Below the pieces are notes generated by a model. It saw nothing but the letters and a program-made list of their open reading frames with translations, did not search any database and was not told the DNA's origin. Both the position numbers and the translations under genes were made by a program. 64,000 nt of DNA from SAR86 cluster bacterium. GTDB taxonomy: Bacteria; Pseudomonadota; Gammaproteobacteria; Magnimaribacterales; Magnimaribacteraceae. The stretch lies in contig JAQWNM010000005.1 in the NCBI GenBank assembly GCA_029268615.1, positions 62,001 through 126,000 of the forward strand. Reading direction: 5' to 3'. Shown piece by piece: positions 1 through 64,000 of this stretch (position 1 is its first letter; the number at the start of each line of letters is the position of its first letter).

Positions 1-145
1 TTGAGATCTTAATCAAGTCTTCATCATTTACAAATCTAGGACTTTTTTTATACCTTATAATACCTAAGGCATTTACCCCCATTGACACTATAAATTTAGC
101 ATCTTCAACATTCGTGATGCCACATATTTTTAAAAATATTTTCAT
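1..145 (-). CDS. trpF: Phosphoribosylanthranilate isomerase TrpF (N-terminal part, cut by window edge)
   Basis: The reverse strand from an ATG at 145 reads MKIFLKICGITNVEDA and continues through the window edge. This is the first beta strand of the TrpF (beta/alpha)8 barrel, with the conserved KICGIT motif and the catalytic cysteine at residue 8. A second family block, ALGIIRYKKSPRFV, follows. TrpF isomerises phosphoribosylanthranilate in tryptophan synthesis in the cytoplasm. Only about 48 residues are present. It lies 52 bases downstream of truA on the same strand, the order known from Pseudomonas (fimV-truA-trpF), which supports the call and suggests it is the last visible member of the leu/asd operon. 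Confidence 0.9.
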   Translation of the reverse strand, partial: MKIFLKICGITNVEDAKFIVSMGVNALGIIRYKKSPRFVNDEDLIKIS

Positions 146-197
146 GTAATTTAATCCAATATTAGCTGAGTTGAAGTAAATTTAATTATATCAAACG

Positions 198-992
198 TTA
201 ATCAACACTAAAGGTGTCTGGTAAAATAAAAGGTATTTGATATTTTAGATCGTATAAAGGTCCTATGAAATATAGGCCATCTGGGCTAGCTGTCTTTCCT
301 GCTGACTCTCTATCTTTAGAATTTAAAATATCACCCATTTCTTTATAATTTAAAGATCCTGATCCAATTTCTAATAAAGTTCCTACAATTATTCTTACCA
401 TATTCTGAAGAAAAGCATTTGCTTTTATTGTTACGGATATAAAATTACCATTTTTCCTCACGTCTATAGAATAAATTTCTCTAAAAGGACTATTTGATTG
501 ACAACCTGAAGAACGAAAGGAGGAAAAATCTTTTTCACCTATTAATAGATTAGCTGCTTTTTGCATTGAAACACAATCTAGTTCCGCTTGGTACAACAAA
601 GACCTATTAGCCCATAAAGCTGAGGGTATTTTAGTATTTCTTATCAAATAAGAATAAGTCCTAGATATTGCTGAAAATCTCGAATGAAAACTATCTTTTA
701 CAGTCTGCACCCACACTATCTTTATATCATTAGGCAAAAGAGAATTAGCTCCTTTAATCCAAGCCCCATCTTCTCTAAAAGAAGATATCTCAAAATCTAT
801 AACTTGCGCAAACGCATGAACACCTTTGTCAGTCCTGCCAGCACAGTTCGTTTTAATTTCCTCATCGGCTACTTTAGACAAAACTTTTTCTATTACAGCC
901 TGAATAGTCAGTGTAGCTGAAGTTTGCTTCTGCCAACCATGATAATTAGTGCCTAGATACTCAATGCCTAATGCAATTTTTTTAGATTGCAT
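198..992 (-). CDS. truA: tRNA pseudouridine(38-40) synthase TruA
   Basis: This 264-residue protein (E. coli TruA is 270) converts uridines 38-40 of the tRNA anticodon stem-loop to pseudouridine. The family signature GRTDKGVHA is present, with the catalytic aspartate at residue 55, as is the later block FLQNMVRIIVGTL. It starts with ATG, and its first 11 bases overlap the end of the small FimV-like gene, so translation is probably coupled. It belongs to the minus-strand series aroC-leuCDB-asd-fimV-truA-trpF. Nothing in the sequence suggests damage. Confidence 0.95.
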   Translation of the reverse strand: MQSKKIALGIEYLGTNYHGWQKQTSATLTIQAVIEKVLSKVADEEIKTNCAGRTDKGVHAFAQVIDFEISSFREDGAWIKGANSLLPNDIKIVWVQTVKDSFHSRFSAISRTYSYLIRNTKIPSALWANRSLLYQAELDCVSMQKAANLLIGEKDFSSFRSSGCQSNSPFREIYSIDVRKNGNFISVTIKANAFLQNMVRIIVGTLLEIGSGSLNYKEMGDILNSKDRESAGKTASPDGLYFIGPLYDLKYQIPFILPDTFSVD

Positions 993-1332
993 TAGCTTTA
1001 GTTAAAAGGTTTTTTAAAGTCTCTTTTTGAACTGACGAAATATTTTTATTCTTTATTTTTTCTAATATATCTATAGCTTCTGAAGTCTTTTTCATTTCTA
1101 TTAAACTTCTTGCTATATTTATTTCTGCCTCTACAGGATCACCCAGGTCTTTTAAATTATTTGGAATATTTATACTTTTATCTTGTTTTTTTTGTTCAAA
1201 CCTAAAAATCAATATTAAAGAACAAAATATTAGAAGCCCTGAAATTAGTCCTAAAACCCCTTGAGCATCATAAAAGAAAATATTATCACTTATTACTTTT
1301 ACAAAATCTTGAAAAATATCTTTTGTATCCAA
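982..1332 (-). CDS. Very short FimV-like membrane protein (FimV C-terminal remnant)
   Basis: This 116-residue protein starts from TTG seven bases after the asd stop and overlaps truA by 11 bases. Residues ~23-44 form one hydrophobic membrane span. The cytoplasmic tail (~65-115) reads like a single TPR-type helical hairpin (VEAEINIARSLIEMKKTSEAIDILEKI), resembling the extreme C-terminal domain of FimV. In Pseudomonas the much larger FimV (pole and type IV pilus assembly) sits exactly between asd and truA. That position, more than sequence alone, supports homology. The LysM/peptidoglycan-binding N-terminus and long acidic region of FimV are absent, so its job may differ. The start codon is weakly supported. 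Confidence 0.6.
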   Translation of the reverse strand: MDTKDIFQDFVKVISDNIFFYDAQGVLGLISGLLIFCSLILIFRFEQKKQDKSINIPNNLKDLGDPVEAEINIARSLIEMKKTSEAIDILEKIKNKNISSVQKETLKNLLTKANAI

Positions 1333-1339
1333 ATGTCTT

Positions 1340-2356
1340 TTAGTTATTAAATAATTTTGCTATTTGAAGACTATTTAATGCTGCACCTTTCAGAAGATTA
1401 TCTCCGACTACCCAAAGATTTAATCTCTTATCGCTAGTTAAATCCATTCTTATTCTACCCACAAGGACTTCGTTAACTCCATCGCCGTCTGTTAATGGAG
1501 TTGGGTAATCTTCTTTTTCCTTGCCAAAAAATACTTTTAAACCCGGACTAACACTGAGAAGATCAAAAACATCTTTTTCTTTGAGAGTGCGCTCTGTTTC
1601 TAGATGGATAGACTCTGAATGTCCATTAAAAACTGGAACCCTGACACAAGTTGGAGACACTTCTATTTGACTTGAAAGAATCTTATGGGTTTCCCAGACC
1701 ATCTTCATTTCTTCTCTTGTATACCTATTTTCTTGAAAATTATCACACTGAGGCAAGACATTATTTGCTATCTGTGCAGGATACGTCTTAACCAATAAAT
1801 TACTCTTATTACTAATCGCTTCTTGTTGACTCTGCAACTCTTCAATAGCTTCTTGCCCTGTTCCGGATACGGCTTGCATAGTAGTTACATTTATTCTTTT
1901 TATTTTGTATTCATCATGAATAGGTTTTAAAGCAACTAACATTTGTATCGTTGAACAATTTGGATTTGCAATAACTCCCGGAGGGTGAAAGCTCTCTAGA
2001 GCATTGGCATTCACTTCAGGAATAATTAAAGGTATTTCATCTTGATATCTAAATTCAGAAGAATTATCCACTACTAGACATCCTAAATTAATGGCTTTAG
2101 GCACAAAATTTCTTGCGGTTTCAGCACCAGCCGAAAAAAAAGCTAGGTCAACTTTTGAAAAATCAAATAACTCTAAATTTTCTACAGTCTGAAAAGATGA
2201 CCTAAATTTTATTCTTTTTCCTGCAGAACGTTTACTAGCCACTAAGTGAATCTTGGAATCTAAAAAAAATTCTTCTTCTAATAACTTTAGGAAAGTAGAA
2301 CCCACCATGCCTGTTGCACCTATGATGGCTATATTTGGAAAAATAAGATTTTTCAT
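1340..2356 (-). CDS. asd: Aspartate-semialdehyde dehydrogenase
   Basis: This 338-residue enzyme reduces aspartyl-phosphate to aspartate semialdehyde with NADPH, feeding lysine/diaminopimelate, threonine and methionine synthesis. The nucleotide-binding motif GATGMVGS is at residues 13-20, the catalytic cysteine is C134 in PNCST, and the active-site histidine is probably H246 in NGHSES. The block [15 protein letters not shown] and the short length fit the Gram-positive/USG-1-like branch of the family better than the 367-residue E. coli type. The ATG overlaps the leuB stop by 4 bases (ATGA), a translational coupling junction. Confidence 0.94.
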
Positions 2357-3429
2357 TTCTTTATATGTTTTAAAACTTCTTGAGTCATCTCCTTTGTAGA
2401 TAGAACAATTGAACTTACATCCGAAATATCTGCAGTTCGATAGCCAGATTCCAACACATTCTCTATAGCTTTGTCTATAGCTATTGCAGCTTCTAATTGG
2501 TTAAAAGAATACTTTAGCATCATAGCTGCAGACGCTATTGTAGCTAGTGGATTTGCTTTACACAAACCAGTTATATCAGGTGCCGAACCATGAACTGGTT
2601 CAAACAAGCCTTTATTTGTTTGGTTCAATGAGGCTGAGGGAAGCATGCCAATTGAGCCAGTAAGCATTGCAGAAATATCTGATAAAATATCTCCAAAAAT
2701 ATTTCCCGTAACTATTACATCAAATTGTTTAGGTTCTCTCACTAACTGCATAGCTGCATTATCTACTAACATATGAGTGAGTTCTACTTCCGGATATTCT
2801 TTTGATAAATCATTCATAACCTCTCTCCAAAAAGCACTGACTTCCAAAACATTTGCCTTATCTACAGAACAAAGTTTGCACCCTCTTTTCTTTGCAGCAT
2901 CAAAGCCAACTCTTCCTATTCTTAAGATTTCTTCTTTGCTATATATCATGGTATTAAAAGCTTTATTTTGATCTTTTGATCTGCCTCTTGGCTCACCAAA
3001 ATATAAGCCTCCAGTTAATTCTCTTATGATTAAAATATCTAAATCGGAGACTATTTCTGGTCTCATAGAAGAAGCGCTCACAAGGCTCTTGGATAGCAAG
3101 GCCGGTCTAAAATTTGCAAAAAGACCCAACTCTGATCTTATTTTTAATAATCCTCTTTCTGGTCTCTGATCGGAAGGCAAATTATCCCATTTAGGACCTC
3201 CTACAGCACCTAAAAGAACTGCATCTGAATTTAAAGCTTTTTTTAGAGTTTCTGTTGGCAAGGGATTTTGCGCTTCTTCAATTGCACAACCCCCTATTAA
3301 TGCTGTGTCAAACTTATACCTTAAATTAAATTCTTTTTCTATTTTTAATAAAACCTGTTTTGCTGAATCAACTACTTCAGGTCCTATCCCATCACCTGGC
3401 AGGAGTAATATCTTTTTTTCTACGTTCAT
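2353..3429 (-). CDS. leuB: 3-isopropylmalate dehydrogenase
   Basis: This 358-residue enzyme oxidatively decarboxylates 3-isopropylmalate with NAD+ in leucine synthesis. It opens with the family motif [12 protein letters not shown] and carries the substrate-binding arginines in [20 protein letters not shown], the [17 protein letters not shown] block and the metal-binding segment [15 protein letters not shown]. The length is normal. The start overlaps the leuD stop by 4 bases, and its stop overlaps the asd start by 4 bases, so leuD-leuB-asd is one tightly coupled transcript. Confidence 0.96.
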
Positions 3430-4064
3430 GATTTAAATATCCAGGGAAAATCTAATTTTCTTGTATTTTCAAAATCTTCTATCTCTTTTCTATATTTTAA
3501 ACTAAGGCCTATCTCATCAAGGCCTTCTAAAATTTGAAGCTTTCTGTATTTATCTATTTCAAAAGAAATTAGGTCCTCATCGCCTGAATGTATTTTTTGA
3601 TTTAAAAGATCAATTTGTAATTCATATCCTAACTCTGACCACTCAAATAATTTATTAACCTTCTCTTCTTCTAATTGAATTGGAAGAAGCCCATTCTTAA
3701 AACAATTATTATAAAAAATGTCAGCAAAACTAATGGCAATAATACATTTAAAGCCATAATCACACAAAGCCCAAACTGCATGCTCCCTACTTGAACCACA
3801 ACCAAAATTTTCTTTTGATAAAAGAATAGAAGAATTTAAATATTTTCTCTTATTCAATGGAAAAGTATTATTAATTTCTCTTGAAGAAGAAGATTTATCT
3901 AAATGACCCTCATCATTAAACCTCCATGCATCGAACAAAAATGGTCCAAATCCAGTTTTTTTAATAGATTTTAAGAATTGCTTAGGGATAATTTGATCTG
4001 TATCCACATTAGAGATATCCAGAGGAACTGCTTGACCGCAATGAAAGAAAGATTCATTTTTCAT
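3426..4064 (-). CDS. leuD: 3-isopropylmalate dehydratase small subunit
   Basis: This 212-residue small (swivel-domain) subunit of isopropylmalate isomerase pairs with LeuC to convert 2- to 3-isopropylmalate. Diagnostic segments are [16 protein letters not shown] near the N-terminus and [20 protein letters not shown], the aconitase-swivel loop that contributes the substrate-binding serine/arginine. It begins one base after the leuC stop and overlaps leuB by 4 bases. The length is typical of proteobacterial LeuD. Confidence 0.96.
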
Positions 4065-4065
4065 C

Positions 4066-5484
4066 TTAGCCTCCTATCAGTTCTCTCACATCAACGAATG
4101 ATCCGTGAATAGCTGAAGCTGCTGCCATTGCTGGACTAACAAGATGTGTTCTTCCCCCGTGACCTTGTCTTCCCTCAAAATTTCTATTAGAAGTTGAGGC
4201 ACAATGTTCTCCTATACCAAGTTTGTCAGAATTCATTGCAAGGCACATAGAACATCCTGGGTCTCTCCATTCGAATCCTGCAGATTTAAATACTTCATCT
4301 AAACCTTCCTTCTTAGCTTCATCAGCTACCAATCCAGATCCGGGAACTACAATTGCTCTTTTTAGAGCTTTATTAACCTTCCTTCCTTTGACTATAGCTG
4401 CCGCTTCTCTTAAATCTTCTATTCTTGAATTAGTGCATGATCCTATAAACACTTGATCTAGTTTTATATCTTGAGGAGTCATGCCAGGAGATAACTGCAT
4501 ATAATTTAGAGCTCTAGAAATTGCTTCTTTTTGTGAGTTTGAAATAGCAGTATCTGGATGAGGTATTTCTTCATCTACATTTACAACCATTTCAGGAGAT
4601 GTACCCCAAGTTACTTGTGGCTTTATATCTAAACCATTTAACTCCACATAAGAATCATAATTAGCTCCATCATCTGTGTGTAGATCTTTCCAAGACTCTA
4701 AAGCAATAGATAATTCTTTCTCTTTAGGGCTGAAAGGTCTATCTAAAATATAATCTAGAGTAGTTTCATCAAAAGCAACCATGCCTGCTCTTGAACCTGC
4801 TTCTATCGACATATTACAAACAGTCATTCGTCCTTCCATAGACATATTAGAAATTGCTTCTCCACAATATTCTATTGCATGGCCAGTAGCTCCTGCCGTG
4901 CCCACTTTTCGAATAACGGCTAGAATTAAATCTTTTGCATAAACACCTAGTTTCAAATTATTACTTATCTTGACTTGCATATTCTTTTGTTTAGATGCGA
5001 TCAAACATTGAGTAGCTAAAACATGCTCTACTTCTGAAGTACCTATGCCCATAGCGAGAGTTGCAAATGCTCCATGGGTAGATGTATGAGAATCTCCACA
5101 AACCATAGTAATTCCTGGCAATGTTATTCCTTGTTCAGGACCAATTACATGCACTATGCCTTGCCTTTTATCATTTATATCATATTGAGTGATACCGTAT
5201 TTTTTACAATTTTTATCTAAGGTTTCAACTTGTAATTTAGATATTTTATCTTTTATTCCTTCTAGGCCTAGCTCTCTATCAATAGTTGGCACGTTATGAT
5301 CAGGTGTTGCAATATTAGATGAAATTCTCCATGGCTTTCTACTAGCTATTTCTAACCCGTCAAATGCTTGAGGTGAAGTTACCTCATGAATTAACTGTCT
5401 ATCTATATATAATAAAAAGGTGCCATCATGCCTTTTGGTTACTACATGACTATCCCAAAGTTTGTCGTAAAGAGTTCTTTGCAT
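4066..5484 (-). CDS. leuC: 3-isopropylmalate dehydratase large subunit
   Basis: This 472-residue aconitase-family catalytic subunit carries the three [4Fe-4S] cysteine ligands at about C350 (GSCTNSR), C411 and C414 (DPGCSMC). Other family blocks are [32 protein letters not shown]. Together with LeuD it performs the second step of leucine synthesis. It follows aroC by 12 bases with no room for a leader peptide or attenuator, so it is probably read from a promoter upstream of aroC. leuA is not in the window. Confidence 0.97.
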
Positions 5485-5496
5485 TTTAATTAATTA

Positions 5497-6588
5497 TTAT
5501 TTAGATGGGATTACAGGAGTTTCAGAAACTACATCTGCATTCTGCGCTCTATTTCTAAGATAATGATCCATTAATATTATAGACATCATTGCTTCCGCAA
5601 TAGGAGTTGCTCTCACTCCAACACAAGGATCATGCCTTCCTTTGGCTTCAACCTTTGTTGCATTTCCTTTCGTATCGATTGTATTTCCTTCCTTGGCGAT
5701 ACTAGATGTTGGCTTTAATGCAATACTTACTAGAAGATCCTGACCTGTTGAAATTCCACCAGCAATGCCTCCAGATGAATTTGATGTAAAACCTTCAGGT
5801 GTTATTTCATCTCTATGTTCAGAGCCTTTTTCATTAATTACTTGAAAGCCATTTCCTATTTCAACACCTTTAACTGCATTTATACTCATTAAACCTTGGG
5901 CTAGGTCCGCATCTAATTTATCAAAGACAGGTTCACCTAGACCAGGAGGCATACCTGTTGCTGTAAGAGAAATTTTTGCTCCAATCGAGTCTCCTTCTTG
6001 TCTTAAAGTATCAATTAATATTTCTATCTCTTTGACAAGGGATTTATCTGGACAAAAGAAAGGGTTCTTATTGATTTCATCTAAATTGATGGAGTTAATC
6101 TTAAGATCTCCGATTTCAGACAAATAGCCATTAATAAAAATACCTTTTCCATTTAAAAATTTCTTTGCAATAGCCCCTGCTGCAACTCTCATAGCAGTTT
6201 CTCTTGCTGATGAGCGTCCACCTCCTCTATGATCTCTAAATCCATATTTCTGAGTATAAGTGTAATCAGCATGAGAAGGTCTAAAGACATCTTTGATATT
6301 ATTATAATCTTGAGATTTTTGATCTTGATTATAGATAATTAGACTGATTGGCGTCCCTGTTGTCTTGCCATCAAATACTCCAGATAATATTTTTACTAAA
6401 TCATTTTCCTTTCTTTGAGTTGTGAAACTAGAAGATCCAGGTTTTCTTTTATCCAACGCTGGTTGTATGTCACCTTCAGAAAGGATAATCCCAGGAGGGC
6501 ATCCATCAACTATACAACCGATAGCTTCACCATGGCTTTCGCCATAAGTGGTAACAGTAAATAGTTTACCTATTGTATTTCCAGACAT
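5497..6588 (-). CDS. aroC: Chorismate synthase
   Basis: This 363-residue enzyme (E. coli 361) turns EPSP into chorismate, using reduced FMN, in the last step of the shikimate pathway. Signatures are YGESHG near the N-terminus, [20 protein letters not shown] in the middle and [20 protein letters not shown] towards the end. It is the first gene of the minus-strand amino-acid operon and is divergent from the HAD hydrolase gene, so the operon promoter should lie in 6589-6702. Pairing aroC with leuCD is unusual in detail but sensible as amino-acid supply. Confidence 0.97.
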
Positions 6589-6675
6589 TTCAATTAATAA
6601 ATAGTTTTCTTTTGATTATACTTTTAATAAAGAGTTATTTTAGCAAAATTGAGAAAATCAAACCATTCAGTAAGA

Positions 6676-6681
6676 TATAAT
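6676..6681 (+). promoter_or_regulatory. Candidate -10 box upstream of HAD hydrolase
   Basis: A perfect TATAAT lies 22 bases before the ATG at 6703, in the AT-rich divergent gap between aroC and the HAD gene. I see no convincing -35 at 16-18 bases, so this is a weak call based on one motif in AT-rich DNA. Confidence 0.3.
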
Positions 6682-6702
6682 ACCCAAAAAATTTATAAAA
6701 CT

Positions 6703-7350
6703 ATGACTATTAAAGCCGTCTTCTGGGACTTTGGAGGAGTTATAACAACTAGCCCTTTTGATTCTTTTAATAAATTTGAATTAGAAAATAAACTACCTAC
6801 TGGTTTTATTCGATCTATAAATGCAACAAATCCTAAAAATAATGCTTGGGCAAAATTAGAAAAGAGCGAAATCTCTTTAGAAGAGTTTAATAAACTATTC
6901 TTTAAAGAAAGTTCAGATCAAGGCTATGGTATTCATGGAACAGATGTTATTAACCTTCTCAAAGGTGAGATTAGGCCTGAGATGGTCATTGCTTTAAAAA
7001 ATATTAAAGGAAAATTAATACAAGCTTGCCTTACAAATAATATCAAAGCACTTAATGAAGAAAAAATAAAAAACAATAAATCAATAGCAGGGAGTATTAC
7101 AGATGAAATTTTTCAATTATTTGATTTTGTGATTGAATCTAGCAAAATTAATGTCAGAAAACCTGAGCCTAATTTTTATTTATTAGCTTGCAAGAAAGCT
7201 AATGTAGTGCCTGATGAAGCTATCTTTCTAGATGATTTGGGAATAAATCTAAAACCAGCTAGAGAACTAGGCATGAACACTATCAAGGTTATTAAATCTA
7301 TGGATGCTTTGAAAGAATTACAAACTTTCCTATCTTTTCCAGTTTTATGA
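6703..7350 (+). CDS. HAD-superfamily hydrolase, epoxide-hydrolase N-terminal-like (HAD-IA)
   Basis: The ATG at 6703 (215 residues, MTIKAVFWDFGGV) is preferred over an in-frame TTG at 6649, because the HAD fold begins immediately and the TTG would add an unrelated tail and cover the likely -10 box. The nucleophile is D9 in DFGGV; the second acid of the usual DxD is a glycine, as in several relatives of the epoxide hydrolase N-terminal phosphatase group. Later motifs are CLTNN, a lysine in NVRKPEPNFY and the acidic LDDLGINLKPA. The stop overlaps the acylase start by 4 bases, so the two are co-translated. The substrate is unknown. Confidence 0.8.
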   Translation: MTIKAVFWDFGGVITTSPFDSFNKFELENKLPTGFIRSINATNPKNNAWAKLEKSEISLEEFNKLFFKESSDQGYGIHGTDVINLLKGEIRPEMVIALKNIKGKLIQACLTNNIKALNEEKIKNNKSIAGSITDEIFQLFDFVIESSKINVRKPEPNFYLLACKKANVVPDEAIFLDDLGINLKPARELGMNTIKVIKSMDALKELQTFLSFPVL

Positions 7351-9455
7351 AAAAGCTTCTTTTTAGTTTAGTTCTTTTTTTTATATTTAGTTGCTCAACT
7401 GATAATACGTCATTTATAAATTCTACTTTATCAGAATCAAAAAAATATAAATCGATAATCACAAGAGACATTTGGGGAGTCCCTCATATACAAGGAGAAA
7501 GGGACGCAGATGTAGCGTTTGGCTTAGCTTATGCGCATGCTGAAGATGATATTAAGAATATAGCTGAAAATATGGACCTATACAGAGCTCAAATGGGTTT
7601 GAAAATTGGGTATGAAGGGGCTACTTCTGATTATCTTATAAAGACTCTTCGAATAAGAGAAATGATTAATGAGAATTACTTAACAGATCTTAGCTTGGGA
7701 GTTAGGAATATACTGGAAGCATATGCAACAGGATTAAATTATTGGGGTTCATTAAATCCTGACAATCATTACATTAAATATTTCCCTTTTACTAAAGAAG
7801 ATATTGTGGCCGGCTTTGCTATACAAAACCTATTTTTTTCCGGAGTTGTTAACTCAATTAAAAAACTAGAAAATGAAAGTTCATCAAAGGATCAAGAAAG
7901 AAGTGCTAGAGATAGCATTTTAGAATGGGAAAGCCTTGTCCTAGGATCTAATGCTTTCGCAATTAGCCCTGTAAAGTCTGATGATGGAACTACTAGACTT
8001 ATGATAAATTCTCATCAACCATTAGATGGACCTCTTGCTTGGTATGAAGCCCACTTACAAAGTGAAGAAGGGTGGAATATGATGGGTGGACTTTTTCCTG
8101 GTTCACCTTTTATTTTTGTAGGTTTTAATGAAAATATTGGCTGGGGCCTGACGGTTAATAAACCAGATTTATCAGATATATTTTTACTCTCTATTAATCC
8201 AGATAACTCAAATCAATATCTTCTTGATGATAATTGGGTTAATTTCACCACTAGGATTATAGAACTTCCTATTAAGTTATTTGGTCCATTTTATTGGACT
8301 TTCAAACGAGAAGTCCATTATTCAGTCCATGGACCTATCCTAGAAACTAAAAATGGAGTTTATGCAATTAGATATGCAGGTATGTCTGATATAAAACAAG
8401 TTGATCAGTGGTACAAACTCAATAAATCTAATAATTTAGAAGAATGGTTAAACGCCATGAAATTAAGATCCATAATATCCTTTAATGCAATTTATGCTGA
8501 TGCAAAATCTAATATACTATTTCTACATAATTCCTCCTCTCCACTAAGGAATGAGTCTATTAATTGGATAAATCCTGTAGATGGGTCTGTGTCAGATCTT
8601 ATTTGGAATGAGACCGTGCCATTTGAAGATTTACCATTAATTATAAATCCTGAATCTGGATGGTTAGCAAGTACCAACCAAGATCCTTTTAAAGTAACAT
8701 CTAAAAAAAGTAACTTAGATCCTAAAAATTACTCTCAAACTTTAGGTCTACAAACTAGGATGACAAACAGAGCTAATAGAGTTATTGAACTATTCAATAA
8801 AAATAAGACAGTTTCAGCAAAATTATTTGAAGATATCAAATACGATAATCAATATTCAAAAGATTCTAGAGCATACCAATATTTAAATAATATTTTAAAG
8901 GCTAAATTTGAGACTAAAGAGTTAATTGAAGCCCAAACCTTACTCAAGAATTGGAACTTAAAAACTAATTTAATGAATAGAAGTGCTCCTTTAGGAGTTT
9001 GTATAATCAGTTATGAATGGATTGCTGAACAAGAAAATGAAGAAGTTATAGATCCTATTAAGGCTTTTAAAACATGTGTCAAAGAAATAAAAGATATATA
9101 TCATCGTATTGATCCTTTGTGGTCTGAAAGAAACTTTATAGTAAGAGGGGATAGAAAAATTCCAGTTCAAGGCGGACCTGATACATTAAGAGCAATCTAT
9201 GGAATCCAACAAGATGATGGCTCTTTAAAAGCCAGCGGAGGAGATGGATTATATATATTTTTAGAGTGGGATAAGAACCAAACTATCAAAGCCAAAAGTA
9301 TTCACCAATATGGAAGCTCAACTCAAAATAAAACTTCAAGACACTTTGATGACCAAATGGATCTATATGCAAAAGAAGAGATGAAAGATACGTTTTTTAA
9401 AACCTTTAAGTTAAAAAAGAATATTGAAACTGTAACTAAGGTGCCTTTTGAATGA
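7347..9455 (+). CDS. Penicillin acylase (Ntn-hydrolase) family lipoprotein
   Basis: This 702-residue protein has a lipoprotein signal (MKKLLFSLVLFFIFSC, acylated cysteine C16). The family start ITRDIWGVPHIQGERDADVAFGLAYAHAEDD follows, then an alpha chain, and the likely autoprocessing site before S201 in LGSNAFAIS, which would become the N-terminal nucleophile of the beta chain. Relatives cleave amide side chains: beta-lactams, N-acyl homoserine lactones, lipopeptides or acylated amino acids. A lipid-anchored envelope location suggests scavenging or detoxification of N-acyl compounds. Quorum quenching is possible but unproven. It converges on the beta-lactamase-fold gene with a 2-base gap. 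Confidence 0.85.
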   Translation: MKKLLFSLVLFFIFSCSTDNTSFINSTLSESKKYKSIITRDIWGVPHIQGERDADVAFGLAYAHAEDDIKNIAENMDLYRAQMGLKIGYEGATSDYLIKTLRIREMINENYLTDLSLGVRNILEAYATGLNYWGSLNPDNHYIKYFPFTKEDIVAGFAIQNLFFSGVVNSIKKLENESSSKDQERSARDSILEWESLVLGSNAFAISPVKSDDGTTRLMINSHQPLDGPLAWYEAHLQSEEGWNMMGGLFPGSPFIFVGFNENIGWGLTVNKPDLSDIFLLSINPDNSNQYLLDDNWVNFTTRIIELPIKLFGPFYWTFKREVHYSVHGPILETKNGVYAIRYAGMSDIKQVDQWYKLNKSNNLEEWLNAMKLRSIISFNAIYADAKSNILFLHNSSSPLRNESINWINPVDGSVSDLIWNETVPFEDLPLIINPESGWLASTNQDPFKVTSKKSNLDPKNYSQTLGLQTRMTNRANRVIELFNKNKTVSAKLFEDIKYDNQYSKDSRAYQYLNNILKAKFETKELIEAQTLLKNWNLKTNLMNRSAPLGVCIISYEWIAEQENEEVIDPIKAFKTCVKEIKDIYHRIDPLWSERNFIVRGDRKIPVQGGPDTLRAIYGIQQDDGSLKASGGDGLYIFLEWDKNQTIKAKSIHQYGSSTQNKTSRHFDDQMDLYAKEEMKDTFFKTFKLKKNIETVTKVPFE

Positions 9456-9457
9456 TA

Positions 9458-10615
9458 CTAATCATAAATATTTTTTTCAAAAGAATTTAAGACTTTAACT
9501 ACTTCTTCATCAAAAAATGGAAGCATTTGCATTATGAGTAATCCTGCTAAATCATTCATCTTATCAATCCAACAAAAGGAATTAAAAAGACCATAAGAGC
9601 CCAAAGAATTTTTTGGTTTACCGGATACACTATCCTCTTCAGATAATAAAAAACCTAATGCCCAAGATCCTTTTTGACCCTGAAAGAAATCAAAATCATT
9701 TGATAAAAAAGGAACAACTGATCTCATCGGATGAAGAGATATACCACTTGTATGACTTACTGACATTGTTTGGATTGAATCTTTCTTTAAAATTTGCCTA
9801 TTATTGAGACTTCCATTATTTAAAATCATCTGAAGGAATTTAGAATAGTCAGATAATGATGAAATTAGATTACCTCCCCCGGAGTAAAAGTCTTCTTTCT
9901 TAGGAATTTCAAAAGGAAGAACAGTAAAGCCTTCATCTTCTCTCTTATGAACTGAAGATAACCTATCAATCTTATGGGAAGGAATATCATAGCTTGTATC
10001 ATTCATCTCAAGAGGTTTAAAAACATTCTTGACCATATAATCTTGTAAACTAAGATCAGAAACTTTTTCTACTAAATGTCCCAACCAATCTATACTTATT
10101 CCATATTCCCAAGACGTACCTGGTTCATGGACTAAAGGAGCTTTTAAAAAATTACTACTTCCTTCAAAAGCAGAAGATAAAAGTCCTAACTCCATTAATT
10201 TCAATATCTTATCGTTCCATATCTCATAAGCAAATCCTGAAGTATGAGTTAAGAGATGTTTGATAGTTATGTCGGCAGAAACATTTTTATAAAGAGGAAT
10301 ATTACGTGCATCAAAACCCTTTAAAATTTTAGCTTTTCCGGCCTCTGGAAAGAAATCTTTTAATTTTGAATCTATTCTTAATTTACCTCTTTCCATTAAT
10401 TGTAAAATACAAACAGAGGTAATTGCCTTGGTCATTGAAGCTATTCTATAAAGAGAATCTTCCTGTAAATATTGCTTATCAGAATAATTAGAATATCCAA
10501 ACTGATTTTTATAAAGAGTATTGCTTGAACTAATAATGGAAGCCGCCACTCCAGGAATCTTATCCTTCACTGCTCTCGATAGAATATTATTTAATGCTTT
10601 ATTATCTATCTCCAT
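9458..10615 (-). CDS. Serine hydrolase of beta-lactamase / class C penicillin-binding fold (esterase-like)
   Basis: This 385-residue protein has the SxxK motif S60-M-T-K63 and, at the second site, Y171 in WEYGISIDWLG, where class C beta-lactamases have YxN. That tyrosine-glycine form is typical of family VIII carboxylesterases and other non-lactamase relatives. No signal peptide is visible, so a cytoplasmic esterase/amidase is more likely than a resistance enzyme. It is the last gene before the convergent acylase and lies 27 bases after the DsbA-fold gene on the minus strand. The substrate is not predictable. Confidence 0.8.
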   Translation of the reverse strand: MEIDNKALNNILSRAVKDKIPGVAASIISSSNTLYKNQFGYSNYSDKQYLQEDSLYRIASMTKAITSVCILQLMERGKLRIDSKLKDFFPEAGKAKILKGFDARNIPLYKNVSADITIKHLLTHTSGFAYEIWNDKILKLMELGLLSSAFEGSSNFLKAPLVHEPGTSWEYGISIDWLGHLVEKVSDLSLQDYMVKNVFKPLEMNDTSYDIPSHKIDRLSSVHKREDEGFTVLPFEIPKKEDFYSGGGNLISSLSDYSKFLQMILNNGSLNNRQILKKDSIQTMSVSHTSGISLHPMRSVVPFLSNDFDFFQGQKGSWALGFLLSEEDSVSGKPKNSLGSYGLFNSFCWIDKMNDLAGLLIMQMLPFFDEEVVKVLNSFEKNIYD

Positions 10616-10642
10616 ATAACAAACTTAATCAGTATGAAGTAT

Positions 10643-11218
10643 TTAAGTATTTTTAAAGACACTCATTAATAAATCTATCCTATCTTGCCCCCAAAACCTC
10701 TCTCGCTTATACAAAAAAGTAGGAACTCCAAAAACTTCATATTCTCGCATGACCTTTGTATACGATTTTAACCTTTTATCAAATCTTTCATCGTTCATAG
10801 CAGAAATACAAACATCAGGATTTAGTTCTATTATTTCACAAATGTCCTGAATGACTGCTTCTTCTTCTAAATTTAATCCAGATTGCCATCTAAAATTATA
10901 TGCATGAAGCATAAATTCTTTACCTAAGCCTTCATCTGAAGCTGCTAACCACGCTGCATGCACTCTAGGCCAATTGCAATCACCCGCTATCTTCTCTGCC
11001 ATCTGAACGCCTTCTTCTTTAAATAGACGATTACAGTCTTCAAATAAATAAGTTCTCTTGAATGGGCTTGCCGTAGGATCTGAGAAAGACTCTAATACCT
11101 CTCTAGGGAGATAACACAGAGGAATAAATTCTAAATCTAATCCCTTGTCTAATGCTTTTTTTACACCTAAGTAAGAGTAAGGACTGCGAAAATTAAAGAA
11201 GCATTTTATTTTTTCCAC
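10643..11218 (-). CDS. DsbA-fold 2-hydroxychromene-2-carboxylate isomerase family protein
   Basis: This is a 191-residue thioredoxin-like protein of the HCCA isomerase/kappa-GST family, recognised from the N-terminal FFNFRSPYSYLG (SPYS in place of the CxxC of DsbA) and the C-terminal EYEVFGVPTFLYKRERFWGQDR. The GTG at 11218 is preferred to the TTG one codon earlier because GGAGG lies 6-7 bases upstream of it. It follows prpD by 27 bases and may ride on the methylcitrate operon. Family members isomerise aromatic-degradation intermediates with glutathione; the real substrate here is unknown. Confidence 0.82.
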   Translation of the reverse strand: MEKIKCFFNFRSPYSYLGVKKALDKGLDLEFIPLCYLPREVLESFSDPTASPFKRTYLFEDCNRLFKEEGVQMAEKIAGDCNWPRVHAAWLAASDEGLGKEFMLHAYNFRWQSGLNLEEEAVIQDICEIIELNPDVCISAMNDERFDKRLKSYTKVMREYEVFGVPTFLYKRERFWGQDRIDLLMSVFKNT

Positions 11219-11245
11219 CAAAACCCTCCTTCATTAATTGAGATC

Positions 11246-12694
11246 TTATTCGGCAACCATTAAATCCATAAAATCTGTCACAGAAGTTAATTCTAATTTT
11301 TCTTGAGAATCACAAAGATTAAGAATAGATTTAATCCTTTCATCAGAAAATTGAGTCATTAGATTCCTCTCGAATTTCTTCATTAATAACGGAATTCCTT
11401 CTTTTCTTCTTCTTCTATGGCCAACAGGATATTCCACTTCTACTTTGTTGGTAGTTGAACCATCTTTAAAATAAATTTGAATAGCATTTGCAATTGACCT
11501 TTTATCTTCTTGTAAATATTCTTTTGTATATCTGTTATCTTCTTCTATAACCATCTTTGATCTTAGTTCATCTACCCGAGGATCTGAAGCGACATCATCT
11601 TCATAATCTTCAGCAATTAAATCTCCCTTCAATAGACCGATAGCTGTCATATACTGTAAGCAGTGATCTCGGTCAGCAGGATTGTTTAGTTTCCCTTCCT
11701 TACTAATAATTCTTATAGCAGATTCATGTGTAGTAATTATTATTTTTTCAATTTCATCCAATCTATCTTTTACTTCTGCATGTAGAATTACCGCTGCCTC
11801 CACTGAAGTTTGAGCATGAAACTCTGCTGGAAAAGAGATTTTAAATAAAATATTCTCCATTACATAAGATTCAAAAGGTCTAGGTAAAGTAAATTCTTTA
11901 CCTTTAAATTGAACATCATAAAAACCCCATGTAGGAGCTGTTAGGACACTAGGATAACCAATTTGCCCTTTTTGAGTAATAATAACAAGTTGTAAGGCCC
12001 TGCTAGTTGCATCGCCAGCTGCCCAAGATTTTCTTGGTCCTGCATTCGGCGAATGTCTATATGTTCTTAAACTCTGCCCATCAACCCATGCTTGTGACAA
12101 AGCATCTATAGTTTGACTCTTGCTTAAGCCAAACATTGAAGAAATAACTGCTGTTGAGGCAACTTTAACTAGAACAACATGATCTAGCCCAACTCTATTA
12201 AAACTATTCTCTAATGCTAAGATACCCTGAACTTCATGAGCCTTTATCATGGCAGTTAAAACCTCTTTCATTGATAGAGGATCTTTGCCTTCAGAAATTC
12301 TCTTTTGAGAAAGATAATCAGCTGCTGCGAGAATACCTCCTAAACTATCTGATGGATGACCCCACTCAGCTGCCAACCAAGTATCATTAAAATCCAACCA
12401 ACGAATAATAGCCCCTATATCCCAAGCTCCTTTCACCGGGTCCAATACAAAAGAAGTTCCAGGAACTCTCACTCCTCCCGGAACAGAAGTTCCTTCCACA
12501 TAAGGGCCTAATAAATCTTTGCAATCCGAAAAAGTTAAAGCCAGTAATCCACAACCCAAAGTATCCATTAAACAATATCTAGCTGTGCTGAATGCTTCTG
12601 CGCTTTTGATATCTTTATCTAGCACATATTCAGCAATCTTGACCAATATATCATCCGGATCAGGACGAACATTAAGTTCTACATTTCCACTCAT
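11246..12694 (-). CDS. prpD: 2-methylcitrate dehydratase (MmgE/PrpD family)
   Basis: This 482-residue protein of the MmgE/PrpD family dehydrates 2-methylcitrate to cis-2-methylaconitate in the methylcitrate cycle. Family blocks include [46 protein letters not shown] and [18 protein letters not shown]. The length matches E. coli PrpD (483). It is 28 bases downstream of prpC on the same strand. No AcnD/PrpF pair is visible, so PrpD is likely the sole dehydratase and a housekeeping aconitase would complete the step. Confidence 0.93.
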
Positions 12695-12722
12695 AGAATT
12701 TCCTTATTTATTAACTGGTTAA

Positions 12723-13847
12723 TTATCTATCTGATAAATCTACCCAGACAGAATTCTCAGGTCCTACATAATCAGCTATAGGTCTGATAATCCTATTATC
12801 TGCCCTTTGTTCCATTATATGAGCAGCCCATCCTGTAAGTCTGGCAAGGACAAAAATAGGAGTAAAAAGTTTGGTAGGAATCCCTAAAAAATTATAAGCA
12901 GAGGCATGAAAGAAATCTGCATTACAAAATAATTTCTTTTCATCCCACATAACCCTTTCTACTTCTTCTGAAACGGCATACAAGACCGTATCACCTTGTT
13001 CTTCTGATAGCTTTCTTGACCATTCTTTAATGATAGCGTTTCTAGGATCATTATCAGCATATATTGCATGCCCAAAGCCCATTATTTTATCTTTTCTTTC
13101 TAACATACCCAGTATATTTTCTTTTGCTTCATCAGGGCTTTTCCAATCTTTTATCATTTCCATAGCCTCTTCATTGGCCCCTCCATGCAAAGGTCCTCTT
13201 AAAGAGCCTATAGCCCCTGTTACACAAGAGTGGATGTCAGACAAAGTTGATGCTGTTACCCTACCTGTAAACGTGGAGGCATTAAATTCATGTTCTGCAT
13301 ACAACATAAGAGAAACGTCTAAACATCTTCTATGATTATCTGAAGGTTTTCTGTCCAATAACATATTTAAAAAATGACCTGCTATAGAATCATCTTCTGT
13401 CTCTACATTGATTTTGACTCCATCATGAGAAAATCTATACCAATAGATTATGATAGAAGGAAAAGCTGCTAACATCCTATCTGCGGAATTATTTTGATTT
13501 TTAAAATTACCTTCTGGTTCAAGGTTTCCTAACATAGAACAACCAGTTCTTAAGACATCCATAGGATGGGCAGAAGAAGGGATTCTTTCTAAAACTTCTT
13601 TTAGTGGCGCTGGAAGACTTCTCATTGAAGATAATTTCTTTTTATAGGAATCCAATTCGGATTTATTAGGTAAATTGCCGTAAAGCAAAAGATGAGCAAC
13701 TTCTTCAAAAGTTGCTTTCTCTGCAAGTGTTTCTATCGAATAACCTCTATAAGTTAATCCTGCACCTTCTTTACCTACAGTACATAAAGAAGTCTTTCCT
13801 GCTACTTGCCCCCTTAGTCCTGCTCCTTCTAATTTCTTTTGTGCCAT
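12723..13847 (-). CDS. prpC: 2-methylcitrate synthase (citrate synthase family)
   Basis: This 374-residue citrate-synthase-fold enzyme condenses propionyl-CoA with oxaloacetate. The catalytic histidines are in PLHGGANEEAM and GFGHAIYADNDPRN, and the catalytic aspartate is in FCNADFFHASAYNFLGIP. The short form and N-terminal KKLEGAGLRGQVAGKTSLCTVG match PrpC rather than the ~430-residue GltA, and the position between prpB and prpD settles the assignment. The SD GAGGAAAAAT precedes the ATG; the gap to prpB is 9 bases. Confidence 0.95.
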   Translation of the reverse strand: MAQKKLEGAGLRGQVAGKTSLCTVGKEGAGLTYRGYSIETLAEKATFEEVAHLLLYGNLPNKSELDSYKKKLSSMRSLPAPLKEVLERIPSSAHPMDVLRTGCSMLGNLEPEGNFKNQNNSADRMLAAFPSIIIYWYRFSHDGVKINVETEDDSIAGHFLNMLLDRKPSDNHRRCLDVSLMLYAEHEFNASTFTGRVTASTLSDIHSCVTGAIGSLRGPLHGGANEEAMEMIKDWKSPDEAKENILGMLERKDKIMGFGHAIYADNDPRNAIIKEWSRKLSEEQGDTVLYAVSEEVERVMWDEKKLFCNADFFHASAYNFLGIPTKLFTPIFVLARLTGWAAHIMEQRADNRIIRPIADYVGPENSVWVDLSDR

Positions 13848-13856
13848 ATTTTTCCT

Positions 13857-14738
13857 CTAACTATTCTTTTTAAAAAGCTCATCTAATTTATTTTCAAACG
13901 AATGATAATCTAGAACTTCATAAAGTTCATCTCTAGTTTGTAATTTATCGAGTATTCCTTTCTGAGTTCCTTTTTCTTTAATTTCTCTGTATACCTCTTC
14001 TGCAGCCTTACTCATTGCTCTAAAAGCTGTAAGCGGATAAAGAACTATATCTACACCAGCACCTGATAATTCCTTGCAATTTAAATAAGGACTCGCTCCA
14101 AATTCAGTTATATTTGCAAGAATAGGTGCGTCTACTGCTTCTTTAAACATTTTATAGTCTTCTAGTTTAGTTACTGCCTCAGGAAAAATAGCATCAGCTC
14201 CTTCTTCTATGCAGTATTTTGCTCGCTCAATAGCACTATCTATGCCTTCTACTGCAATAGCATCTGTCCTAGCAATAACATAAAAATTATCGTCTGTTTT
14301 AGCATCAACAACTGATTTCACCCGATCACACATTTCCGATAAACTTACTATTTCTTTATTCGGTCTATGACCACATCTCTTTTGCGAAACTTGATCCTCA
14401 ATGTGAATACCTGCTGCCCCTGATTTGATCATTGTTCTGGTCATGCGCGATAAATTAAAGGTTCCCCCCCAACCAACATCAGCATCAACAATCAAAGGTA
14501 AATCACAAACATTGGTTATACGCTCTACATCAACAATTACATCATTCAATGTAGTTATTCCTAAATCCGGTATACCCAAGCTTGAAGCTGCTACTCCACC
14601 TCCAGATAAATAAATAGCCTGATGTCCTGTTTTTTCTGCAAGCAAAGCGCTATATGCATTTGTAGTTCCTACCAATTGTAAAGGATGGTTTTCTTCTAAA
14701 GCATTTCTAAGTTTACTTCCTGGAGATATATTTTGCAT
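13857..14738 (-). CDS. prpB: 2-methylisocitrate lyase
   Basis: This 293-residue PEP mutase/isocitrate lyase superfamily enzyme splits 2-methylisocitrate into succinate and pyruvate. The metal-binding segment is [13 protein letters not shown] (about 83-95), and the catalytic loop KRCGH carries C122. It is the first gene of the prpB-prpC-prpD operon. The usual divergent or upstream PrpR regulator is missing; the next gene upstream is thrH, only 22 bases away on the same strand. Confidence 0.95.
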
Positions 14739-14760
14739 AGTACCTATTTTACTCCATCTG

Positions 14761-15369
14761 TTAAACTATGTAATTAGTCTGTGAAGAAAATAATTCTTTT
14801 AGTTCTTCATGAGATTGCACTCCTGGAATGGAACTAAATTCATCTCTTATGTGCTGGGGTGCTTGAAAAAAAACGCCAAAGTCTGCCGCTGCTAACATTT
14901 GTATATCATTATATGAATCTCCCGAAGCAAAGACTTTATATTTTAAAGACTGCAAGCTTTCTACTACCTTCTTTTTGTTATCATCCTGCCTTAGCTTATA
15001 TCCCTTAAGTTGCCCTTCTTTTATATCTAAATTATGGCAAATTATAGACGGAGTTCCTAACTTCCTAATTAAGGGCCAAGCTAACTCATAAAAACTATCT
15101 GAAACTATTACAACCTGAAACCTGTCTTTAGCCCAATCTAAAAAATTCTTTGCCGTAGGAAAAGGTTCCATATTCTCAACAACATTCATAATATCTTGCA
15201 TAGAAATGCCTAATTTTTTAACAAGTTCCATGCGGATATCCATTAACTCTGAATAATCTTTTAAATCTTGAGTAGTTAGATTAAATTGATCTTCGCCGGA
15301 CCAAACCGCCACCTCTGACCAAATTTCTGGAACTAAAACTCCTTCTAAGTCTAAACAAATATATTCCAT
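14761..15369 (-). CDS. thrH: Bifunctional phosphoserine phosphatase/homoserine phosphotransferase ThrH
   Basis: This 202-residue HAD protein aligns by eye over its whole length with Pseudomonas ThrH (205 residues): [17 protein letters not shown] at the start, [36 protein letters not shown] and [24 protein letters not shown]. The nucleophile is D7; the second acid is E9, as in ThrH. Such enzymes dephosphorylate phosphoserine and can transfer the phosphate to homoserine, serving serine and threonine synthesis. It stands 22 bases upstream of prpB and may be co-transcribed. Confidence 0.9.
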
Positions 15370-15430
15370 ATTTCTTGATTGTATTAAGAAACGAGGATTT
15401 TATACTTATATCAACCAGAGTAAAAGAATA

Positions 15431-16303
15431 TTAGCTTTCTAGTCTTACTACCTGACCAGTTGCGACCTCTTCACTTGATAGTTCACAATTATCTAATTGA
15501 TCATCAAAGAAAATATCTGCTTGATAAGCTTTAAGAAAATCTTTCTTTGTCATTCCCCCTAAAAAAAGACATTCATCTATTCTTATATTCCAATCTCTCA
15601 ATGTCCTAATTACTCTCTCATGAGAGGGAGCTGATCTAGCGGTTACTAAGGCAATTCTTATTGGACATTCGTAATGACTAAAATTTTTCTGAATTAAATT
15701 TAGTTGAGACAAGAAAGGTTTAAAAGGTCCTCCAGATAAAGAAAGTCTTGCTAAAGATTTTTCGTTTTGATCAAAAGCCAATAAACCTTCTTTTTCAAAG
15801 ATCTCTTGCGATTCATCAGAAAAAATAACTGCGTCACCATCGAAAGCGACCTTTAAGATTCCATCTTGGCTTTCTGATTTACCAGAAGGCATAATCCTTG
15901 CTGACGCTATTCCGCTCTCTAGGGCTAATTTACAATCTGAATATTCAGAAGAAAGAAATAAATGTGCTCCGAAAGCTTTTGCATATTCATGTGGACTATT
16001 TCCTCCGCAAAAGGCAGCTCTAGTAATATTTAAATCATGATGTTCAATTGAATTAAATATTCTAAGTCCTGTATCAGCCGAGTTCCTACTTAGTAAAACA
16101 ACCTCTACACTTCTATTACCTTTAATTAGTGAATTTAGATTTAATAACTTTTTAACCATAGAAAATGCTTTACCGGGTTTTAAAGGAACATTTTCATTAT
16201 CAATTTGATGTTGAGTATAAACATCTAAACCTTTCTCCCTGAAAATTGAATGACTCGAATCTAAATCAAAAAGTGCTCGTGATGTAATTCCAATTACTAA
16301 CAT
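15431..16303 (-). CDS. 5'-nucleotidase (PF06189-type, cytosolic)
   Basis: This 290-residue protein has the pattern of the bacterial homologues of cytosolic 5'-nucleotidase: MLVIGITSRALFDLD at the start, a segment VEVVLLSRNSADTGLRIFNSI, FCGGNSPHEYAKAFGAHLFLSS, then AFDGDAVIFSDESQ and a C-terminal VTARSAPSHERVIRTLRDW with DECLFLGG. It probably dephosphorylates nucleoside monophosphates. It is divergent from lexA across 63 bases that contain the SOS box, so the two may share regulation. Confidence 0.85.
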   Translation of the reverse strand: MLVIGITSRALFDLDSSHSIFREKGLDVYTQHQIDNENVPLKPGKAFSMVKKLLNLNSLIKGNRSVEVVLLSRNSADTGLRIFNSIEHHDLNITRAAFCGGNSPHEYAKAFGAHLFLSSEYSDCKLALESGIASARIMPSGKSESQDGILKVAFDGDAVIFSDESQEIFEKEGLLAFDQNEKSLARLSLSGGPFKPFLSQLNLIQKNFSHYECPIRIALVTARSAPSHERVIRTLRDWNIRIDECLFLGGMTKKDFLKAYQADIFFDDQLDNCELSSEEVATGQVVRLES

Positions 16304-16311
16304 TAATTTAT

Positions 16312-16340
16312 TTGCTCAATACTTAATTACTGTATATAAT
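16312..16340 (+). promoter_or_regulatory. lexA promoter
   Basis: TTGCTC (16312-16317) and TATAAT (16335-16340) are separated by 17 bases, a sigma70-type arrangement. The -10 box lies inside the LexA operator, which would let bound LexA block polymerase. A second TATAAT at 16346-16351 overlaps the operator's right edge. Confidence 0.6.
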
Positions 16341-16347
16341 TACAGTA
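16328..16347. promoter_or_regulatory. LexA operator (SOS box)
   Basis: The site has the E. coli/gammaproteobacterial form TA-CTGT-N8-ACAG-TA, with CTGT at 16330-16333 and ACAG at 16342-16345 and both outer TA steps conserved. It lies 19 bases upstream of the lexA ATG, so lexA autoregulation is expected. The divergent 5'-nucleotidase starts 24 bases to its left and could also be repressed by it. Confidence 0.92.
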
Positions 16348-16366
16348 TAATATCATTTTTATAAAT

Positions 16367-16975
16367 ATGAAAGATTTAACTATAAGACAAAGAGAAGTTT
16401 TAGACCTTATAAAAAATAATGTTCGAAACTATGGATTTCCTCCTACTAGAGCCGAAATCTCAAAAAAACTTGGCTTTAAATCTCCTAATGCAGCAGAATC
16501 CCATTTAAGGGCCCTAGAAAAAAAAGGAGTTATATCTATTCAAGCCGGCTCTTCAAGAGGAATAATTCTTAATCTGAATAATGGAGATTTAGGAATACCA
16601 ATTATAGGCCTTGTAGCAGCTGGAGGACCCATCTTAGCTCAAGAAAATATTGAAAAAAGAATATCTGCCTCTCAAGAAACCTACCCCAAAGGAATTGACT
16701 TTTATCTTCGTGTCAAAGGGGACAGTATGATTGAAGCTGGTATATTGGAAGATGATCTTATAGGAGTAAATAAAGACACAGAAATAAGAGTAGGGTCGAT
16801 AGTAATTGCTAGAATTCATGATGAAGTAACAGTAAAAACTTTAAAAAAACTTAGTACTGATAAAGTAATATTAAAACCCGAGAATTCAAAATATTCAAAT
16901 ATAGAAATTAATCCCACAAGAGAAGATCTGTCCTTTGAAGGAACTTGTGTAGGTTTATTAAGAAATTACTCATAA
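16367..16975 (+). CDS. lexA: LexA repressor
   Basis: This 202-residue protein (same length as E. coli LexA) is the SOS master repressor. The N-terminal winged helix-turn-helix spans ~1-65 (PPTRAEISKKLGFKSPNAAESHLRALEKKG). The A85-G86 self-cleavage bond is in GLVAAGG, and the latent protease Ser/Lys dyad is S120 (KGDSM) and K157 (VTVKTLK). An SOS box precedes it. Its last 10 bases overlap the end of topA on the other strand. Confidence 0.98.
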   Translation: MKDLTIRQREVLDLIKNNVRNYGFPPTRAEISKKLGFKSPNAAESHLRALEKKGVISIQAGSSRGIILNLNNGDLGIPIIGLVAAGGPILAQENIEKRISASQETYPKGIDFYLRVKGDSMIEAGILEDDLIGVNKDTEIRVGSIVIARIHDEVTVKTLKKLSTDKVILKPENSKYSNIEINPTREDLSFEGTCVGLLRNYS

Positions 16976-19545
16976 AAAAATTTAAATTCTTTTATAGCTA
17001 GAGCTTTTTTTATTATTTCTCTTTTCTCTTCCAAATCTAACTTATAATAATCGTTTACAGTAGGTACTTCTATATCACCACATTTTATATTCTTAATAAA
17101 CTTGAATGCCTTACCCTGTTTCCTTATCTTGATACCAACAGGTTGATTAGTATCTGGGTGAAAGCCTTCAACTCTCAGAGATTTAAGGACAAAAGATCTT
17201 GTTTCATGATTTTCGTAATCAAGAGAATGGGGGTCATAATAAGAAACTTTAGGATTAGCAGGTTTGTTTTCTGGTGGAAGTTTTGTTGCTTTATTAAATC
17301 CATCAAATTCGGTATATTCTCCAAATCTTCCTTTTTTTAGGAAAACAGGTAAATTACTTAAAGATTCAGTAAATAAAATATTTTCTCCTGAATCTCTCTC
17401 AATTAATTCAATGGCTCTATTTAGCCCAATATCTAGTATAAATTCATCTTCATCTGGTGAGCCATAAATCTTTTTTCCTTCCTTAGTGGTCCAAACACAA
17501 GGGCCATTTATACTCATATCAGCATAAATTGGTGAATTTAAATCGGGATGATTACCTAAATCCTTAGGAAGCATTTGATAGGTTTCCCAATCAATATTGA
17601 AATCAAATGGTTTTTTAGTCCACTTGCAACTTGAACAGCCAACAAAATATCCCCAGGCTCCCGACTTTAAACTAGTCTCTTCTGAACACTTAGGACATTC
17701 ACGAGTAATTAATCCCTTTTGAGTTTTAGGAAAAATTACGTCATGAAGCTCCGCATTCAATAAATCTAAAACTTGTCTAGTTTTAAAACCATCTTTATCG
17801 CTTATTTCTATATCGTTTATTTTTTTATTTAAATAACTCTGTAATTCTTTCCAGAACCTATCCAAAACATCATTCCATTTCTTCTCTCCTGATGCCACTT
17901 CATCTAAATCTCTTTCCATTTCAGCAGTAAATTTAGTCTCTATAAAGAAATCTCTAAAAATACATTTCAAGTAAGAAGTTAATATCCTTCCTAAGTCAGA
18001 AGGAATTATAGATTTAGCTCCATAGGCATATTTTTTTGATCTTAAACCTTTAACAATAGTTGCATAAGTAGATGGTCTGCCAATGCCTTCTTCTTCCATC
18101 TTTTTTATAAGTGAAGCTTCTGAATATCTGCTAGGGGGTAGAGTAAACTTTTGTTCAGTAATATTTTCTTTTAAATTTAATTCATCTCCTTGGGACAATG
18201 AAGAAGGAAATTGTGAGTCCGATTCCTCATCTTCTTTAGTAAGTTTCTCAAAGCCCATGAATAAATTCTTTCGTGAAGTAGCTCTAAAAATGTACTTGTC
18301 ATCATGAGATTGAATAGTCAAAATTTTTCTTTCGTATTTAGAATTAACCATCTGACTTGCAACTGTTCTATTCCAAATTAACTCATACAATTTTTCTTCA
18401 TCACCAGATAAATTGACACTAGTTGGAATTAAAGAAATATCAGTAGGTCTTATTGCTTCATGTGCCTCTTGAGTATTTTTTACTCCTGATTTATATACCC
18501 TTATCTGATCAGATAAATAAGATTGGTTAAATTTAGTTGAAATTAAATTTCTTATTTCATGCAATGGGGCTGGACCTGGGCTTGTTTCTGAATATGGATC
18601 GCCTGTATTAGGAGAAGTACTAATAGAGATTCCATCTGTTCTTAAATAAGTTATTAATCCGCCCTCATATAATTTCTGAGCACCGCTCATAGTCCTATCA
18701 GCAGTAAAACCAAAAGAACTGGCAGCTGCCATTTGTAAGGTAGAAGTTCTAAATGGTGGTTTAGGTGAACTAGATTGAGGCTTTGTTTCTATATCAGAAA
18801 GAATAAACGAAGAATTGCTAAGCTCAGATATTATTTGATTTACCCAGTCTTCATTATCTATTGGTGCTTGATTAAGATTCCTTTCATTAATTTTTATTAG
18901 GTCGGTCTCAAATATAGAATCTCCAAATTCGAAAGTGGTCTTTATTGGCCAATATTCCATTGGAATATGTGCATCCCTCTCATCCTCCCTTTCACAAATA
19001 AGTCTTAAGGAAGGAGATTGAACTCTACCTGCTGATTTTGCTCTAGAAATATGCCTCCATAAAAACGGTGAAACTTTGAAACCTATCAAATGATCTAATA
19101 TTCTTCTTGTTAAATAAGCATTAACTAAATTTTCATCTATAGTTCTTGGATTTTCTACAGCTCGTTTGATTGCTGAAGAAGTGATCTCAGTAAAACTAAT
19201 TCTTTTTAAGTTTGTTTCTGCAAGTAATTTTTTATTATCGAAATCATTTTGTAAATGCCACGCTATTGCTTCCCCCTCTCTATCAGGGTCAGTTGCTAAA
19301 TAGACATTATTTACTTCTTTACAAATCTTCCTCAACTCCTTAATAGTTTTTTTCCCTTTAACTGTTTCTTGCCATTTGAGATCAGACCAGTTAAGTGGAT
19401 TAACAGCTCCATCATCGTCAGGAAGATCTCTAAAATGTCCCAGACAGGGAATGACCATCCATTCCTCTTCCGGAAAAGAATCATCTAAGTAACCTTTAAT
19501 CTTTGTAGCTTTAGCTCCTGACTCAACTACCACTAGAGACTTCAT
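16966..19545 (-). CDS. topA: DNA topoisomerase I
   Basis: This is an 859-residue type IA topoisomerase. The ATG at 19545 is preferred to an in-frame TTG at 19557: GGGA lies just upstream and MKSLVVVESGAKA is the family N-terminus. The Toprim domain holds E in VESGAK (most homologues have ESPAK) and the acidic triad in ATDPDREGEAIAWHL. The active tyrosine is Y300 in GGLITYLRTDG. The C-terminus has one four-cysteine zinc ribbon (CPKCSEETSL...GCSSCKW) and two zinc-less repeats (LKKGRFGEYTEFDG; IRKQGKAFKFIK), fewer zinc ribbons than E. coli TopA. It relaxes negative supercoils. Confidence 0.96.
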   Translation of the reverse strand: MKSLVVVESGAKATKIKGYLDDSFPEEEWMVIPCLGHFRDLPDDDGAVNPLNWSDLKWQETVKGKKTIKELRKICKEVNNVYLATDPDREGEAIAWHLQNDFDNKKLLAETNLKRISFTEITSSAIKRAVENPRTIDENLVNAYLTRRILDHLIGFKVSPFLWRHISRAKSAGRVQSPSLRLICEREDERDAHIPMEYWPIKTTFEFGDSIFETDLIKINERNLNQAPIDNEDWVNQIISELSNSSFILSDIETKPQSSSPKPPFRTSTLQMAAASSFGFTADRTMSGAQKLYEGGLITYLRTDGISISTSPNTGDPYSETSPGPAPLHEIRNLISTKFNQSYLSDQIRVYKSGVKNTQEAHEAIRPTDISLIPTSVNLSGDEEKLYELIWNRTVASQMVNSKYERKILTIQSHDDKYIFRATSRKNLFMGFEKLTKEDEESDSQFPSSLSQGDELNLKENITEQKFTLPPSRYSEASLIKKMEEEGIGRPSTYATIVKGLRSKKYAYGAKSIIPSDLGRILTSYLKCIFRDFFIETKFTAEMERDLDEVASGEKKWNDVLDRFWKELQSYLNKKINDIEISDKDGFKTRQVLDLLNAELHDVIFPKTQKGLITRECPKCSEETSLKSGAWGYFVGCSSCKWTKKPFDFNIDWETYQMLPKDLGNHPDLNSPIYADMSINGPCVWTTKEGKKIYGSPDEDEFILDIGLNRAIELIERDSGENILFTESLSNLPVFLKKGRFGEYTEFDGFNKATKLPPENKPANPKVSYYDPHSLDYENHETRSFVLKSLRVEGFHPDTNQPVGIKIRKQGKAFKFIKNIKCGDIEVPTVNDYYKLDLEEKREIIKKALAIKEFKFFYE

Positions 19546-19575
19546 ATAAATTCCCAAAATTTAAAGTTCCTTTTT

Positions 19576-19606
19576 AGTATAAAGTTAGATTAGTACCTTT
19601 TGTCTA
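19576..19606 (-). promoter_or_regulatory. Candidate topA promoter
   Basis: On the minus strand, TAGACA (19606-19601) and TATACT (19581-19576) are 19 bases apart, about 30 bases upstream of the topA ATG. The spacing is a little long and the -35 is one base off TTGACA, so this is a tentative call. Confidence 0.4.
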
Positions 19607-19631
19607 GACTTTTTTTTAGTTTAAGTAAAAT

Positions 19632-20492
19632 TTATTTCAAGAATTTTTCTTTTTCTTTCCAAATATCATTCATCCAAACCTTCAAATTTTCACGGTAAGT
19701 TGAATCATTTAGATAATCTCTTCCCTTCAATATAGAGGGTATATCGATAATATTTACATGAATATTTACTTCTGACATTTTGCCAGAAAGAAAAGCCCAA
19801 AAGGTTCTTTTTTTAGCTTCATATGAAATAGTAAAATCTACGAACTGATTAATATAGGGCATGGTAGATAGGGCTAAACCTATTCCACCCAACTTTGGTC
19901 TTAGTAGATTTAAAAAAGGAGACTCTTGTATAAAATGCTTAGATTCACTATATCTTGTTCCCTCTGCAAAACTAAATATTGATACTGGATATCTTGCAAA
20001 ACGGGAAAAAGAGGACTGCATTTGAGAAATATCTTTACCTCTTAATTCTGGATTCTTTTTTAATTGCTCCTCTGAATATCTCTTAAGGAAAGGCATATCC
20101 AAAGCCCACCAAGCCAATCCAATTACTGGCACCCAAAATAATATATCTTTCATAAAGAATTTCAGCATTGGAATTTTTTTATTGGTAATTCCTTGTAATA
20201 TAAAAATATCTGCCCAAGACTGGTGATTTGCTGTAGCTAAATACCAATTATCCCTATTTAAAGATTCAAATCCCGAGACTATCCACTTCGGATTATGCAA
20301 GTATCTTATCCAAATTCCATTACAAGCTATCCAACATTCTCCAATTAAAATAATATATTTGGTACAAAGAACCTTCCACGCCTCAATAGGAAAAAAGATT
20401 TTTAAGATAGCAAAAGAAAGAAGAAAGAAACACCAAAAAAGTGTATTTAAGACAATTAATAAAAAAGAAGATACGCCAATAATAAAACTCAT
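19632..20492 (-). CDS. PlsC-family membrane acyltransferase (YihG-like)
   Basis: This 286-residue 1-acylglycerol-3-phosphate acyltransferase-like protein has an N-terminal hydrophobic segment (about 5-35), the catalytic motif H90-QSWA-D95, a FMKDILFWVPVIGLAWWALD block and the glycerophosphate-binding motif FAEGTR. The 'acyltransferase with N-terminal TM and long C-tail' form matches YihG/LPLAT-like enzymes that add a second acyl chain to lysophosphatidate. It starts 8 bases after mazG and is probably co-transcribed. Confidence 0.87.
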   Translation of the reverse strand: MSFIIGVSSFLLIVLNTLFWCFFLLSFAILKIFFPIEAWKVLCTKYIILIGECWIACNGIWIRYLHNPKWIVSGFESLNRDNWYLATANHQSWADIFILQGITNKKIPMLKFFMKDILFWVPVIGLAWWALDMPFLKRYSEEQLKKNPELRGKDISQMQSSFSRFARYPVSIFSFAEGTRYSESKHFIQESPFLNLLRPKLGGIGLALSTMPYINQFVDFTISYEAKKRTFWAFLSGKMSEVNIHVNIIDIPSILKGRDYLNDSTYRENLKVWMNDIWKEKEKFLK

Positions 20493-20500
20493 AAGTTAAA

Positions 20501-21301
20501 TCAATTCTTCTCTTTTGATTTATTCCACAAACTATCCATTTCCTCAATTGTACTATCGTAAATAGATTTATTTCTTTTTTCTAGTTCAGATTCTATGAAC
20601 CTAAACCTTCTTTCAAATTTCTTATTTCCTGCATCCATTGCCCCCTCTGCATCTACTCCTAACTTTGCTGATAGATTAGCTATTATCATAAATAAATCGC
20701 CTAATTCTTCTTTGATACTCAGTTGATCTTTTAATGAAATTGCATTTTTCAATTCATTAAGTTCTTCTTCTATCTTTCTGAAATAATCTTTATTGTCACT
20801 CCAATCAAAACCAACACTAGAGGCTCGTTTTTGAATCTTTTGGGATCTAATTAGAGCCGGTAAAGCTTTTGGAATATTATCTAAAATACTTTTAAAGCCT
20901 TTCTGTTTTCTTTCCTTCTTTTTAAGGATTTCCCAATTTTTTGTTTGAGCTTTAGAAGTATGTTTTTTTGGATCTCCAAAAACATATGGGTGTCTGTCAA
21001 TTAGCTTTTGACATAAAGAATCAACAACATCAGTGAATTCAAAAAAATTGTTTTCTTTAGCTATTTGAGATAAAAATATAATTTGAAGTAATAAATCACC
21101 GAGTTCAAATTTCAACTCAATTTTGTCATTTCTAGAGATAGCATCTACTACCTCGTAAGCCTCCTCTATGATAAAAGGAGTTAAGCTATTAAAATCTTGC
21201 TCCTTATCCCATTCACAACCTTCATCTTCATCTCTTAACCTTTCCATGATAGATAAAAGACGTTGTATTGAAGTTTCAGAAGATTTATCTCTAGTATTCA
21301 C
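20501..21301 (-). CDS. mazG: Nucleoside triphosphate pyrophosphohydrolase MazG
   Basis: This 266-residue tandem MazG protein hydrolyses NTPs/dNTPs to NMPs, as in house cleaning or ppGpp-linked stress control. The first domain carries CEWDKEQDFNSLTPFIIEEAYEVVDAI and FELGDLLLQIIF; the second carries EEELNELKNAI and EELGDLFMIIANLS. The E-x2-E/E-x2-D metal sites are visible in both. It starts with GTG, overlapping the upstream acyl-CoA dehydrogenase by 11 bases (GTG...TAG), implying coupled translation. The length is normal (E. coli 263). Confidence 0.95.
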   Translation of the reverse strand: MNTRDKSSETSIQRLLSIMERLRDEDEGCEWDKEQDFNSLTPFIIEEAYEVVDAISRNDKIELKFELGDLLLQIIFLSQIAKENNFFEFTDVVDSLCQKLIDRHPYVFGDPKKHTSKAQTKNWEILKKKERKQKGFKSILDNIPKALPALIRSQKIQKRASSVGFDWSDNKDYFRKIEEELNELKNAISLKDQLSIKEELGDLFMIIANLSAKLGVDAEGAMDAGNKKFERRFRFIESELEKRNKSIYDSTIEEMDSLWNKSKEKN

Positions 21302-22430
21302 TTAAGGTTGCGTAGCGATCTATGTGATAATCAGCACTACCAAAAATTTGTTGAGCTACCCTGCTTCTTTTCATAAAAAAACCAATATCATATTCATCAG
21401 TCACTCCTACACCTCCATGCATTTGCACAGACTCATTACTAACTAAATGCAAAGTTTCACCTGCTTTAAATTTTGCTAGACTAGCAAACCTGGTTCTATC
21501 ATTAGATTTCTCATCTACAGCATTAAGGGCTCCAACAACTGAAGACTTAGTTAATTCCAGTTCAGAATACATTATTGCTGCTCTATGTTTAAGAGCTTGA
21601 AAGCTTCCTATTAAAGAACCAAATTGCTTTCTTTCTTTAAGATAATTTAAAGTAATTTCAAAAGCCTGAGTAGCATTACCCAGCATTTCTGCTGACATTC
21701 CTATCTGAGCTCGATCTAAGACTTCTTCTATTATAGAAAAACCATTATCTAACTCGCCAAGCAGACAATCTGATGAAATATTTACATTCTTGAGTTTAAT
21801 TTCTGCAACATTTCTTGAATCTAACATGCTCAGTCTAGTAATTTCCATGCCTGGAGTTCCAGAATCTATGCAAAATAAAGTTATCCCTAATTTTTGGTCA
21901 TTCCCTCCATTAGTTCTTGCAGCTACAATAATCTTTTCAGCGCTATGACCATCTAATACGAAAGTTTTTTCCCCATTTAACACAAAACTATTACCTTCTT
22001 TTTTTGCCTTGGTAGCTATATTGCATGGAGCATGTCGACTACCTTCTTCCAAAGCAAAAGCTGTTGTTAAATTTCCTTCTACAATTTTAGGTAGTAACTG
22101 TTTTTTTTGTTTTTCATCCCCTGCAAGCTCTATTAAACTGACCCCTAAAAGACCTGTAGCGAATAATGGCGAAGGAGTTAAAGTTTTGCCGGTTTCTTCT
22201 AAAATTCCTCCCATACCCATCATCCCAAAATTAAAACCTCCATATTCTTCGGACACTAGAATTCCAGCCCAACCTAATTCAGCCATCTTTTTCCAAAGAA
22301 CTTTATCGTATCCCAAAGGATCTTTTGTATCTCTAATTTCTCGAAAGTGAGAAATTGGAGCATTCTTTTGTAAAAACTCTTTTGCTATATCCCTTAAAGA
22401 TTGTTGCTCTTCATTAAGCACTAAAGCCAT
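21291..22430 (-). CDS. Acyl-CoA dehydrogenase, subunit lacking the catalytic glutamate
   Basis: This 379-residue acyl-CoA dehydrogenase-fold protein has FAD-binding blocks (TTAFALEEGSRHA, LNGEKTFVLDG, VQMHGGVGVTDEYDIGFFMKRSRV). Where active enzymes have the E in xEGTSExQ, the C-terminus here reads QQIFGSADYHIDRYA, so no catalytic base is apparent. It follows a second acyl-CoA dehydrogenase by 39 bases, like the alpha/beta heterotetrameric enzymes of steroid side-chain and branched-substrate oxidation in which only one subunit holds the base. The natural acyl-CoA is unknown. Confidence 0.88.
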   Translation of the reverse strand: MALVLNEEQQSLRDIAKEFLQKNAPISHFREIRDTKDPLGYDKVLWKKMAELGWAGILVSEEYGGFNFGMMGMGGILEETGKTLTPSPLFATGLLGVSLIELAGDEKQKKQLLPKIVEGNLTTAFALEEGSRHAPCNIATKAKKEGNSFVLNGEKTFVLDGHSAEKIIVAARTNGGNDQKLGITLFCIDSGTPGMEITRLSMLDSRNVAEIKLKNVNISSDCLLGELDNGFSIIEEVLDRAQIGMSAEMLGNATQAFEITLNYLKERKQFGSLIGSFQALKHRAAIMYSELELTKSSVVGALNAVDEKSNDRTRFASLAKFKAGETLHLVSNESVQMHGGVGVTDEYDIGFFMKRSRVAQQIFGSADYHIDRYATLSEY

Positions 22431-22469
22431 CTAGATCTCCTACTTATTTTTTAACTTTGGTACAAAACT

Positions 22470-23660
22470 TTAATCAGGAAGTCCCAATACTCTTTTAGAA
22501 ATTACATTAAGCTGAACTTCTGAGGTACCGCCTTCAATAGAATTAGCTTTAGTCCTCAACCAATCTCTTGTAATAGCTATTTCTTCAATGGAAAAAGAAT
22601 CTCCTTCCCAACCTATTCCTTTAGTTCCCATAGACTCAAGCATCAACTCATATCTTAATTTATTATGCTCGCTTCCATAATACTTACCCATAGAAGAAGC
22701 TGCACTAGGAGCTCCTATTTTTGTCTCCTCGCCAATTCGTTGCATAGTTAATCCAAATGCTCTGGAGTTAAGATCATGTCTGGCTATTTTAGATCTTAAA
22801 GAAGCATCATCGAGTTTATCTTCAGAATCGAGGCCAATGTATTTTTTGCTTAACTCTACTAAACCAGACTTTTTATCTCCTACTTCTCCTCTAGAACCTA
22901 AACCAAATGAAGATATCATGGTTCTTTCATGTTCTAAAAGCCTCTTAGCAACTGTCCACCCCTTATTTAAACCTCCTACTAAATCTTTTGCAGGAGCTTT
23001 AGCATCATCAAAAAAAGTTTCACAAAATGGAGACTTACCGCTTATCAAAGTTATGGGTTTCGTAGTGACGCCTGGTTGATCCATATCTATAAGGATAAAA
23101 CTAATTCCATTATGCTTTGGTTCTTGTGGTCCCGTTCTAACTAAACAGAATATCTTATCTGCCTTGTCTGCATAAGATGTCCAGACTTTTTGTCCGTTAA
23201 TTATGTAACTATCATCATCTTTGACCGCTTTAGTACTTAAACTTGCTAAATCAGAGCCCGATCCAGGCTCACTATATCCTTGGCACCACCAAAATTCTCC
23301 CTTAACAATGCTTGGTAAGTGTTCAAATTTTTGTTCTTCTGTAGCAAATTCTAGCAAGGCAGGCCCTAACATCCAAATTCCAAAACTAGCAAGGGGCATT
23401 CTTGCATTCATGGAATTAAGTTCTTCTTGTAAAACTTTATTTTCTTCCTTTGATAGCCCTCCTCCTCCATATACACTTGGCCAAGTAGGACATGTCCAAC
23501 CCTTCTCTCCCATTCTTTCAAGCCAAATTTTTTGATCTGGATGAGAAAATTCAGCATTCCTGCCTCCCCAAGCCACATCTCCGGGTTTTCGCATCTCAGA
23601 TGGACAATTTAATTCTAGCCAATCTCGAGTCTCTTCTCTAAAAGCTTGAAGATCTGACAT
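22470..23660 (-). CDS. Acyl-CoA dehydrogenase, catalytic partner
   Basis: This 396-residue flavoenzyme has WCQGYSEPGSGSDLASLSTKA (flavin and substrate loop), INGQKVWTSYADKAD and C-terminal SIEGGTSEVQLNVISKRVLGLPD, with E376 as probable catalytic base. It is the first gene of a minus-strand set of this enzyme, its non-catalytic partner, mazG and the acyltransferase. The two dehydrogenases likely form one heteromeric complex that makes a trans-2-enoyl-CoA. It diverges from the zinc alcohol dehydrogenase gene. Confidence 0.9.
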   Translation of the reverse strand: MSDLQAFREETRDWLELNCPSEMRKPGDVAWGGRNAEFSHPDQKIWLERMGEKGWTCPTWPSVYGGGGLSKEENKVLQEELNSMNARMPLASFGIWMLGPALLEFATEEQKFEHLPSIVKGEFWWCQGYSEPGSGSDLASLSTKAVKDDDSYIINGQKVWTSYADKADKIFCLVRTGPQEPKHNGISFILIDMDQPGVTTKPITLISGKSPFCETFFDDAKAPAKDLVGGLNKGWTVAKRLLEHERTMISSFGLGSRGEVGDKKSGLVELSKKYIGLDSEDKLDDASLRSKIARHDLNSRAFGLTMQRIGEETKIGAPSAASSMGKYYGSEHNKLRYELMLESMGTKGIGWEGDSFSIEEIAITRDWLRTKANSIEGGTSEVQLNVISKRVLGLPD

Positions 23661-23759
23661 AATTTACCCCAAATATTTAAAAAATGAATTATAGAATATA
23701 CAAGGATAGTCTAAGATGAGTTAAACTTAAATAGTGGAATTTAAAAAACTTAAAAAATT

Positions 23760-24803
23760 ATGAAAGCATATCAAGTGATAGAACCTGGATTACCCTTGGA
23801 AGAGAATATTTTTGAAACACCAGTACCTCAAGGAACAGAGATTCTTCTAAAAACTATAGCATGTGGAGTCTGCCACTCTGATGTTCATATACATGAGGGG
23901 CACTTTGATTTAGGAGGTGGAAATAAACTACCTATGCCATTACCTACTCCCTACACTTTAGGACATGAAATATTTGGAGAAGTTGTTGCAATAGGCGAAA
24001 AAACTCAAAATGTCGCTATAGGTGAAAAATATGTCGCCTTTCCTTGGATAGGTTGTGGGAATTGCAATTTTTGCTTAGATGGAGATGGCAACTTATGTAA
24101 TGCAGCAAATGTCTTAGGAATTCATAGTAGTGGTGGATTTGGAGATCATGTTTTAGTACCTCATAGTAAATATTTATTTGATAAAGGAGATACACCTGAT
24201 GAGCTTGCAGGAAGCTATGCCTGTTCAGGTCTTACTGCTTATAGTGCTCTTAAAAAGGTAATACCTCTAGAAGGAGATAATTCCTTAGTTATAATTGGAG
24301 CAGGAGGAGTTGGAATGATGGCTCTTCAAATTGCCCAAGCTGCTTTTTCTATAAATCCAATAGTAGTGGACATAGATGATCAAAAACTTAATCTAGCTAA
24401 AAATTCTGGAGCATCTCTTACATTTAACTCAACTAAAGATGAAACATTTATGGAATTATTTGAGGCCACAGGTGGGGGTGCGATTTCAGTTATTGACTTT
24501 GTGGGTGCTGAGTCTTCTGCTAATTTAGGTTACAACTTACTTCGGAAAGGAGGAACTTTAGTCATTGTAGGCCTTTTTGGTGGACAAATATCATTACCTC
24601 TTCCAATGATACCTATTATGTCAAAAAATTTACTTGGTTCTTATGTAGGAAACCTTCAAGAAATGACTGAATTAATGAAACTGGTGAAAGAAGGAAAAGT
24701 AGATCCTATTCCAGTCATCTCAAGACCTGCCTCTGAAGCAGATCAAACTCTAAAAGATCTAAAAGAAGGCAAGATTCTTGGACGAGCTAGTCTGATTTAT
24801 TAA
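23760..24803 (+). CDS. Zinc-dependent alcohol dehydrogenase (MDR family)
   Basis: This 347-residue medium-chain dehydrogenase carries the catalytic zinc ligands C38 (GVCHSD) and H69-E70 (LGHEIFGEV), the structural-zinc cysteines C99, C102, C105 and C113, and the Rossmann motif IIGAGGVGMMALQ. It is predicted to oxidise an alcohol or reduce an aldehyde with NAD(P). It is divergent from the acyl-CoA dehydrogenase pair, so a joint role in alcohol/acyl oxidation is possible but inferred. Its TAA stop interlocks with the sirtuin stop in the 4-base TTAA at 24800-24803. Confidence 0.9.
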   Translation: MKAYQVIEPGLPLEENIFETPVPQGTEILLKTIACGVCHSDVHIHEGHFDLGGGNKLPMPLPTPYTLGHEIFGEVVAIGEKTQNVAIGEKYVAFPWIGCGNCNFCLDGDGNLCNAANVLGIHSSGGFGDHVLVPHSKYLFDKGDTPDELAGSYACSGLTAYSALKKVIPLEGDNSLVIIGAGGVGMMALQIAQAAFSINPIVVDIDDQKLNLAKNSGASLTFNSTKDETFMELFEATGGGAISVIDFVGAESSANLGYNLLRKGGTLVIVGLFGGQISLPLPMIPIMSKNLLGSYVGNLQEMTELMKLVKEGKVDPIPVISRPASEADQTLKDLKEGKILGRASLIY

Positions 24804-25552
24804 ATACTTTTATTTATATCTGCGAGGAAATTACCAATTCGTTCATTGATAACGAGATCAAATAAATAATCGAGTTCTGTTTCTTCAGCATTTATATTGA
24901 TCAATTTAGCCCCTGTATCTTTTGCTAATTTAGGCAATCCTGCTGCGGGATATACTGTTAAAGAAGAACCTATAGAAATAAATAGATCGCAATCTATGAC
25001 TTTTCTTTGTGCTAACTGCATTTTTTCTTCAGGCATGGCCTGTCCAAATGAAATAGTTGCAGTCTTAAGTAGGCCTCCACATTTTATACAATCAAGTATA
25101 ATTTCTTCATCTATTAATTTTTTATGGATTTCTTCTAAAGAATAGTTTTTAGAGCAAGAAAGACATAAAGCATAAGTTGAGTTTCCATGAAGTTCTATAA
25201 TTATACTGTCATGTATCCCAGAATCTTGATGCAAATTATCAACATTTTGTGTTATTAGATAAGATTCTTTCTTTATTTGCATTAAACTTTTTAAGGATAA
25301 GTGCCCCAAGTTTGGGGCTACCTCTTTGAGTTTCTTTCTAAGAGCAATATTCTTTATCCAAGAATCTCGTCTAGCTGATTCTGATGAAATAAATTCATCA
25401 AAATATATAGGTGTATTCGTTTTCCAAAAGCCCGAAGGACCTCTAAAGTCTGGTATACCGGACTCAGTGCTTATCCCTGCCCCTGTAAAGAATATTGGTT
25501 TTCTACTCTGGTCCCAAATTTCTCTAAAACTCTCTATTAATTTCATAGTCAT
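24800..25552 (-). CDS. NAD-dependent protein deacylase, Sir2 family
   Basis: This 250-residue sirtuin has GAGISTESGIPDFRG (NAD binding), TQNVDNLHQDSG, the catalytic histidine in ELHGN, a zinc site from CLSCSKN and DCIKCGG, and SIGSSLTVYPA. It removes acyl groups from protein lysines, producing O-acyl-ADP-ribose. The tyrosine/arginine pair that marks CobB/SIRT5-type desuccinylases is not obvious. There are two adjacent start codons (MTM), either being possible. NAD kinase lies close by on the other strand. Confidence 0.93.
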   Translation of the reverse strand: MTMKLIESFREIWDQSRKPIFFTGAGISTESGIPDFRGPSGFWKTNTPIYFDEFISSESARRDSWIKNIALRKKLKEVAPNLGHLSLKSLMQIKKESYLITQNVDNLHQDSGIHDSIIIELHGNSTYALCLSCSKNYSLEEIHKKLIDEEIILDCIKCGGLLKTATISFGQAMPEEKMQLAQRKVIDCDLFISIGSSLTVYPAAGLPKLAKDTGAKLININAEETELDYLFDLVINERIGNFLADINKSI

Positions 25553-25591
25553 TTTATTTTAAACAATATTTTTATTAATTAAGGTTAAGCA

Positions 25592-25597
25592 TATAAT
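25592..25597 (+). promoter_or_regulatory. Candidate -10 box for the YhhQ-like gene
   Basis: A perfect TATAAT lies 35 bases before the ATG at 25633 in the divergent gap with sir2. The -35 at the right spacing is only an AT-rich run, so support is modest. Confidence 0.3.
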
Positions 25598-25632
25598 TAC
25601 CTAATTAAAATAACCAATTATAAAATTAATCA

Positions 25633-26346
25633 ATGATTCCATTTACTCAAGAATCTCTTTGGATTTTAACCATCGCTTACGACTTATCTTTGGTACTAAT
25701 TTTATATAGATACTTTGGTAAATATGGACTATATACTTCAGTGATTCTAGGTATTATGCTTGCAAACCTTCAGGGTGGAAAGATAAGTGAACTAGAAATT
25801 TTTGGTTATAGTCTTACAGCTAGCATGGGTGCAATACTTTACTCAGGAATATACTTTGCTACAGATATTCTTAATGAAAAATATGGGAAAGAGGAAGCTA
25901 ATAGAGCGGTTATGTTAGGATTTTTTGCTAATGTAGCTGTTATGCTTACTCTTTTTATTAGTATTCAATTTAAACCTTCGGACATGACAGGTTCTGCTGC
26001 AGAAGTTCACAATGCAATATCAACTCTTGCCGGATATTCACCAGCATTTGTTGTTGGATCATTAACAGCCTACTTAATAAGCCAAAGATTTGATGTGTGG
26101 TTTTTTCATAAAATTAAGACCTACACAGGTGAATCAAAACTATGGTTAAGAAATAACCTCTCAACAATCACATCGCAACTTATAGATACTCTAATTTATC
26201 AATTTACTTGGATAATTGCTGTTGGTATGAGTTTTAGTGAAGCTTTTGCATTAGCTGCAGTAAAATATTTATTAAAAGTTATAATTGCAGTTATAGATAC
26301 AATTTTTATATATTGGGTAAAGACCTGGTCTATAAAAGTAGATTGA
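25633..26346 (+). CDS. VUT-family / YhhQ-like queuosine precursor transporter
   Basis: This 237-residue inner-membrane protein has about six hydrophobic spans. The family hallmark FATDILNEKYGKEEANRAVMLGF follows the second or third span, and SQLIDTLIYQFTW is near the fifth. E. coli YhhQ imports 7-deazaguanine precursors of queuosine (preQ0/preQ1). I see no queuosine genes in the window, so the substrate is by family only. It stands 7 bases upstream of NAD kinase and is probably co-transcribed. Confidence 0.82.
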   Translation: MIPFTQESLWILTIAYDLSLVLILYRYFGKYGLYTSVILGIMLANLQGGKISELEIFGYSLTASMGAILYSGIYFATDILNEKYGKEEANRAVMLGFFANVAVMLTLFISIQFKPSDMTGSAAEVHNAISTLAGYSPAFVVGSLTAYLISQRFDVWFFHKIKTYTGESKLWLRNNLSTITSQLIDTLIYQFTWIIAVGMSFSEAFALAAVKYLLKVIIAVIDTIFIYWVKTWSIKVD

Positions 26347-26353
26347 TAAAAAA

Positions 26354-27229
26354 ATGAGTAATAAATATAAGAATATAGGAATAGTAGGATTATCTAATAA
26401 TCCTAAGATACCTCAATTAATTGAATCCATTGTAACAATTCTTACTTCGGAAAAAAGAGAAGTTCTAATTGATAGGAAATTTGAATCACTCGTTGATCTA
26501 ACCAATATAAATTATGTAACAAAAAAAGAAATTCAACATAAATGTGATTTGGTTATCTCTTTAGGGGGTGATGGAACAATGCTAGAAAGTGCTAAAAATT
26601 ATGGCATTGAAGGCATACCGCTATTAGGAGTTAACTTAGGGAGCTTGGGTTTTCTTACTGATATAGCACCTGAAGACATAGAAAAAGAACTTAAAGCAAT
26701 TCTAAATTCTGAACTCCAAATAGATGAAAGATTCTTTATTAAGGCCAAAATAGATAATAAAGAATTAGATTATAAAGCCCTTAACGAGATTGTTATTCAT
26801 TCAGGAGCAATAGCTCAAATGATTGAATTTACTTTATTTGTTGATGATCAATTTGTATGCAAACAAAGAGCTGATGGATTGATTATAAGTACCCCTACTG
26901 GCTCTACTGCTTATTCTTTATCAGGAGGAGGTCCAATTATTCATCCTGAATTAGATATTATCTTAATTTTACCAATATTTCCTCAAAGCCTTAATAGCAG
27001 TCCTATTATAGTAGATGCAAATAAAGAAATTAAGATTGTCTTATCTGAAAAACAAAAAATAGATTCAGCTGAAATAAGCTTTGATAGCCAAGAGAATATA
27101 TCTTTGAGTCCAAATTCTATAATTGATATAAGCAAACATTCTTCTAAACTCTTATTACTTCATCCAAAGAATCATGATTTCTTTAGCGGATGTAGAGATA
27201 AGCTGGGATGGGGTAAATCCATAATTTAA
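26354..27229 (+). CDS. nadK: NAD kinase
   Basis: This 291-residue enzyme phosphorylates NAD+ to NADP+. Motifs are SLGGDGTML (GGDG, catalytic Asp), LGVNLGSLGFLTD, ALNEIVIH and DGLIISTPTGSTAYSLSGGGPII. The length is close to E. coli NadK (292). It starts 7 bases after the transporter gene. The next plus-strand gene is 71 bases away and belongs to the polysaccharide export set. Confidence 0.96.
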   Translation: MSNKYKNIGIVGLSNNPKIPQLIESIVTILTSEKREVLIDRKFESLVDLTNINYVTKKEIQHKCDLVISLGGDGTMLESAKNYGIEGIPLLGVNLGSLGFLTDIAPEDIEKELKAILNSELQIDERFFIKAKIDNKELDYKALNEIVIHSGAIAQMIEFTLFVDDQFVCKQRADGLIISTPTGSTAYSLSGGGPIIHPELDIILILPIFPQSLNSSPIIVDANKEIKIVLSEKQKIDSAEISFDSQENISLSPNSIIDISKHSSKLLLLHPKNHDFFSGCRDKLGWGKSII

Positions 27230-27300
27230 CATTTTCTTGTTGTGATTTTACTTAAATTATTGGAAAATTGACTTTCCGCAAAAATTTTTATGGACTTGCT

Positions 27301-29169
27301 ATGTTAAAAAGCGAAGATTTGACCTATACGAAGAGAATATTACCTCTAATATTCTTATCTCTTTTCTCAATAAATTCTTATTCAGAACCTATAGATTTAG
27401 AAAAAAGTGAATCTATCACACCTGAACAAGAAAGACTTCTTCAAGGGCTTCCTGCAGATCAAGCTGCAGCCGTGAGACTTAAGATAATGGATCAGCAAAC
27501 TTTGACTAATGAAATCAAGAAGACATTTGAAGATGTAAATACTCTAGTACTTAGACCAGAAAAAAGAGAATTAACGGGTCAAGAAAAAATTGAATACGAA
27601 AAAAAAGCAAGGAATTGGGTTTATGGATATGAACTATTTGCCTCTGCCCCATCAACCTTTGCTGCAGCAACAGATATTCCTATACCTAACGACTATTTAA
27701 TAGGACCTGGGGATACTTTCATGATTCAGGTTTTAGGAGGAGGGAATTTAACCGGAGGAGGAAGACAACAAGAATATATAGTAGATAGATCTTACTCAAT
27801 TACATTACCTGGAATTAAACCTTTTAACTTAGCCGGTCTTAGCTTTAATGAAAGTAGAGAATTAATACAGAAACAAGTTAAGACACAGTTTGTGGGTTCT
27901 GAAGCTATTGTAAGCTTAGGTGGAATCAGAAGCATAAAGGTTTTCGTTATGGGTTCAGCTTATTTACCTGGAGCTTATACAGTAAGTTCCCTGGCTTCGA
28001 TTACCAATGTTTTACACATTAGCGGCGGGGTGTCTGATATTGGATCTGTTCGAAATATTGAACTTAAAAGAAAGGGTAAACTTATTACTACATTTGATTT
28101 ATATGATCTTCTATTAAAAGGAGATACAAGTAGTGATATAAGAGTCCAAAATGGAGATGTAATCTTTATACCTACCATCAGAAAATCTGCAAGAATGCAT
28201 GGAGATTTTAGAAGGCCAGGACTATTTGAACTAAAAGAAGGAGAAAACCTTAAAACTTTAATAGATTTTGCTGGAGGACTTGGATCCAATGCCAGAGCTA
28301 ATGCTGGTGAGCTTAATAGAGTTAACAGAAATATAGGTAATAGAGAGATAATTAAAATTAATGCTAACTTAGATGAAAACCTAAATCTTAAAGTATTAGA
28401 TGGAGATATGTTCTTTGTTCCTTCTATCACCGCTTTAAGTCAGGCAAATGTTATCTTAAGTGGTCAATTTAGATATCCTGGTAGTTACTCTGTTAAAAAT
28501 GGTGAAAAATTATCAAGTTTACTGGAGAGAGCTGGAGGCTTCACTGAGAGTGCATTTATTGCTGGAGCTGTTTTAAATAGAGAATCAATTTCAGAAATGC
28601 AAAATACTTCTTTTAGAAGAGCTGCTGATGATATGGAGTCTGCAATTGCTGGTGCAATTATTGGAGGAAAACTTCAAGGAGGAGTAGGTGCTGCAACTAG
28701 CGACTTAATAACTAGACTTAGGACAGTTAGATCACCAGGCAGACTGATAGTGGATATAGATCCAATTAATATTGAAAAAAATCCTGAGAAGGATATATAT
28801 ATTGAAGATGGAGATAAAATTCATATACCTAGCAGAGTTAATGCTGTGACTGTTGTTGGCGATGTATATTCTCCAGGTACTATTCCTTTTAAGAATTCTT
28901 ATACTACAAAAGATTATTTAGCTCAGGCCGGAGGCCTAAGACCATCGGCAGACCCAAAAGAAATATTTATGATTCTACCTAATGGAGAGGCAAGAGCAGT
29001 TAGAGATGGAATTTGGAAATTAAGAAGACAGTTTATATCTCCTGGAACTACTTTATATATACCAAGGGATACCTCGCCATTTGATTGGTTACTTGCAACC
29101 AAAACTGTAACTCCAATATTATCCAACCTAGCGACAACAGCAGCAGCTTTAGCTGCCATAGACGATTAA
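27301..29169 (+). CDS. Polysaccharide export protein with multiple SLBB domains (Wza/GfcE-like)
   Basis: From the ATG at 27301 (622 residues; an in-frame TTG at 27268 seems less likely), a signal peptide ends near SYSEP. The poly-export domain follows (NDYLIGPGDTFMIQVLGGG), then four SLBB repeats, each with a G-x-F/V-x-x-PG and AGG core: GSAYLPGAYT, GDFRRPGLFEL, GQFRYPGSYSV and GDVYSPGTIPF. This fits the outer-membrane polysaccharide translocon family. There is no lipobox cysteine as in Wza, so anchoring is different. It is followed after 19 bases by yjbH-like and yjbF-like genes, matching the group 4 capsule/Yjb export systems, with no YjbG, Wzc kinase or phosphatase nearby. Confidence 0.9.
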   Translation: MLKSEDLTYTKRILPLIFLSLFSINSYSEPIDLEKSESITPEQERLLQGLPADQAAAVRLKIMDQQTLTNEIKKTFEDVNTLVLRPEKRELTGQEKIEYEKKARNWVYGYELFASAPSTFAAATDIPIPNDYLIGPGDTFMIQVLGGGNLTGGGRQQEYIVDRSYSITLPGIKPFNLAGLSFNESRELIQKQVKTQFVGSEAIVSLGGIRSIKVFVMGSAYLPGAYTVSSLASITNVLHISGGVSDIGSVRNIELKRKGKLITTFDLYDLLLKGDTSSDIRVQNGDVIFIPTIRKSARMHGDFRRPGLFELKEGENLKTLIDFAGGLGSNARANAGELNRVNRNIGNREIIKINANLDENLNLKVLDGDMFFVPSITALSQANVILSGQFRYPGSYSVKNGEKLSSLLERAGGFTESAFIAGAVLNRESISEMQNTSFRRAADDMESAIAGAIIGGKLQGGVGAATSDLITRLRTVRSPGRLIVDIDPINIEKNPEKDIYIEDGDKIHIPSRVNAVTVVGDVYSPGTIPFKNSYTTKDYLAQAGGLRPSADPKEIFMILPNGEARAVRDGIWKLRRQFISPGTTLYIPRDTSPFDWLLATKTVTPILSNLATTAAALAAIDD

Positions 29170-29188
29170 GTCGGGTATTTATATAGCA

Positions 29189-31327
29189 ATGCATAGGTCT
29201 TATAAGACTTTATTTGCTTTCAGTCTTCTTATTTTTACTAGTGCTGGATTTGCTTCCTTATATGATTACTTACCCAAAGATGTAGGCCCTACTTCTTCAA
29301 GATATGGAGGAATAGGATTAATAGAATACCCAACAGCCAGGTTTCAATCATCAGGTAACTTAAGACTTGGTATAACTTCAAGATACCCTTATGAGGTAAC
29401 AGCTTTAACAGCGACACCCTTTTCATGGATGGAGGCTACCTATCGATATACTGAAGTTAAAAATCAAAAATATAGCGAATTTGAGTCATTTAGCGGTAAT
29501 CAGACTTTAAAAGATAAAGGCTTTGATTTTAGATTCTTAGCATGGAAAGAAAGTAAATATCTTCCTAATGTAGCATTTGGCTTTAGAGATATGGCAGGTA
29601 CGGGTTTATTCTCTGCTGAATACTTAGTTGCCAGCAAGAGGTTCTGGAATTTAGATGCGACACTAGGACTAGGTTGGGGTACATTGGCAGGCCAAGGCAA
29701 TTTCAGTAATCCATTAATAAAATTAAGAGAAAATTTTAGATCTAGAACTAATGATTATGGTCAAGGAGGAGACTTTTCACTTGACAGCTTCTTCTCAGGA
29801 GAAAAAGTCGGCCTTTTTGGAGGTATAGAGTATAACCTACCTTTCAGGGGATGGAGACTTAAATTAGAGTATGATACTGCTAATAATGATCCTGCCTCAT
29901 CAAAAGCTGACCGATCTTCTCCATTTAATTTCAGTCTAACTTCTGGTCAAAGAGATATGATTGAATATAGTGTTGGTATTTCCGGAGGGGAAACATTTCA
30001 ATTTAGCTTCTTTATGAAAGGAGATTTTGGTACTGGAAGTATTGTACCTAAGATAGACCCCCCCATAAATTTAAAGGTTCCATCCCAAAAAGATAAAAAT
30101 AGACTAAAAGCAGATCCTGAACTCTTATATGGTTCAATTAATGCAAACTTGGCTGTTGAAAATATTTATACACAAGGAATCTCTCTATCTGAAGATGAAA
30201 TTACCTTAACTATTAACCAGGCAAAATTTAGATCTCAACCTAGAGCCATAGGAAGAGCTATAAGAGTTGCAAGTTATCTAGCTCCTGACAATATAGAATT
30301 TATTACCATCAACACGATGAATGCTGACGTTGAATTGAGTAGCACAACAGTAAGAAGAGAAAATATAACCGACTATTTAAATTATAAAGGAAGTAGAGCT
30401 GAAATTTGGAATAATGCACGCATAAGGGCTCCTGAATATCAACATTACAAGTCTGCAGATTTTAAACCTTATGTAAACTTTCCTGAAGTAAGAACAAATA
30501 TAGCACCGGCATTAAGAAATATGATAGGCGGTCCAGAAGCTTTCTTTTTAGGTCAGTTATGGATAAGAATTAATAATTCTATTAAATTTGCTAGGGGCTT
30601 AGAATTAAGCACGGTTGCAGGTATTAACGTTTACAGTACCTTTAATGAATTAAAGACCGCGAGTGATAGTGTTTTGCCTCATGTAAGAAGTGACATACAA
30701 GAATATTTAAAAGAGGGAAAAAATAATATCCAAAGAATGAAGTTAGACTATATTTTTTCTCCTTATAAAGACATCATTGCACGCTTAGACTTTGGATTAA
30801 TGGAGGAAATGTTTGGTGGTGTTGGAGGTGAAATACTATATAGACCATTCAATAAATCATGGGCTGTAGGTATAGCAGCTCATAGAGTTAGGCAAAGAGA
30901 CTTTAACCAATTATTTGATTTTAGAGATTATGAAGTTACTACTGGGCATCTAGAAATATATAAAGAATTTGCTAAGCAAAGAATAATTGCTCAATTAATG
31001 GTAGGGCAATTCTTAGCTGGAGATAAGGGAGCAACCTTAGATGTTTCAAGAAGATTCCATACAGGTCTTAGACTTGGCTTTTTCGTTACAAGAACAAATG
31101 TTCAAGCTGAGGAGTTTGGTGAAGGGAGTTTTGATAAAGGTATCTACTTCCAAATACCTCATGACTTATTTTTTACTAATTACAGCACCGGTAATGTCTT
31201 CTTTGGTATACATCCACTCACAAGAGATGGCGGCGCCCTTCTTGTTCAACATCACTCTCTTTATTCCATTACAGGTAATACTTCTTTCTATGAGCTGGAA
31301 AGAGATTGGCAAGATATATTAGACTAG
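29189..31327 (+). CDS. YjbH/GfcD-like outer-membrane exopolysaccharide protein
   Basis: This 712-residue secreted protein (signal to about SAGFAS) opens its mature part with the YjbH/GfcD pattern: SSRYGGIGLIEYPTARFQSSGNLRLGITSRYPYEV. It is rich in alternating aromatic/hydrophobic strands, ending in a C-terminal segment with an aromatic last third (ITGNTSFYELERDWQDILD). E. coli YjbH and GfcD are predicted outer-membrane beta barrels needed for exopolysaccharide or group 4 capsule. It sits between the SLBB exporter and the YjbF lipoprotein, 4 bases upstream of the latter. Confidence 0.87.
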   Translation: MHRSYKTLFAFSLLIFTSAGFASLYDYLPKDVGPTSSRYGGIGLIEYPTARFQSSGNLRLGITSRYPYEVTALTATPFSWMEATYRYTEVKNQKYSEFESFSGNQTLKDKGFDFRFLAWKESKYLPNVAFGFRDMAGTGLFSAEYLVASKRFWNLDATLGLGWGTLAGQGNFSNPLIKLRENFRSRTNDYGQGGDFSLDSFFSGEKVGLFGGIEYNLPFRGWRLKLEYDTANNDPASSKADRSSPFNFSLTSGQRDMIEYSVGISGGETFQFSFFMKGDFGTGSIVPKIDPPINLKVPSQKDKNRLKADPELLYGSINANLAVENIYTQGISLSEDEITLTINQAKFRSQPRAIGRAIRVASYLAPDNIEFITINTMNADVELSSTTVRRENITDYLNYKGSRAEIWNNARIRAPEYQHYKSADFKPYVNFPEVRTNIAPALRNMIGGPEAFFLGQLWIRINNSIKFARGLELSTVAGINVYSTFNELKTASDSVLPHVRSDIQEYLKEGKNNIQRMKLDYIFSPYKDIIARLDFGLMEEMFGGVGGEILYRPFNKSWAVGIAAHRVRQRDFNQLFDFRDYEVTTGHLEIYKEFAKQRIIAQLMVGQFLAGDKGATLDVSRRFHTGLRLGFFVTRTNVQAEEFGEGSFDKGIYFQIPHDLFFTNYSTGNVFFGIHPLTRDGGALLVQHHSLYSITGNTSFYELERDWQDILD

Positions 31328-31331
31328 GACA

Positions 31332-32021
31332 GTGAATAGAAAATTCATAAAAAATACTTTATTAGCTTTAGGAGCAATAATCCTAGCAAATTGCTCTGCT
31401 GTAGGATTAAAGTCTAGTGGAGCAGGATTCTTATCTTCTAACTTATGGATAAATAGCTTTAGTAAAGTGATCTTTGGATATCCTGATTATCCTATTTCAA
31501 GGGAAATGGTTGAGAATATACCCTATGCATCTTTAAGGATAAAAATAGGCAAGGGTCCTGCTGGATTAATGATATTACAAAAAATAGAAGGAAATACACT
31601 CTCCTGGATAAGCAGGGACGAAGTTCTTATTCAGACCAAGAATGGAAGAATAGTCAGAACATCAAAACTAAATAATGATTTATCAGATTATTATTATGAT
31701 ACTGATCCAGAATTTATAGAAATACTTGAAGAGAAAAAAATAAAATCTCAAAGGGTAATAAGCTTAACAAATCCAAAAGCAAGTCATATTGAGCTTCAAG
31801 TTACATCCAGTACTAAAGATAAAAAAGAAACTATAGAGATCTTAGGAAATGAATATGAACTTATTAAAATTTCAGAAAAGATTCATAATCGGCTGATTAA
31901 GTGGAAATTTACAAATACTTACTGGGTAGACTCAGAAGGATTTGTATGGAAGACAATTCAACAAATTGCTCCTAATGTACCGCCTATAGTAATAGAAGTT
32001 ACTAAACCCTATTCAGCATAA
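31332..32021 (+). CDS. YjbF/GfcB-like lipoprotein
   Basis: This is a 229-residue lipoprotein starting from GTG, with signal MNRKFIKNTLLALGAIILANC and lipobox LANC. The YjbF-family core is visible: YASLRIKIGKGPAGLMILQKIEG, LSWISRDEVLIQTKNGRIVRTSKLNNDL and C-terminal NTYWVDSEGFVWKTIQQIAPNVPPIVIEVTKPY. YjbF/GfcB acts with YjbH/GfcD at the outer membrane in polysaccharide secretion. It is the last gene of the plus-strand export cassette. Confidence 0.85.
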   Translation: MNRKFIKNTLLALGAIILANCSAVGLKSSGAGFLSSNLWINSFSKVIFGYPDYPISREMVENIPYASLRIKIGKGPAGLMILQKIEGNTLSWISRDEVLIQTKNGRIVRTSKLNNDLSDYYYDTDPEFIEILEEKKIKSQRVISLTNPKASHIELQVTSSTKDKKETIEILGNEYELIKISEKIHNRLIKWKFTNTYWVDSEGFVWKTIQQIAPNVPPIVIEVTKPYSA

Positions 32022-32230
32022 ATTAATTTGACTTTTAGAACATCTAGATTGAACAGATCCTTATTATCTAGATATTTTTATCTGGTAAAATATATCATTA
32101 AAAAATAAATATTTAGCAAAACAAAATTTCTTATAAAGAGAGATCTTTTATGAGATGTTATTCTCAGGACTATATATTTTTCTTCTCTACATTATTATTT
32201 TAATCACATAGAGAAGATAAAATTAAAAAC
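32022..32230. other. Non-coding stretch between the export cassette and terminator
   Basis: These 209 AT-rich bases follow the yjbF-like stop. A 9-base perfect inverted repeat, TCTTCTCTA (32181-32189) and TAGAGAAGA (32209-32217), encloses a 19-base loop just before the terminator. A 17-codon reading frame (32150-32203, MRCYSQDYIFFFSTLLF) follows an AGAGAG-type SD. It could be a 3' UTR element, a small RNA or nothing functional. I see no clear promoter pair. Confidence 0.3.
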
Positions 32231-32261
32231 AAAAAAAACCCGCACATAGCGGGTTTTTTTT
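32231..32261. terminator. Bidirectional intrinsic terminator
   Basis: CCCGC (32239-32243), loop ACATA, GCGGG (32249-32253), flanked by eight A's on the left and eight T's on the right. The symmetric A/T tracts let it end transcripts from both sides: the plus-strand export cassette and the minus-strand giant repeat gene, whose stop is at 32273. It is the only clear intrinsic terminator I find in the window. Confidence 0.92.
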
Positions 32262-32272
32262 GCTGATTTTTG

Positions 32273-34639
32273 TTAACAGTTAGCAGTACATCTTGTTGCT
32301 ACTGAAGTCACAATTGTGGCCTTTGTAGTAGTAGATGGTTCTGTGATTGTTGTTTTACCAGCATCTGTATTATCACCTAAGAACTCTTCAGTAAGATTAA
32401 CTAAAGTAGTTTGGTCGGTATTTTGATTAGCAGTTACATAATCTCCTTGGTAACCTGGCTTATTTCCACCAGTATTAGGGTCTATATAAGTATCTGAAGG
32501 AATCGCATAAGTTTCTGAGTAACCTTTTCCTTCGGTACTTTCACCGCTAGGAGCTAAACCTCCACCAGGACCTGCAGATACATAGTCACCTAAGTAACCA
32601 GGGGCTGCACCACCTGTGTTTGGATCGATATAGTAGTTACCTCTTCCATCACCCTGTTTGAAAGCTGCAGGGATAACATATTCTTCATAACCTACATTAC
32701 CTACAAAGTCTGCTGCACCTCTAGATGAGCCTGTAACTACAGATTGGTCTAATCCATTTTGAGGGTCAACATAACCTCCTCCAGTTCCATCCCAAGCTTC
32801 CCCAATGACATACTCTTCTAATGCACCTACACCTTCATTACCCATACTGAAAGATCCTTCTACGCCGTTTGAAGCACCAGTAACAAAGTCACCTAAGTAA
32901 CCAGGGGCTGCACCACCTGTGTTTGGATCTTTATAGCCTGTCTTAGTAGAAGCAACGTCTCCACGAGTTACTACATCATCTGCTGCAACATATGGAATCT
33001 CATACACTTCTGAGTATCCCTTTCCTTCTGCAACTAAGCCTCCAATATTAGCACCTTGAGTAACTTCTCCACCTTGATATCCTGGAGCGTTACCTGCACC
33101 ACCAACTGATTGTCCTAGAGCAGATGCATTAGCATCAGCATAAGCTTCATAAGGTATTGCATAAGACTCTGAATAACCAGAATCTCTATAATCTCCACTT
33201 TCTGTCCATGCGTTTGGAGAGGCGGCTAAACCTTCGTCTCTACCAACAGTGTTATTACCTCCACCTACAGCTCCTCTAACGTATTGAGCACTTTCTGGAT
33301 CACCAGAAGATCCTTTACCTGTATTAGGGTCAGTAAAACCTACAACTGAACCATCAACATAAGTTTCAGGTGGAATTACATAAGCTACCGAAGCACCCAT
33401 TCCAGCTAAATTATCACCATCAACATTATAGCCTTCTCCTTCATAACCAGAATTTGAAGAATATCCAGCAGATAACGCTCCGGCCTCACCAGATTCTGAA
33501 GAAGCCACTACTGAACTACCCAAAGAACCTGGGGCATTTCCTCCCGTGTTTGGATCTACATAAGTAGATGTACCATCAGCGTTAGCTGATCCAGGAATAA
33601 TATCTGTTGGCGTACCAACTGGGATAATGTATACCTCTTGTGCCGAAACTGGAACACCTGAAGCATCATAACGAACGCCAGTGTTTATATCTCTATAATT
33701 TCCAATTCCACTTACTGAGTTTGTTGCAACTATAGGATCTTCAGCGTAGTTACCCCCGCCAAAGCTAGTTGGTCCACCATTGGCTGCTTGAGTTACATAG
33801 TCACCTAAATAACCCGGAGCATTACCGCCCGTATTTGGATCCCTATAAACTGTTAAGCCATTAATATTTGCGTTAGCAGTATTTGTATCCCCAGCTGCCG
33901 CGTTAGCAGCTTCAGCATTAGCACCTGGCTCAGGTATTGTATAAATAAGGTAAGAATCAGATGCTACAAGCGTTACAGATTCAATAAGTCCTTGTTCTTG
34001 TAACTCTCCATAATATGTTGCTGCTGAGCCTGTGGCGTATGCATCTGCGACTGTTGTAATATCAGGATCTCCTGATTCGTCTACATCCCCAGTTGTCATA
34101 GTTGCTGTTGCAGTTGCACCCGTTGTTCTTGTTGCCGTTGCTCCGGTTGTTCTAGTAGCCGTTGCACCCGTTGTTCTAGTAGCCGTTGCTCCGGTTGTTC
34201 TAGTAGCCGTTGCACCCGTTGTTCTTGTGGCAGTTGCACCGGTTGTTCTAGTACCAGGAACATCTACAACGATGTTCTTTGTTTCAGATTTAATGTACTC
34301 CTCTATAACCGGCTCCGGCGGAGGAGGCGGCGGCGGAGGCGGCGGCGGTGGTGGTGGTGGTGGTGGTGGTGGTGGCGTAGGAGCCTCATCACTACCTCCA
34401 GTAGAAGAATCTGCAATTGCAAGAGCCGCTGCAGCAATTGCTGCAATAGCCGCTACAGTACCAAGTGCTATTCCTCCAGATGCGCTAGATGCTGCATCAC
34501 TACCTGCAGCTCCACCCGTTGATTTCTTTTCTCCATCCTCAGCTTTCTTTTTGTCCCCATCTGACTCTGCAGCTAAACCTAGCTGAGAAGTCAGTAAAAG
34601 AAAGAAAGATGCTGCTATTGATATTAGTTTGTTTTTCAT
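32273..34639 (-). CDS. Giant secreted repeat protein with YjbE/GfcA-like N-terminus
   Basis: This 788-residue protein is of unrecognised function. Visible order: signal peptide (1-23, ending LGLAA); charged linker; Gly/Ala helix GGIALGTVAAIAAIAAAALAIADSSTGG (~55-82); 20 prolines (89-108); six TRTTGATA repeats (130-177); about eight imperfect ~60-90-residue modules (~230-750), each with a YxIP motif, a DPNTGG-APGYLGDYVT-like motif and often GxGYSE; a Thr-rich tail ending TRCTANC. The first 85 residues recall the small YjbE/GfcA proteins (signal, Thr/Ala-rich, one Gly/Ala span, D-S-x-G-G end). It faces SLBB-YjbH-YjbF genes across a shared terminator. I infer a surface or matrix component of that system. 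Remote similarity is judged by eye only. Confidence 0.75.
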   Translation of the reverse strand: MKNKLISIAASFFLLLTSQLGLAAESDGDKKKAEDGEKKSTGGAAGSDAASSASGGIALGTVAAIAAIAAAALAIADSSTGGSDEAPTPPPPPPPPPPPPPPPPPPPPEPVIEEYIKSETKNIVVDVPGTRTTGATATRTTGATATRTTGATATRTTGATATRTTGATATRTTGATATATMTTGDVDESGDPDITTVADAYATGSAATYYGELQEQGLIESVTLVASDSYLIYTIPEPGANAEAANAAAGDTNTANANINGLTVYRDPNTGGNAPGYLGDYVTQAANGGPTSFGGGNYAEDPIVATNSVSGIGNYRDINTGVRYDASGVPVSAQEVYIIPVGTPTDIIPGSANADGTSTYVDPNTGGNAPGSLGSSVVASSESGEAGALSAGYSSNSGYEGEGYNVDGDNLAGMGASVAYVIPPETYVDGSVVGFTDPNTGKGSSGDPESAQYVRGAVGGGNNTVGRDEGLAASPNAWTESGDYRDSGYSESYAIPYEAYADANASALGQSVGGAGNAPGYQGGEVTQGANIGGLVAEGKGYSEVYEIPYVAADDVVTRGDVASTKTGYKDPNTGGAAPGYLGDFVTGASNGVEGSFSMGNEGVGALEEYVIGEAWDGTGGGYVDPQNGLDQSVVTGSSRGAADFVGNVGYEEYVIPAAFKQGDGRGNYYIDPNTGGAAPGYLGDYVSAGPGGGLAPSGESTEGKGYSETYAIPSDTYIDPNTGGNKPGYQGDYVTANQNTDQTTLVNLTEEFLGDNTDAGKTTITEPSTTTKATIVTSVATRCTANC
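32584..32929. repeat. 43-base identical direct repeat, two copies
   Basis: Bases 32584-32626 and 32887-32929 are identical over 43 positions and lie exactly 303 bases (101 codons) apart. They encode the DPNTGGAAPGYLGD block in modules 5 and 7 of the giant protein. Identity at silent positions points to recent duplication or gene conversion. Confidence 0.9.
34109..34252. repeat. Six 24-base tandem repeats (TRTTGATA codons)
   Basis: Six in-frame 24-base units encode residues 130-177 of the giant protein. Adjacent units differ at fixed positions (CCG/CCC, GCT/GCA on the plus strand), giving a 48-base higher-order period and suggesting duplication of two-unit blocks. Copy number could vary between strains. 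Confidence 0.93.
34316..34375. repeat. Triplet run encoding 20 prolines
   Basis: On the plus strand the tract is mixed GGC/GGA units followed by about ten GGT units, encoding 20 consecutive prolines on the minus strand. Pure GGT triplets are prone to slippage; mixed codons in the other half are not. Confidence 0.95.
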
Positions 34640-34898
34640 GAATTTTAAACCTGTCTTTTTATTGCCACCTAAAAATAGGAACTCAGTTGTTAATTGAATA
34701 TGCGACTTTAGTTGAAACTGTTCCCAGAATCAAGATTAAATTCGACTTATTTTTGTTAACAAAACTGGGCTCATATCATCATGTTACAAAATAATTCCAT
34801 AATTACAATATTTATTATGTGTTTTTTTTAAAAGCTAAGTAGTACCTAATAATTTTCGGATCATTATTACGAAACTCATTGTACAATGAATTCAATAT
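34640..34898. promoter_or_regulatory. Divergent regulatory region between giant repeat gene and pyrD
   Basis: These 259 AT-rich bases must carry promoters in both directions. There are three palindromes: CCTA-AAAA-TAGG (34668-34679), a small hairpin in the likely leader of the repeat gene; TTTTGTTAACAAAA (34751-34764), perfect over 14 bases; and TCATTGTACAATGA (34876-34889), perfect over 14 bases and ending 9 bases before the pyrD ATG. I cannot match any of these to a known regulator. No RNA gene is seen. Confidence 0.45.
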
Positions 34899-35897
34899 AT
34901 GATGCTAATAAAATTAACTTCTTTTATAACAAAATGTCTTAGATATTTACCTACAGAACTATCTCATTACTTAGCTCTTGAGTCTTTAAAGGTGTCCAAT
35001 AAGATAGGGATTAATTTAATCAAGGATAGTAAAAGATCTAATATCGAATGCTTTGGAATAAATTTTAAAAATAAACTAGGACTTGCTGGAGGGCTCGATA
35101 AGAATGGGGACTATATTCAAAGCTTATCATCCTTGGGTTTTAGTTTCTTAGAACTAGGAACAGTAACTCCTGTGCACCAAGCAGGAAATGCAAAACCTAG
35201 ATTATTTAGAGATAGATCTGAAGAGGCATTAATAAACAGCATGGGCTTTAACAATAAAGGAGTGGATTACTTGATAAAAAATATATCAAGCTCTTCAAGA
35301 ATATGCCCAATTGCAGTTAGCATAGGAAAGAATTCAAAAACTCCTCTAGATCTGGCCTTAGAAGATTATATGATATGTTTTGAAAAGGCTTACTCTGTAG
35401 CTGATTTTATAACAATTAACATATCCTCACCAAACACCATGAATCTTAGAGATTTAGGATCAAAAGAGTATCTCCCTACACTCTTAAAATCCTTGAAAGA
35501 TAAACAGTTAAATATGGCTAAGATTGATCACTACAAACCTCTAATAGTGAAATTATCTCCGGATATAAATAATGTAGAAATAGATTCAATCGTAAATACA
35601 ATTTTAGATAATGGCATAGATGGGATAATAGCTACAAATACTTCGATTCATCATGATCATCATCACAAACCTAGTGGAATCAGTGGAAAACCATTATTTA
35701 CATTATCTACAGAAATCCTACAAAAGATAAGGAATATGGTTGGAAAAGATTTTCCTTTGATAGCGTCAGGTGGAGTCATGACTAAACATGACTACCTAGA
35801 GAAATTAGACTCAGGAGCTGATTTAGTTCAAATCTATTCTGGATTAATTTATAAAGGCCCTGAACTTATTCAGGATATTCTTAGTGTCTCTAATTAA
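34899..35897 (+). CDS. pyrD: Dihydroorotate dehydrogenase (quinone), class 2
   Basis: This 332-residue membrane-associated flavoenzyme oxidises dihydroorotate to orotate with ubiquinone in pyrimidine synthesis. The N-terminal helical extension (MMLIKLTSFITKCLRYLPTELSHYLAL) is the membrane-dipping part of class 2 enzymes. The barrel has NKLGLAGGLDKNGDYI, the catalytic serine in NISSPNT, IATNTS and the FMN-phosphate loop LIASGGVM. Its TAA stop overlaps that of the LLM gene in TTAA. Confidence 0.96.
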   Translation: MMLIKLTSFITKCLRYLPTELSHYLALESLKVSNKIGINLIKDSKRSNIECFGINFKNKLGLAGGLDKNGDYIQSLSSLGFSFLELGTVTPVHQAGNAKPRLFRDRSEEALINSMGFNNKGVDYLIKNISSSSRICPIAVSIGKNSKTPLDLALEDYMICFEKAYSVADFITINISSPNTMNLRDLGSKEYLPTLLKSLKDKQLNMAKIDHYKPLIVKLSPDINNVEIDSIVNTILDNGIDGIIATNTSIHHDHHHKPSGISGKPLFTLSTEILQKIRNMVGKDFPLIASGGVMTKHDYLEKLDSGADLVQIYSGLIYKGPELIQDILSVSN

Positions 35898-36910
35898 ATC
35901 AGATGCTTTAGAGCTTTGAGCATCTCCGGAGCTAATTCAGGATTATCTGAATAAAGAGCTGGAGTTAACCTATCACCCTTTCCAGAGTAACGACTTTTTA
36001 TCTTTTCTGCTGCTTCTTTTGGGTTTTCAGCTATAACAGCTATAGTATTTAATAATTCATCATCTATTAAATTTGCCATATCAGCCCATTTACCTTCTTT
36101 AGACAAAAGATTTAATCTTTCTTGCAAGTCTCCTGCTCCACAAGACTCTAAAACCCCTTTATAAGCCGGTGTTGATCCATAAAATGCTATTTGATTTCTA
36201 ACCGCATTTACAGAATTATTAAAAGATTGTTCATCAATGCCTGTTGCTGTCATAACACTAATAGAAAAATCAAAATCTTCTTCATTTTTATTTGCGTTTT
36301 CCAAACCTTCCTTAACTCCAGGTAAAGTTGTTTCCTCCATAAACTTTAAAGTGTGAAAAGGATGCACTAAAAGACCGTCAGCTGACTCAGCTACAGACTT
36401 AGTCATTAATGGACCTACTGCAGCTACATAAATTTTAGGCGGACCATAAGAATGAGCTTCAGGAGTAAAGAAAGGTGTCATTATGGTATGCGAATAAAAT
36501 TCTCCCCTGAAATCTAATTTTGAACCATTTTGCCAACAGTCCCAAATAGCTTGAATAGCTAAAATCATCTCTTTCATCCTCGCCGCTGGTCTAGACCAAG
36601 GCATTGAAAATCTTTTCGTGATATGGGGTTTTATTTGCGAACCCAGACCTAAGATAAACCTTCCCTTGGAAAGTAGATTTAAATCATAACCCAAATTAGC
36701 TAAAGTCATTGGGTTTCTTGCAAAAGCAACAGCAATGGATGTCATAAGATGTATCTTTTCTGTTTCTAATGCTGCACCTACTATAGGTAAAAAGGGGTCA
36801 TGAGGACCCTCATAGGTAAAAGCCCCATCATATCCAGCATCCTCTAGACTTTTAGCTGAAATTCCAGCTTGCCTTGCATCTTTTGCAATAATCCCTGCAT
36901 CTATTTTCAT
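35894..36910 (-). CDS. Luciferase-like (LLM class) flavin oxidoreductase
   Basis: This 338-residue protein of the bacterial luciferase/F420-dependent oxidoreductase superfamily is seen from DAGYDGAFTYEGPHDPFLPIVGAALET, IHLMTSIAVAFARNPMTLANLGYDLNLLSKGRFILGLGSQ and IYVAAVGPLMTKSVAESADGLLVHPF. It resembles the group often annotated as F420-dependent in actinobacteria. Whether it uses F420 or FMN here is unknown; no F420 genes are visible. It is a lone minus-strand gene with SD GGAGATCTA, divergent from the GST. Confidence 0.82.
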   Translation of the reverse strand: MKIDAGIIAKDARQAGISAKSLEDAGYDGAFTYEGPHDPFLPIVGAALETEKIHLMTSIAVAFARNPMTLANLGYDLNLLSKGRFILGLGSQIKPHITKRFSMPWSRPAARMKEMILAIQAIWDCWQNGSKLDFRGEFYSHTIMTPFFTPEAHSYGPPKIYVAAVGPLMTKSVAESADGLLVHPFHTLKFMEETTLPGVKEGLENANKNEEDFDFSISVMTATGIDEQSFNNSVNAVRNQIAFYGSTPAYKGVLESCGAGDLQERLNLLSKEGKWADMANLIDDELLNTIAVIAENPKEAAEKIKSRYSGKGDRLTPALYSDNPELAPEMLKALKHLI

Positions 36911-36969
36911 TAGATCTCCATAAATATTAATTTCATAAATCTTTTTTTTAGAATACTATCATCTAACAA

Positions 36970-36981
36970 TTAATGCATTAA
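36970..36981. promoter_or_regulatory. 12-base palindrome before the GST gene
   Basis: TTAATGCATTAA is a perfect palindrome ending 8 bases before the GST ATG, in the 79-base divergent gap with the LLM gene. It might be an operator. With AT-rich DNA, chance is also plausible. Confidence 0.3.
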
Positions 36982-36989
36982 CTAACTTT

Positions 36990-37727
36990 ATGATTGATTT
37001 ATATTATTCTCCGACTCCGAATGGATGGAAGATTTCTATTATGCTTGAGGAATGCTGTTTACCTTATAAAGTAATACCAGTTAATTTAGGAGCTGGAGAT
37101 CAATTTAAACCTGAGTTTTTATCTATAAGTCCTAATAATAAAATGCCTGCTATTGTAGATCATAATGGACCAAATAAAGATGATATAAGTGTATTTGAGT
37201 CAGGCGCTATTCTCATGTACTTAGGAGAAAAATCAGGTATGTTTTTTTCACAAAAACCTAAAGAAAGAATTAAAATTTTAGAATGGTTATTTTGGCAGAT
37301 TGGAGGACTTGGTCCTATGGCCGGACAAGTAAGTCACTTTGTCAACTACGCTCCAAATTTTCCAGGTGATCACTCTTATTCTGAAACTCGTTATAAAAAT
37401 GAATACGACCGCTTATTAGGTATCATGAATAATATTCTCAGCAAAAGAGATTATTTAGCGGGCGACTATTCAATTGCAGATATAGCATCATTCCCTTGGG
37501 TAACTGCCTATAAAAGATATGGTGTAAATCTTGATTCTTTTACTAATGTCAGAAAATGGTTTGATAAAATAAAGATTAGACCTGCCGTTAGAAAAGGAAT
37601 GGACCTAGGTAAAGAAGCAAGAAGTTTTGGTCAAAAAATGACTAAAGAAAATCTAGAAAATATGTTTGGTCAGACTGCAGAATCCATCAAAGAGTTGACA
37701 GAAAAAATGAAAAATAATGAAGATTGA
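36990..37727 (+). CDS. Glutathione transferase family protein, YfcG-like
   Basis: This 245-residue GST closely follows E. coli YfcG at the N-terminus (MIDLYYSPTPNGWKISIMLEE, then LSPNNKMPAIVDH in the form ISPNNKMPAIVDH, and FESGAILMYLGEKSG). The C-terminal helical domain carries YLAGDYSIADIASFPWV. YfcG is a glutathione-dependent disulfide reductase. The gene overlaps the 2OG oxygenase by 11 bases and leads a three-gene set with that and a quinone oxidoreductase, suggesting redox or electrophile metabolism. Confidence 0.87.
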   Translation: MIDLYYSPTPNGWKISIMLEECCLPYKVIPVNLGAGDQFKPEFLSISPNNKMPAIVDHNGPNKDDISVFESGAILMYLGEKSGMFFSQKPKERIKILEWLFWQIGGLGPMAGQVSHFVNYAPNFPGDHSYSETRYKNEYDRLLGIMNNILSKRDYLAGDYSIADIASFPWVTAYKRYGVNLDSFTNVRKWFDKIKIRPAVRKGMDLGKEARSFGQKMTKENLENMFGQTAESIKELTEKMKNNED

Positions 37728-38358
37728 ATTAGGAAATTTTGAAATGGAGGTTATTCATCATAACCCTCTTATATATACTCTTCTAGGTGTTCTAAGCGAT
37801 ATAGAGTGTGAGCATCTCAAAGAAATTTCTTGGAATTTTATGCAAAGATCTACTGTAAGCTCAATAGATTCATCAGAGGAAAAATCTGGTTCAATTGATA
37901 AAAGGAGAACAAGTAAGAACTGCTGGGTTAAGCATTCACATTCTGGAATAACCCTATCTTTAGCAAAAAAGATTTCAAAATTAGTTCAAATGCCTTTAGA
38001 AAATGCCGAAGCTTTTCAAGTCCTCCACTACGATGTCGAAGAAGAATATCAGCCGCATATGGATACATTTGAACAAGATACAGATCTTGGTAGAGCTTTT
38101 TTGGGAAATTCTGGCCAAAGAATTATAACTGTACTTGGTTATCTTAATGATGTTGAGAAAGGCGGAGAAACATCTTTTCCAAACATAGATAAAATAGTAA
38201 AGCCCAAAAAAGGAAAGGTTGTTGTTTTTCAAAATTGCCATGCTGGTTCTACCTCTCCCAATAAAGGAGCTCTTCATGGAGCTTGTCCTGTAGTTATGGG
38301 AGAAAAATGGGCTTTCAATCTATGGTATAGAGAAAGCAAAGCTGAGGAAGAGCATTGA
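37717..38358 (+). CDS. 2-oxoglutarate/Fe(II) dioxygenase, prolyl 4-hydroxylase-like
   Basis: This 213-residue double-stranded beta-helix oxygenase has the iron ligands H114-x-D116 (YQPHMDTF) and H187 (GALHGACPV), 2-oxoglutarate-binding K197 (GEKWAFNLWYRE) and the P4H hallmarks HYDVEEEYQPH and GGETSFPN. The target could be a prolyl residue in a protein, perhaps EF-Tu- or ribosome-type or a secreted Pro-rich protein; the sequence does not say. It overlaps the GST before it by 11 bases and the next gene by 4 bases. Confidence 0.87.
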   Translation: MKIELGNFEMEVIHHNPLIYTLLGVLSDIECEHLKEISWNFMQRSTVSSIDSSEEKSGSIDKRRTSKNCWVKHSHSGITLSLAKKISKLVQMPLENAEAFQVLHYDVEEEYQPHMDTFEQDTDLGRAFLGNSGQRIITVLGYLNDVEKGGETSFPNIDKIVKPKKGKVVVFQNCHAGSTSPNKGALHGACPVVMGEKWAFNLWYRESKAEEEH

Positions 38359-39359
38359 CAAAAAAAACAACAGCTTTATTGTGTAAATCCCTATCAGAAG
38401 GCTTTGAAGGAATTTCTCTGGAAACTCTTTCTTTACCCAAATTAAAAGAAACGGATTTATTAATTAACGTAAAAGCTTCTTCTGTAAATTTTCCTGACCT
38501 TCTAATGAGCCAAGGAAAATATCAACATAAACCAAAGTTACCATTTGTACTTGGTATGGAAGGTGCAGGCATCATCATAGAAAAAGGAAATTTGGTTTCA
38601 AAATTCAAAGTAGGTGATGAAGTCTGTTTTGGTTCTTGGGGCAATGGAACCTTTTCTCAGCATGTAATTGTGCCTGAAGAAAATGCAAGATTAAAACCTA
38701 ATACTCTTAGCTTCATTGAAGCTTCTGCTTTCCAAACTGCTTTTTTAACTGCATATGTTGCTCTTATAAGATTAGGAAAATTAAAAGAAAATGAAACTCT
38801 TCTAGTTCATGGAGCTACTGGAGGAGTAGGAATGGCTGCCGTTCAACTAGGTGCTCATATTGGAGCTAATGTTATAGCAACTGGAACTTCAAAAGATAAA
38901 TTAGAAACAACTTTAGAATGGGGAGCAAACCAGATTGTAGTAACTTCACAAGATAATCATGTATCTTTTAGAGAAGAAATAAAGAACCTCACTGAAGGCA
39001 AAGGTGCTGATGTTATTTACGATCCTATTGGAGGCGATATATTTGATGAGTCTTTAAGGTGTATAAATTGGGGAGGTAGAATTCTAGTAATTGGTTTTGC
39101 AGGAGGCAGAATACCTAATGTACCAGTTAACATACCTCTTATAAAAGGATTCTCAGTCGTTGGAGTTAGGGCAGGAGAATTCGGAAGAAAAGATCCAAAA
39201 AAAGGTTTAGAGAACTTAGAAGAGATTTATAAACTCGCTAATGAAAATATACTTAAACCATATATTTGTAAAATCTTCTCCCTAGAAGATGGGCTTGAAG
39301 CGCTAAAATTTATGAATGAACGTAAAGTCATTGGTAAAGTAGTTATTTCTATGGACTAA
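38355..39359 (+). CDS. NADPH:quinone oxidoreductase-type MDR protein
   Basis: This is a 334-residue zinc-less medium-chain reductase. It starts with TTG, interlocked with the TGA of the oxygenase gene and preceded by GAGGAAGAG, a good SD. Motifs are VNFPDLLMSQGKYQHKPKLPFVLGMEGAG (quinone oxidoreductase N-domain) and LLVHGATGGVGMAAVQLG (NADPH). No zinc ligands are visible. It probably reduces quinones or enones and completes the GST/oxygenase/reductase set. Confidence 0.88.
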   Translation: MTKKTTALLCKSLSEGFEGISLETLSLPKLKETDLLINVKASSVNFPDLLMSQGKYQHKPKLPFVLGMEGAGIIIEKGNLVSKFKVGDEVCFGSWGNGTFSQHVIVPEENARLKPNTLSFIEASAFQTAFLTAYVALIRLGKLKENETLLVHGATGGVGMAAVQLGAHIGANVIATGTSKDKLETTLEWGANQIVVTSQDNHVSFREEIKNLTEGKGADVIYDPIGGDIFDESLRCINWGGRILVIGFAGGRIPNVPVNIPLIKGFSVVGVRAGEFGRKDPKKGLENLEEIYKLANENILKPYICKIFSLEDGLEALKFMNERKVIGKVVISMD

Positions 39360-39438
39360 TGGTAACTTAATTTCTAAAATATTTATCTTTCAGATTTTTA
39401 TTACCCTAACAAAAATTCTCTTAGTAAAAGCAAAAAAT

Positions 39439-41493
39439 ATGGTCAAAAAACTACATAGAAATAAAATATTTTTTTTCGTTGTAATAGCTTTTTGTAATTT
39501 CAATATAATAAGTGAAGACAAATTTAGAGCTGAAGAAACTGATATTGATTTGGCAAAAGAAATTATCAGTATCCTGCAACAAGAACATTATGTTGATATA
39601 AGTTTTGATGAAATTCAAGAAGACGCCCTTCAAACATTTATAGAGTCCTTAGATCCAAATCGATTATTATTTCTGGAATCAGAAGTTTCCTACTTTTCAC
39701 AACAAAATAATAAAGATATAGATTTCACTATTTATAAAGCATTTGAAATATTTAATTTATATTCAATCAGAAACAAGATAAGACAGGAATTCAAAACAAA
39801 CCTATTAAATGAAATAGACACGCCGTCTTTCTATGAAGATAGAAATTTAAAATTAGATAGAAGTGAAAACTTTTGGGAAAAGAATTTAAATAAAGTAGAA
39901 CTTCTTTGGGCTGACTTTTTGATAAATGATCTAATTCAATTGATGGTCAATGGAAATACATTGGATGAATCTAAATCTAAACTAGCTAAGAGACATAAAA
40001 GTCAAAAGAACTATTTTAGTCAAACAAAAAAATCTGATGTATTTAATATATTCATGAATTCGGTAACTTCTAGATTTGGACCTGCAACCAATTACTTCTC
40101 TCCAAAGATGGTTGAAGACTTTGACATAGATATGAAACTTTCTTTGGAAGGTATTGGTGCAATTTTAGCTCCCGATGGATTATATACTTCAGTTCGAGAA
40201 ATAGTCCCTGGAGGTCCTGCAGATAAATCAAATTTACTATCTCCGGAAGATAAAATTATTGGTGTAGGACAAGGAGAAAAAGAAATTGTTGATATTATTG
40301 GTTGGAGACTTGATGACGCTGTGAGGCTGATCAGGGGGCCAAAGAGCTCTAAAGTAAAACTAGAGTTAATACCAGCAAATGCAATAGACGAATCAGAGAC
40401 AAAAATTATTGAAATCGAAAGAGGACTAGTAAAACTAGAAGATCAATCTGCACAGAAAAAAACTATTACTATTAATAAGGAAGGTAAAAATTACCTTATA
40501 GGGGTGATTACTTTACCGGCCTTTTATATGGATTTTGAAGCATATCAACGAAGAGAATATAATTTTAAGAGCAGTAGCAATGACGTTAAAAAACTTCTAA
40601 TAGAGCTTAAAGAAGAGAAAATAGATGGCCTTATTCTTGATCTTAGAAATAACGGCGGGGGTTCTCTTTTTGAAGCTAATTCCTTAGCCCATTTATTTCT
40701 AGGAGCAGGTCAAATTGTACAAGTTAAAAATGCGTCAGGAAATATACAAGGCCTTGGTCAAAGAAGAGGCTTCCAATTTTATGATAAACCGTTAGCTGTG
40801 CTTGTTAATAAATTTAGTGCATCTGCCTCAGAAATTCTTGCTGGAGCAATACAAGACTATGAAAGAGGCATCATCATAGGTACTGAAACTTTTGGAAAGG
40901 GAACTGTTCAAAGGATGGAACCTTTAAGCAGAGGAAAACTTAAGTTCACGGAATCTAAATTCTATAGAGTAACTGGAAATAGTGTCCAAATTAATGGAGT
41001 AGTGCCTGATATTTTATTGCCTGATATTATTAATTCTGAAGAAATTGGAATGAAGACTCTAGAAAACCCTCTCATATATGACACAATTTCACCTGCTAAA
41101 TTCAGGAGCTTTAAAAGAGTACCCTTCATAGATCAAGATTTAATCGAAGCTACAAGAAAAAGAGTGAATGCATCTCCTGTTTTTCAGTATATTGTAGGAG
41201 AGAAAATGTGGCGCACTCAACAAAAGGAAAAAAATCTTGTAAGTTTGAACTTAGACAAAAGAAAGAAATTAAAAAAAGATTTAGAAGAGGAATTTCTAAA
41301 AAGACAAAATGAATTAAGAGGAAAATTAGGACTAAGTATATTTAAAAATTACAAGTCATATTTAGACAGTGAAAAGGATGCAGATGAAGATTTAATAGAT
41401 CCATATGAGGAAATCTTAAAAGAAGCTTCTAATATATTAGCTGATTCAATTGATTCATCATTCAAACCTATAGTTGCTTCAGTGAATAAATAA
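39439..41493 (+). CDS. prc: Tail-specific periplasmic protease Prc (C-terminal processing peptidase)
   Basis: This 684-residue protease (E. coli Prc is 682) has an N-terminal hydrophobic signal (9-25), an N-terminal helical domain, a PDZ domain (~231-310, SLEGIGAILAPDGLYTSVREIVPGGPA) and the S41 catalytic core. The Ser/Lys dyad is S462 (NKFSASASE) and K487 (TFGKGTVQ), with D473, at the same spacing as E. coli S452/D463/K477. A Lys-rich C-terminal domain follows. It cleaves non-polar C-termini and tunes peptidoglycan hydrolases in the periplasm. Confidence 0.95.
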   Translation: MVKKLHRNKIFFFVVIAFCNFNIISEDKFRAEETDIDLAKEIISILQQEHYVDISFDEIQEDALQTFIESLDPNRLLFLESEVSYFSQQNNKDIDFTIYKAFEIFNLYSIRNKIRQEFKTNLLNEIDTPSFYEDRNLKLDRSENFWEKNLNKVELLWADFLINDLIQLMVNGNTLDESKSKLAKRHKSQKNYFSQTKKSDVFNIFMNSVTSRFGPATNYFSPKMVEDFDIDMKLSLEGIGAILAPDGLYTSVREIVPGGPADKSNLLSPEDKIIGVGQGEKEIVDIIGWRLDDAVRLIRGPKSSKVKLELIPANAIDESETKIIEIERGLVKLEDQSAQKKTITINKEGKNYLIGVITLPAFYMDFEAYQRREYNFKSSSNDVKKLLIELKEEKIDGLILDLRNNGGGSLFEANSLAHLFLGAGQIVQVKNASGNIQGLGQRRGFQFYDKPLAVLVNKFSASASEILAGAIQDYERGIIIGTETFGKGTVQRMEPLSRGKLKFTESKFYRVTGNSVQINGVVPDILLPDIINSEEIGMKTLENPLIYDTISPAKFRSFKRVPFIDQDLIEATRKRVNASPVFQYIVGEKMWRTQQKEKNLVSLNLDKRKKLKKDLEEEFLKRQNELRGKLGLSIFKNYKSYLDSEKDADEDLIDPYEEILKEASNILADSIDSSFKPIVASVNK

Positions 41494-41508
41494 TAATATT
41501 CTAAAATT

Positions 41509-42321
41509 ATGAAAATAGTCTCATTCAATATTAATAGTATTAGAGCCAGGCCCCATCAAATACAATCTATAATCGATTTACATAATCCTGACGTGATTGG
41601 TTTACAAGAAACAAAAGTTCATGATGATGATTTCCCTCATGAAATGATAGAAGAGATGGGATATATCCCTTTAATACATGGTCAAAAAGGTCATTATGGG
41701 GTGGCAATACTTTCTAAAGATTTACCTATTAAATATGGCAAGGGTTTTGATTCCGATACTGAGGAATCACAAAAAAGACTTCTTTGGGCAACATTTAAGA
41801 AAAATAATCAAGAAATTACCATATTCAATGGTTACTTCCCGCAAGGGGAAGAAAGAAATCATCCTATTAAATTTCCTGCTAAAGAAAAATTCTATAAAGA
41901 TCTTATTTCTCACCTTAAATCTCATCATAATTCTCAAGAAAATTTAATTGTCATGGGTGATCTAAATATTTCACCTCAAGATATTGATATAGGCATAGGC
42001 GAAAATAACAGAAAACGATGGTTGAGCTCTGGTAAATGTAGCTTTCTCCCTGAGGAAAGAGAGTGGTTATCTGATCTTATTAAATGGGGCCTCCATGACA
42101 CTTACAGGACAATGAACCCTGATGAAAATAAAATATATAGTTGGTTTGATTACAGGAGCAGGGGATTTAAAGACGAACCAAAAAGAGGTCTCAGAATAGA
42201 CCATATTTGGGCTACTGATAAACTCAATAATGCTTTACAAGATACTGGTATTGATTATGAAACTAGGTCAATGGAAAAACCTTCAGATCACGCACCAGTA
42301 TGGTCAAGTTTTAATCTCTAA
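41509..42321 (+). CDS. xthA: Exodeoxyribonuclease III
   Basis: This 270-residue AP endonuclease/exonuclease of the endonuclease-exonuclease-phosphatase fold has MKIVSFNINSIRARPHQI, the catalytic glutamate in GLQETKVHD, LIVMGDLNISPQDID and the C-terminal PSDHAPVW with catalytic D-H. The length matches E. coli XthA (268). It acts in base-excision repair. Its TAA stop overlaps the tadA TAG in CTAA at 42318-42321. Confidence 0.95.
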   Translation: MKIVSFNINSIRARPHQIQSIIDLHNPDVIGLQETKVHDDDFPHEMIEEMGYIPLIHGQKGHYGVAILSKDLPIKYGKGFDSDTEESQKRLLWATFKKNNQEITIFNGYFPQGEERNHPIKFPAKEKFYKDLISHLKSHHNSQENLIVMGDLNISPQDIDIGIGENNRKRWLSSGKCSFLPEEREWLSDLIKWGLHDTYRTMNPDENKIYSWFDYRSRGFKDEPKRGLRIDHIWATDKLNNALQDTGIDYETRSMEKPSDHAPVWSSFNL

Positions 42322-42779
42322 CTTCTCTTATTTGAAAAAAAATTTATTAAGATTTCTGAGCATTCTTTTGCAAGAATCCCTCCTTCATATTTAACCTTAT
42401 GATTTAAGTATCCTTCTTCTAGAAATCTTGCTTGACTTATGATGGCCCCCGACTTTTCATCAAAGGTTCCAAAATATAAATGATCTATGCGTGCATTAAC
42501 TAAAAAAGCTGCACACATCATGCAGGGCTCTAAAGTTACATAGAGATTTACACCATTTAACCTATAGTTTTTTTGATGGTAGGCTGCTTGTTTAAGAGTA
42601 CAAATCTCTGCATGAGCAGACGGATCTAAAGAGTTAATACATAAATTATGTCCTTTACCAATCACCTCCCCCTGAATTACAGCTATAGCACCCACGGGAA
42701 CCTCTCCTAAAATTTCTGCTTTATTTGCTTCTTCTAAAGCAAGAAGCATCATATCTTCATGAAAGGTACTATCTTTCAT
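42318..42779 (-). CDS. tadA: tRNA-specific adenosine deaminase TadA
   Basis: This 153-residue zinc deaminase converts A34 to inosine in tRNA-Arg(ACG). The zinc histidine H56 and proton-shuttle E58 are in SAHAEI; C86 and C89 are in PCMMCAAF. The N-terminal EVPVGAIAVIQGEVIGKGHN and the product-side ARIDHLYFGTFDEKSGA are family typical. It is the last gene of the 22-kb minus-strand block, 35 bases after rmlA. Confidence 0.95.
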   Translation of the reverse strand: MKDSTFHEDMMLLALEEANKAEILGEVPVGAIAVIQGEVIGKGHNLCINSLDPSAHAEICTLKQAAYHQKNYRLNGVNLYVTLEPCMMCAAFLVNARIDHLYFGTFDEKSGAIISQARFLEEGYLNHKVKYEGGILAKECSEILINFFSNKRS

Positions 42780-42814
42780 AAGACTTTATTCATTTTGATG
42801 AGATTACAATTATT

Positions 42815-43687
42815 TTATTTAGTATCAAGCGCGATAGACGAAAGGTATTCTCCATAACCAGTATTCAAATGTTTCACTATCTGCATTTCCAGTATTTCTT
42901 TATCTATCCACCCATTGAGATAAGCTATTTCTTCTAAACAAGCAACCTTAAGTCCTTGTCTATGCTCAATGGTTTGAACAAATTTACTAGCATCTAATAA
43001 TGAATCATGTGTTCCTGTATCCAACCAAGCAAACCCCCTGCCCAATACTTTGACTTTTAATTTCTTTCTATCTAAATACACCTTATTTAAATCTGTAATT
43101 TCTAATTCCCCTCTTCCTGAAGGTTTTATTGATTTAGCTATCTCGACTACATCATTATCATAAAAATAAAGACCAGTTATTGCAAAGTTTGACTTAGGGT
43201 CGGACGGTTTTTCTTCTATGTGAATTGCTTCGCCAGCATCATTAAAATCAATGACGCCAAAATCTTCTGGATTATTTACTCGATAACAAAATACCGTGGC
43301 ACCCTCTTTTGATGAAACTGCTTCATGAAGAGACTCACTAAAGGATTGACCATAAAAAATATTATCTCCAAGGATTAAACAAACACTATCATTTCCTATA
43401 AACTCCTCACCTAAAATGAAAGCCTGAGCTAAGCCATCTGGAGATGGTTGAATTTTGTAAGATAGTTTTAAACCAAATTGGCTTCCATTTCCTAACAGTT
43501 TCTCATAACCATCAATATCTTGAGGAGAAGAAATAATTTGAATCTCTTGAATTCCAGCTAGCATCAAAACAGACAATGGATAATAGATCATTGGCTTGTC
43601 ATATATTGGGAGCAATTGTTTTGATACTCCCAAGGTAATAGGTCTAAGCCTAGTCCCATTGCCTCCTGCTAATATTATTCCCTTCAT
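42815..43687 (-). CDS. rmlA: Glucose-1-phosphate thymidylyltransferase
   Basis: This 290-residue nucleotidyltransferase makes dTDP-glucose. It has the N-terminal [39 protein letters not shown] and [23 protein letters not shown] and [19 protein letters not shown]. The length is that of RmlA (E. coli 293). It is 40 bases downstream of rmlB, so dTDP-4-keto-6-deoxyglucose is the expected shared product of the pair. Confidence 0.96.
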
Positions 43688-43726
43688 AAATTTTCTCTCT
43701 TAATAGAATATATATTAAATCCCAAG

Positions 43727-44746
43727 CTATGTATTCTTATTCAAATCTTCCAAATACCAATTTACTGTTTTTTCTAAGCCTGATTTAAAAGTTTCAGAAG
43801 GCGACCAATTCAAATCTTTTTTTATTTTGCTGCAGTCTATAGCATACCGCAGATCATGCCCCGGCCTATCTTCAACAAAAGAAATTAAATCTTCATAATT
43901 CTTTAATGTGCCTGGTTTATTAGGTATCTTTCTTTCAATTATATCTAAAATCTGATGAACTACTTCGATATTTTTAAGCTCATTATCACCTCCCACATTA
44001 TAACTTTCACCAATTACACCTTTGGTGAGAATTAGATATAAAGCTTTTGCATGGTCTTCAACATAAAGCCAATCTCTAACCTGTTGGCCATCGCCATAAA
44101 CTGGAATAGCTTTTCCGCTTATAGCATTAGTTATCGTTAAAGGTATAAATTTTTCGGGATATTGAAATGGACCATAATTATTAGAACAATTAGATACAAT
44201 TACAGGTAAATTAAAAGTTCTATGCCAAGACCTAACTAAATGGTCTGAGCTTGCTTTTGAAGCAGAATAAGGAGAACTAGGTTTATAATTAGAATCTTCA
44301 GTAAAAGGAGAGTCATGTTTTTTAAGATCTCCAAAGACTTCGTCCGTAGATATATGATGAAAAAGAAAATTCTCTTTTCGCGGTTTATTCAAACTCATCC
44401 AATAACTTCTTGAGACTTCCAAGAGATTATAAGTACCAATGATATTGGTTTGAATAAAATCTGAAGGACCATCAATGGATCTGTCAACATGAGATTCAGC
44501 TGCTAAATGCATTACCCTATCGGGCTGATAATCCTCAAAAATTTTTTCTAAAAAATTTTTATCACAAATATCCCCTTTTTTAAATGAATATCTCTCATTA
44601 ACTTCTTCGAAGTTCAAAGAATCAAGATTAGCTGCGTAAGTCAAATTATCTAGATTTAAAACATGACTATCTGTCTTTCCAATAATATATCTGATTAAAG
44701 CAGATCCAATAAATCCAGCTCCTCCTGTTACTAATAACTTCATCAT
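43727..44746 (-). CDS. rmlB: dTDP-glucose 4,6-dehydratase
   Basis: This 339-residue extended SDR enzyme has NAD motif [11 protein letters not shown], the [13 protein letters not shown] block, the catalytic site STDEVFGDL and [15 protein letters not shown] (Tyr/Lys), and the substrate block [15 protein letters not shown]. It dehydrates dTDP-glucose to dTDP-4-keto-6-deoxyglucose. It lies 7 bases after the sugar C-methyltransferase. No RmlC epimerase is in the window, which argues against simple rhamnose synthesis here. Confidence 0.96.
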
Positions 44747-44753
44747 TAACTCT

Positions 44754-45983
44754 TTAAACTTCTATTACCTCAAAATAAGGTAATGGGAAAATTAATTTAG
44801 TTCCTTTTTTCATAAATTTAGGTGCTTTCTTAACTATATGATCTTTATAATTCCAAGCCGTAACTATGAAAGAATCTACTGGATCTAATGTATGTTGTTC
44901 TTCTGAAATAACAGGAATATTAAAAAATGGAAATATTTTACCTATCTTTGTAGGGGTAGTGTCAACGCAATATTCGAGATCAGAATTATCAAGCTCCAAA
45001 AAAGAGAATAAGGTAAAAGCCTTAGCAGTAGCTCCATAAGCACCAATTCTTTTTCCACCTGCTTGGTCTAGTCTTATTTCCTGTAGAACTTTATCTTTTA
45101 AAGAAGAAGCATTCTCATTAAAATGAGAAAATATCTTATCTTCTAAGAATAAGGAATCTTCCTTTTCAACATATTCTTCAACTATTGGCTCTATAGGCCT
45201 AGAGCCTTTCCTAGAAGCAATAAAAACTAAAGATCCTCCATGAAGATTAGTTTCTAAAAGACTGGTAATCTCCAAAGAATAAAAATCTAGTAAAGTTTGC
45301 ATGGACTTAACTGAATAATAAAACATATGTTCATGATAAATTTGGTCTAGCTCACCATTTTCCAATGTTGGAATTGCGTATGCATTTTCAATAATAAATG
45401 ATCCATTCTCAGAAAGAAGTGCGCAAACTCCTTCAAGCATCGGCTTAGGGAACTTATTATGAGCAAACATATGTCTTGCTATAACTAGATCTTGAGCCCC
45501 ATAATCTTTAAGAATTTTTGAAGCAGTTTCAGGAGTAAAGAATTCAGCGATAGTTTTAACCCCTTCTCTATTGGCTATAGCAGCTATATTTTCTGCAGGA
45601 TCTATACCTAAAACTGAAGCAACATTTGGCTCTAAAGATTTAAGGAAGAGACCAGTATTACTCCCTAATTCTAAACAATTTGTTCTATTGTCTACAATAT
45701 TCCTTTCCTTTAAATAAGATATCAAGATTTCATAGTGTTGAAATTGAGAATCAGTATCTGGAGTCATATAAGAGTAATTCTTATAAAGATCCTCCTCATT
45801 TAAACAATTTCTTAACTGAAGAGAGCTACATGAATCACAAAAATCAACAATTAAAGGATAGAGTCTTGATTCTTCATCTAAAGAACTAATAAAATTATTA
45901 GCTGGCGGCGAAGAGCCTATATCTATAACTTCTCTTACTATTTTGTTGCAGATACGACAAGAGCTCTCTAAGATTTTAGTCAT
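44754..45983 (-). CDS. NDP-hexose C-methyltransferase-like protein
   Basis: This 409-residue protein has the three-part architecture of sugar C-methyltransferases: an N-terminal zinc domain (CRICN at ~10-14 and CDSCSSLQL), a SAM-binding domain ([14 protein letters not shown], then [22 protein letters not shown]), and a C-terminal Rossmann-like domain ([16 protein letters not shown] ... [19 protein letters not shown]). Such enzymes methylate C3 of dTDP-4-keto-deoxysugars. Being directly upstream of rmlB and rmlA, it likely makes a branched dTDP-sugar for a surface glycan. Confidence 0.86.
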
Positions 45984-46023
45984 TTTTAAAATTTATTCAA
46001 TTTTCGAGACATAAAAACAAGAA

Positions 46024-47130
46024 CTATAAACAATTAGACTCTAAAATAGCTAAATATTTTGACTTAACTACATTTGTTGAATATTTTTCTACAACTTTTT
46101 TTCTTCCATATTGTCCTAATTCAATTCTTTTATCAGGATTTTTAATTAAAAAATTTAAAGCGTTTAGCCAGTCCTCATTTGTTTTAACTAATAGACCATC
46201 TTTCTGATTTTCTAAAATAATAGAACTTGTTCCATAATCCGAAGCAACCACTGGCAGGCCTATCGCCATATATTGCATAGCTTTTAGCCCTCCCTTACCT
46301 AAACCCCACTCATCAAAGAAGATAGGATAAATACCTATATCAATAGATTGTAAATCATCTATCTCATGATCCTTAGACCATTGAATAACCTCTAAATCTA
46401 TCCCAGGTAATTTATAATCAAAATTACCAATTATCTTTAATTTAAAATCATGCATCTCTGACAAACTCATAAAAACTTCTTTTAAAGAATCAAGATAAGG
46501 TTTTGAACTAAAAGTTCCTGTCCAACCAATGACAACTTTTCTTTCCTTTTTAGAAGAATGCCTGGGTACAAAATAATCTGTATTTAAAGAACAGGGTATG
46601 TAATCCGAAGCATGCTTATAATTTAAATTTCTGCAATAATCTAGATGAAAAGGTGAGCTGATAATTACATGATCAGAATTCTTTATTAAATATTTAGTCT
46701 TTCTAGATCCTCCTTTTAATTTAGCAATTATCCAAGAAGTAAAAGAGGTCTTGTTAAAAGATAAATCTATATGAACAAAGTCATCAAAATCAAAGATTAA
46801 AGACTTAGACAACCCTCTCACAGCCCTTTCAAATAAAGTTCCAATCGGAGAAACCCACATAAAGACATAGACTAAATCATAATCTTTAATTCTAAATAAA
46901 ATTTTAATTCTTTTTAGATAACCTCTAATAGTGCCGAGAAATTTCCTTGCATAATGTCCTTCTTGGTGAAGAATTGACCATAAATCCATATCAGAAAAAT
47001 TTGATACCTCCACCTCAAAACCATTCTCTTGCCAATTTTCAATATATTGCTCGTACTTTAATCTTTGGCCTGCCGCAACTCCTTCTGGATAAGGACAAAG
47101 TACTAAAATCTTCTTCTTACTATCTATCAA
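46024..47130 (-). CDS. Glycosyltransferase, GT-B fold (GT4-like)
   Basis: This is a protein of about 368 residues. No ATG starts are present near the N-terminus. A TTG at 47130, giving an 11-base overlap with the upstream gene, fits the conserved start KKKILVLCPYPEGVAAGQRLKYEQY; a TTG at 47172 would give a 53-base overlap. The C-terminal donor-binding domain has VVIGWTGTFSS and GKGGLKAMQYMAIGLPVVASDYGTSS. It probably transfers a sugar during surface glycan assembly, following a second glycosyltransferase. Donor and acceptor are unknown. Confidence 0.82.
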   Translation of the reverse strand: MIDSKKKILVLCPYPEGVAAGQRLKYEQYIENWQENGFEVEVSNFSDMDLWSILHQEGHYARKFLGTIRGYLKRIKILFRIKDYDLVYVFMWVSPIGTLFERAVRGLSKSLIFDFDDFVHIDLSFNKTSFTSWIIAKLKGGSRKTKYLIKNSDHVIISSPFHLDYCRNLNYKHASDYIPCSLNTDYFVPRHSSKKERKVVIGWTGTFSSKPYLDSLKEVFMSLSEMHDFKLKIIGNFDYKLPGIDLEVIQWSKDHEIDDLQSIDIGIYPIFFDEWGLGKGGLKAMQYMAIGLPVVASDYGTSSIILENQKDGLLVKTNEDWLNALNFLIKNPDKRIELGQYGRKKVVEKYSTNVVKSKYLAILESNCL

Positions 47131-48325
47131 GATGATTGTAAATTTGTTGATAAGACTGGACGCCCCTTTCAAGAGAAAAATTTTCTTCAGCTACTTTTCT
47201 GCATCTTCTTTTGATGTCAGGTTCTTTTGATAATTGCATTATTTCCTGCAAACCTTCTTGCAGAGATTCTCTGTTAAAATCTTTAATGGAAACGCCAACA
47301 TTATTGGCTTCTAATATATCAGTCATATCACCTATACCATGATTTCCGAGACAAGGTACTCCTGATCCAAGAAATTCTCCTAATTTTGTAGGTGCAGAAG
47401 AAATTTTAGAATAAAAGGGTTTAATAAAGAATATACCTGCATCCATTTGTTGCATAAAATTAGCCACTTCATCCTGATTAGCTTCAATTAAGATAACATT
47501 TTTTTGATCTATATCTAGATCATCTAACTTCTTCTGAATTAAATCATGTTGCCCTTTATTTAAAATAAAAAATCTTGCTGAGGGATCTATTTTTTGGAGC
47601 ATCTGATAACAAACTAAAGCTTCTTCAAAAGCATACCAAAGAGTAACTGAACCTACATGACCTAAAGTAAAAGGTTTATTAAGGCTTGACTCTTCTATCC
47701 CTTTTTCTTGGGGAAGATTAAATACCTTTAAATTTGCACAGGTTGTTATAACCTTAAATTCTTTATTTATGCTCTGTAAATAAGGAAAGGATTTAATCTC
47801 TTTTACTCCAGCTCGAGTTAAAGAAACAATTATATCTGCGTTTAAAAAGAAAGATTTTTCTAGAAACTTTGCTATTTTATACAACATACCTTTTTTTTTC
47901 CAAGAACCGCTATCAACTTTTTCATCAGGCCATAGCCCTCTCATATCAAAAATAAATTTCGTGCCCAATAATTTTTTTACAAATACTCCTATAAGAGCGG
48001 GGACATAACTTCGAACATGAATTATTGATATTTTATTTCTGTAAGAAATCATAAATGCCACTAAACACCCCAAAAATATATCAAAACCTGTAGCTAAGGC
48101 CGTTGGAGACTTGTGATAGTCCAGGCTCTTCCATTTTATTCCACAATCTAAACAATCTTGTCTCATGTTGATAATTCTTTCTTGGTCAAGAATATCTTTC
48201 TTCTTTTCGAAACTTAATAACCATATCTCATTATTCTTAGACAGTTCTTTCAAATAACTCCAAACTTGAGAATAGCCTAAAGGTTCAAGAATTCCGTCGT
48301 AAGAAATATAAAGAATCTTGGACAT
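47120..48325 (-). CDS. Glycosyltransferase, GT-B fold (GT4-like)
   Basis: This 401-residue protein has the acceptor-binding N-terminus MSKILYISYDGILEPLGYSQVWSYLKELS, a middle FIFDMRGLWPDEKV, and a donor-site segment LGHVGSVTLWYAF with the later APTKLGEFLGSGVPCLG. It is tandem with another glycosyltransferase and 11 bases downstream of a methyltransferase, as expected in an O-antigen/capsule-type cluster. The sugar specificity cannot be read from the sequence. Confidence 0.86.
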   Translation of the reverse strand: MSKILYISYDGILEPLGYSQVWSYLKELSKNNEIWLLSFEKKKDILDQERIINMRQDCLDCGIKWKSLDYHKSPTALATGFDIFLGCLVAFMISYRNKISIIHVRSYVPALIGVFVKKLLGTKFIFDMRGLWPDEKVDSGSWKKKGMLYKIAKFLEKSFFLNADIIVSLTRAGVKEIKSFPYLQSINKEFKVITTCANLKVFNLPQEKGIEESSLNKPFTLGHVGSVTLWYAFEEALVCYQMLQKIDPSARFFILNKGQHDLIQKKLDDLDIDQKNVILIEANQDEVANFMQQMDAGIFFIKPFYSKISSAPTKLGEFLGSGVPCLGNHGIGDMTDILEANNVGVSIKDFNRESLQEGLQEIMQLSKEPDIKRRCRKVAEENFSLERGVQSYQQIYNHLDR

Positions 48326-48336
48326 ATTTTATGTTT

Positions 48337-49167
48337 TTATTTTTTCTTGTATGCGAGGCTAACCCAATGAGGTGTTTTATCTGAAAAAGATATTCTTTCA
48401 AACCCAGCCTCTTCAAGCATTATAGTAATGTCTTTTTTACTAAAACGTTGCTCTAATCTTGTGCCAAACCTATCTAATGCATCTGTCTTTAAAAAATAAA
48501 AAGGTTTGTTTCTGTAATCTGATAAAGGGAAATTATCAATATTGAATCCTATTTTTTCAAACAACATAGCAAATCTAGCAACCGGGAGATAAATTATCAC
48601 AGCTATCATAAAGCATATAACCCGTTTAATAGTAAATGGCATTTTACAGACTGCACCTCTAATTAAATCAGTTAATTTCCATATTGTCTTAAACCACAAA
48701 GGTTTATTCTCAAAATTATAGTAAAGATAAAGTAAAAAAGGAGCTCCTATTTTGAGCAAAGACGCACACGACTTTATGCCTTCAGCTGTATTTGGTATAT
48801 GATGCAAGACACCTAAACAATAGCCAAAATCTTGGGATGATTTTTCAATAGAAATGTTATCTGCTGAAGCTTGATAAAAGTCAATATTCTCTAGATGGGA
48901 AAGTCTTGTTTTAGCCACTTTAATTGCTTTTTTACTAGGCTCAATACAATTCAAATGTTTTACCTTAGGAGCTACAAATTTAGCCCATCTTCCACTTCCA
49001 CAACCCATATCAAAACCTTTAACATCATCACCTAGATCCTTAAAGGGGAATATATCAAAGTACTGGTTAAATGCTTTCTTAATATCTTGATCGCTTAATG
49101 CAGATTGATCATAAGTTGACCACTCATTCCCAAAATCTTCTACAACTTTATCGTCAATGTTACTCAT
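48337..49167 (-). CDS. SAM-dependent methyltransferase (class I)
   Basis: This 276-residue protein has SAM motif I as VKGFDMGCGSGRWAKFVAP and motif II/III as LGVLHHIPNTAEGIKSCASLLKIGAPFLLYLYY. A hydrophobic patch (ICFMIAVIIYLPVARFAML) could be a membrane contact. It sits between the NeuC-like epimerase and glycosyltransferases, so methylation of a glycan or lipid-linked sugar is likely. It is preceded by 119 gene-free bases. Confidence 0.82.
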   Translation of the reverse strand: MSNIDDKVVEDFGNEWSTYDQSALSDQDIKKAFNQYFDIFPFKDLGDDVKGFDMGCGSGRWAKFVAPKVKHLNCIEPSKKAIKVAKTRLSHLENIDFYQASADNISIEKSSQDFGYCLGVLHHIPNTAEGIKSCASLLKIGAPFLLYLYYNFENKPLWFKTIWKLTDLIRGAVCKMPFTIKRVICFMIAVIIYLPVARFAMLFEKIGFNIDNFPLSDYRNKPFYFLKTDALDRFGTRLEQRFSKKDITIMLEEAGFERISFSDKTPHWVSLAYKKK

Positions 49168-49286
49168 CTTTAATATTTAAATTTATGGTATATTAAAAAA
49201 TTCTTCACTTTACGAGATAGACACATAACATACAACTCCTAAGTATTTTAAAGATTTTCAAAGACACTTTACATTTAATCTTAAAA

Positions 49287-50447
49287 TTAACTTAAATCAT
49301 AAAATGGCTTCATTAAAAGATCTTTAAAGGATGCATCTTCTAAAATTTGAATTATTTTCTGTGATGCTCCACCTTCTCCATATGGATTATCAGTCAATTC
49401 AAGACTTTTTTGAAATGATTCAGAATAAAGATTATCTATAGCTTTAATTATAGAATTCTTGTCAGGATTACAATCAATTATACTGGATGCCCTTAATCGA
49501 CCATCCTGCCTATGACCTATATTGATTGTTCCTTTACAAAAAGAAGGAACTTCTGAAATCCCGCTTGAAGAATTTCCTACCACTCCATCTACTTGAGCTA
49601 TGCATGATAAGTATCTTAAGTGCCCCAAAGAAGTGAAGGAATATGCATTATTATTTGATAATACAAAATCTTCGATCATTGAAAATAAAATACTGCTATC
49701 TGTGTCTGCATTGGGCATAGTAAAAATAAGTTGCGTATCTTTTAAAGAAGTTAAAGATTTCATTAATTCTTTCATCTGATCTTGAGAAGAATATTCTTCA
49801 AGCGTCACAGGGTGGAAAGTAATTAAAAGATTTTTTTCTTTAAATTTTAAACCTAATGAATCCTCCAATTCTTCTTTATCCATGAGTTGAAGTCTTTTTA
49901 TACTATCTACACCTAAACCTCCAACCATAAAAACTTTATCCGGTAATTCGCCAAGTTGAATTACCCTTTTCTTATATTCTTCTGCAGCAACAAAGTGAAA
50001 GTGGGATATTTTAGTAATTGAATGCCTAATTGCTTCATCGATAGCACCTTCTGCCCTCTCACCTCCACTAATGTGAGCAATGGGTATTCTATTAAACATA
50101 GCGGCAATTGCGGAAGCAAAGATTTCAAACCTATCTCCGAGTATTAAAACTAGATCAGGTTTTAAATCTTGGTATGCACGAGAAATTTCTTTAAGAGCAA
50201 TAGCAGTAGAGCTGGATAAACCTAAAGGGGTATCAGAAATTAAATTAATATCAATTTTATAATCTATTTTGAAACCATCTTTTTCAATATCTTTATATGT
50301 TAATCCAAATTTCTCTGATAAATGCATACCTGTAGCTATAATTTGGAGGTCAAATTCCTGAGATTGTTCTATTAATGATATCAAGTGAGACAAAAGACCA
50401 TACTCAGCTCGAGTTCCAGTAACTACACATATTTTGCGTTTGGTCAT
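49287..50447 (-). CDS. Hydrolysing UDP-N-acetylglucosamine 2-epimerase (NeuC family)
   Basis: This 386-residue protein matches NeuC/LegG-like enzymes: CVVTGTRAEYGLLSHLI, LVLILGDRFEIFASAIAA, HISGGERAEGAIDEAIRHSITKISHFHFVA, NSSSGISEVPSF and CKGTINIGHRQDGRLR. They release ManNAc or a 2,4-diacetamido mannose analogue for nonulosonic acid synthesis. The expected partners NeuB (synthase) and NeuA (cytidylyltransferase) are absent from the window. They may lie elsewhere, or the product is used differently. Confidence 0.88.
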   Translation of the reverse strand: MTKRKICVVTGTRAEYGLLSHLISLIEQSQEFDLQIIATGMHLSEKFGLTYKDIEKDGFKIDYKIDINLISDTPLGLSSSTAIALKEISRAYQDLKPDLVLILGDRFEIFASAIAAMFNRIPIAHISGGERAEGAIDEAIRHSITKISHFHFVAAEEYKKRVIQLGELPDKVFMVGGLGVDSIKRLQLMDKEELEDSLGLKFKEKNLLITFHPVTLEEYSSQDQMKELMKSLTSLKDTQLIFTMPNADTDSSILFSMIEDFVLSNNNAYSFTSLGHLRYLSCIAQVDGVVGNSSSGISEVPSFCKGTINIGHRQDGRLRASSIIDCNPDKNSIIKAIDNLYSESFQKSLELTDNPYGEGGASQKIIQILEDASFKDLLMKPFYDLS

Positions 50448-50505
50448 GATTAAGAAATAATTTCCATAACTTTAATAATTAATTTCTTCTACTCTAATTT
50501 ATTTT

Positions 50506-51633
50506 TTATTCTTTGTGAGGTGTTATTAAATATTTTTTTCCAGTTGCCTGTTTTGAGTAATCTAAAATACTCTCTTCATGAAGAGCTTCTTGTAAAGAAA
50601 TTTCTTTGGAGTAATTACTTACAAAAGTTGTTTTTATTTCATCAGAGACCCTTTTTCTTAAAGCCTGAAATTTCTCAGGGCCTATCTTTCCTATAAAAGG
50701 CGTCAAAAGCCAACCACCTATTCCCCAAGACATGCCATAAGCTCTATTTAAAGTTGTTGGAGATCTATCTAACCCACCATATATGTATACCTGTTTATAA
50801 GTTGTTGAACCATAAATACTATGTTCTGCAGAATTTTTATTAGCCGCTATCTCCATAGCAGTTAAAACTTGGCCTGATAATTTTCCACCACCTATTGCGT
50901 CAAAAGCTAAAGTTGACTCAGAAGCAACTAATGCTTCTACTAGACTGGTCATAAAATCTTCATTACTAGAATTACAAACGAACTCGGCTCCTAAACTTCG
51001 TAATTTATCTTCTTGATCTGCAGTTCTCACTATATTAACTAGGGGTACTCCATCCATTTTACAAACCTTTACCAACATCTGCCCCAGATTAGACGCAGCT
51101 GCTGTATGCACTAGGCCTTTATGCCCTTCTGATTTCATTGTTTCCACCATACCTAAAGTTGTTAGTGGATTAACAAAACAAGAGGCAGCTTCTGAGGGAG
51201 AAGTTCCCTCATTCATAATTAAGCAACTAGAAGCAGGAACGCATCTGTATTGTGAATACATCGCTCCTCCAGCGACTCCAACAACTTTGCCTATTAAATC
51301 CTTAGCATTCTCACCAGCATCCTCAATAACCCCAGCGCCCTCATTACCTACCGGTAATGACTTTCCAAGTCTTGGTTGAACCATTCTCATAAGAGGTTCA
51401 GGAATATCAATCACAGCCACAATATTTTCTTTATGGCCTTCCACTTTGAGAGAATTGACGTCAGCTGGACCTAGTAAAAGTCCTAAATCAGACGGATTAA
51501 TTGGAGTAGCTTCAACTCTAATTAACACTTCATTTTCTTTGGGTGTTGGCTTTTTCTCTTCAATTAAAGATAATTTAAGTTTTCCTTCATTAGTAACTTC
51601 AGATCTAATTTGTATTGAAATTCCTTCATTCAT
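50506..51633 (-). CDS. Zinc-less medium-chain dehydrogenase/reductase
   Basis: This 375-residue MDR protein has the N-domain segment ATPINPSDLGLLLGP, VGNEGAGVIEDAG, and the NADP segment HTAAASNLGQMLVKVCK where typical members have GAxGGVG. The insert between these (VIDIPEPLMRMVQPRLGKSLP) is unlike most quinone reductases. The catalytic substrate is unknown. It precedes the sugar cluster in the minus block and follows a cupin gene by 23 bases, so they may be co-transcribed. Confidence 0.8.
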   Translation of the reverse strand: MNEGISIQIRSEVTNEGKLKLSLIEEKKPTPKENEVLIRVEATPINPSDLGLLLGPADVNSLKVEGHKENIVAVIDIPEPLMRMVQPRLGKSLPVGNEGAGVIEDAGENAKDLIGKVVGVAGGAMYSQYRCVPASSCLIMNEGTSPSEAASCFVNPLTTLGMVETMKSEGHKGLVHTAAASNLGQMLVKVCKMDGVPLVNIVRTADQEDKLRSLGAEFVCNSSNEDFMTSLVEALVASESTLAFDAIGGGKLSGQVLTAMEIAANKNSAEHSIYGSTTYKQVYIYGGLDRSPTTLNRAYGMSWGIGGWLLTPFIGKIGPEKFQALRKRVSDEIKTTFVSNYSKEISLQEALHEESILDYSKQATGKKYLITPHKE

Positions 51634-51656
51634 TTTTTTTCCTTTTTATTAAAATT

Positions 51657-52181
51657 CTATTCGTCAAAATCACTATCAATCAAGACAGCTATTAGGGTAG
51701 CTGGTTGTTTACCATTATTTCTCCATGCATGATTTGTTCCTCTCTGGACTACAACATCAAAAGGCTTAAGATCGACTTCATCTTCATCTAATATTAAAGT
51801 TATGTCCCCTTCTAGTAAAATAATATAATCAATAGTGCCAGTCTCGTGCATAGCATGATGCCTAGAAACATCCACCCTATGATGAGCAGCGCCGATTTGT
51901 TTAAATGCTTCTTCTGCTAATTCATTTAATATTTCATCAGATATATTATCTGGAGTGGGATTAATCTGAAAATACCTAAATTTTGTACAGCTTTTATCAG
52001 GTGAAAGAACTATATCAATATCTGCCTTATCACTTTTATCCATTCTATCTGTAACTTTGCTATCTGTATTCCATATTTCAAACAAGCCTCCCACCTCTTC
52101 GCCAATAGATCTTGATGGTGGTCCATCTATTAAAATAACAGACTTACCTTTCGAGTTATGCCCAGTTACTATTCTTCTCAT
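51657..52181 (-). CDS. Cupin-domain protein
   Basis: This 174-residue cupin has a beta-barrel core in the second half: HHAMHETGTIDYIILLEGDITLILDEDEVDLKPFDVVVQRGTNHAWRNNG. The pattern H..GTIDY..L..GE and a later H matches the metal-binding cupin motifs 1 and 2 (H-E, then H). Many such proteins are annotated as cupin 2 family and occur next to SDRs and reductases. The function is unknown. The gene lies 32 bases after an SDR. Confidence 0.8.
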   Translation of the reverse strand: MRRIVTGHNSKGKSVILIDGPPSRSIGEEVGGLFEIWNTDSKVTDRMDKSDKADIDIVLSPDKSCTKFRYFQINPTPDNISDEILNELAEEAFKQIGAAHHRVDVSRHHAMHETGTIDYIILLEGDITLILDEDEVDLKPFDVVVQRGTNHAWRNNGKQPATLIAVLIDSDFDE

Positions 52182-52213
52182 AAAATATAAAAGACTAAAT
52201 TAGTAAGTTTGAT

Positions 52214-52990
52214 TTATCGAACACTAGTTTGACCTCCATCTACGGGTATTAGCTGTCCCGTAATGAAGTGAGATGCATCTGAAGCAAAAAAAACCATTAC
52301 AGGACCAAGATCCTTTTCTGGATCTCCATATTTGCCCCCTATAAAAATATTTTTAAAATTTATCCATTCATTTGCAGCCTTTTGTTCTTCATTCAAAGAA
52401 GAAACTGCAGATCGAAACATTGGAGTATCAATAGCCGGCAGGATCGCATTAACCCTTACATTATCTTTTCCCCAACTTCCTGCTGCACTCCTAGTCCATG
52501 AATGCACAGCTCCTTTTGCAGCTGAATAAGCTACTGCCCCTGGTTCTGGTCTTTGCCCTGAAATAGATCCAAAGTTAATTATAGAGCCGCCACCTGATTC
52601 TTTCATATATCTATATGCTATCTGATTAGTCAACATAGTTCCCCTAACATTGACAGCAAACATATGATCCCAATCCTCAACTTTTACTTCAGCAGGATCA
52701 GATCCGCTTTGTATTGCAGCCGGATGAGCAAGTACATCTAGACCGCCTAAAGAATCTATTGCCTCAGCAAAAGATTCTTCTACGCTGTTTTTATCTGAAA
52801 CATCTACTTTTAAAAATTTAGCTGAGCCAGGTCCTTGATTATTTGCAATTTTACAAACTGAAGATCCCATATCATCTAGAACATCCATCCCAAAAACATT
52901 TGCACCTGATTTCACATACATTTTTAAAGTCGCTTCCCCCATACCTCTTGAGGCGCCAGTTACGATAATTCGCTTACCTTCTAATTCCAA
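52214..52990 (-). CDS. Short-chain dehydrogenase/reductase
   Basis: This 258-residue classical SDR has NAD(P) motif VTGASRGMGEA, the catalytic serine in NFGSISGQRPEPGAVAYSAAKGA with Y-x3-K, and DNVRVNAILPAIDTPMF at the C-terminal side. It starts with TTG five bases after AAGGAGG, a strong SD. It probably oxidises or reduces a hydroxyl/keto substrate. The adjacent cupin and MDR genes may use the same intermediate. Confidence 0.9.
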   Translation of the reverse strand: MELEGKRIIVTGASRGMGEATLKMYVKSGANVFGMDVLDDMGSSVCKIANNQGPGSAKFLKVDVSDKNSVEESFAEAIDSLGGLDVLAHPAAIQSGSDPAEVKVEDWDHMFAVNVRGTMLTNQIAYRYMKESGGGSIINFGSISGQRPEPGAVAYSAAKGAVHSWTRSAAGSWGKDNVRVNAILPAIDTPMFRSAVSSLNEEQKAANEWINFKNIFIGGKYGDPEKDLGPVMVFFASDASHFITGQLIPVDGGQTSVR

Positions 52991-53026
52991 TTAATCCTCC
53001 TTCTTAAAATAAATGATAAATTTAAT

Positions 53027-53722
53027 TTATAGATTATATTGCAAAATATTATTTTCTTTCAATTTTGAAGAAAAAGCATAACTTAATGAAAAGATACTTA
53101 TCACACTTATTAAAACTATAAACTTCTGCACCAAGGCGGCCTCTCTTAATGCTTGATTACTTTCCAAGGGACTGCCACTGAAAATTTGATAAAAAACATA
53201 AAAGAAGGTCGATAATAAATAAAATGAAGTTATATATGTATATTTATTAGGGACAGAACTCCTATACAAAACAATGACATAAAATATAGAACCCGGAATT
53301 AGCAGTCTAAATGCATTAATTGCAAAGTATATATGCATATCTCTATAAAGGTCATGAGGTGTTAATCCAATAGCAGCAAAGAATATAGTTCCTAAAAAGA
53401 AAAAAGCAGATCCTATTAAAGCTAAATTATGAGTTAAAGAATTTTCTTTAAATAATCTTGGAATAAATATAAAACTAATTCCTACTAATAAAAATAGAAA
53501 CATTGCCATATTAAAAAAAAATGCTGAAATAAAATTAACCTCACCTGAATGAGATTTATAACCCCCTAAGTCACTTAAAAAGTTCAACGCTATTGAATAA
53601 CCTTCTTGACTTGGATCAAGAATATTTCCTCCGGGATAAAAATAGCTTGCTACTACAACTGAAAATATAAAAAAAATAACTACAAAACGAAGAATTTTTA
53701 CTGACCAAAATTTTAATATCAT
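53027..53722 (-). CDS. Six-span membrane protein, DUF998-like
   Basis: This 231-residue protein has about six hydrophobic segments (around 9-28, 64-86, 97-118, 130-150, 158-177 and 200-220). The segment NFLSDLGGYKSHSGE after the first span and TPHDLYRDMHIYFAINAFRLL in the middle fit the DUF998 family of integral membrane proteins. It has no known function. It follows the SnoaL-like gene by 9 bases on the same strand. Confidence 0.65.
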   Translation of the reverse strand: MILKFWSVKILRFVVIFFIFSVVVASYFYPGGNILDPSQEGYSIALNFLSDLGGYKSHSGEVNFISAFFFNMAMFLFLLVGISFIFIPRLFKENSLTHNLALIGSAFFFLGTIFFAAIGLTPHDLYRDMHIYFAINAFRLLIPGSIFYVIVLYRSSVPNKYTYITSFYLLSTFFYVFYQIFSGSPLESNQALREAALVQKFIVLISVISIFSLSYAFSSKLKENNILQYNL

Positions 53723-53731
53723 TTATAAAAA

Positions 53732-54193
53732 CTATTTAATCTGAAAAGGATCTAAGATTTCCTGAGGTTTTTTTTCTAATGAATTCTCAAAAAGACAATG
53801 CTCCACAAGAACAGTATCAAAGAAGGCATGTAACTCTATTATTTTACTATCTTTTAAAGTAAAGATTTCACAGTAAGTTTGATTATATTCTTCTCCGTTC
53901 TTAGTGGGGCCTCCTCCTTCCATAAGACCAACTACCCTGTCACCTTCAGCCGCTATAATTTTCCATTTTTTTGAGAACTTAATCTTGCTAGGAACTAATT
54001 TCTCAATTAATTTTTGACCTATCATGTTATGACAGCAAGCTTCTTTCCCATAGAGCCTTCCTGAAACAGGAGTACTACCGACCATATTGTAAATAACATT
54101 TTCGTGATGCATATCAAAGATAGTCTCAAAATCTCCATCTGCCAGGGCTAAGTACCATTTCTCTATTAATTTCTTATTTTCTTCAATACTCAT
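53732..54193 (-). CDS. SnoaL-like / NTF2-fold protein
   Basis: This 153-residue protein has the cone-shaped NTF2 pattern: KLIEKWYLALADGDFETIFDMHHENVIYNMVGSTPVSGRLYGKEA at the start, later GDRVVGLMEGGGPTKNGEEYNQTYCEIFTLKDSKIIELHAFFDT. Such SnoaL-like folds include polyketide cyclases, isomerases and dehydratases, and bare scaffolds. The specific function is unknown. It is a compact gene 9 bases upstream of the DUF998-like gene. Confidence 0.75.
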   Translation of the reverse strand: MSIEENKKLIEKWYLALADGDFETIFDMHHENVIYNMVGSTPVSGRLYGKEACCHNMIGQKLIEKLVPSKIKFSKKWKIIAAEGDRVVGLMEGGGPTKNGEEYNQTYCEIFTLKDSKIIELHAFFDTVLVEHCLFENSLEKKPQEILDPFQIK

Positions 54194-54256
54194 ACAACTT
54201 TAATTTACAAATAATATAAAAATACAGAAAGGTTTAGAACTCTTTAAGCGCAAGGC

Positions 54257-54781
54257 TTATTTCAATTTTGACTTTAAAGTTGAAAGAAAATCAACTCTAC
54301 TCTTTTCGTCATACCAGTCAGGGAATAGACAATCTTCTTTTTTATATGGACCAGGAACTGACTCTAAATGGACTGAAAATTCTGACATTGTTAAGTCCAT
54401 ATGAATAATTCCAGGTGGAATGCGACAAAATAAATTTGAGGAATTTCCAAGAATTACATAATCTTTTAACTGCCCTGTCTCTTCAAATATGCAAAGTGCA
54501 ATTTCTCCTTGCATAACTAAAAATGATTTTTCTATTGTAAGTTGCTTCTTTGGAGGAAAAAAATTCTCTTGGGTTTGATATATTAACATTTCATGCATTT
54601 TAGAATCAGAACTAGGGTGCATACATACTCTAGAATTAGTTTTTCTATTCCGCCCAATTTCTATTATGTCTGAGATCAACTCATTGGAGAAAAAATTTGG
54701 TTCATTTTTAACAAAAAAGGAAGTGCTCTTTGCCTTACTGTCCTCTCTAAGAGAATCATTGTCTAATCTTATTTGCTTCAT
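54257..54781 (-). CDS. WbuC-like cupin-fold metalloprotein
   Basis: The start is set at the ATG at 54781 (174 residues, MKQIRLDNDSLREDS), three codons after a TTG, because WbuC proteins begin that way. Core motifs are NSRVCMHPSSDSKMHEMLIYQ, then KSFLVMQGEIALCIF and RIPPGIIHM. WbuC proteins occur in O-antigen/lipopolysaccharide clusters with unclear roles. Here it is in the long minus block, downstream of the RmlD-like gene with a 115-base gap, though not next to the glycosyltransferases. Confidence 0.75.
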   Translation of the reverse strand: MKQIRLDNDSLREDSKAKSTSFFVKNEPNFFSNELISDIIEIGRNRKTNSRVCMHPSSDSKMHEMLIYQTQENFFPPKKQLTIEKSFLVMQGEIALCIFEETGQLKDYVILGNSSNLFCRIPPGIIHMDLTMSEFSVHLESVPGPYKKEDCLFPDWYDEKSRVDFLSTLKSKLK

Positions 54782-54896
54782 TGAGTCCAATTAAAATTGA
54801 TTGGATTAAAAATAATTATTAATTTTTTACAAACTTAAATAACTTAAGTAAAAAGTACTATACAAGAAAATAAGAAACTTTATACAAAAAAAACAA

Positions 54897-55781
54897 TTAA
54901 GATTTCTCTAAATTAATATATCGGTTTTTAATGAAAACTTCCGTATCTGTAAAAGTAAAATTCAATGATTTAGAAATTTTTGAGGAATCCAAAGATACAT
55001 CAAGAGGCCTTTTCTCAGGTAAATTAAAATCATTTATACCGCAAAGATGAATCTCCGGTTTTATTTCTAAAGCTAGGCATAAGACCTCTAAAAGCATGTC
55101 TCTTCTAAACTTTTTTCCGCATGAAACATGATAGAGACCGGTAATATTATTTACTATCACAAGATGAATAATTCGTATTACATCTTGAACATATACAGGT
55201 GAAAAATATTGATCATTTGCACAATATATCTTTTTATTCTTATTTAAAGCCTTCATCCAGTTACTAAAAAGAGTGCCGTCATGTTCAGAATCACCGTAGA
55301 TCTTAGCTAGTCGTAAAATACAACATTTCTCAATGCCTTTAAGGTAATTCTCTACTTCTAATTTTTGTTGTCCGTACAAGAGAATAGGATTAGCTTTATC
55401 GGTTTCTTTATAGAGTCCGCCTAGTCCATCAAAAACAAATTCTGATGAAGTAAAAATGATAAAAATATTTTTAAAAACTAAAAAATCAATTATTTTTTTA
55501 ATAGATACAATATTAATGAGGTTTGAAAGTTCGGAATTCCTATAACAGCTGTCTGGATCAGTATCACCAACTAAGATAAGTGCATGACTGAAATCATTCC
55601 AATTTACTTCTAATTTTGATATGTCTTCTAAAGTGCTATCGAAGGATATGGAAGAGTTAACTTTATTATTGTTATAAGTTCCAAGAACTTCTCCAAATGA
55701 ATACTCTTTTAAGAAAAGATTACCTAAAAAACTTGAAGCCCCTAATACTAGTATTTTTTTCTTTTCCAATTTATTCCTCAA
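54897..55781 (-). CDS. RmlD-like NAD(P)-dependent sugar reductase/epimerase
   Basis: This 294-residue extended SDR has the nucleotide motif LGASSFLGNLFLKEY, the TSSEFVFDG and ANPILLYGQQKLEVENYL (Tyr-x3-Lys), and a substrate-binding C-terminus. It resembles dTDP-4-dehydrorhamnose reductase and relatives. With rmlA/rmlB about 10 kb away on the same strand, it might act on the same dTDP-sugar, but this is inference. It follows the iron alcohol dehydrogenase by 10 bases. Confidence 0.82.
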   Translation of the reverse strand: MRNKLEKKKILVLGASSFLGNLFLKEYSFGEVLGTYNNNKVNSSISFDSTLEDISKLEVNWNDFSHALILVGDTDPDSCYRNSELSNLINIVSIKKIIDFLVFKNIFIIFTSSEFVFDGLGGLYKETDKANPILLYGQQKLEVENYLKGIEKCCILRLAKIYGDSEHDGTLFSNWMKALNKNKKIYCANDQYFSPVYVQDVIRIIHLVIVNNITGLYHVSCGKKFRRDMLLEVLCLALEIKPEIHLCGINDFNLPEKRPLDVSLDSSKISKSLNFTFTDTEVFIKNRYINLEKS

Positions 55782-55791
55782 TATGATTTAT

Positions 55792-56988
55792 TTAATAACT
55801 AGCTAATTCTAAAATTTCTAAAATATCTTGCTCAGATTTAATGGGTTTAGGATTTGATAGGACGGTAGGATGTTTCAATCCATATTCTGCAATTTTTTGC
55901 CAATGCTCTTCTAAAACTCCAACTTCTCCTAAATTCTTTGGTAATTCCAAATCTGATATCAATTCAGCTACAGCTTGAGAAGCAGATAAGTCAGGTTTTC
56001 CGAGAGCTTTAGATATAAGATCTTGTTTCTCTAAATTTTCTGATTCGTTCCATTTTAAGACCGCGGGCAATAAAACACACGATGTATAGCCATGAGGGAT
56101 GGAACAGATAGATCCCAGAAGGTAACCTAGTCCATGACTAGCTCCCATTGAAACATTCCCTAGATTCTTAGCAATCATCCATACAGCTTTTTGTGCTCTT
56201 GATCTGGACTCTAAATCATTCCTATCCTTAAAGGTTCCCCTTAAGGATGCTGCAAATTCTCCTAATGAATGAAGGGCCATAGGGTAAATTAAAGGATTAG
56301 TAGAAGATGAACAAAGCCCTTCTATAGCATGATCTACAGACCTTATTGCTGTAGATAACCAAAGCCAGTCGGGGGTATGAAGAGTTATCTCAGGATCTAG
56401 AATTACTACTTTAGGGCATAGATCTTTACCTAAATATCTTTCTTTAAGTTGCTTCTTGGTGTCTAAGGCGCCACCCATATTAGAATATTCTCCTCCCGAA
56501 AGAGTTGTTGGAATAGCTATTTGCCTTATTTTTGAATTCTTATTTTGGAATTTATTAGCTATTTTCTTTAGCTCCTCCTCGGAATTGATGTTTAAAGAGT
56601 GACATAATTGCACGACTTTAACCGTATCAATTGGAGTTCCTCCGCCGATTGTTAATATAATATCAGGATTCATAGATCTAACTTCTTGAGCACATTCTAT
56701 GACATTATCTATGGGTGAATGTTCAAGGCATTTGCTGAAAACCCCTACTAACTTAGACCCTAAGACATTAGATACCTTTTCAATCTCATCAGTATTTTTT
56801 TTCAAGGATGAGGAGCAGACTATAAATACTTTATTATAATTTAATCTGCCTACTTCACTTAAAATAGCCTTGGAAGAAGATGTATCCCAAATTACCCTGT
56901 CTAAAGGTGAATAAGAATATGAGTTATTAATTTCTTGGTTCAATGGTTCCACCAAATACTGCTGAAGAAATCTCCTAAGAATAAGCAA
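55792..56988 (-). CDS. Iron-containing alcohol dehydrogenase family protein
   Basis: This 398-residue group III alcohol dehydrogenase has NAD-binding TIGGGTPIDTVKVVQ, and metal-site histidines in RSVDHAIEGLCSS and ASHGLGYLLGSICSIPHGYTSC. The family also includes maleylacetate reductases. The start is uncertain: TTG at 56988, or another TTG at 56955, with no ATG in frame; AGGAG lies between them. It is 10 bases upstream of the RmlD-like gene, suggesting a shared, unknown substrate. Confidence 0.87.
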   Translation of the reverse strand: MLILRRFLQQYLVEPLNQEINNSYSYSPLDRVIWDTSSSKAILSEVGRLNYNKVFIVCSSSLKKNTDEIEKVSNVLGSKLVGVFSKCLEHSPIDNVIECAQEVRSMNPDIILTIGGGTPIDTVKVVQLCHSLNINSEEELKKIANKFQNKNSKIRQIAIPTTLSGGEYSNMGGALDTKKQLKERYLGKDLCPKVVILDPEITLHTPDWLWLSTAIRSVDHAIEGLCSSSTNPLIYPMALHSLGEFAASLRGTFKDRNDLESRSRAQKAVWMIAKNLGNVSMGASHGLGYLLGSICSIPHGYTSCVLLPAVLKWNESENLEKQDLISKALGKPDLSASQAVAELISDLELPKNLGEVGVLEEHWQKIAEYGLKHPTVLSNPKPIKSEQDILEILELASY

Positions 56989-57041
56989 ACAGATTTCATG
57001 TTAAATATTTAATTTTAAAATTTAGGTGTTAAGAAGAATTA

Positions 57042-57650
57042 TTAAGTTTCTATAGCCTTCTTAAAACTAGGGCGATCTAAAATCCTTTGAACATAATTCT
57101 TAATATTAACCATCTCATCAGGGACGCAACCTAAGTTATTGCTCATGTAACATGCATGACCTAGCATGATATCAGCTCCAGAAAAATTGCCTATCAGGTA
57201 ATTCTTCCCTTCTAGAGATTTGTTTATTGGTTCTAAAGCCTTGGTTAGTAACCTTTGTGCCTGTCCAAGTACTACCTCATCTCTCCTATCTTCTGGTAGT
57301 AATATGGTCTGGACAACTATTGTATTCATTGGTGGCATAACCATACCTTCACAATAATGAAACCATTGGAGATATTCTGGAAATTCAGAAGTTTCAACGG
57401 CTGGCTTTAAACCTCCATTTTTATGTTTTTCAAGTATATAATCAACAATTGCTCCTGATTCCCATATTTGTATATCTCCATCATCTAAAACTGGTACTCT
57501 TCCCAAGGGATGTCTTGCGCGATGTTCATCTGATTTTAAATCTTTAGGATGAAAAGCCATTTTGTTAAGTTCATAGGGCAAATCTAACTCCTCTAAAAGC
57601 CACAATACTCTCCCAGCTCTAGAATTTGGTGCGAAATGAAGTTTTAACAT
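57042..57650 (-). CDS. Glutathione S-transferase
   Basis: This 202-residue protein has the thioredoxin-like N-terminal domain (LHFAPNSRAGRVLWLLEELDLPYELNKM, RHPLGRVPVLDDGDIQIWESGAIVDYIL) and helical C-domain (YLIGNFSGADIMLGHACYM). The serine in NSRAGRVLW suggests a serine-type beta/theta-like active site. SD GGAGATAGAT precedes the ATG. Substrate unknown, likely an electrophilic conjugate. The gene stands alone, 47 bases after the small membrane heme-type gene. Confidence 0.9.
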   Translation of the reverse strand: MLKLHFAPNSRAGRVLWLLEELDLPYELNKMAFHPKDLKSDEHRARHPLGRVPVLDDGDIQIWESGAIVDYILEKHKNGGLKPAVETSEFPEYLQWFHYCEGMVMPPMNTIVVQTILLPEDRRDEVVLGQAQRLLTKALEPINKSLEGKNYLIGNFSGADIMLGHACYMSNNLGCVPDEMVNIKNYVQRILDRPSFKKAIET

Positions 57651-57697
57651 ATCTATCTCCTTTTTATATACTTTTTGGGAACTAAAATCCTATAAAT

Positions 57698-58033
57698 TTA
57701 TTTTTCAGCCTCTTCCGCTGCATTATCCATTTGTTGAGCTAAGTTATCTGGTACTTTATTATTTAAAACAACTCCATATAAAACTATTAGCAATGCGACT
57801 AGAAATAATCCATAAATTATATTCAATTTATTACTCAAATATCCCAATAAACTAGAGTAATTAAAAAATAAATGAAAAATAACAGCAAGAATTAAAATTA
57901 ATCCAAATAGTTTATGCACAGGATGCATTTGTATAGTAAAAGAAGGTTTCTCTATAACAAACATCATTAAACCACTTGTAGACATAGCCACAAAAGAAAC
58001 TGCGAGAGTTATAGCTGTAATTTTCCTAAGCAT
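57698..58033 (-). CDS. Small membrane protein, DUF4405/cytochrome b-like
   Basis: This 111-residue protein has three hydrophobic spans (about 8-26, 41-57 and 71-91). Histidines H37, H40 and H54 (MHPVHKLFGL, IFHLFF) are placed as in the DUF4405 family, related to b-type cytochrome membrane domains. Two histidines on one span could bind heme, but this is inferred. The C-terminus is charged and cytoplasmic or periplasmic. It lies 55 bases downstream of the sterol-desaturase gene. Confidence 0.65.
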   Translation of the reverse strand: MLRKITAITLAVSFVAMSTSGLMMFVIEKPSFTIQMHPVHKLFGLILILAVIFHLFFNYSSLLGYLSNKLNIIYGLFLVALLIVLYGVVLNNKVPDNLAQQMDNAAEEAEK

Positions 58034-58088
58034 TTACATATTTAAAAGTTCTATCCAAAATTGGTCAACAATAATTCTCAAAATCTAG

Positions 58089-59294
58089 TTAGTTCGCTCT
58101 TCTTAAAAAAGGTAAGGATGCTAAATTAAAAAAAGTATAACTTAATAAACCAAGGATAATTAAAAAATTAACATCGAAATAGTATAAGAAAGTGGCCAAA
58201 ACAATTAAGCCTATCAACCTATAAATTTCAGTGCCTATGGCTGGTTTAGAGTCTAACCATCTAGAAACACAGAACATAGTAAAGATCATCATTCCTAATG
58301 CAATGATGCCTTGAATATAATTTAGATTTCCGCTTTCTAAAAATAATAATCCGACACTTGATATGGCTATTAGCTGAATAAATGCATAAGCATTTATCAA
58401 AGTATTAGTCTTAGGATTGTATTTATTAAAATCTGAGGAAATAAACTCTTCTTTAAAAGATTCCCCTAATGGCATTCCTGGAGACCAACCAGTTTTGGCC
58501 AATAATACATAACATTTTTCTTTCCAAGTCTCTGAATACCAAATATCTTTAATAATTTTTCTATATATATGTAAATTAGCCGTTATTGGGTTAAAAGTAT
58601 TTATTGGACTTCTTATGCCATAAAGACATGGCTTATTTTCTAATTCTTCTTGAAAAGTCCCAAAGATGCGATCCCAGATAATAAAAACACCCCCATAATT
58701 TTTATCAATATACTCATCATTTTGTGCATGATGTACTCTATGATTAGAAGGGGAAATAAATACTAGTTCATACCATCCCAGTTTGGGAATATGCTCTGTG
58801 TGTACCCAGAATTGGTATATTAAATTAATCGATGCTACAGATATAAAAATATAAGAAGGAATGCCAATTAAAAAGAGAGGAATATAAAAGACCCAAGTAA
58901 ACAGAAAACCCGTTCCTGTTTGCCTTAGAGCAGTAGATAAATTGTAATCTTCGCTCTGATGATGTGCTACATGTGATGCCCAAAATATCTGGCGCTCATG
59001 ACTCACCCTGTGAAACCAATAATAAAAAAAATCATAAATTAAAAAAGCAAATATCCAAGTAAATACTGAACTGCCATTCCATCTCCAAAGACTATATTCT
59101 TGCTCAATCCAATAAAAGAAATATCCTCCTATGCTAATTCCAAGGACCTTACTAGTTGTGCGAAGAGAGCCCATAAAAAGACTACTTATACTGTCGTTAC
59201 AACGGTAAGTATTCTTTTTAACTATCCATCCATAAATACTTTCTACTATGATAGCTAGTAAAAAGAATGGCACAGCTAAAGGGACATAATCCAT
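58089..59294 (-). CDS. Sterol desaturase/fatty-acid hydroxylase family membrane protein
   Basis: This 401-residue protein has the three histidine boxes of the fatty acid hydroxylase superfamily: WFHRVSHERQI, WASHVAHHQSED and SNHRVHHAQNDEYIDKNYGG. These bind a di-iron centre that hydroxylates or desaturates lipids. About four spans lie N-terminal and extra spans follow at the C-terminus (residues ~310-395). It is 6 bases after the photolyase gene. The lipid substrate cannot be predicted. Confidence 0.88.
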   Translation of the reverse strand: MDYVPLAVPFFLLAIIVESIYGWIVKKNTYRCNDSISSLFMGSLRTTSKVLGISIGGYFFYWIEQEYSLWRWNGSSVFTWIFAFLIYDFFYYWFHRVSHERQIFWASHVAHHQSEDYNLSTALRQTGTGFLFTWVFYIPLFLIGIPSYIFISVASINLIYQFWVHTEHIPKLGWYELVFISPSNHRVHHAQNDEYIDKNYGGVFIIWDRIFGTFQEELENKPCLYGIRSPINTFNPITANLHIYRKIIKDIWYSETWKEKCYVLLAKTGWSPGMPLGESFKEEFISSDFNKYNPKTNTLINAYAFIQLIAISSVGLLFLESGNLNYIQGIIALGMMIFTMFCVSRWLDSKPAIGTEIYRLIGLIVLATFLYYFDVNFLIILGLLSYTFFNLASLPFLRRAN

Positions 59295-59300
59295 AAATAT

Positions 59301-60740
59301 TCAGTTTACTTTGATACTTTTAAAAGCTTCTAGTGCTTTTTCTCTAGACTCTTTCAAATCAACTATAGGCTCTGGATAATCTTTACCTAAAACAATATTA
59401 GCTTCTTCTAGAATATCCTTAGGTGCTTCCCATGGATTAAATAAAAACTCAATTGGCATGGCTTCTAGCTCAGGAATATATTTCTTTGTATACTCTCCTT
59501 CTGCATCAAATTTTAGTCCTTGTGTTACAGGATTAAAGATACGGAAATAAGGAGCAGCGTCAGCTCCGCATCCTCCAATCCATTGCCAACTAGCACTATT
59601 ACTTGCTAAGTCAGCATCTATTAAACAATCCCAAAACCATCTCTCACCTTCATGCCAATGCAATAATAAATTCTTTACTAAAAAAGAACCTACAACCATT
59701 CTAATACGATTATGCATATATCCAGTTTTCCAAAGTTCTCGCATCCCTGCATCTACTATAGGATAGCCAGTTAAACCTTTTTTCCATCTATTTATAAATT
59801 CCCCATTAGCTGTCCATGGAAAGTTATCAAACTTCTTTTGTAAATTTTCTGTAGGAAGTTTTGGAAAATGGTAAAGAAGATTATATGAAAATTCTCTCCA
59901 ACCCAATTCGCTTAAGAAATGGTTTAGACTATCTTCAATCCCATGCTTAGATTCTTGAGATCTAGCATCATACCAAATTTGGTTGGGTGATACTTCTCCA
60001 AAGTGAAGATGCGGGGATAATTGAGAAACATTTTTCTTTGAAGGAAAATTTCTACCTTCTTTGTATTCTGAAAGACCTTCAGAAATAAAAGTATTAATTT
60101 TATTTTTTGCACCCTTTTCACCTGGCTCCCAAAGCTTTTCCATATCTTGATACCATTTTATTTTTGGCAATAAGTCTAAATCATCTATCGTGATCTGATT
60201 ATCTTTATCTGCAACTAAAGAATCTATGGATGCGCATGGTAATGGAGTCCTAGGAACTTTAGCATAGAGACAGCCTTTCTTATAAAAAGGCGTAAAAACC
60301 TTATAAGGACTTCCATCTTTTTTTAATATTTTCCATGGCTCCCAAAGAAGAGATCCATTAAAAGTTCTTACCAAAACATCTTGCTGCTCAAGAATATGCT
60401 TTAGTTCTGCATCCCTTTTTATCCTCCAAGGTTCATAACATCTATTCCAAAAAATCTCTTTCACATGATATTTTGAAATTAACTCATTCAATATTATTTG
60501 AGGATTACCTTTATAAAATTCTAAGTTATTGCTTAAGCTTAAATTAAGATTAGTTAAAGATTTATAAAGCCACCACCTGCTAGCTGAACCCATTTTATGA
60601 TCTCCAGAATTCACATCATCTAAAATATATATTGGAAGAACCCTTCCAGATTGCACAGCAGAAAAAAGTGCAGGATTATCTAACAATCTAAGATCCTGTC
60701 TAAACCAATGAATTGAAACCTGATTGTTTGATGTCTTCAT
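59301..60740 (-). CDS. phrB: Deoxyribodipyrimidine photolyase (class I)
   Basis: This 479-residue flavoprotein repairs pyrimidine dimers with blue light. It has the N-terminal Rossmann domain (HWFRQDLRLLDNPAL), the FAD-binding core (LSPHLHFGEVSPNQIWYDA, LGWREFSYNLLYHFP) and the flavin motif WHEGERWFWDCLIDADLASNSASWQWIGGCGADAAPYFRIFNPVTQG. Length and motifs match CPD photolyases (E. coli PhrB 472). The order of the electron-transfer tryptophans is not checked. The start adjoins the SDR stop at 60741. Confidence 0.93.
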   Translation of the reverse strand: MKTSNNQVSIHWFRQDLRLLDNPALFSAVQSGRVLPIYILDDVNSGDHKMGSASRWWLYKSLTNLNLSLSNNLEFYKGNPQIILNELISKYHVKEIFWNRCYEPWRIKRDAELKHILEQQDVLVRTFNGSLLWEPWKILKKDGSPYKVFTPFYKKGCLYAKVPRTPLPCASIDSLVADKDNQITIDDLDLLPKIKWYQDMEKLWEPGEKGAKNKINTFISEGLSEYKEGRNFPSKKNVSQLSPHLHFGEVSPNQIWYDARSQESKHGIEDSLNHFLSELGWREFSYNLLYHFPKLPTENLQKKFDNFPWTANGEFINRWKKGLTGYPIVDAGMRELWKTGYMHNRIRMVVGSFLVKNLLLHWHEGERWFWDCLIDADLASNSASWQWIGGCGADAAPYFRIFNPVTQGLKFDAEGEYTKKYIPELEAMPIEFLFNPWEAPKDILEEANIVLGKDYPEPIVDLKESREKALEAFKSIKVN

Positions 60741-61586
60741 TTAAAAATTAAATCCGTTACCTGTAATAACAGGGACGTTTGTCCAGAAATTATTTGGGTC
60801 ACGATACCAACCTCCGGCAGCAAGAGCTCCTCCATCTAAATTAATTGTTGTCCCTGTAACCCAAGCTGATAATTCAGAAGCTAAAAAAAGGGCACAGCCA
60901 GCTGCATCTGATGGTTTTCCAAATCTCTCCAAGGGAATCCAGCGCTTTTCATGATCTTGGTGTTCCTCAGCAACTAATTGTGAAGGACTTACTTGAGCTG
61001 TTTCAGTTGTTTCAGGAGCTATCGCATTAACCCGTATTTTACTAGGAGCGAGTTCAACAGCTAAACTCTTAGTGAATCCAGTGATTGCATGCTTGAAACT
61101 GCAATAAACTGTTGCCATTGGTATTCCTCTAAAAGCTTCTATAGAAGAGATATTTATAATGCTTGCACCTAGCCCACCATGCTTCTTTAACAATGGGATT
61201 GCTGACCTTGTAACAAAAAACATAGATTTAAGATTAGTGGCATAAAGTGCATCAATTTCTTCATCAGTAAACATTGTGAAAGGTTTTGTTAGTCCCAAGA
61301 AATCTCCGACATTGTTAACTAAGACATCTAGCTTCTTATATCGAGTTTCAACCTCTTTTAACAATTCTTTTACTGCTTTTGCATCTCTAACATCAGTATT
61401 AGACACTAAGGCATCTACTCCTTTATTCTTGAAATTTATTTCAATATCCTGGCATCTGTCTTTATCTAATTCGGCTACGATTAACTTTGCACCTAACTCA
61501 CTAAATGTTTCTGAAATTGAACGTCCGATTCCTGCACCACCTCCAGTTACTAAAACAACCTTATTAGCAAAATCTATTCCTTTCAT
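60741..61586 (-). CDS. Short-chain dehydrogenase/reductase
   Basis: This 281-residue classical SDR has NAD(P) motif VTGGGAGIGRSI, VLVNNVGDF, catalytic SIIN-ISSIEAFRGIPMATVYCSFK (Y-x3-K) and NAIAPETTETAQ. SD GGAGATT lies before the ATG. The C-terminal extension (WYRDPNNFWTNVPVITGNGFNF) is longer than in most SDRs. It is immediately followed by the photolyase gene without a gap. The substrate is unknown. Confidence 0.9.
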   Translation of the reverse strand: MKGIDFANKVVLVTGGGAGIGRSISETFSELGAKLIVAELDKDRCQDIEINFKNKGVDALVSNTDVRDAKAVKELLKEVETRYKKLDVLVNNVGDFLGLTKPFTMFTDEEIDALYATNLKSMFFVTRSAIPLLKKHGGLGASIINISSIEAFRGIPMATVYCSFKHAITGFTKSLAVELAPSKIRVNAIAPETTETAQVSPSQLVAEEHQDHEKRWIPLERFGKPSDAAGCALFLASELSAWVTGTTINLDGGALAAGGWYRDPNNFWTNVPVITGNGFNF

Positions 61587-61651
61587 AATCTCCTCTTAAA
61601 CTTAATTAGGTTTTAAATATTAATCAATGATAATTCATCTATGAAGATAAT

Positions 61652-62623
61652 CTATAACAGGATTATTTCCCCTGGCAATGGCGTGCTGAAAAAATCTTCT
61701 GAAAGATTTAAATTTTCTCTCTCAAGTTTAAGCAATTCACTTGGCTCTAAAACATCTTCGTCAGTTAAGATAAAAGTGCCCCAATGCATCCCAAAGGATC
61801 TAGGGACTCCTAAATCTTTAGCTATTTTAATTGCTTCAGATGGATTGACATGACTAAAACTCATAAACCACTGAGGGTCATAAGCTCCAATTGGAATCAT
61901 AGCAATATCAGGAGAACCTAATTTATTTCGAGTTTCTTTAAAATCTTGAGAATATCCTGTATCTCCAGCATGGTACAAACTACGCTCCAAGGACTTCATA
62001 AACCATCCACCCCAAAGGCTTTTATTTCTGTCTCTAATACCTCTAGAAGACCAGTGCTGGACAGGCGTAAAAATAAATTCAGTACCCTTAACTTCAGTTT
62101 TCTCCCACCAAAGAAATTCTTGAATATTCTTTATTCCTTTTTTAGTGAGCAATTTTTTATCTCCCTTAGGAACTAAAAAAACAACATCTGGGTTTAGCCT
62201 AAAAAGCTTTTTTAAGCTTGCTATGTCTAGATGGTCATAATGATTATGACTGACTGTAATCACATCTATCTTTGGCAATTCTTCTAATGAAATTGCTGGC
62301 GGTATTAAACGTTTTGGTCCTGCAAACCTTATTGGGGATGCTCGCTTTGAAAAAACTGGATCAGTAAGTATATTTATGCCTCCTGAATTGAGGAGAAACG
62401 TAGCATGTCCTATCCAAACAGCATAATCCTTAGAGCTCTCATCTAAAGATTTCCATTCTTGAGAGGTTTCTATTTTTACTCTTTTAGGGTTTTTACCGGA
62501 GAAAGTCCATTTAATAAAATCTTGAAAAGATTTATCATGTGCAACATTATTAGTATTTACAAAGGCATTACTTGCCATTAAAAGATTGGATATAAATAGA
62601 ATACCTACTAGAAATTTTTTCAT
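61652..62623 (-). CDS. Metallo-beta-lactamase-fold hydrolase, NAPE-PLD-like
   Basis: This 323-residue protein has a signal peptide (1-20, MASNA) and the metal motif H126-N-H128-Y-D130-H131 in SHNHYDHLD. Further sites are HWSSRG and the NAPE-PLD hallmark LYHAGDTGYSQDF. WIGHATFLLNSGGINILTDPVFSKRASP is the block typical of the N-acylphosphatidylethanolamine phospholipase D/UlaG-like group. A periplasmic lipid hydrolase is plausible. The substrate is unproven. It directly follows the aldo/keto reductase gene (zero gap). Confidence 0.85.
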   Translation of the reverse strand: MKKFLVGILFISNLLMASNAFVNTNNVAHDKSFQDFIKWTFSGKNPKRVKIETSQEWKSLDESSKDYAVWIGHATFLLNSGGINILTDPVFSKRASPIRFAGPKRLIPPAISLEELPKIDVITVSHNHYDHLDIASLKKLFRLNPDVVFLVPKGDKKLLTKKGIKNIQEFLWWEKTEVKGTEFIFTPVQHWSSRGIRDRNKSLWGGWFMKSLERSLYHAGDTGYSQDFKETRNKLGSPDIAMIPIGAYDPQWFMSFSHVNPSEAIKIAKDLGVPRSFGMHWGTFILTDEDVLEPSELLKLERENLNLSEDFFSTPLPGEIILL

Positions 62624-63604
62624 TTATCGAAATAAATTTTGTAAAGTTTGTATTTCTATTGAGGTAAGTTTCTTATCTTTCTCAGCATCAAGACACTCAT
62701 ATAACTCTTTTCTATTTTTTACTCCCAGGATCACTGAAGAAAGACCTTCAATACTCAATGCATATCTGTGTGCTAATTTAGCTGGAGTTTCATTCCATTC
62801 TTTAGAAATATCTCTAAAGGGTTGAGCTTTTAGATAATCATCAAAATCTAATTGATCATATCCTGATTCATGAGGATCTCTATCCATTGATGTGGTTAGT
62901 GCACCTGCCTGGACTGCTCTAATTGCCAAAGTAGGTATTTCATTCTTGCAGGCTTCTTTAAATATACGACTAGGGTTGTATGCTTCATCTGCATAACCTA
63001 TGGCGCCGGCCGAATTAAGTGGATTTATCACACACTGTATAGCCTCTGGAGGCACTTCAAAGTTTATAGCCTGAATTAGTGCCTTATTTTGTCCAATTCC
63101 TCCAATTCCCCAACTTCCAACCTTCCCCTCTTTCTTAAGTTTTTCAAGTGCAGGTATTACAGCATTATAATAAGAGCTTAGAGTAGTGGAGTTATGATCT
63201 CGAAATTCATTATTAGCAAAAAGTACGAAATCGTCTTCTATTAACTGTGAGTGAAGCAAAAATAAATCTACTCTTTGCATGTTCATCTCATCAAGACTTC
63301 GTGTTAATGATTTATTAAAATAATCATAAACTTGATTATCTGGAAGTCTCCCTAATCTGCATTTTGTTGTAAAAAAAACATTGTCTATAGATCTTCCTTT
63401 GAAGACTTCTCCAATTACCCTCTCAGCTTCCCCTTTTCCGTACATTGGCGCAACATCAAAATGAGTTATTCCATTTTCAATTGCAGAGTTCACTGTCTCT
63501 ATAGCTTCTTTTCTAGTAGTTTCACCCCAAATCTGGCCGAGTCCACCTCCGCCTAGCGAAAGAGAACTTATCTCTCCGAATGGTTTAAATTTTCTTTTTT
63601 CCAT
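62624..63604 (-). CDS. Aldo/keto reductase
   Basis: This 326-residue AKR has the catalytic tetrad D50, Y55 (FDVAPMYGKGE), K81 (TTKCRLG) and H118 (FLLHSQ). The sequence resembles D-threo-aldose 1-dehydrogenase-like and other bacterial AKR members. It probably interconverts aldehydes/ketones and alcohols with NADPH. It overlaps nothing but lies directly before the MBL-fold gene; the next gene upstream is 17 bases away. The two zero-gap neighbours suggest co-translation. Confidence 0.9.
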   Translation of the reverse strand: MEKRKFKPFGEISSLSLGGGGLGQIWGETTRKEAIETVNSAIENGITHFDVAPMYGKGEAERVIGEVFKGRSIDNVFFTTKCRLGRLPDNQVYDYFNKSLTRSLDEMNMQRVDLFLLHSQLIEDDFVLFANNEFRDHNSTTLSSYYNAVIPALEKLKKEGKVGSWGIGGIGQNKALIQAINFEVPPEAIQCVINPLNSAGAIGYADEAYNPSRIFKEACKNEIPTLAIRAVQAGALTTSMDRDPHESGYDQLDFDDYLKAQPFRDISKEWNETPAKLAHRYALSIEGLSSVILGVKNRKELYECLDAEKDKKLTSIEIQTLQNLFR

Positions 63605-63621
63605 TTATGTATCAAACACAA

Positions 63622-64000
63622 CTATGGAAGTAAACCCATAGATTCTAATTGCTTAGCAGACTCTATAGCTGAATCCTCAGCAGATATATATTTCCAGTTA
63701 AATATATCTTGAGCTTTTTTACTATTATAATGAATTTGTCTTCCTAATGATGGAACCATACCACCAAGCTGCTTAATAAAAATAGACATAATTTTAACTA
63801 GAAAATTAGGAAGTTCCTTAGTAGGAGATTTTTTAAACCCTGCCTCCTTTAGTACTTTTCCTACCTCTACAAAGAACATTTCTTTTTCACAAATAATAAT
63901 TCTTTGCCCATTTGTTTGATCTGATGTCATGGAAAAAATATGAGCTTTAGCTACATCTCTAACATCCACGAATCCTAAATGAATTTTAGGACAAGCCGGC
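63622..64000 (-). CDS. NAD-dependent epimerase/dehydratase family protein (5' end cut by window)
   Basis: The reading frame continues past the window edge; translation upstream of the visible GTG gives PACPKIHLGFVDVRDVAKAHI, so the true start lies outside. FVDVRDVAKAHIFSM is the substrate/cofactor edge of the extended SDR fold (as in dihydroflavonol-4-reductase-like proteins), and the C-terminus is a short helical tail. About 126 residues are visible. The function is unknown. Confidence 0.8.
   Translation of the reverse strand, partial: PACPKIHLGFVDVRDVAKAHIFSMTSDQTNGQRIIICEKEMFFVEVGKVLKEAGFKKSPTKELPNFLVKIMSIFIKQLGGMVPSLGRQIHYNSKKAQDIFNWKYISAEDSAIESAKQLESMGLLP

Follow-up and report, generated by a model that had tools for sequence, protein, structure and literature searches.

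Within two Escherichia coli capsule and exopolysaccharide (EPS) systems, no components are less well understood than GfcA and YjbE. The yjbEFGH and gfcABCD genes have been tied to EPS and capsule production, and GfcB, GfcC and GfcD bind each other (PMC8592465, PMC11494523); yjb mutations in E. coli alter capsule anchoring or mucoidy (PMC8117528, PMC8540638). In one model GfcD/YjbH forms a double barrel potentially able to export a lipid-anchored glycan (PMC11494523), and its N-terminal barrel has been likened to FapF, with secretion of amyloidogenic polypeptides proposed (PMC9603273). For GfcA, which has been called entirely uncharacterized (PMC11494523), modification by O-antigen and export through GfcD have been proposed (PMC8592465).

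Both small proteins share a simple layout. GfcA (YmcD) has 101 residues and is encoded by the first gene of the co-directional group 4 capsule operon gfcABCDE-etp-etk, where GfcB, GfcC and GfcD are its partners. It consists of a signal peptide, an Ala/Gly/Val helix starting GGVAAG, an NDSGDGGS stretch and a Thr-rich part. YjbE (PF11106), with 80 residues, is likewise encoded upstream of its partners and co-directionally in the yjbEFGH operon. Outside SAR86, a YjbE/GfcA-like open reading frame (ORF) is present at 51 of 79 yjbH loci, lying upstream in the same orientation in nearly all of them, with lengths of 73–338 residues (start sites uncurated) and a typical TGTTGTT-like end. Those beside yjbH in Pseudomonas, Stenotrophomonas, Burkholderiales and others encode a GG[IV]xxGTxA-type helix, a D/S/G stretch and a Thr/Gly-rich end. 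Across loci L100–L199, such proteins occur widely next to yjbH in gamma- and betaproteobacteria and escape PF11106, so that a broader family model is needed. At three loci (L188, L190 and L193), ORFs of 228–286 residues upstream of yjbH have an extra N-terminal part (YDTAAECDAAVAAGTAKFYTSFTHKP-like) preceding a YjbE-like helix and a TGTTGTT tail, representing another route to a larger protein of this family.

The window analysed here, a stretch of 64,000 nucleotides from a SAR86 genome, contains exporter genes convergent with a gene for a 788-residue protein, P0001 (Table 1). Because the SLBB protein bears a GfcC C-terminal domain, counterparts of YjbF, YjbG and YjbH are all present. The AlphaFold2 (AF2) model of the window YjbH (pLDDT 76.5) shows two halves rich in strands, with an alpha/beta domain in the middle, the two barrels being read from the strand pattern of the model. 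No Rfam match was found in the window. A surface-glycan cluster lies about 8–16 kb from the exporter genes (42815–50447), encoding a nucleotidyl transferase, a dehydratase, a C-methyltransferase, two glycosyltransferases and a UDP-GlcNAc 2-epimerase.

Table 1. Features of the exporter locus and of the protein encoded opposite it (window coordinates)
Feature	Position	Strand	Evidence
Outer-membrane polysaccharide export (SLBB/Poly_export) protein with fused GfcC C-terminal domain	27268..29169	+	Domain search
YjbH/GfcD double-barrel outer-membrane protein	29189..31327	+	PF06082, E 4e-192
YjbF/GfcB lipoprotein	31332..32021	+	PF11102, E 9e-38
Hairpin, probable terminator, between convergent yjbF and yjbE-like genes	32177..32221		z -3.3
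Enlarged YjbE/GfcA-like protein, predicted secreted (P0001), 788 aa	32273..34639	-	Sole match in its own genome to the non-SAR86 YjbE/GfcA profile
Predicted Sec signal peptide, residues 1-23	34571..34639	-	Cleavage site inferred from sequence; model helix 2-20
Conserved Gly/Ala-rich hydrophobic helix, residues 56-78 (GIALGTVAAIAAIAAAALAIADS)	34406..34474	-	G/A positions invariant across SAR86; model helix 59-75; hydropathy
20-proline run, residues 89-108	34316..34375	-	PT/PA repeats at same place in relatives
Segment common to family-level relatives, residues 113-176: EEY...VVDVPGT and six ATRTTGAT repeats	34112..34303	-	Relatives' profile; 24-bp DNA repeat
DPNTGG/YxIP module array, residues 221-740	32420..33979	-	Six module matches; shuffles; dN vs dS; seen only in source genome
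Thr-rich C-terminus, residues 741-788, last residues ATRCTANC	32276..32419	-	Sequence

The anatomy that the initial annotation had described for this ORF is real, including the run of 20 prolines, the six repeats (RTTGAT, residues 129–176) and the SLBB, YjbH and YjbF genes facing it. As in GfcA and YjbE, a signal peptide (with cleavage predicted from the sequence), a linker, a single Ala/Gly helix and an Asp/Ser/Gly stretch follow one another, and the partner genes correspond. The linker is charged and then Gly/Ser-rich. Only one hydrophobic segment is apparent: the best 19-residue span is 57–75, with a mean hydropathy of 2.46, and all spans past residue 90 stay at or below 1.3. P0001 would be secreted by Sec. 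It differs from GfcA and YjbE in its length, in its convergent gene and, relative to GfcA, in its modules and polyproline run; the non-SAR86 ORFs linked to yjbH also lack modules.

Profile comparisons support a YjbE/GfcA-like nature of residues 1–90, as had been claimed. A profile built from E. coli GfcA and YjbE, together with seven further non-SAR86 proteins whose genes adjoin yjbH, gave a single match in the whole 1.77-Mb source genome, namely P0001 residues 1–83 (E 5.1e-6), and an enlarged non-SAR86 profile matched P0001 at 9.5e-9, the next ORF of the window scoring 0.16; the N-terminus is compositionally simple, and these scores therefore partly reflect composition. Among 199 genomes of the order, the YjbE/GfcA profile gave four matches, three of them beside yjbH. 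The fourth, away from yjbH on contig C1 of genome G059, is probably due to chance; the yjbH-linked gene of that genome is on C3. When small alignments of SAR86 and of non-SAR86 sequences were compared with hhalign, the results were weak or confined to the signal peptide. P0001 has no NCBIfam match and no Pfam match over cut-off, and it falls below the cut-off of PF11106, which no genome of the 276 in the class exceeded. E. coli GfcA also fails this cut-off, indicating that PF11106 covers the YjbE branch only, so P0001 is not filed there. Residues 1–85 matched a PHROG annotated as of unknown function (E 0.011), and Pfam matches such as Mito_fiss_reg were set aside as low complexity.

Independent support comes from genetic linkage. 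Relatives of yjbH occur in 105 of 199 SAR86 order genomes, and almost all loci with a close YjbH have a gene for a secreted Ala/Gly-helix protein downstream of yjbF. These proteins measure 122–129 residues in one family, 140–313 in another and 219–281 in the family of the window. A profile of the SAR86 family proteins matched 60 of the 199 genomes. In 53 of the 60 the gene lies on the yjbH contig, and in all 53 it is downstream and convergent; three of the remaining genes are on other contigs, and four genomes have no yjbH match, two of these four family matches being weak. Presence of the family gene goes with yjbH (56 of 105 genomes with it, against 4 of 94 without; Fisher 2e-15, with genomes treated as independent and kinship ignored). 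This is an order-wide SAR86 family paired with yjbH, and its convergent placement is an order-wide rearrangement relative to the E. coli arrangement. Neither outcome that would speak against the initial annotation, a lack of N-terminal likeness or homologues away from YjbH and YjbF, appeared. The profile and linkage results together support the YjbE/GfcA link of P0001 and a putative partnership with the exporter.

Within this family P0001 is an outlier in size, with an open frame of 818 against at most 324 elsewhere. The relatives of 219–281 residues occupy the same place between yjbF and pyrD, also convergent, their family profile matches the N-terminus of P0001, and they contain PT linkers and ATRTTGAT repeats. 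Residues 113–183 score 72 bits against a profile built from 11 relatives, compared with 7 for the best shuffle, which suggests that roughly residues 1–183 are ancestral. The relatives end, however, in V/E/Y-rich and TATATR tails and lack DPNTGG modules. About residues 184–788 (~605 residues) thus appear to be new in the source genome. The proposal that a repeat-bearing extension was added to a small accessory protein needs correcting: relatives in the same family already have 219–281 residues, so that the starting point in this lineage was not a protein of 80–100 residues. The Thr-rich tail gave no significant alignment with the relatives' tails, and insertion between two conserved ends, together with a strand-donation model that rested on it, was dropped for this reason.

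The roughly 600 residues with the modules are rich in Gly, Ala, Asn, Tyr and Asp. Where about eight modules had been counted initially, the module profile gives six clear matches (7e-32 to 2e-14), the remainder being only degenerate DINTG/DPQNG boxes; the motif YxIP occurs 7 times, DPNTG 6 times, APGYLGD 3 times and GxGYSE only twice. The two halves of the region align with a Smith–Waterman score of 242, whereas none of 500 shuffles exceeded 104, so the repeats are not due to chance. Between DPNTGG boxes dN is 0.09–0.34 and dS ranges from 0.7 to saturated in most pairs, the exception being one recent pair, the two most alike copies, which diverged too recently for dN and dS to be judged. The modules are mostly under purifying selection. 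Codon use is host-like, with a GC3 of 0.19 (0.19–0.24 in neighbouring genes) and a four-fold-site GC of 0.14 (0.16–0.22). A foreign origin, considered in view of the raised GC of the gene (0.42–0.53), was ruled out by third-position GC equal to that of the neighbours; the raised value stems from the Gly/Ala/Pro content.

The module region has no relative in 34 other genomes of the family, and the module profile found no true match in 203 SAR86 order genomes or 398 genomes of the phylum. Weak matches in four SAR86 genomes are MFS transporters and were attributed to chance. Modules were also absent from the phage set and viral contigs searched, and matched no family, including none of Fap type, in the family databases. 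A pattern scan of the genome contigs with P0001 returned no relative, but it used patterns drawn from outside the module and so carries little weight. The predicted structure of the region is of low confidence (pLDDT about 40), and PDB matches to the whole protein were limited to low-complexity and polyproline segments.

P0001 is probably an enlarged SAR86 YjbE/GfcA component of a YjbEFGH/GfcABCD-type system for surface-polysaccharide export or anchoring. The conserved N-terminal part (signal peptide, linker and Ala/Gly helix; about residues 1–183) would work with the YjbF/YjbH/SLBB-GfcC machine, and the variable C-terminal part would project from the export site. In the source genome, about 605 residues with six DPNTGG modules would have taken the place of the C-terminal part or lengthened it. 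The resulting protein is probably long, acidic and flexible, would lie at or close to the cell surface and may touch the exported glycan or the surroundings. Surface-polymer status is plausible. Were the Ala/Gly helix to stop transfer once the signal has been cleaved, the modules would end up in the cytoplasm, at odds with surface display. A bolder and rather doubtful proposal is that YjbE and GfcA are themselves polymers, secreted as partners by way of the YjbH barrel and keeping the glycan at the cell surface, and that this SAR86 lineage has made of that partner a long modular surface fibre with a previously undescribed DPNTGG module.

More broadly, these data point to a YjbE/GfcA-like protein as a common companion of YjbH far outside the limits of the Pfam family, and as one that a lineage of ocean bacteria with small genomes has kept. 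They further suggest that hundreds of residues can take the place of its distal part without loss of the N-terminal helix region. The likely machine-binding part can thereby be told apart from the variable projecting part, which makes the function testable.

One rival reading is that the polysaccharide is O-linked to the Thr/Pro-rich protein and that the protein-polysaccharide conjugate leaves through YjbH, with the repeats supplying more attachment area; the same has been voiced for GfcA (PMC8592465). PT, TST, TGT and ATRTTGAT repeats are abundant in family members and the glycan gene cluster is about 8–16 kb away, but the module array is rich in Gly, Ala, Tyr and Asn rather than Thr and Pro. 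Moreover, the source genome has no Wzy_C match (O-antigen ligase/PglL type) at E ≤ 1, whereas 11 of 14 control genomes have one, which weighs against attachment by that enzyme family; we regard a glycan acceptor as unlikely. Alternatively, P0001 could leave the cell by way of the N-terminal, FapF-like barrel of YjbH, its modules polymerizing outside in the manner of Pseudomonas FapC. The likeness of this barrel to FapF and the proposed secretion of amyloidogenic polypeptides (PMC9603273) are in line with a Foldseek comparison in which the window YjbH matched FapF chains with a probability of ~1.00 over ~300 columns, and the modules are repeated, Gly/Asn/Tyr-rich and conserved. The TM-score to FapF is only 0.39–0.45, however, the P0001 repeats show no sequence similarity to FapC or other Fap-type match, and such modules occur in no other family member, most being short and PT/ST-rich. 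An amyloid or fibre substrate is improbable.

The simple composition, the weak hhalign results and the lack of relatives of the module region could fit an unrelated low-complexity secreted protein lying beside yjbF by chance. This is contradicted by the linkage, with 53 of 53 same-contig cases beside yjbH and convergent, and by the outside profile having its single source-genome match in P0001, which makes coincidence very improbable. The restriction of the array to one genome could also point to an assembly or repeat artefact, or to decaying low-complexity DNA. Such an origin is barely credible given a single 788-codon frame within a 158-kb contig, host codon use and dN below dS between most boxes.

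Genes at 14761–19557 of the window (topoisomerase-like, LexA-like and neighbours), about 15–20 kb off on the far side of the exporter genes, come immediately after pyrD in family relatives, indicating a local rearrangement in the window. At SAR86 loci with a distant YjbH type (L087 and L089–L091), yjbH is followed on the same strand by a gene for a secreted protein of 371–569 residues with a TGTGTG-repeat end, and the partial example at L088 contains HYR/Ig-like motifs.
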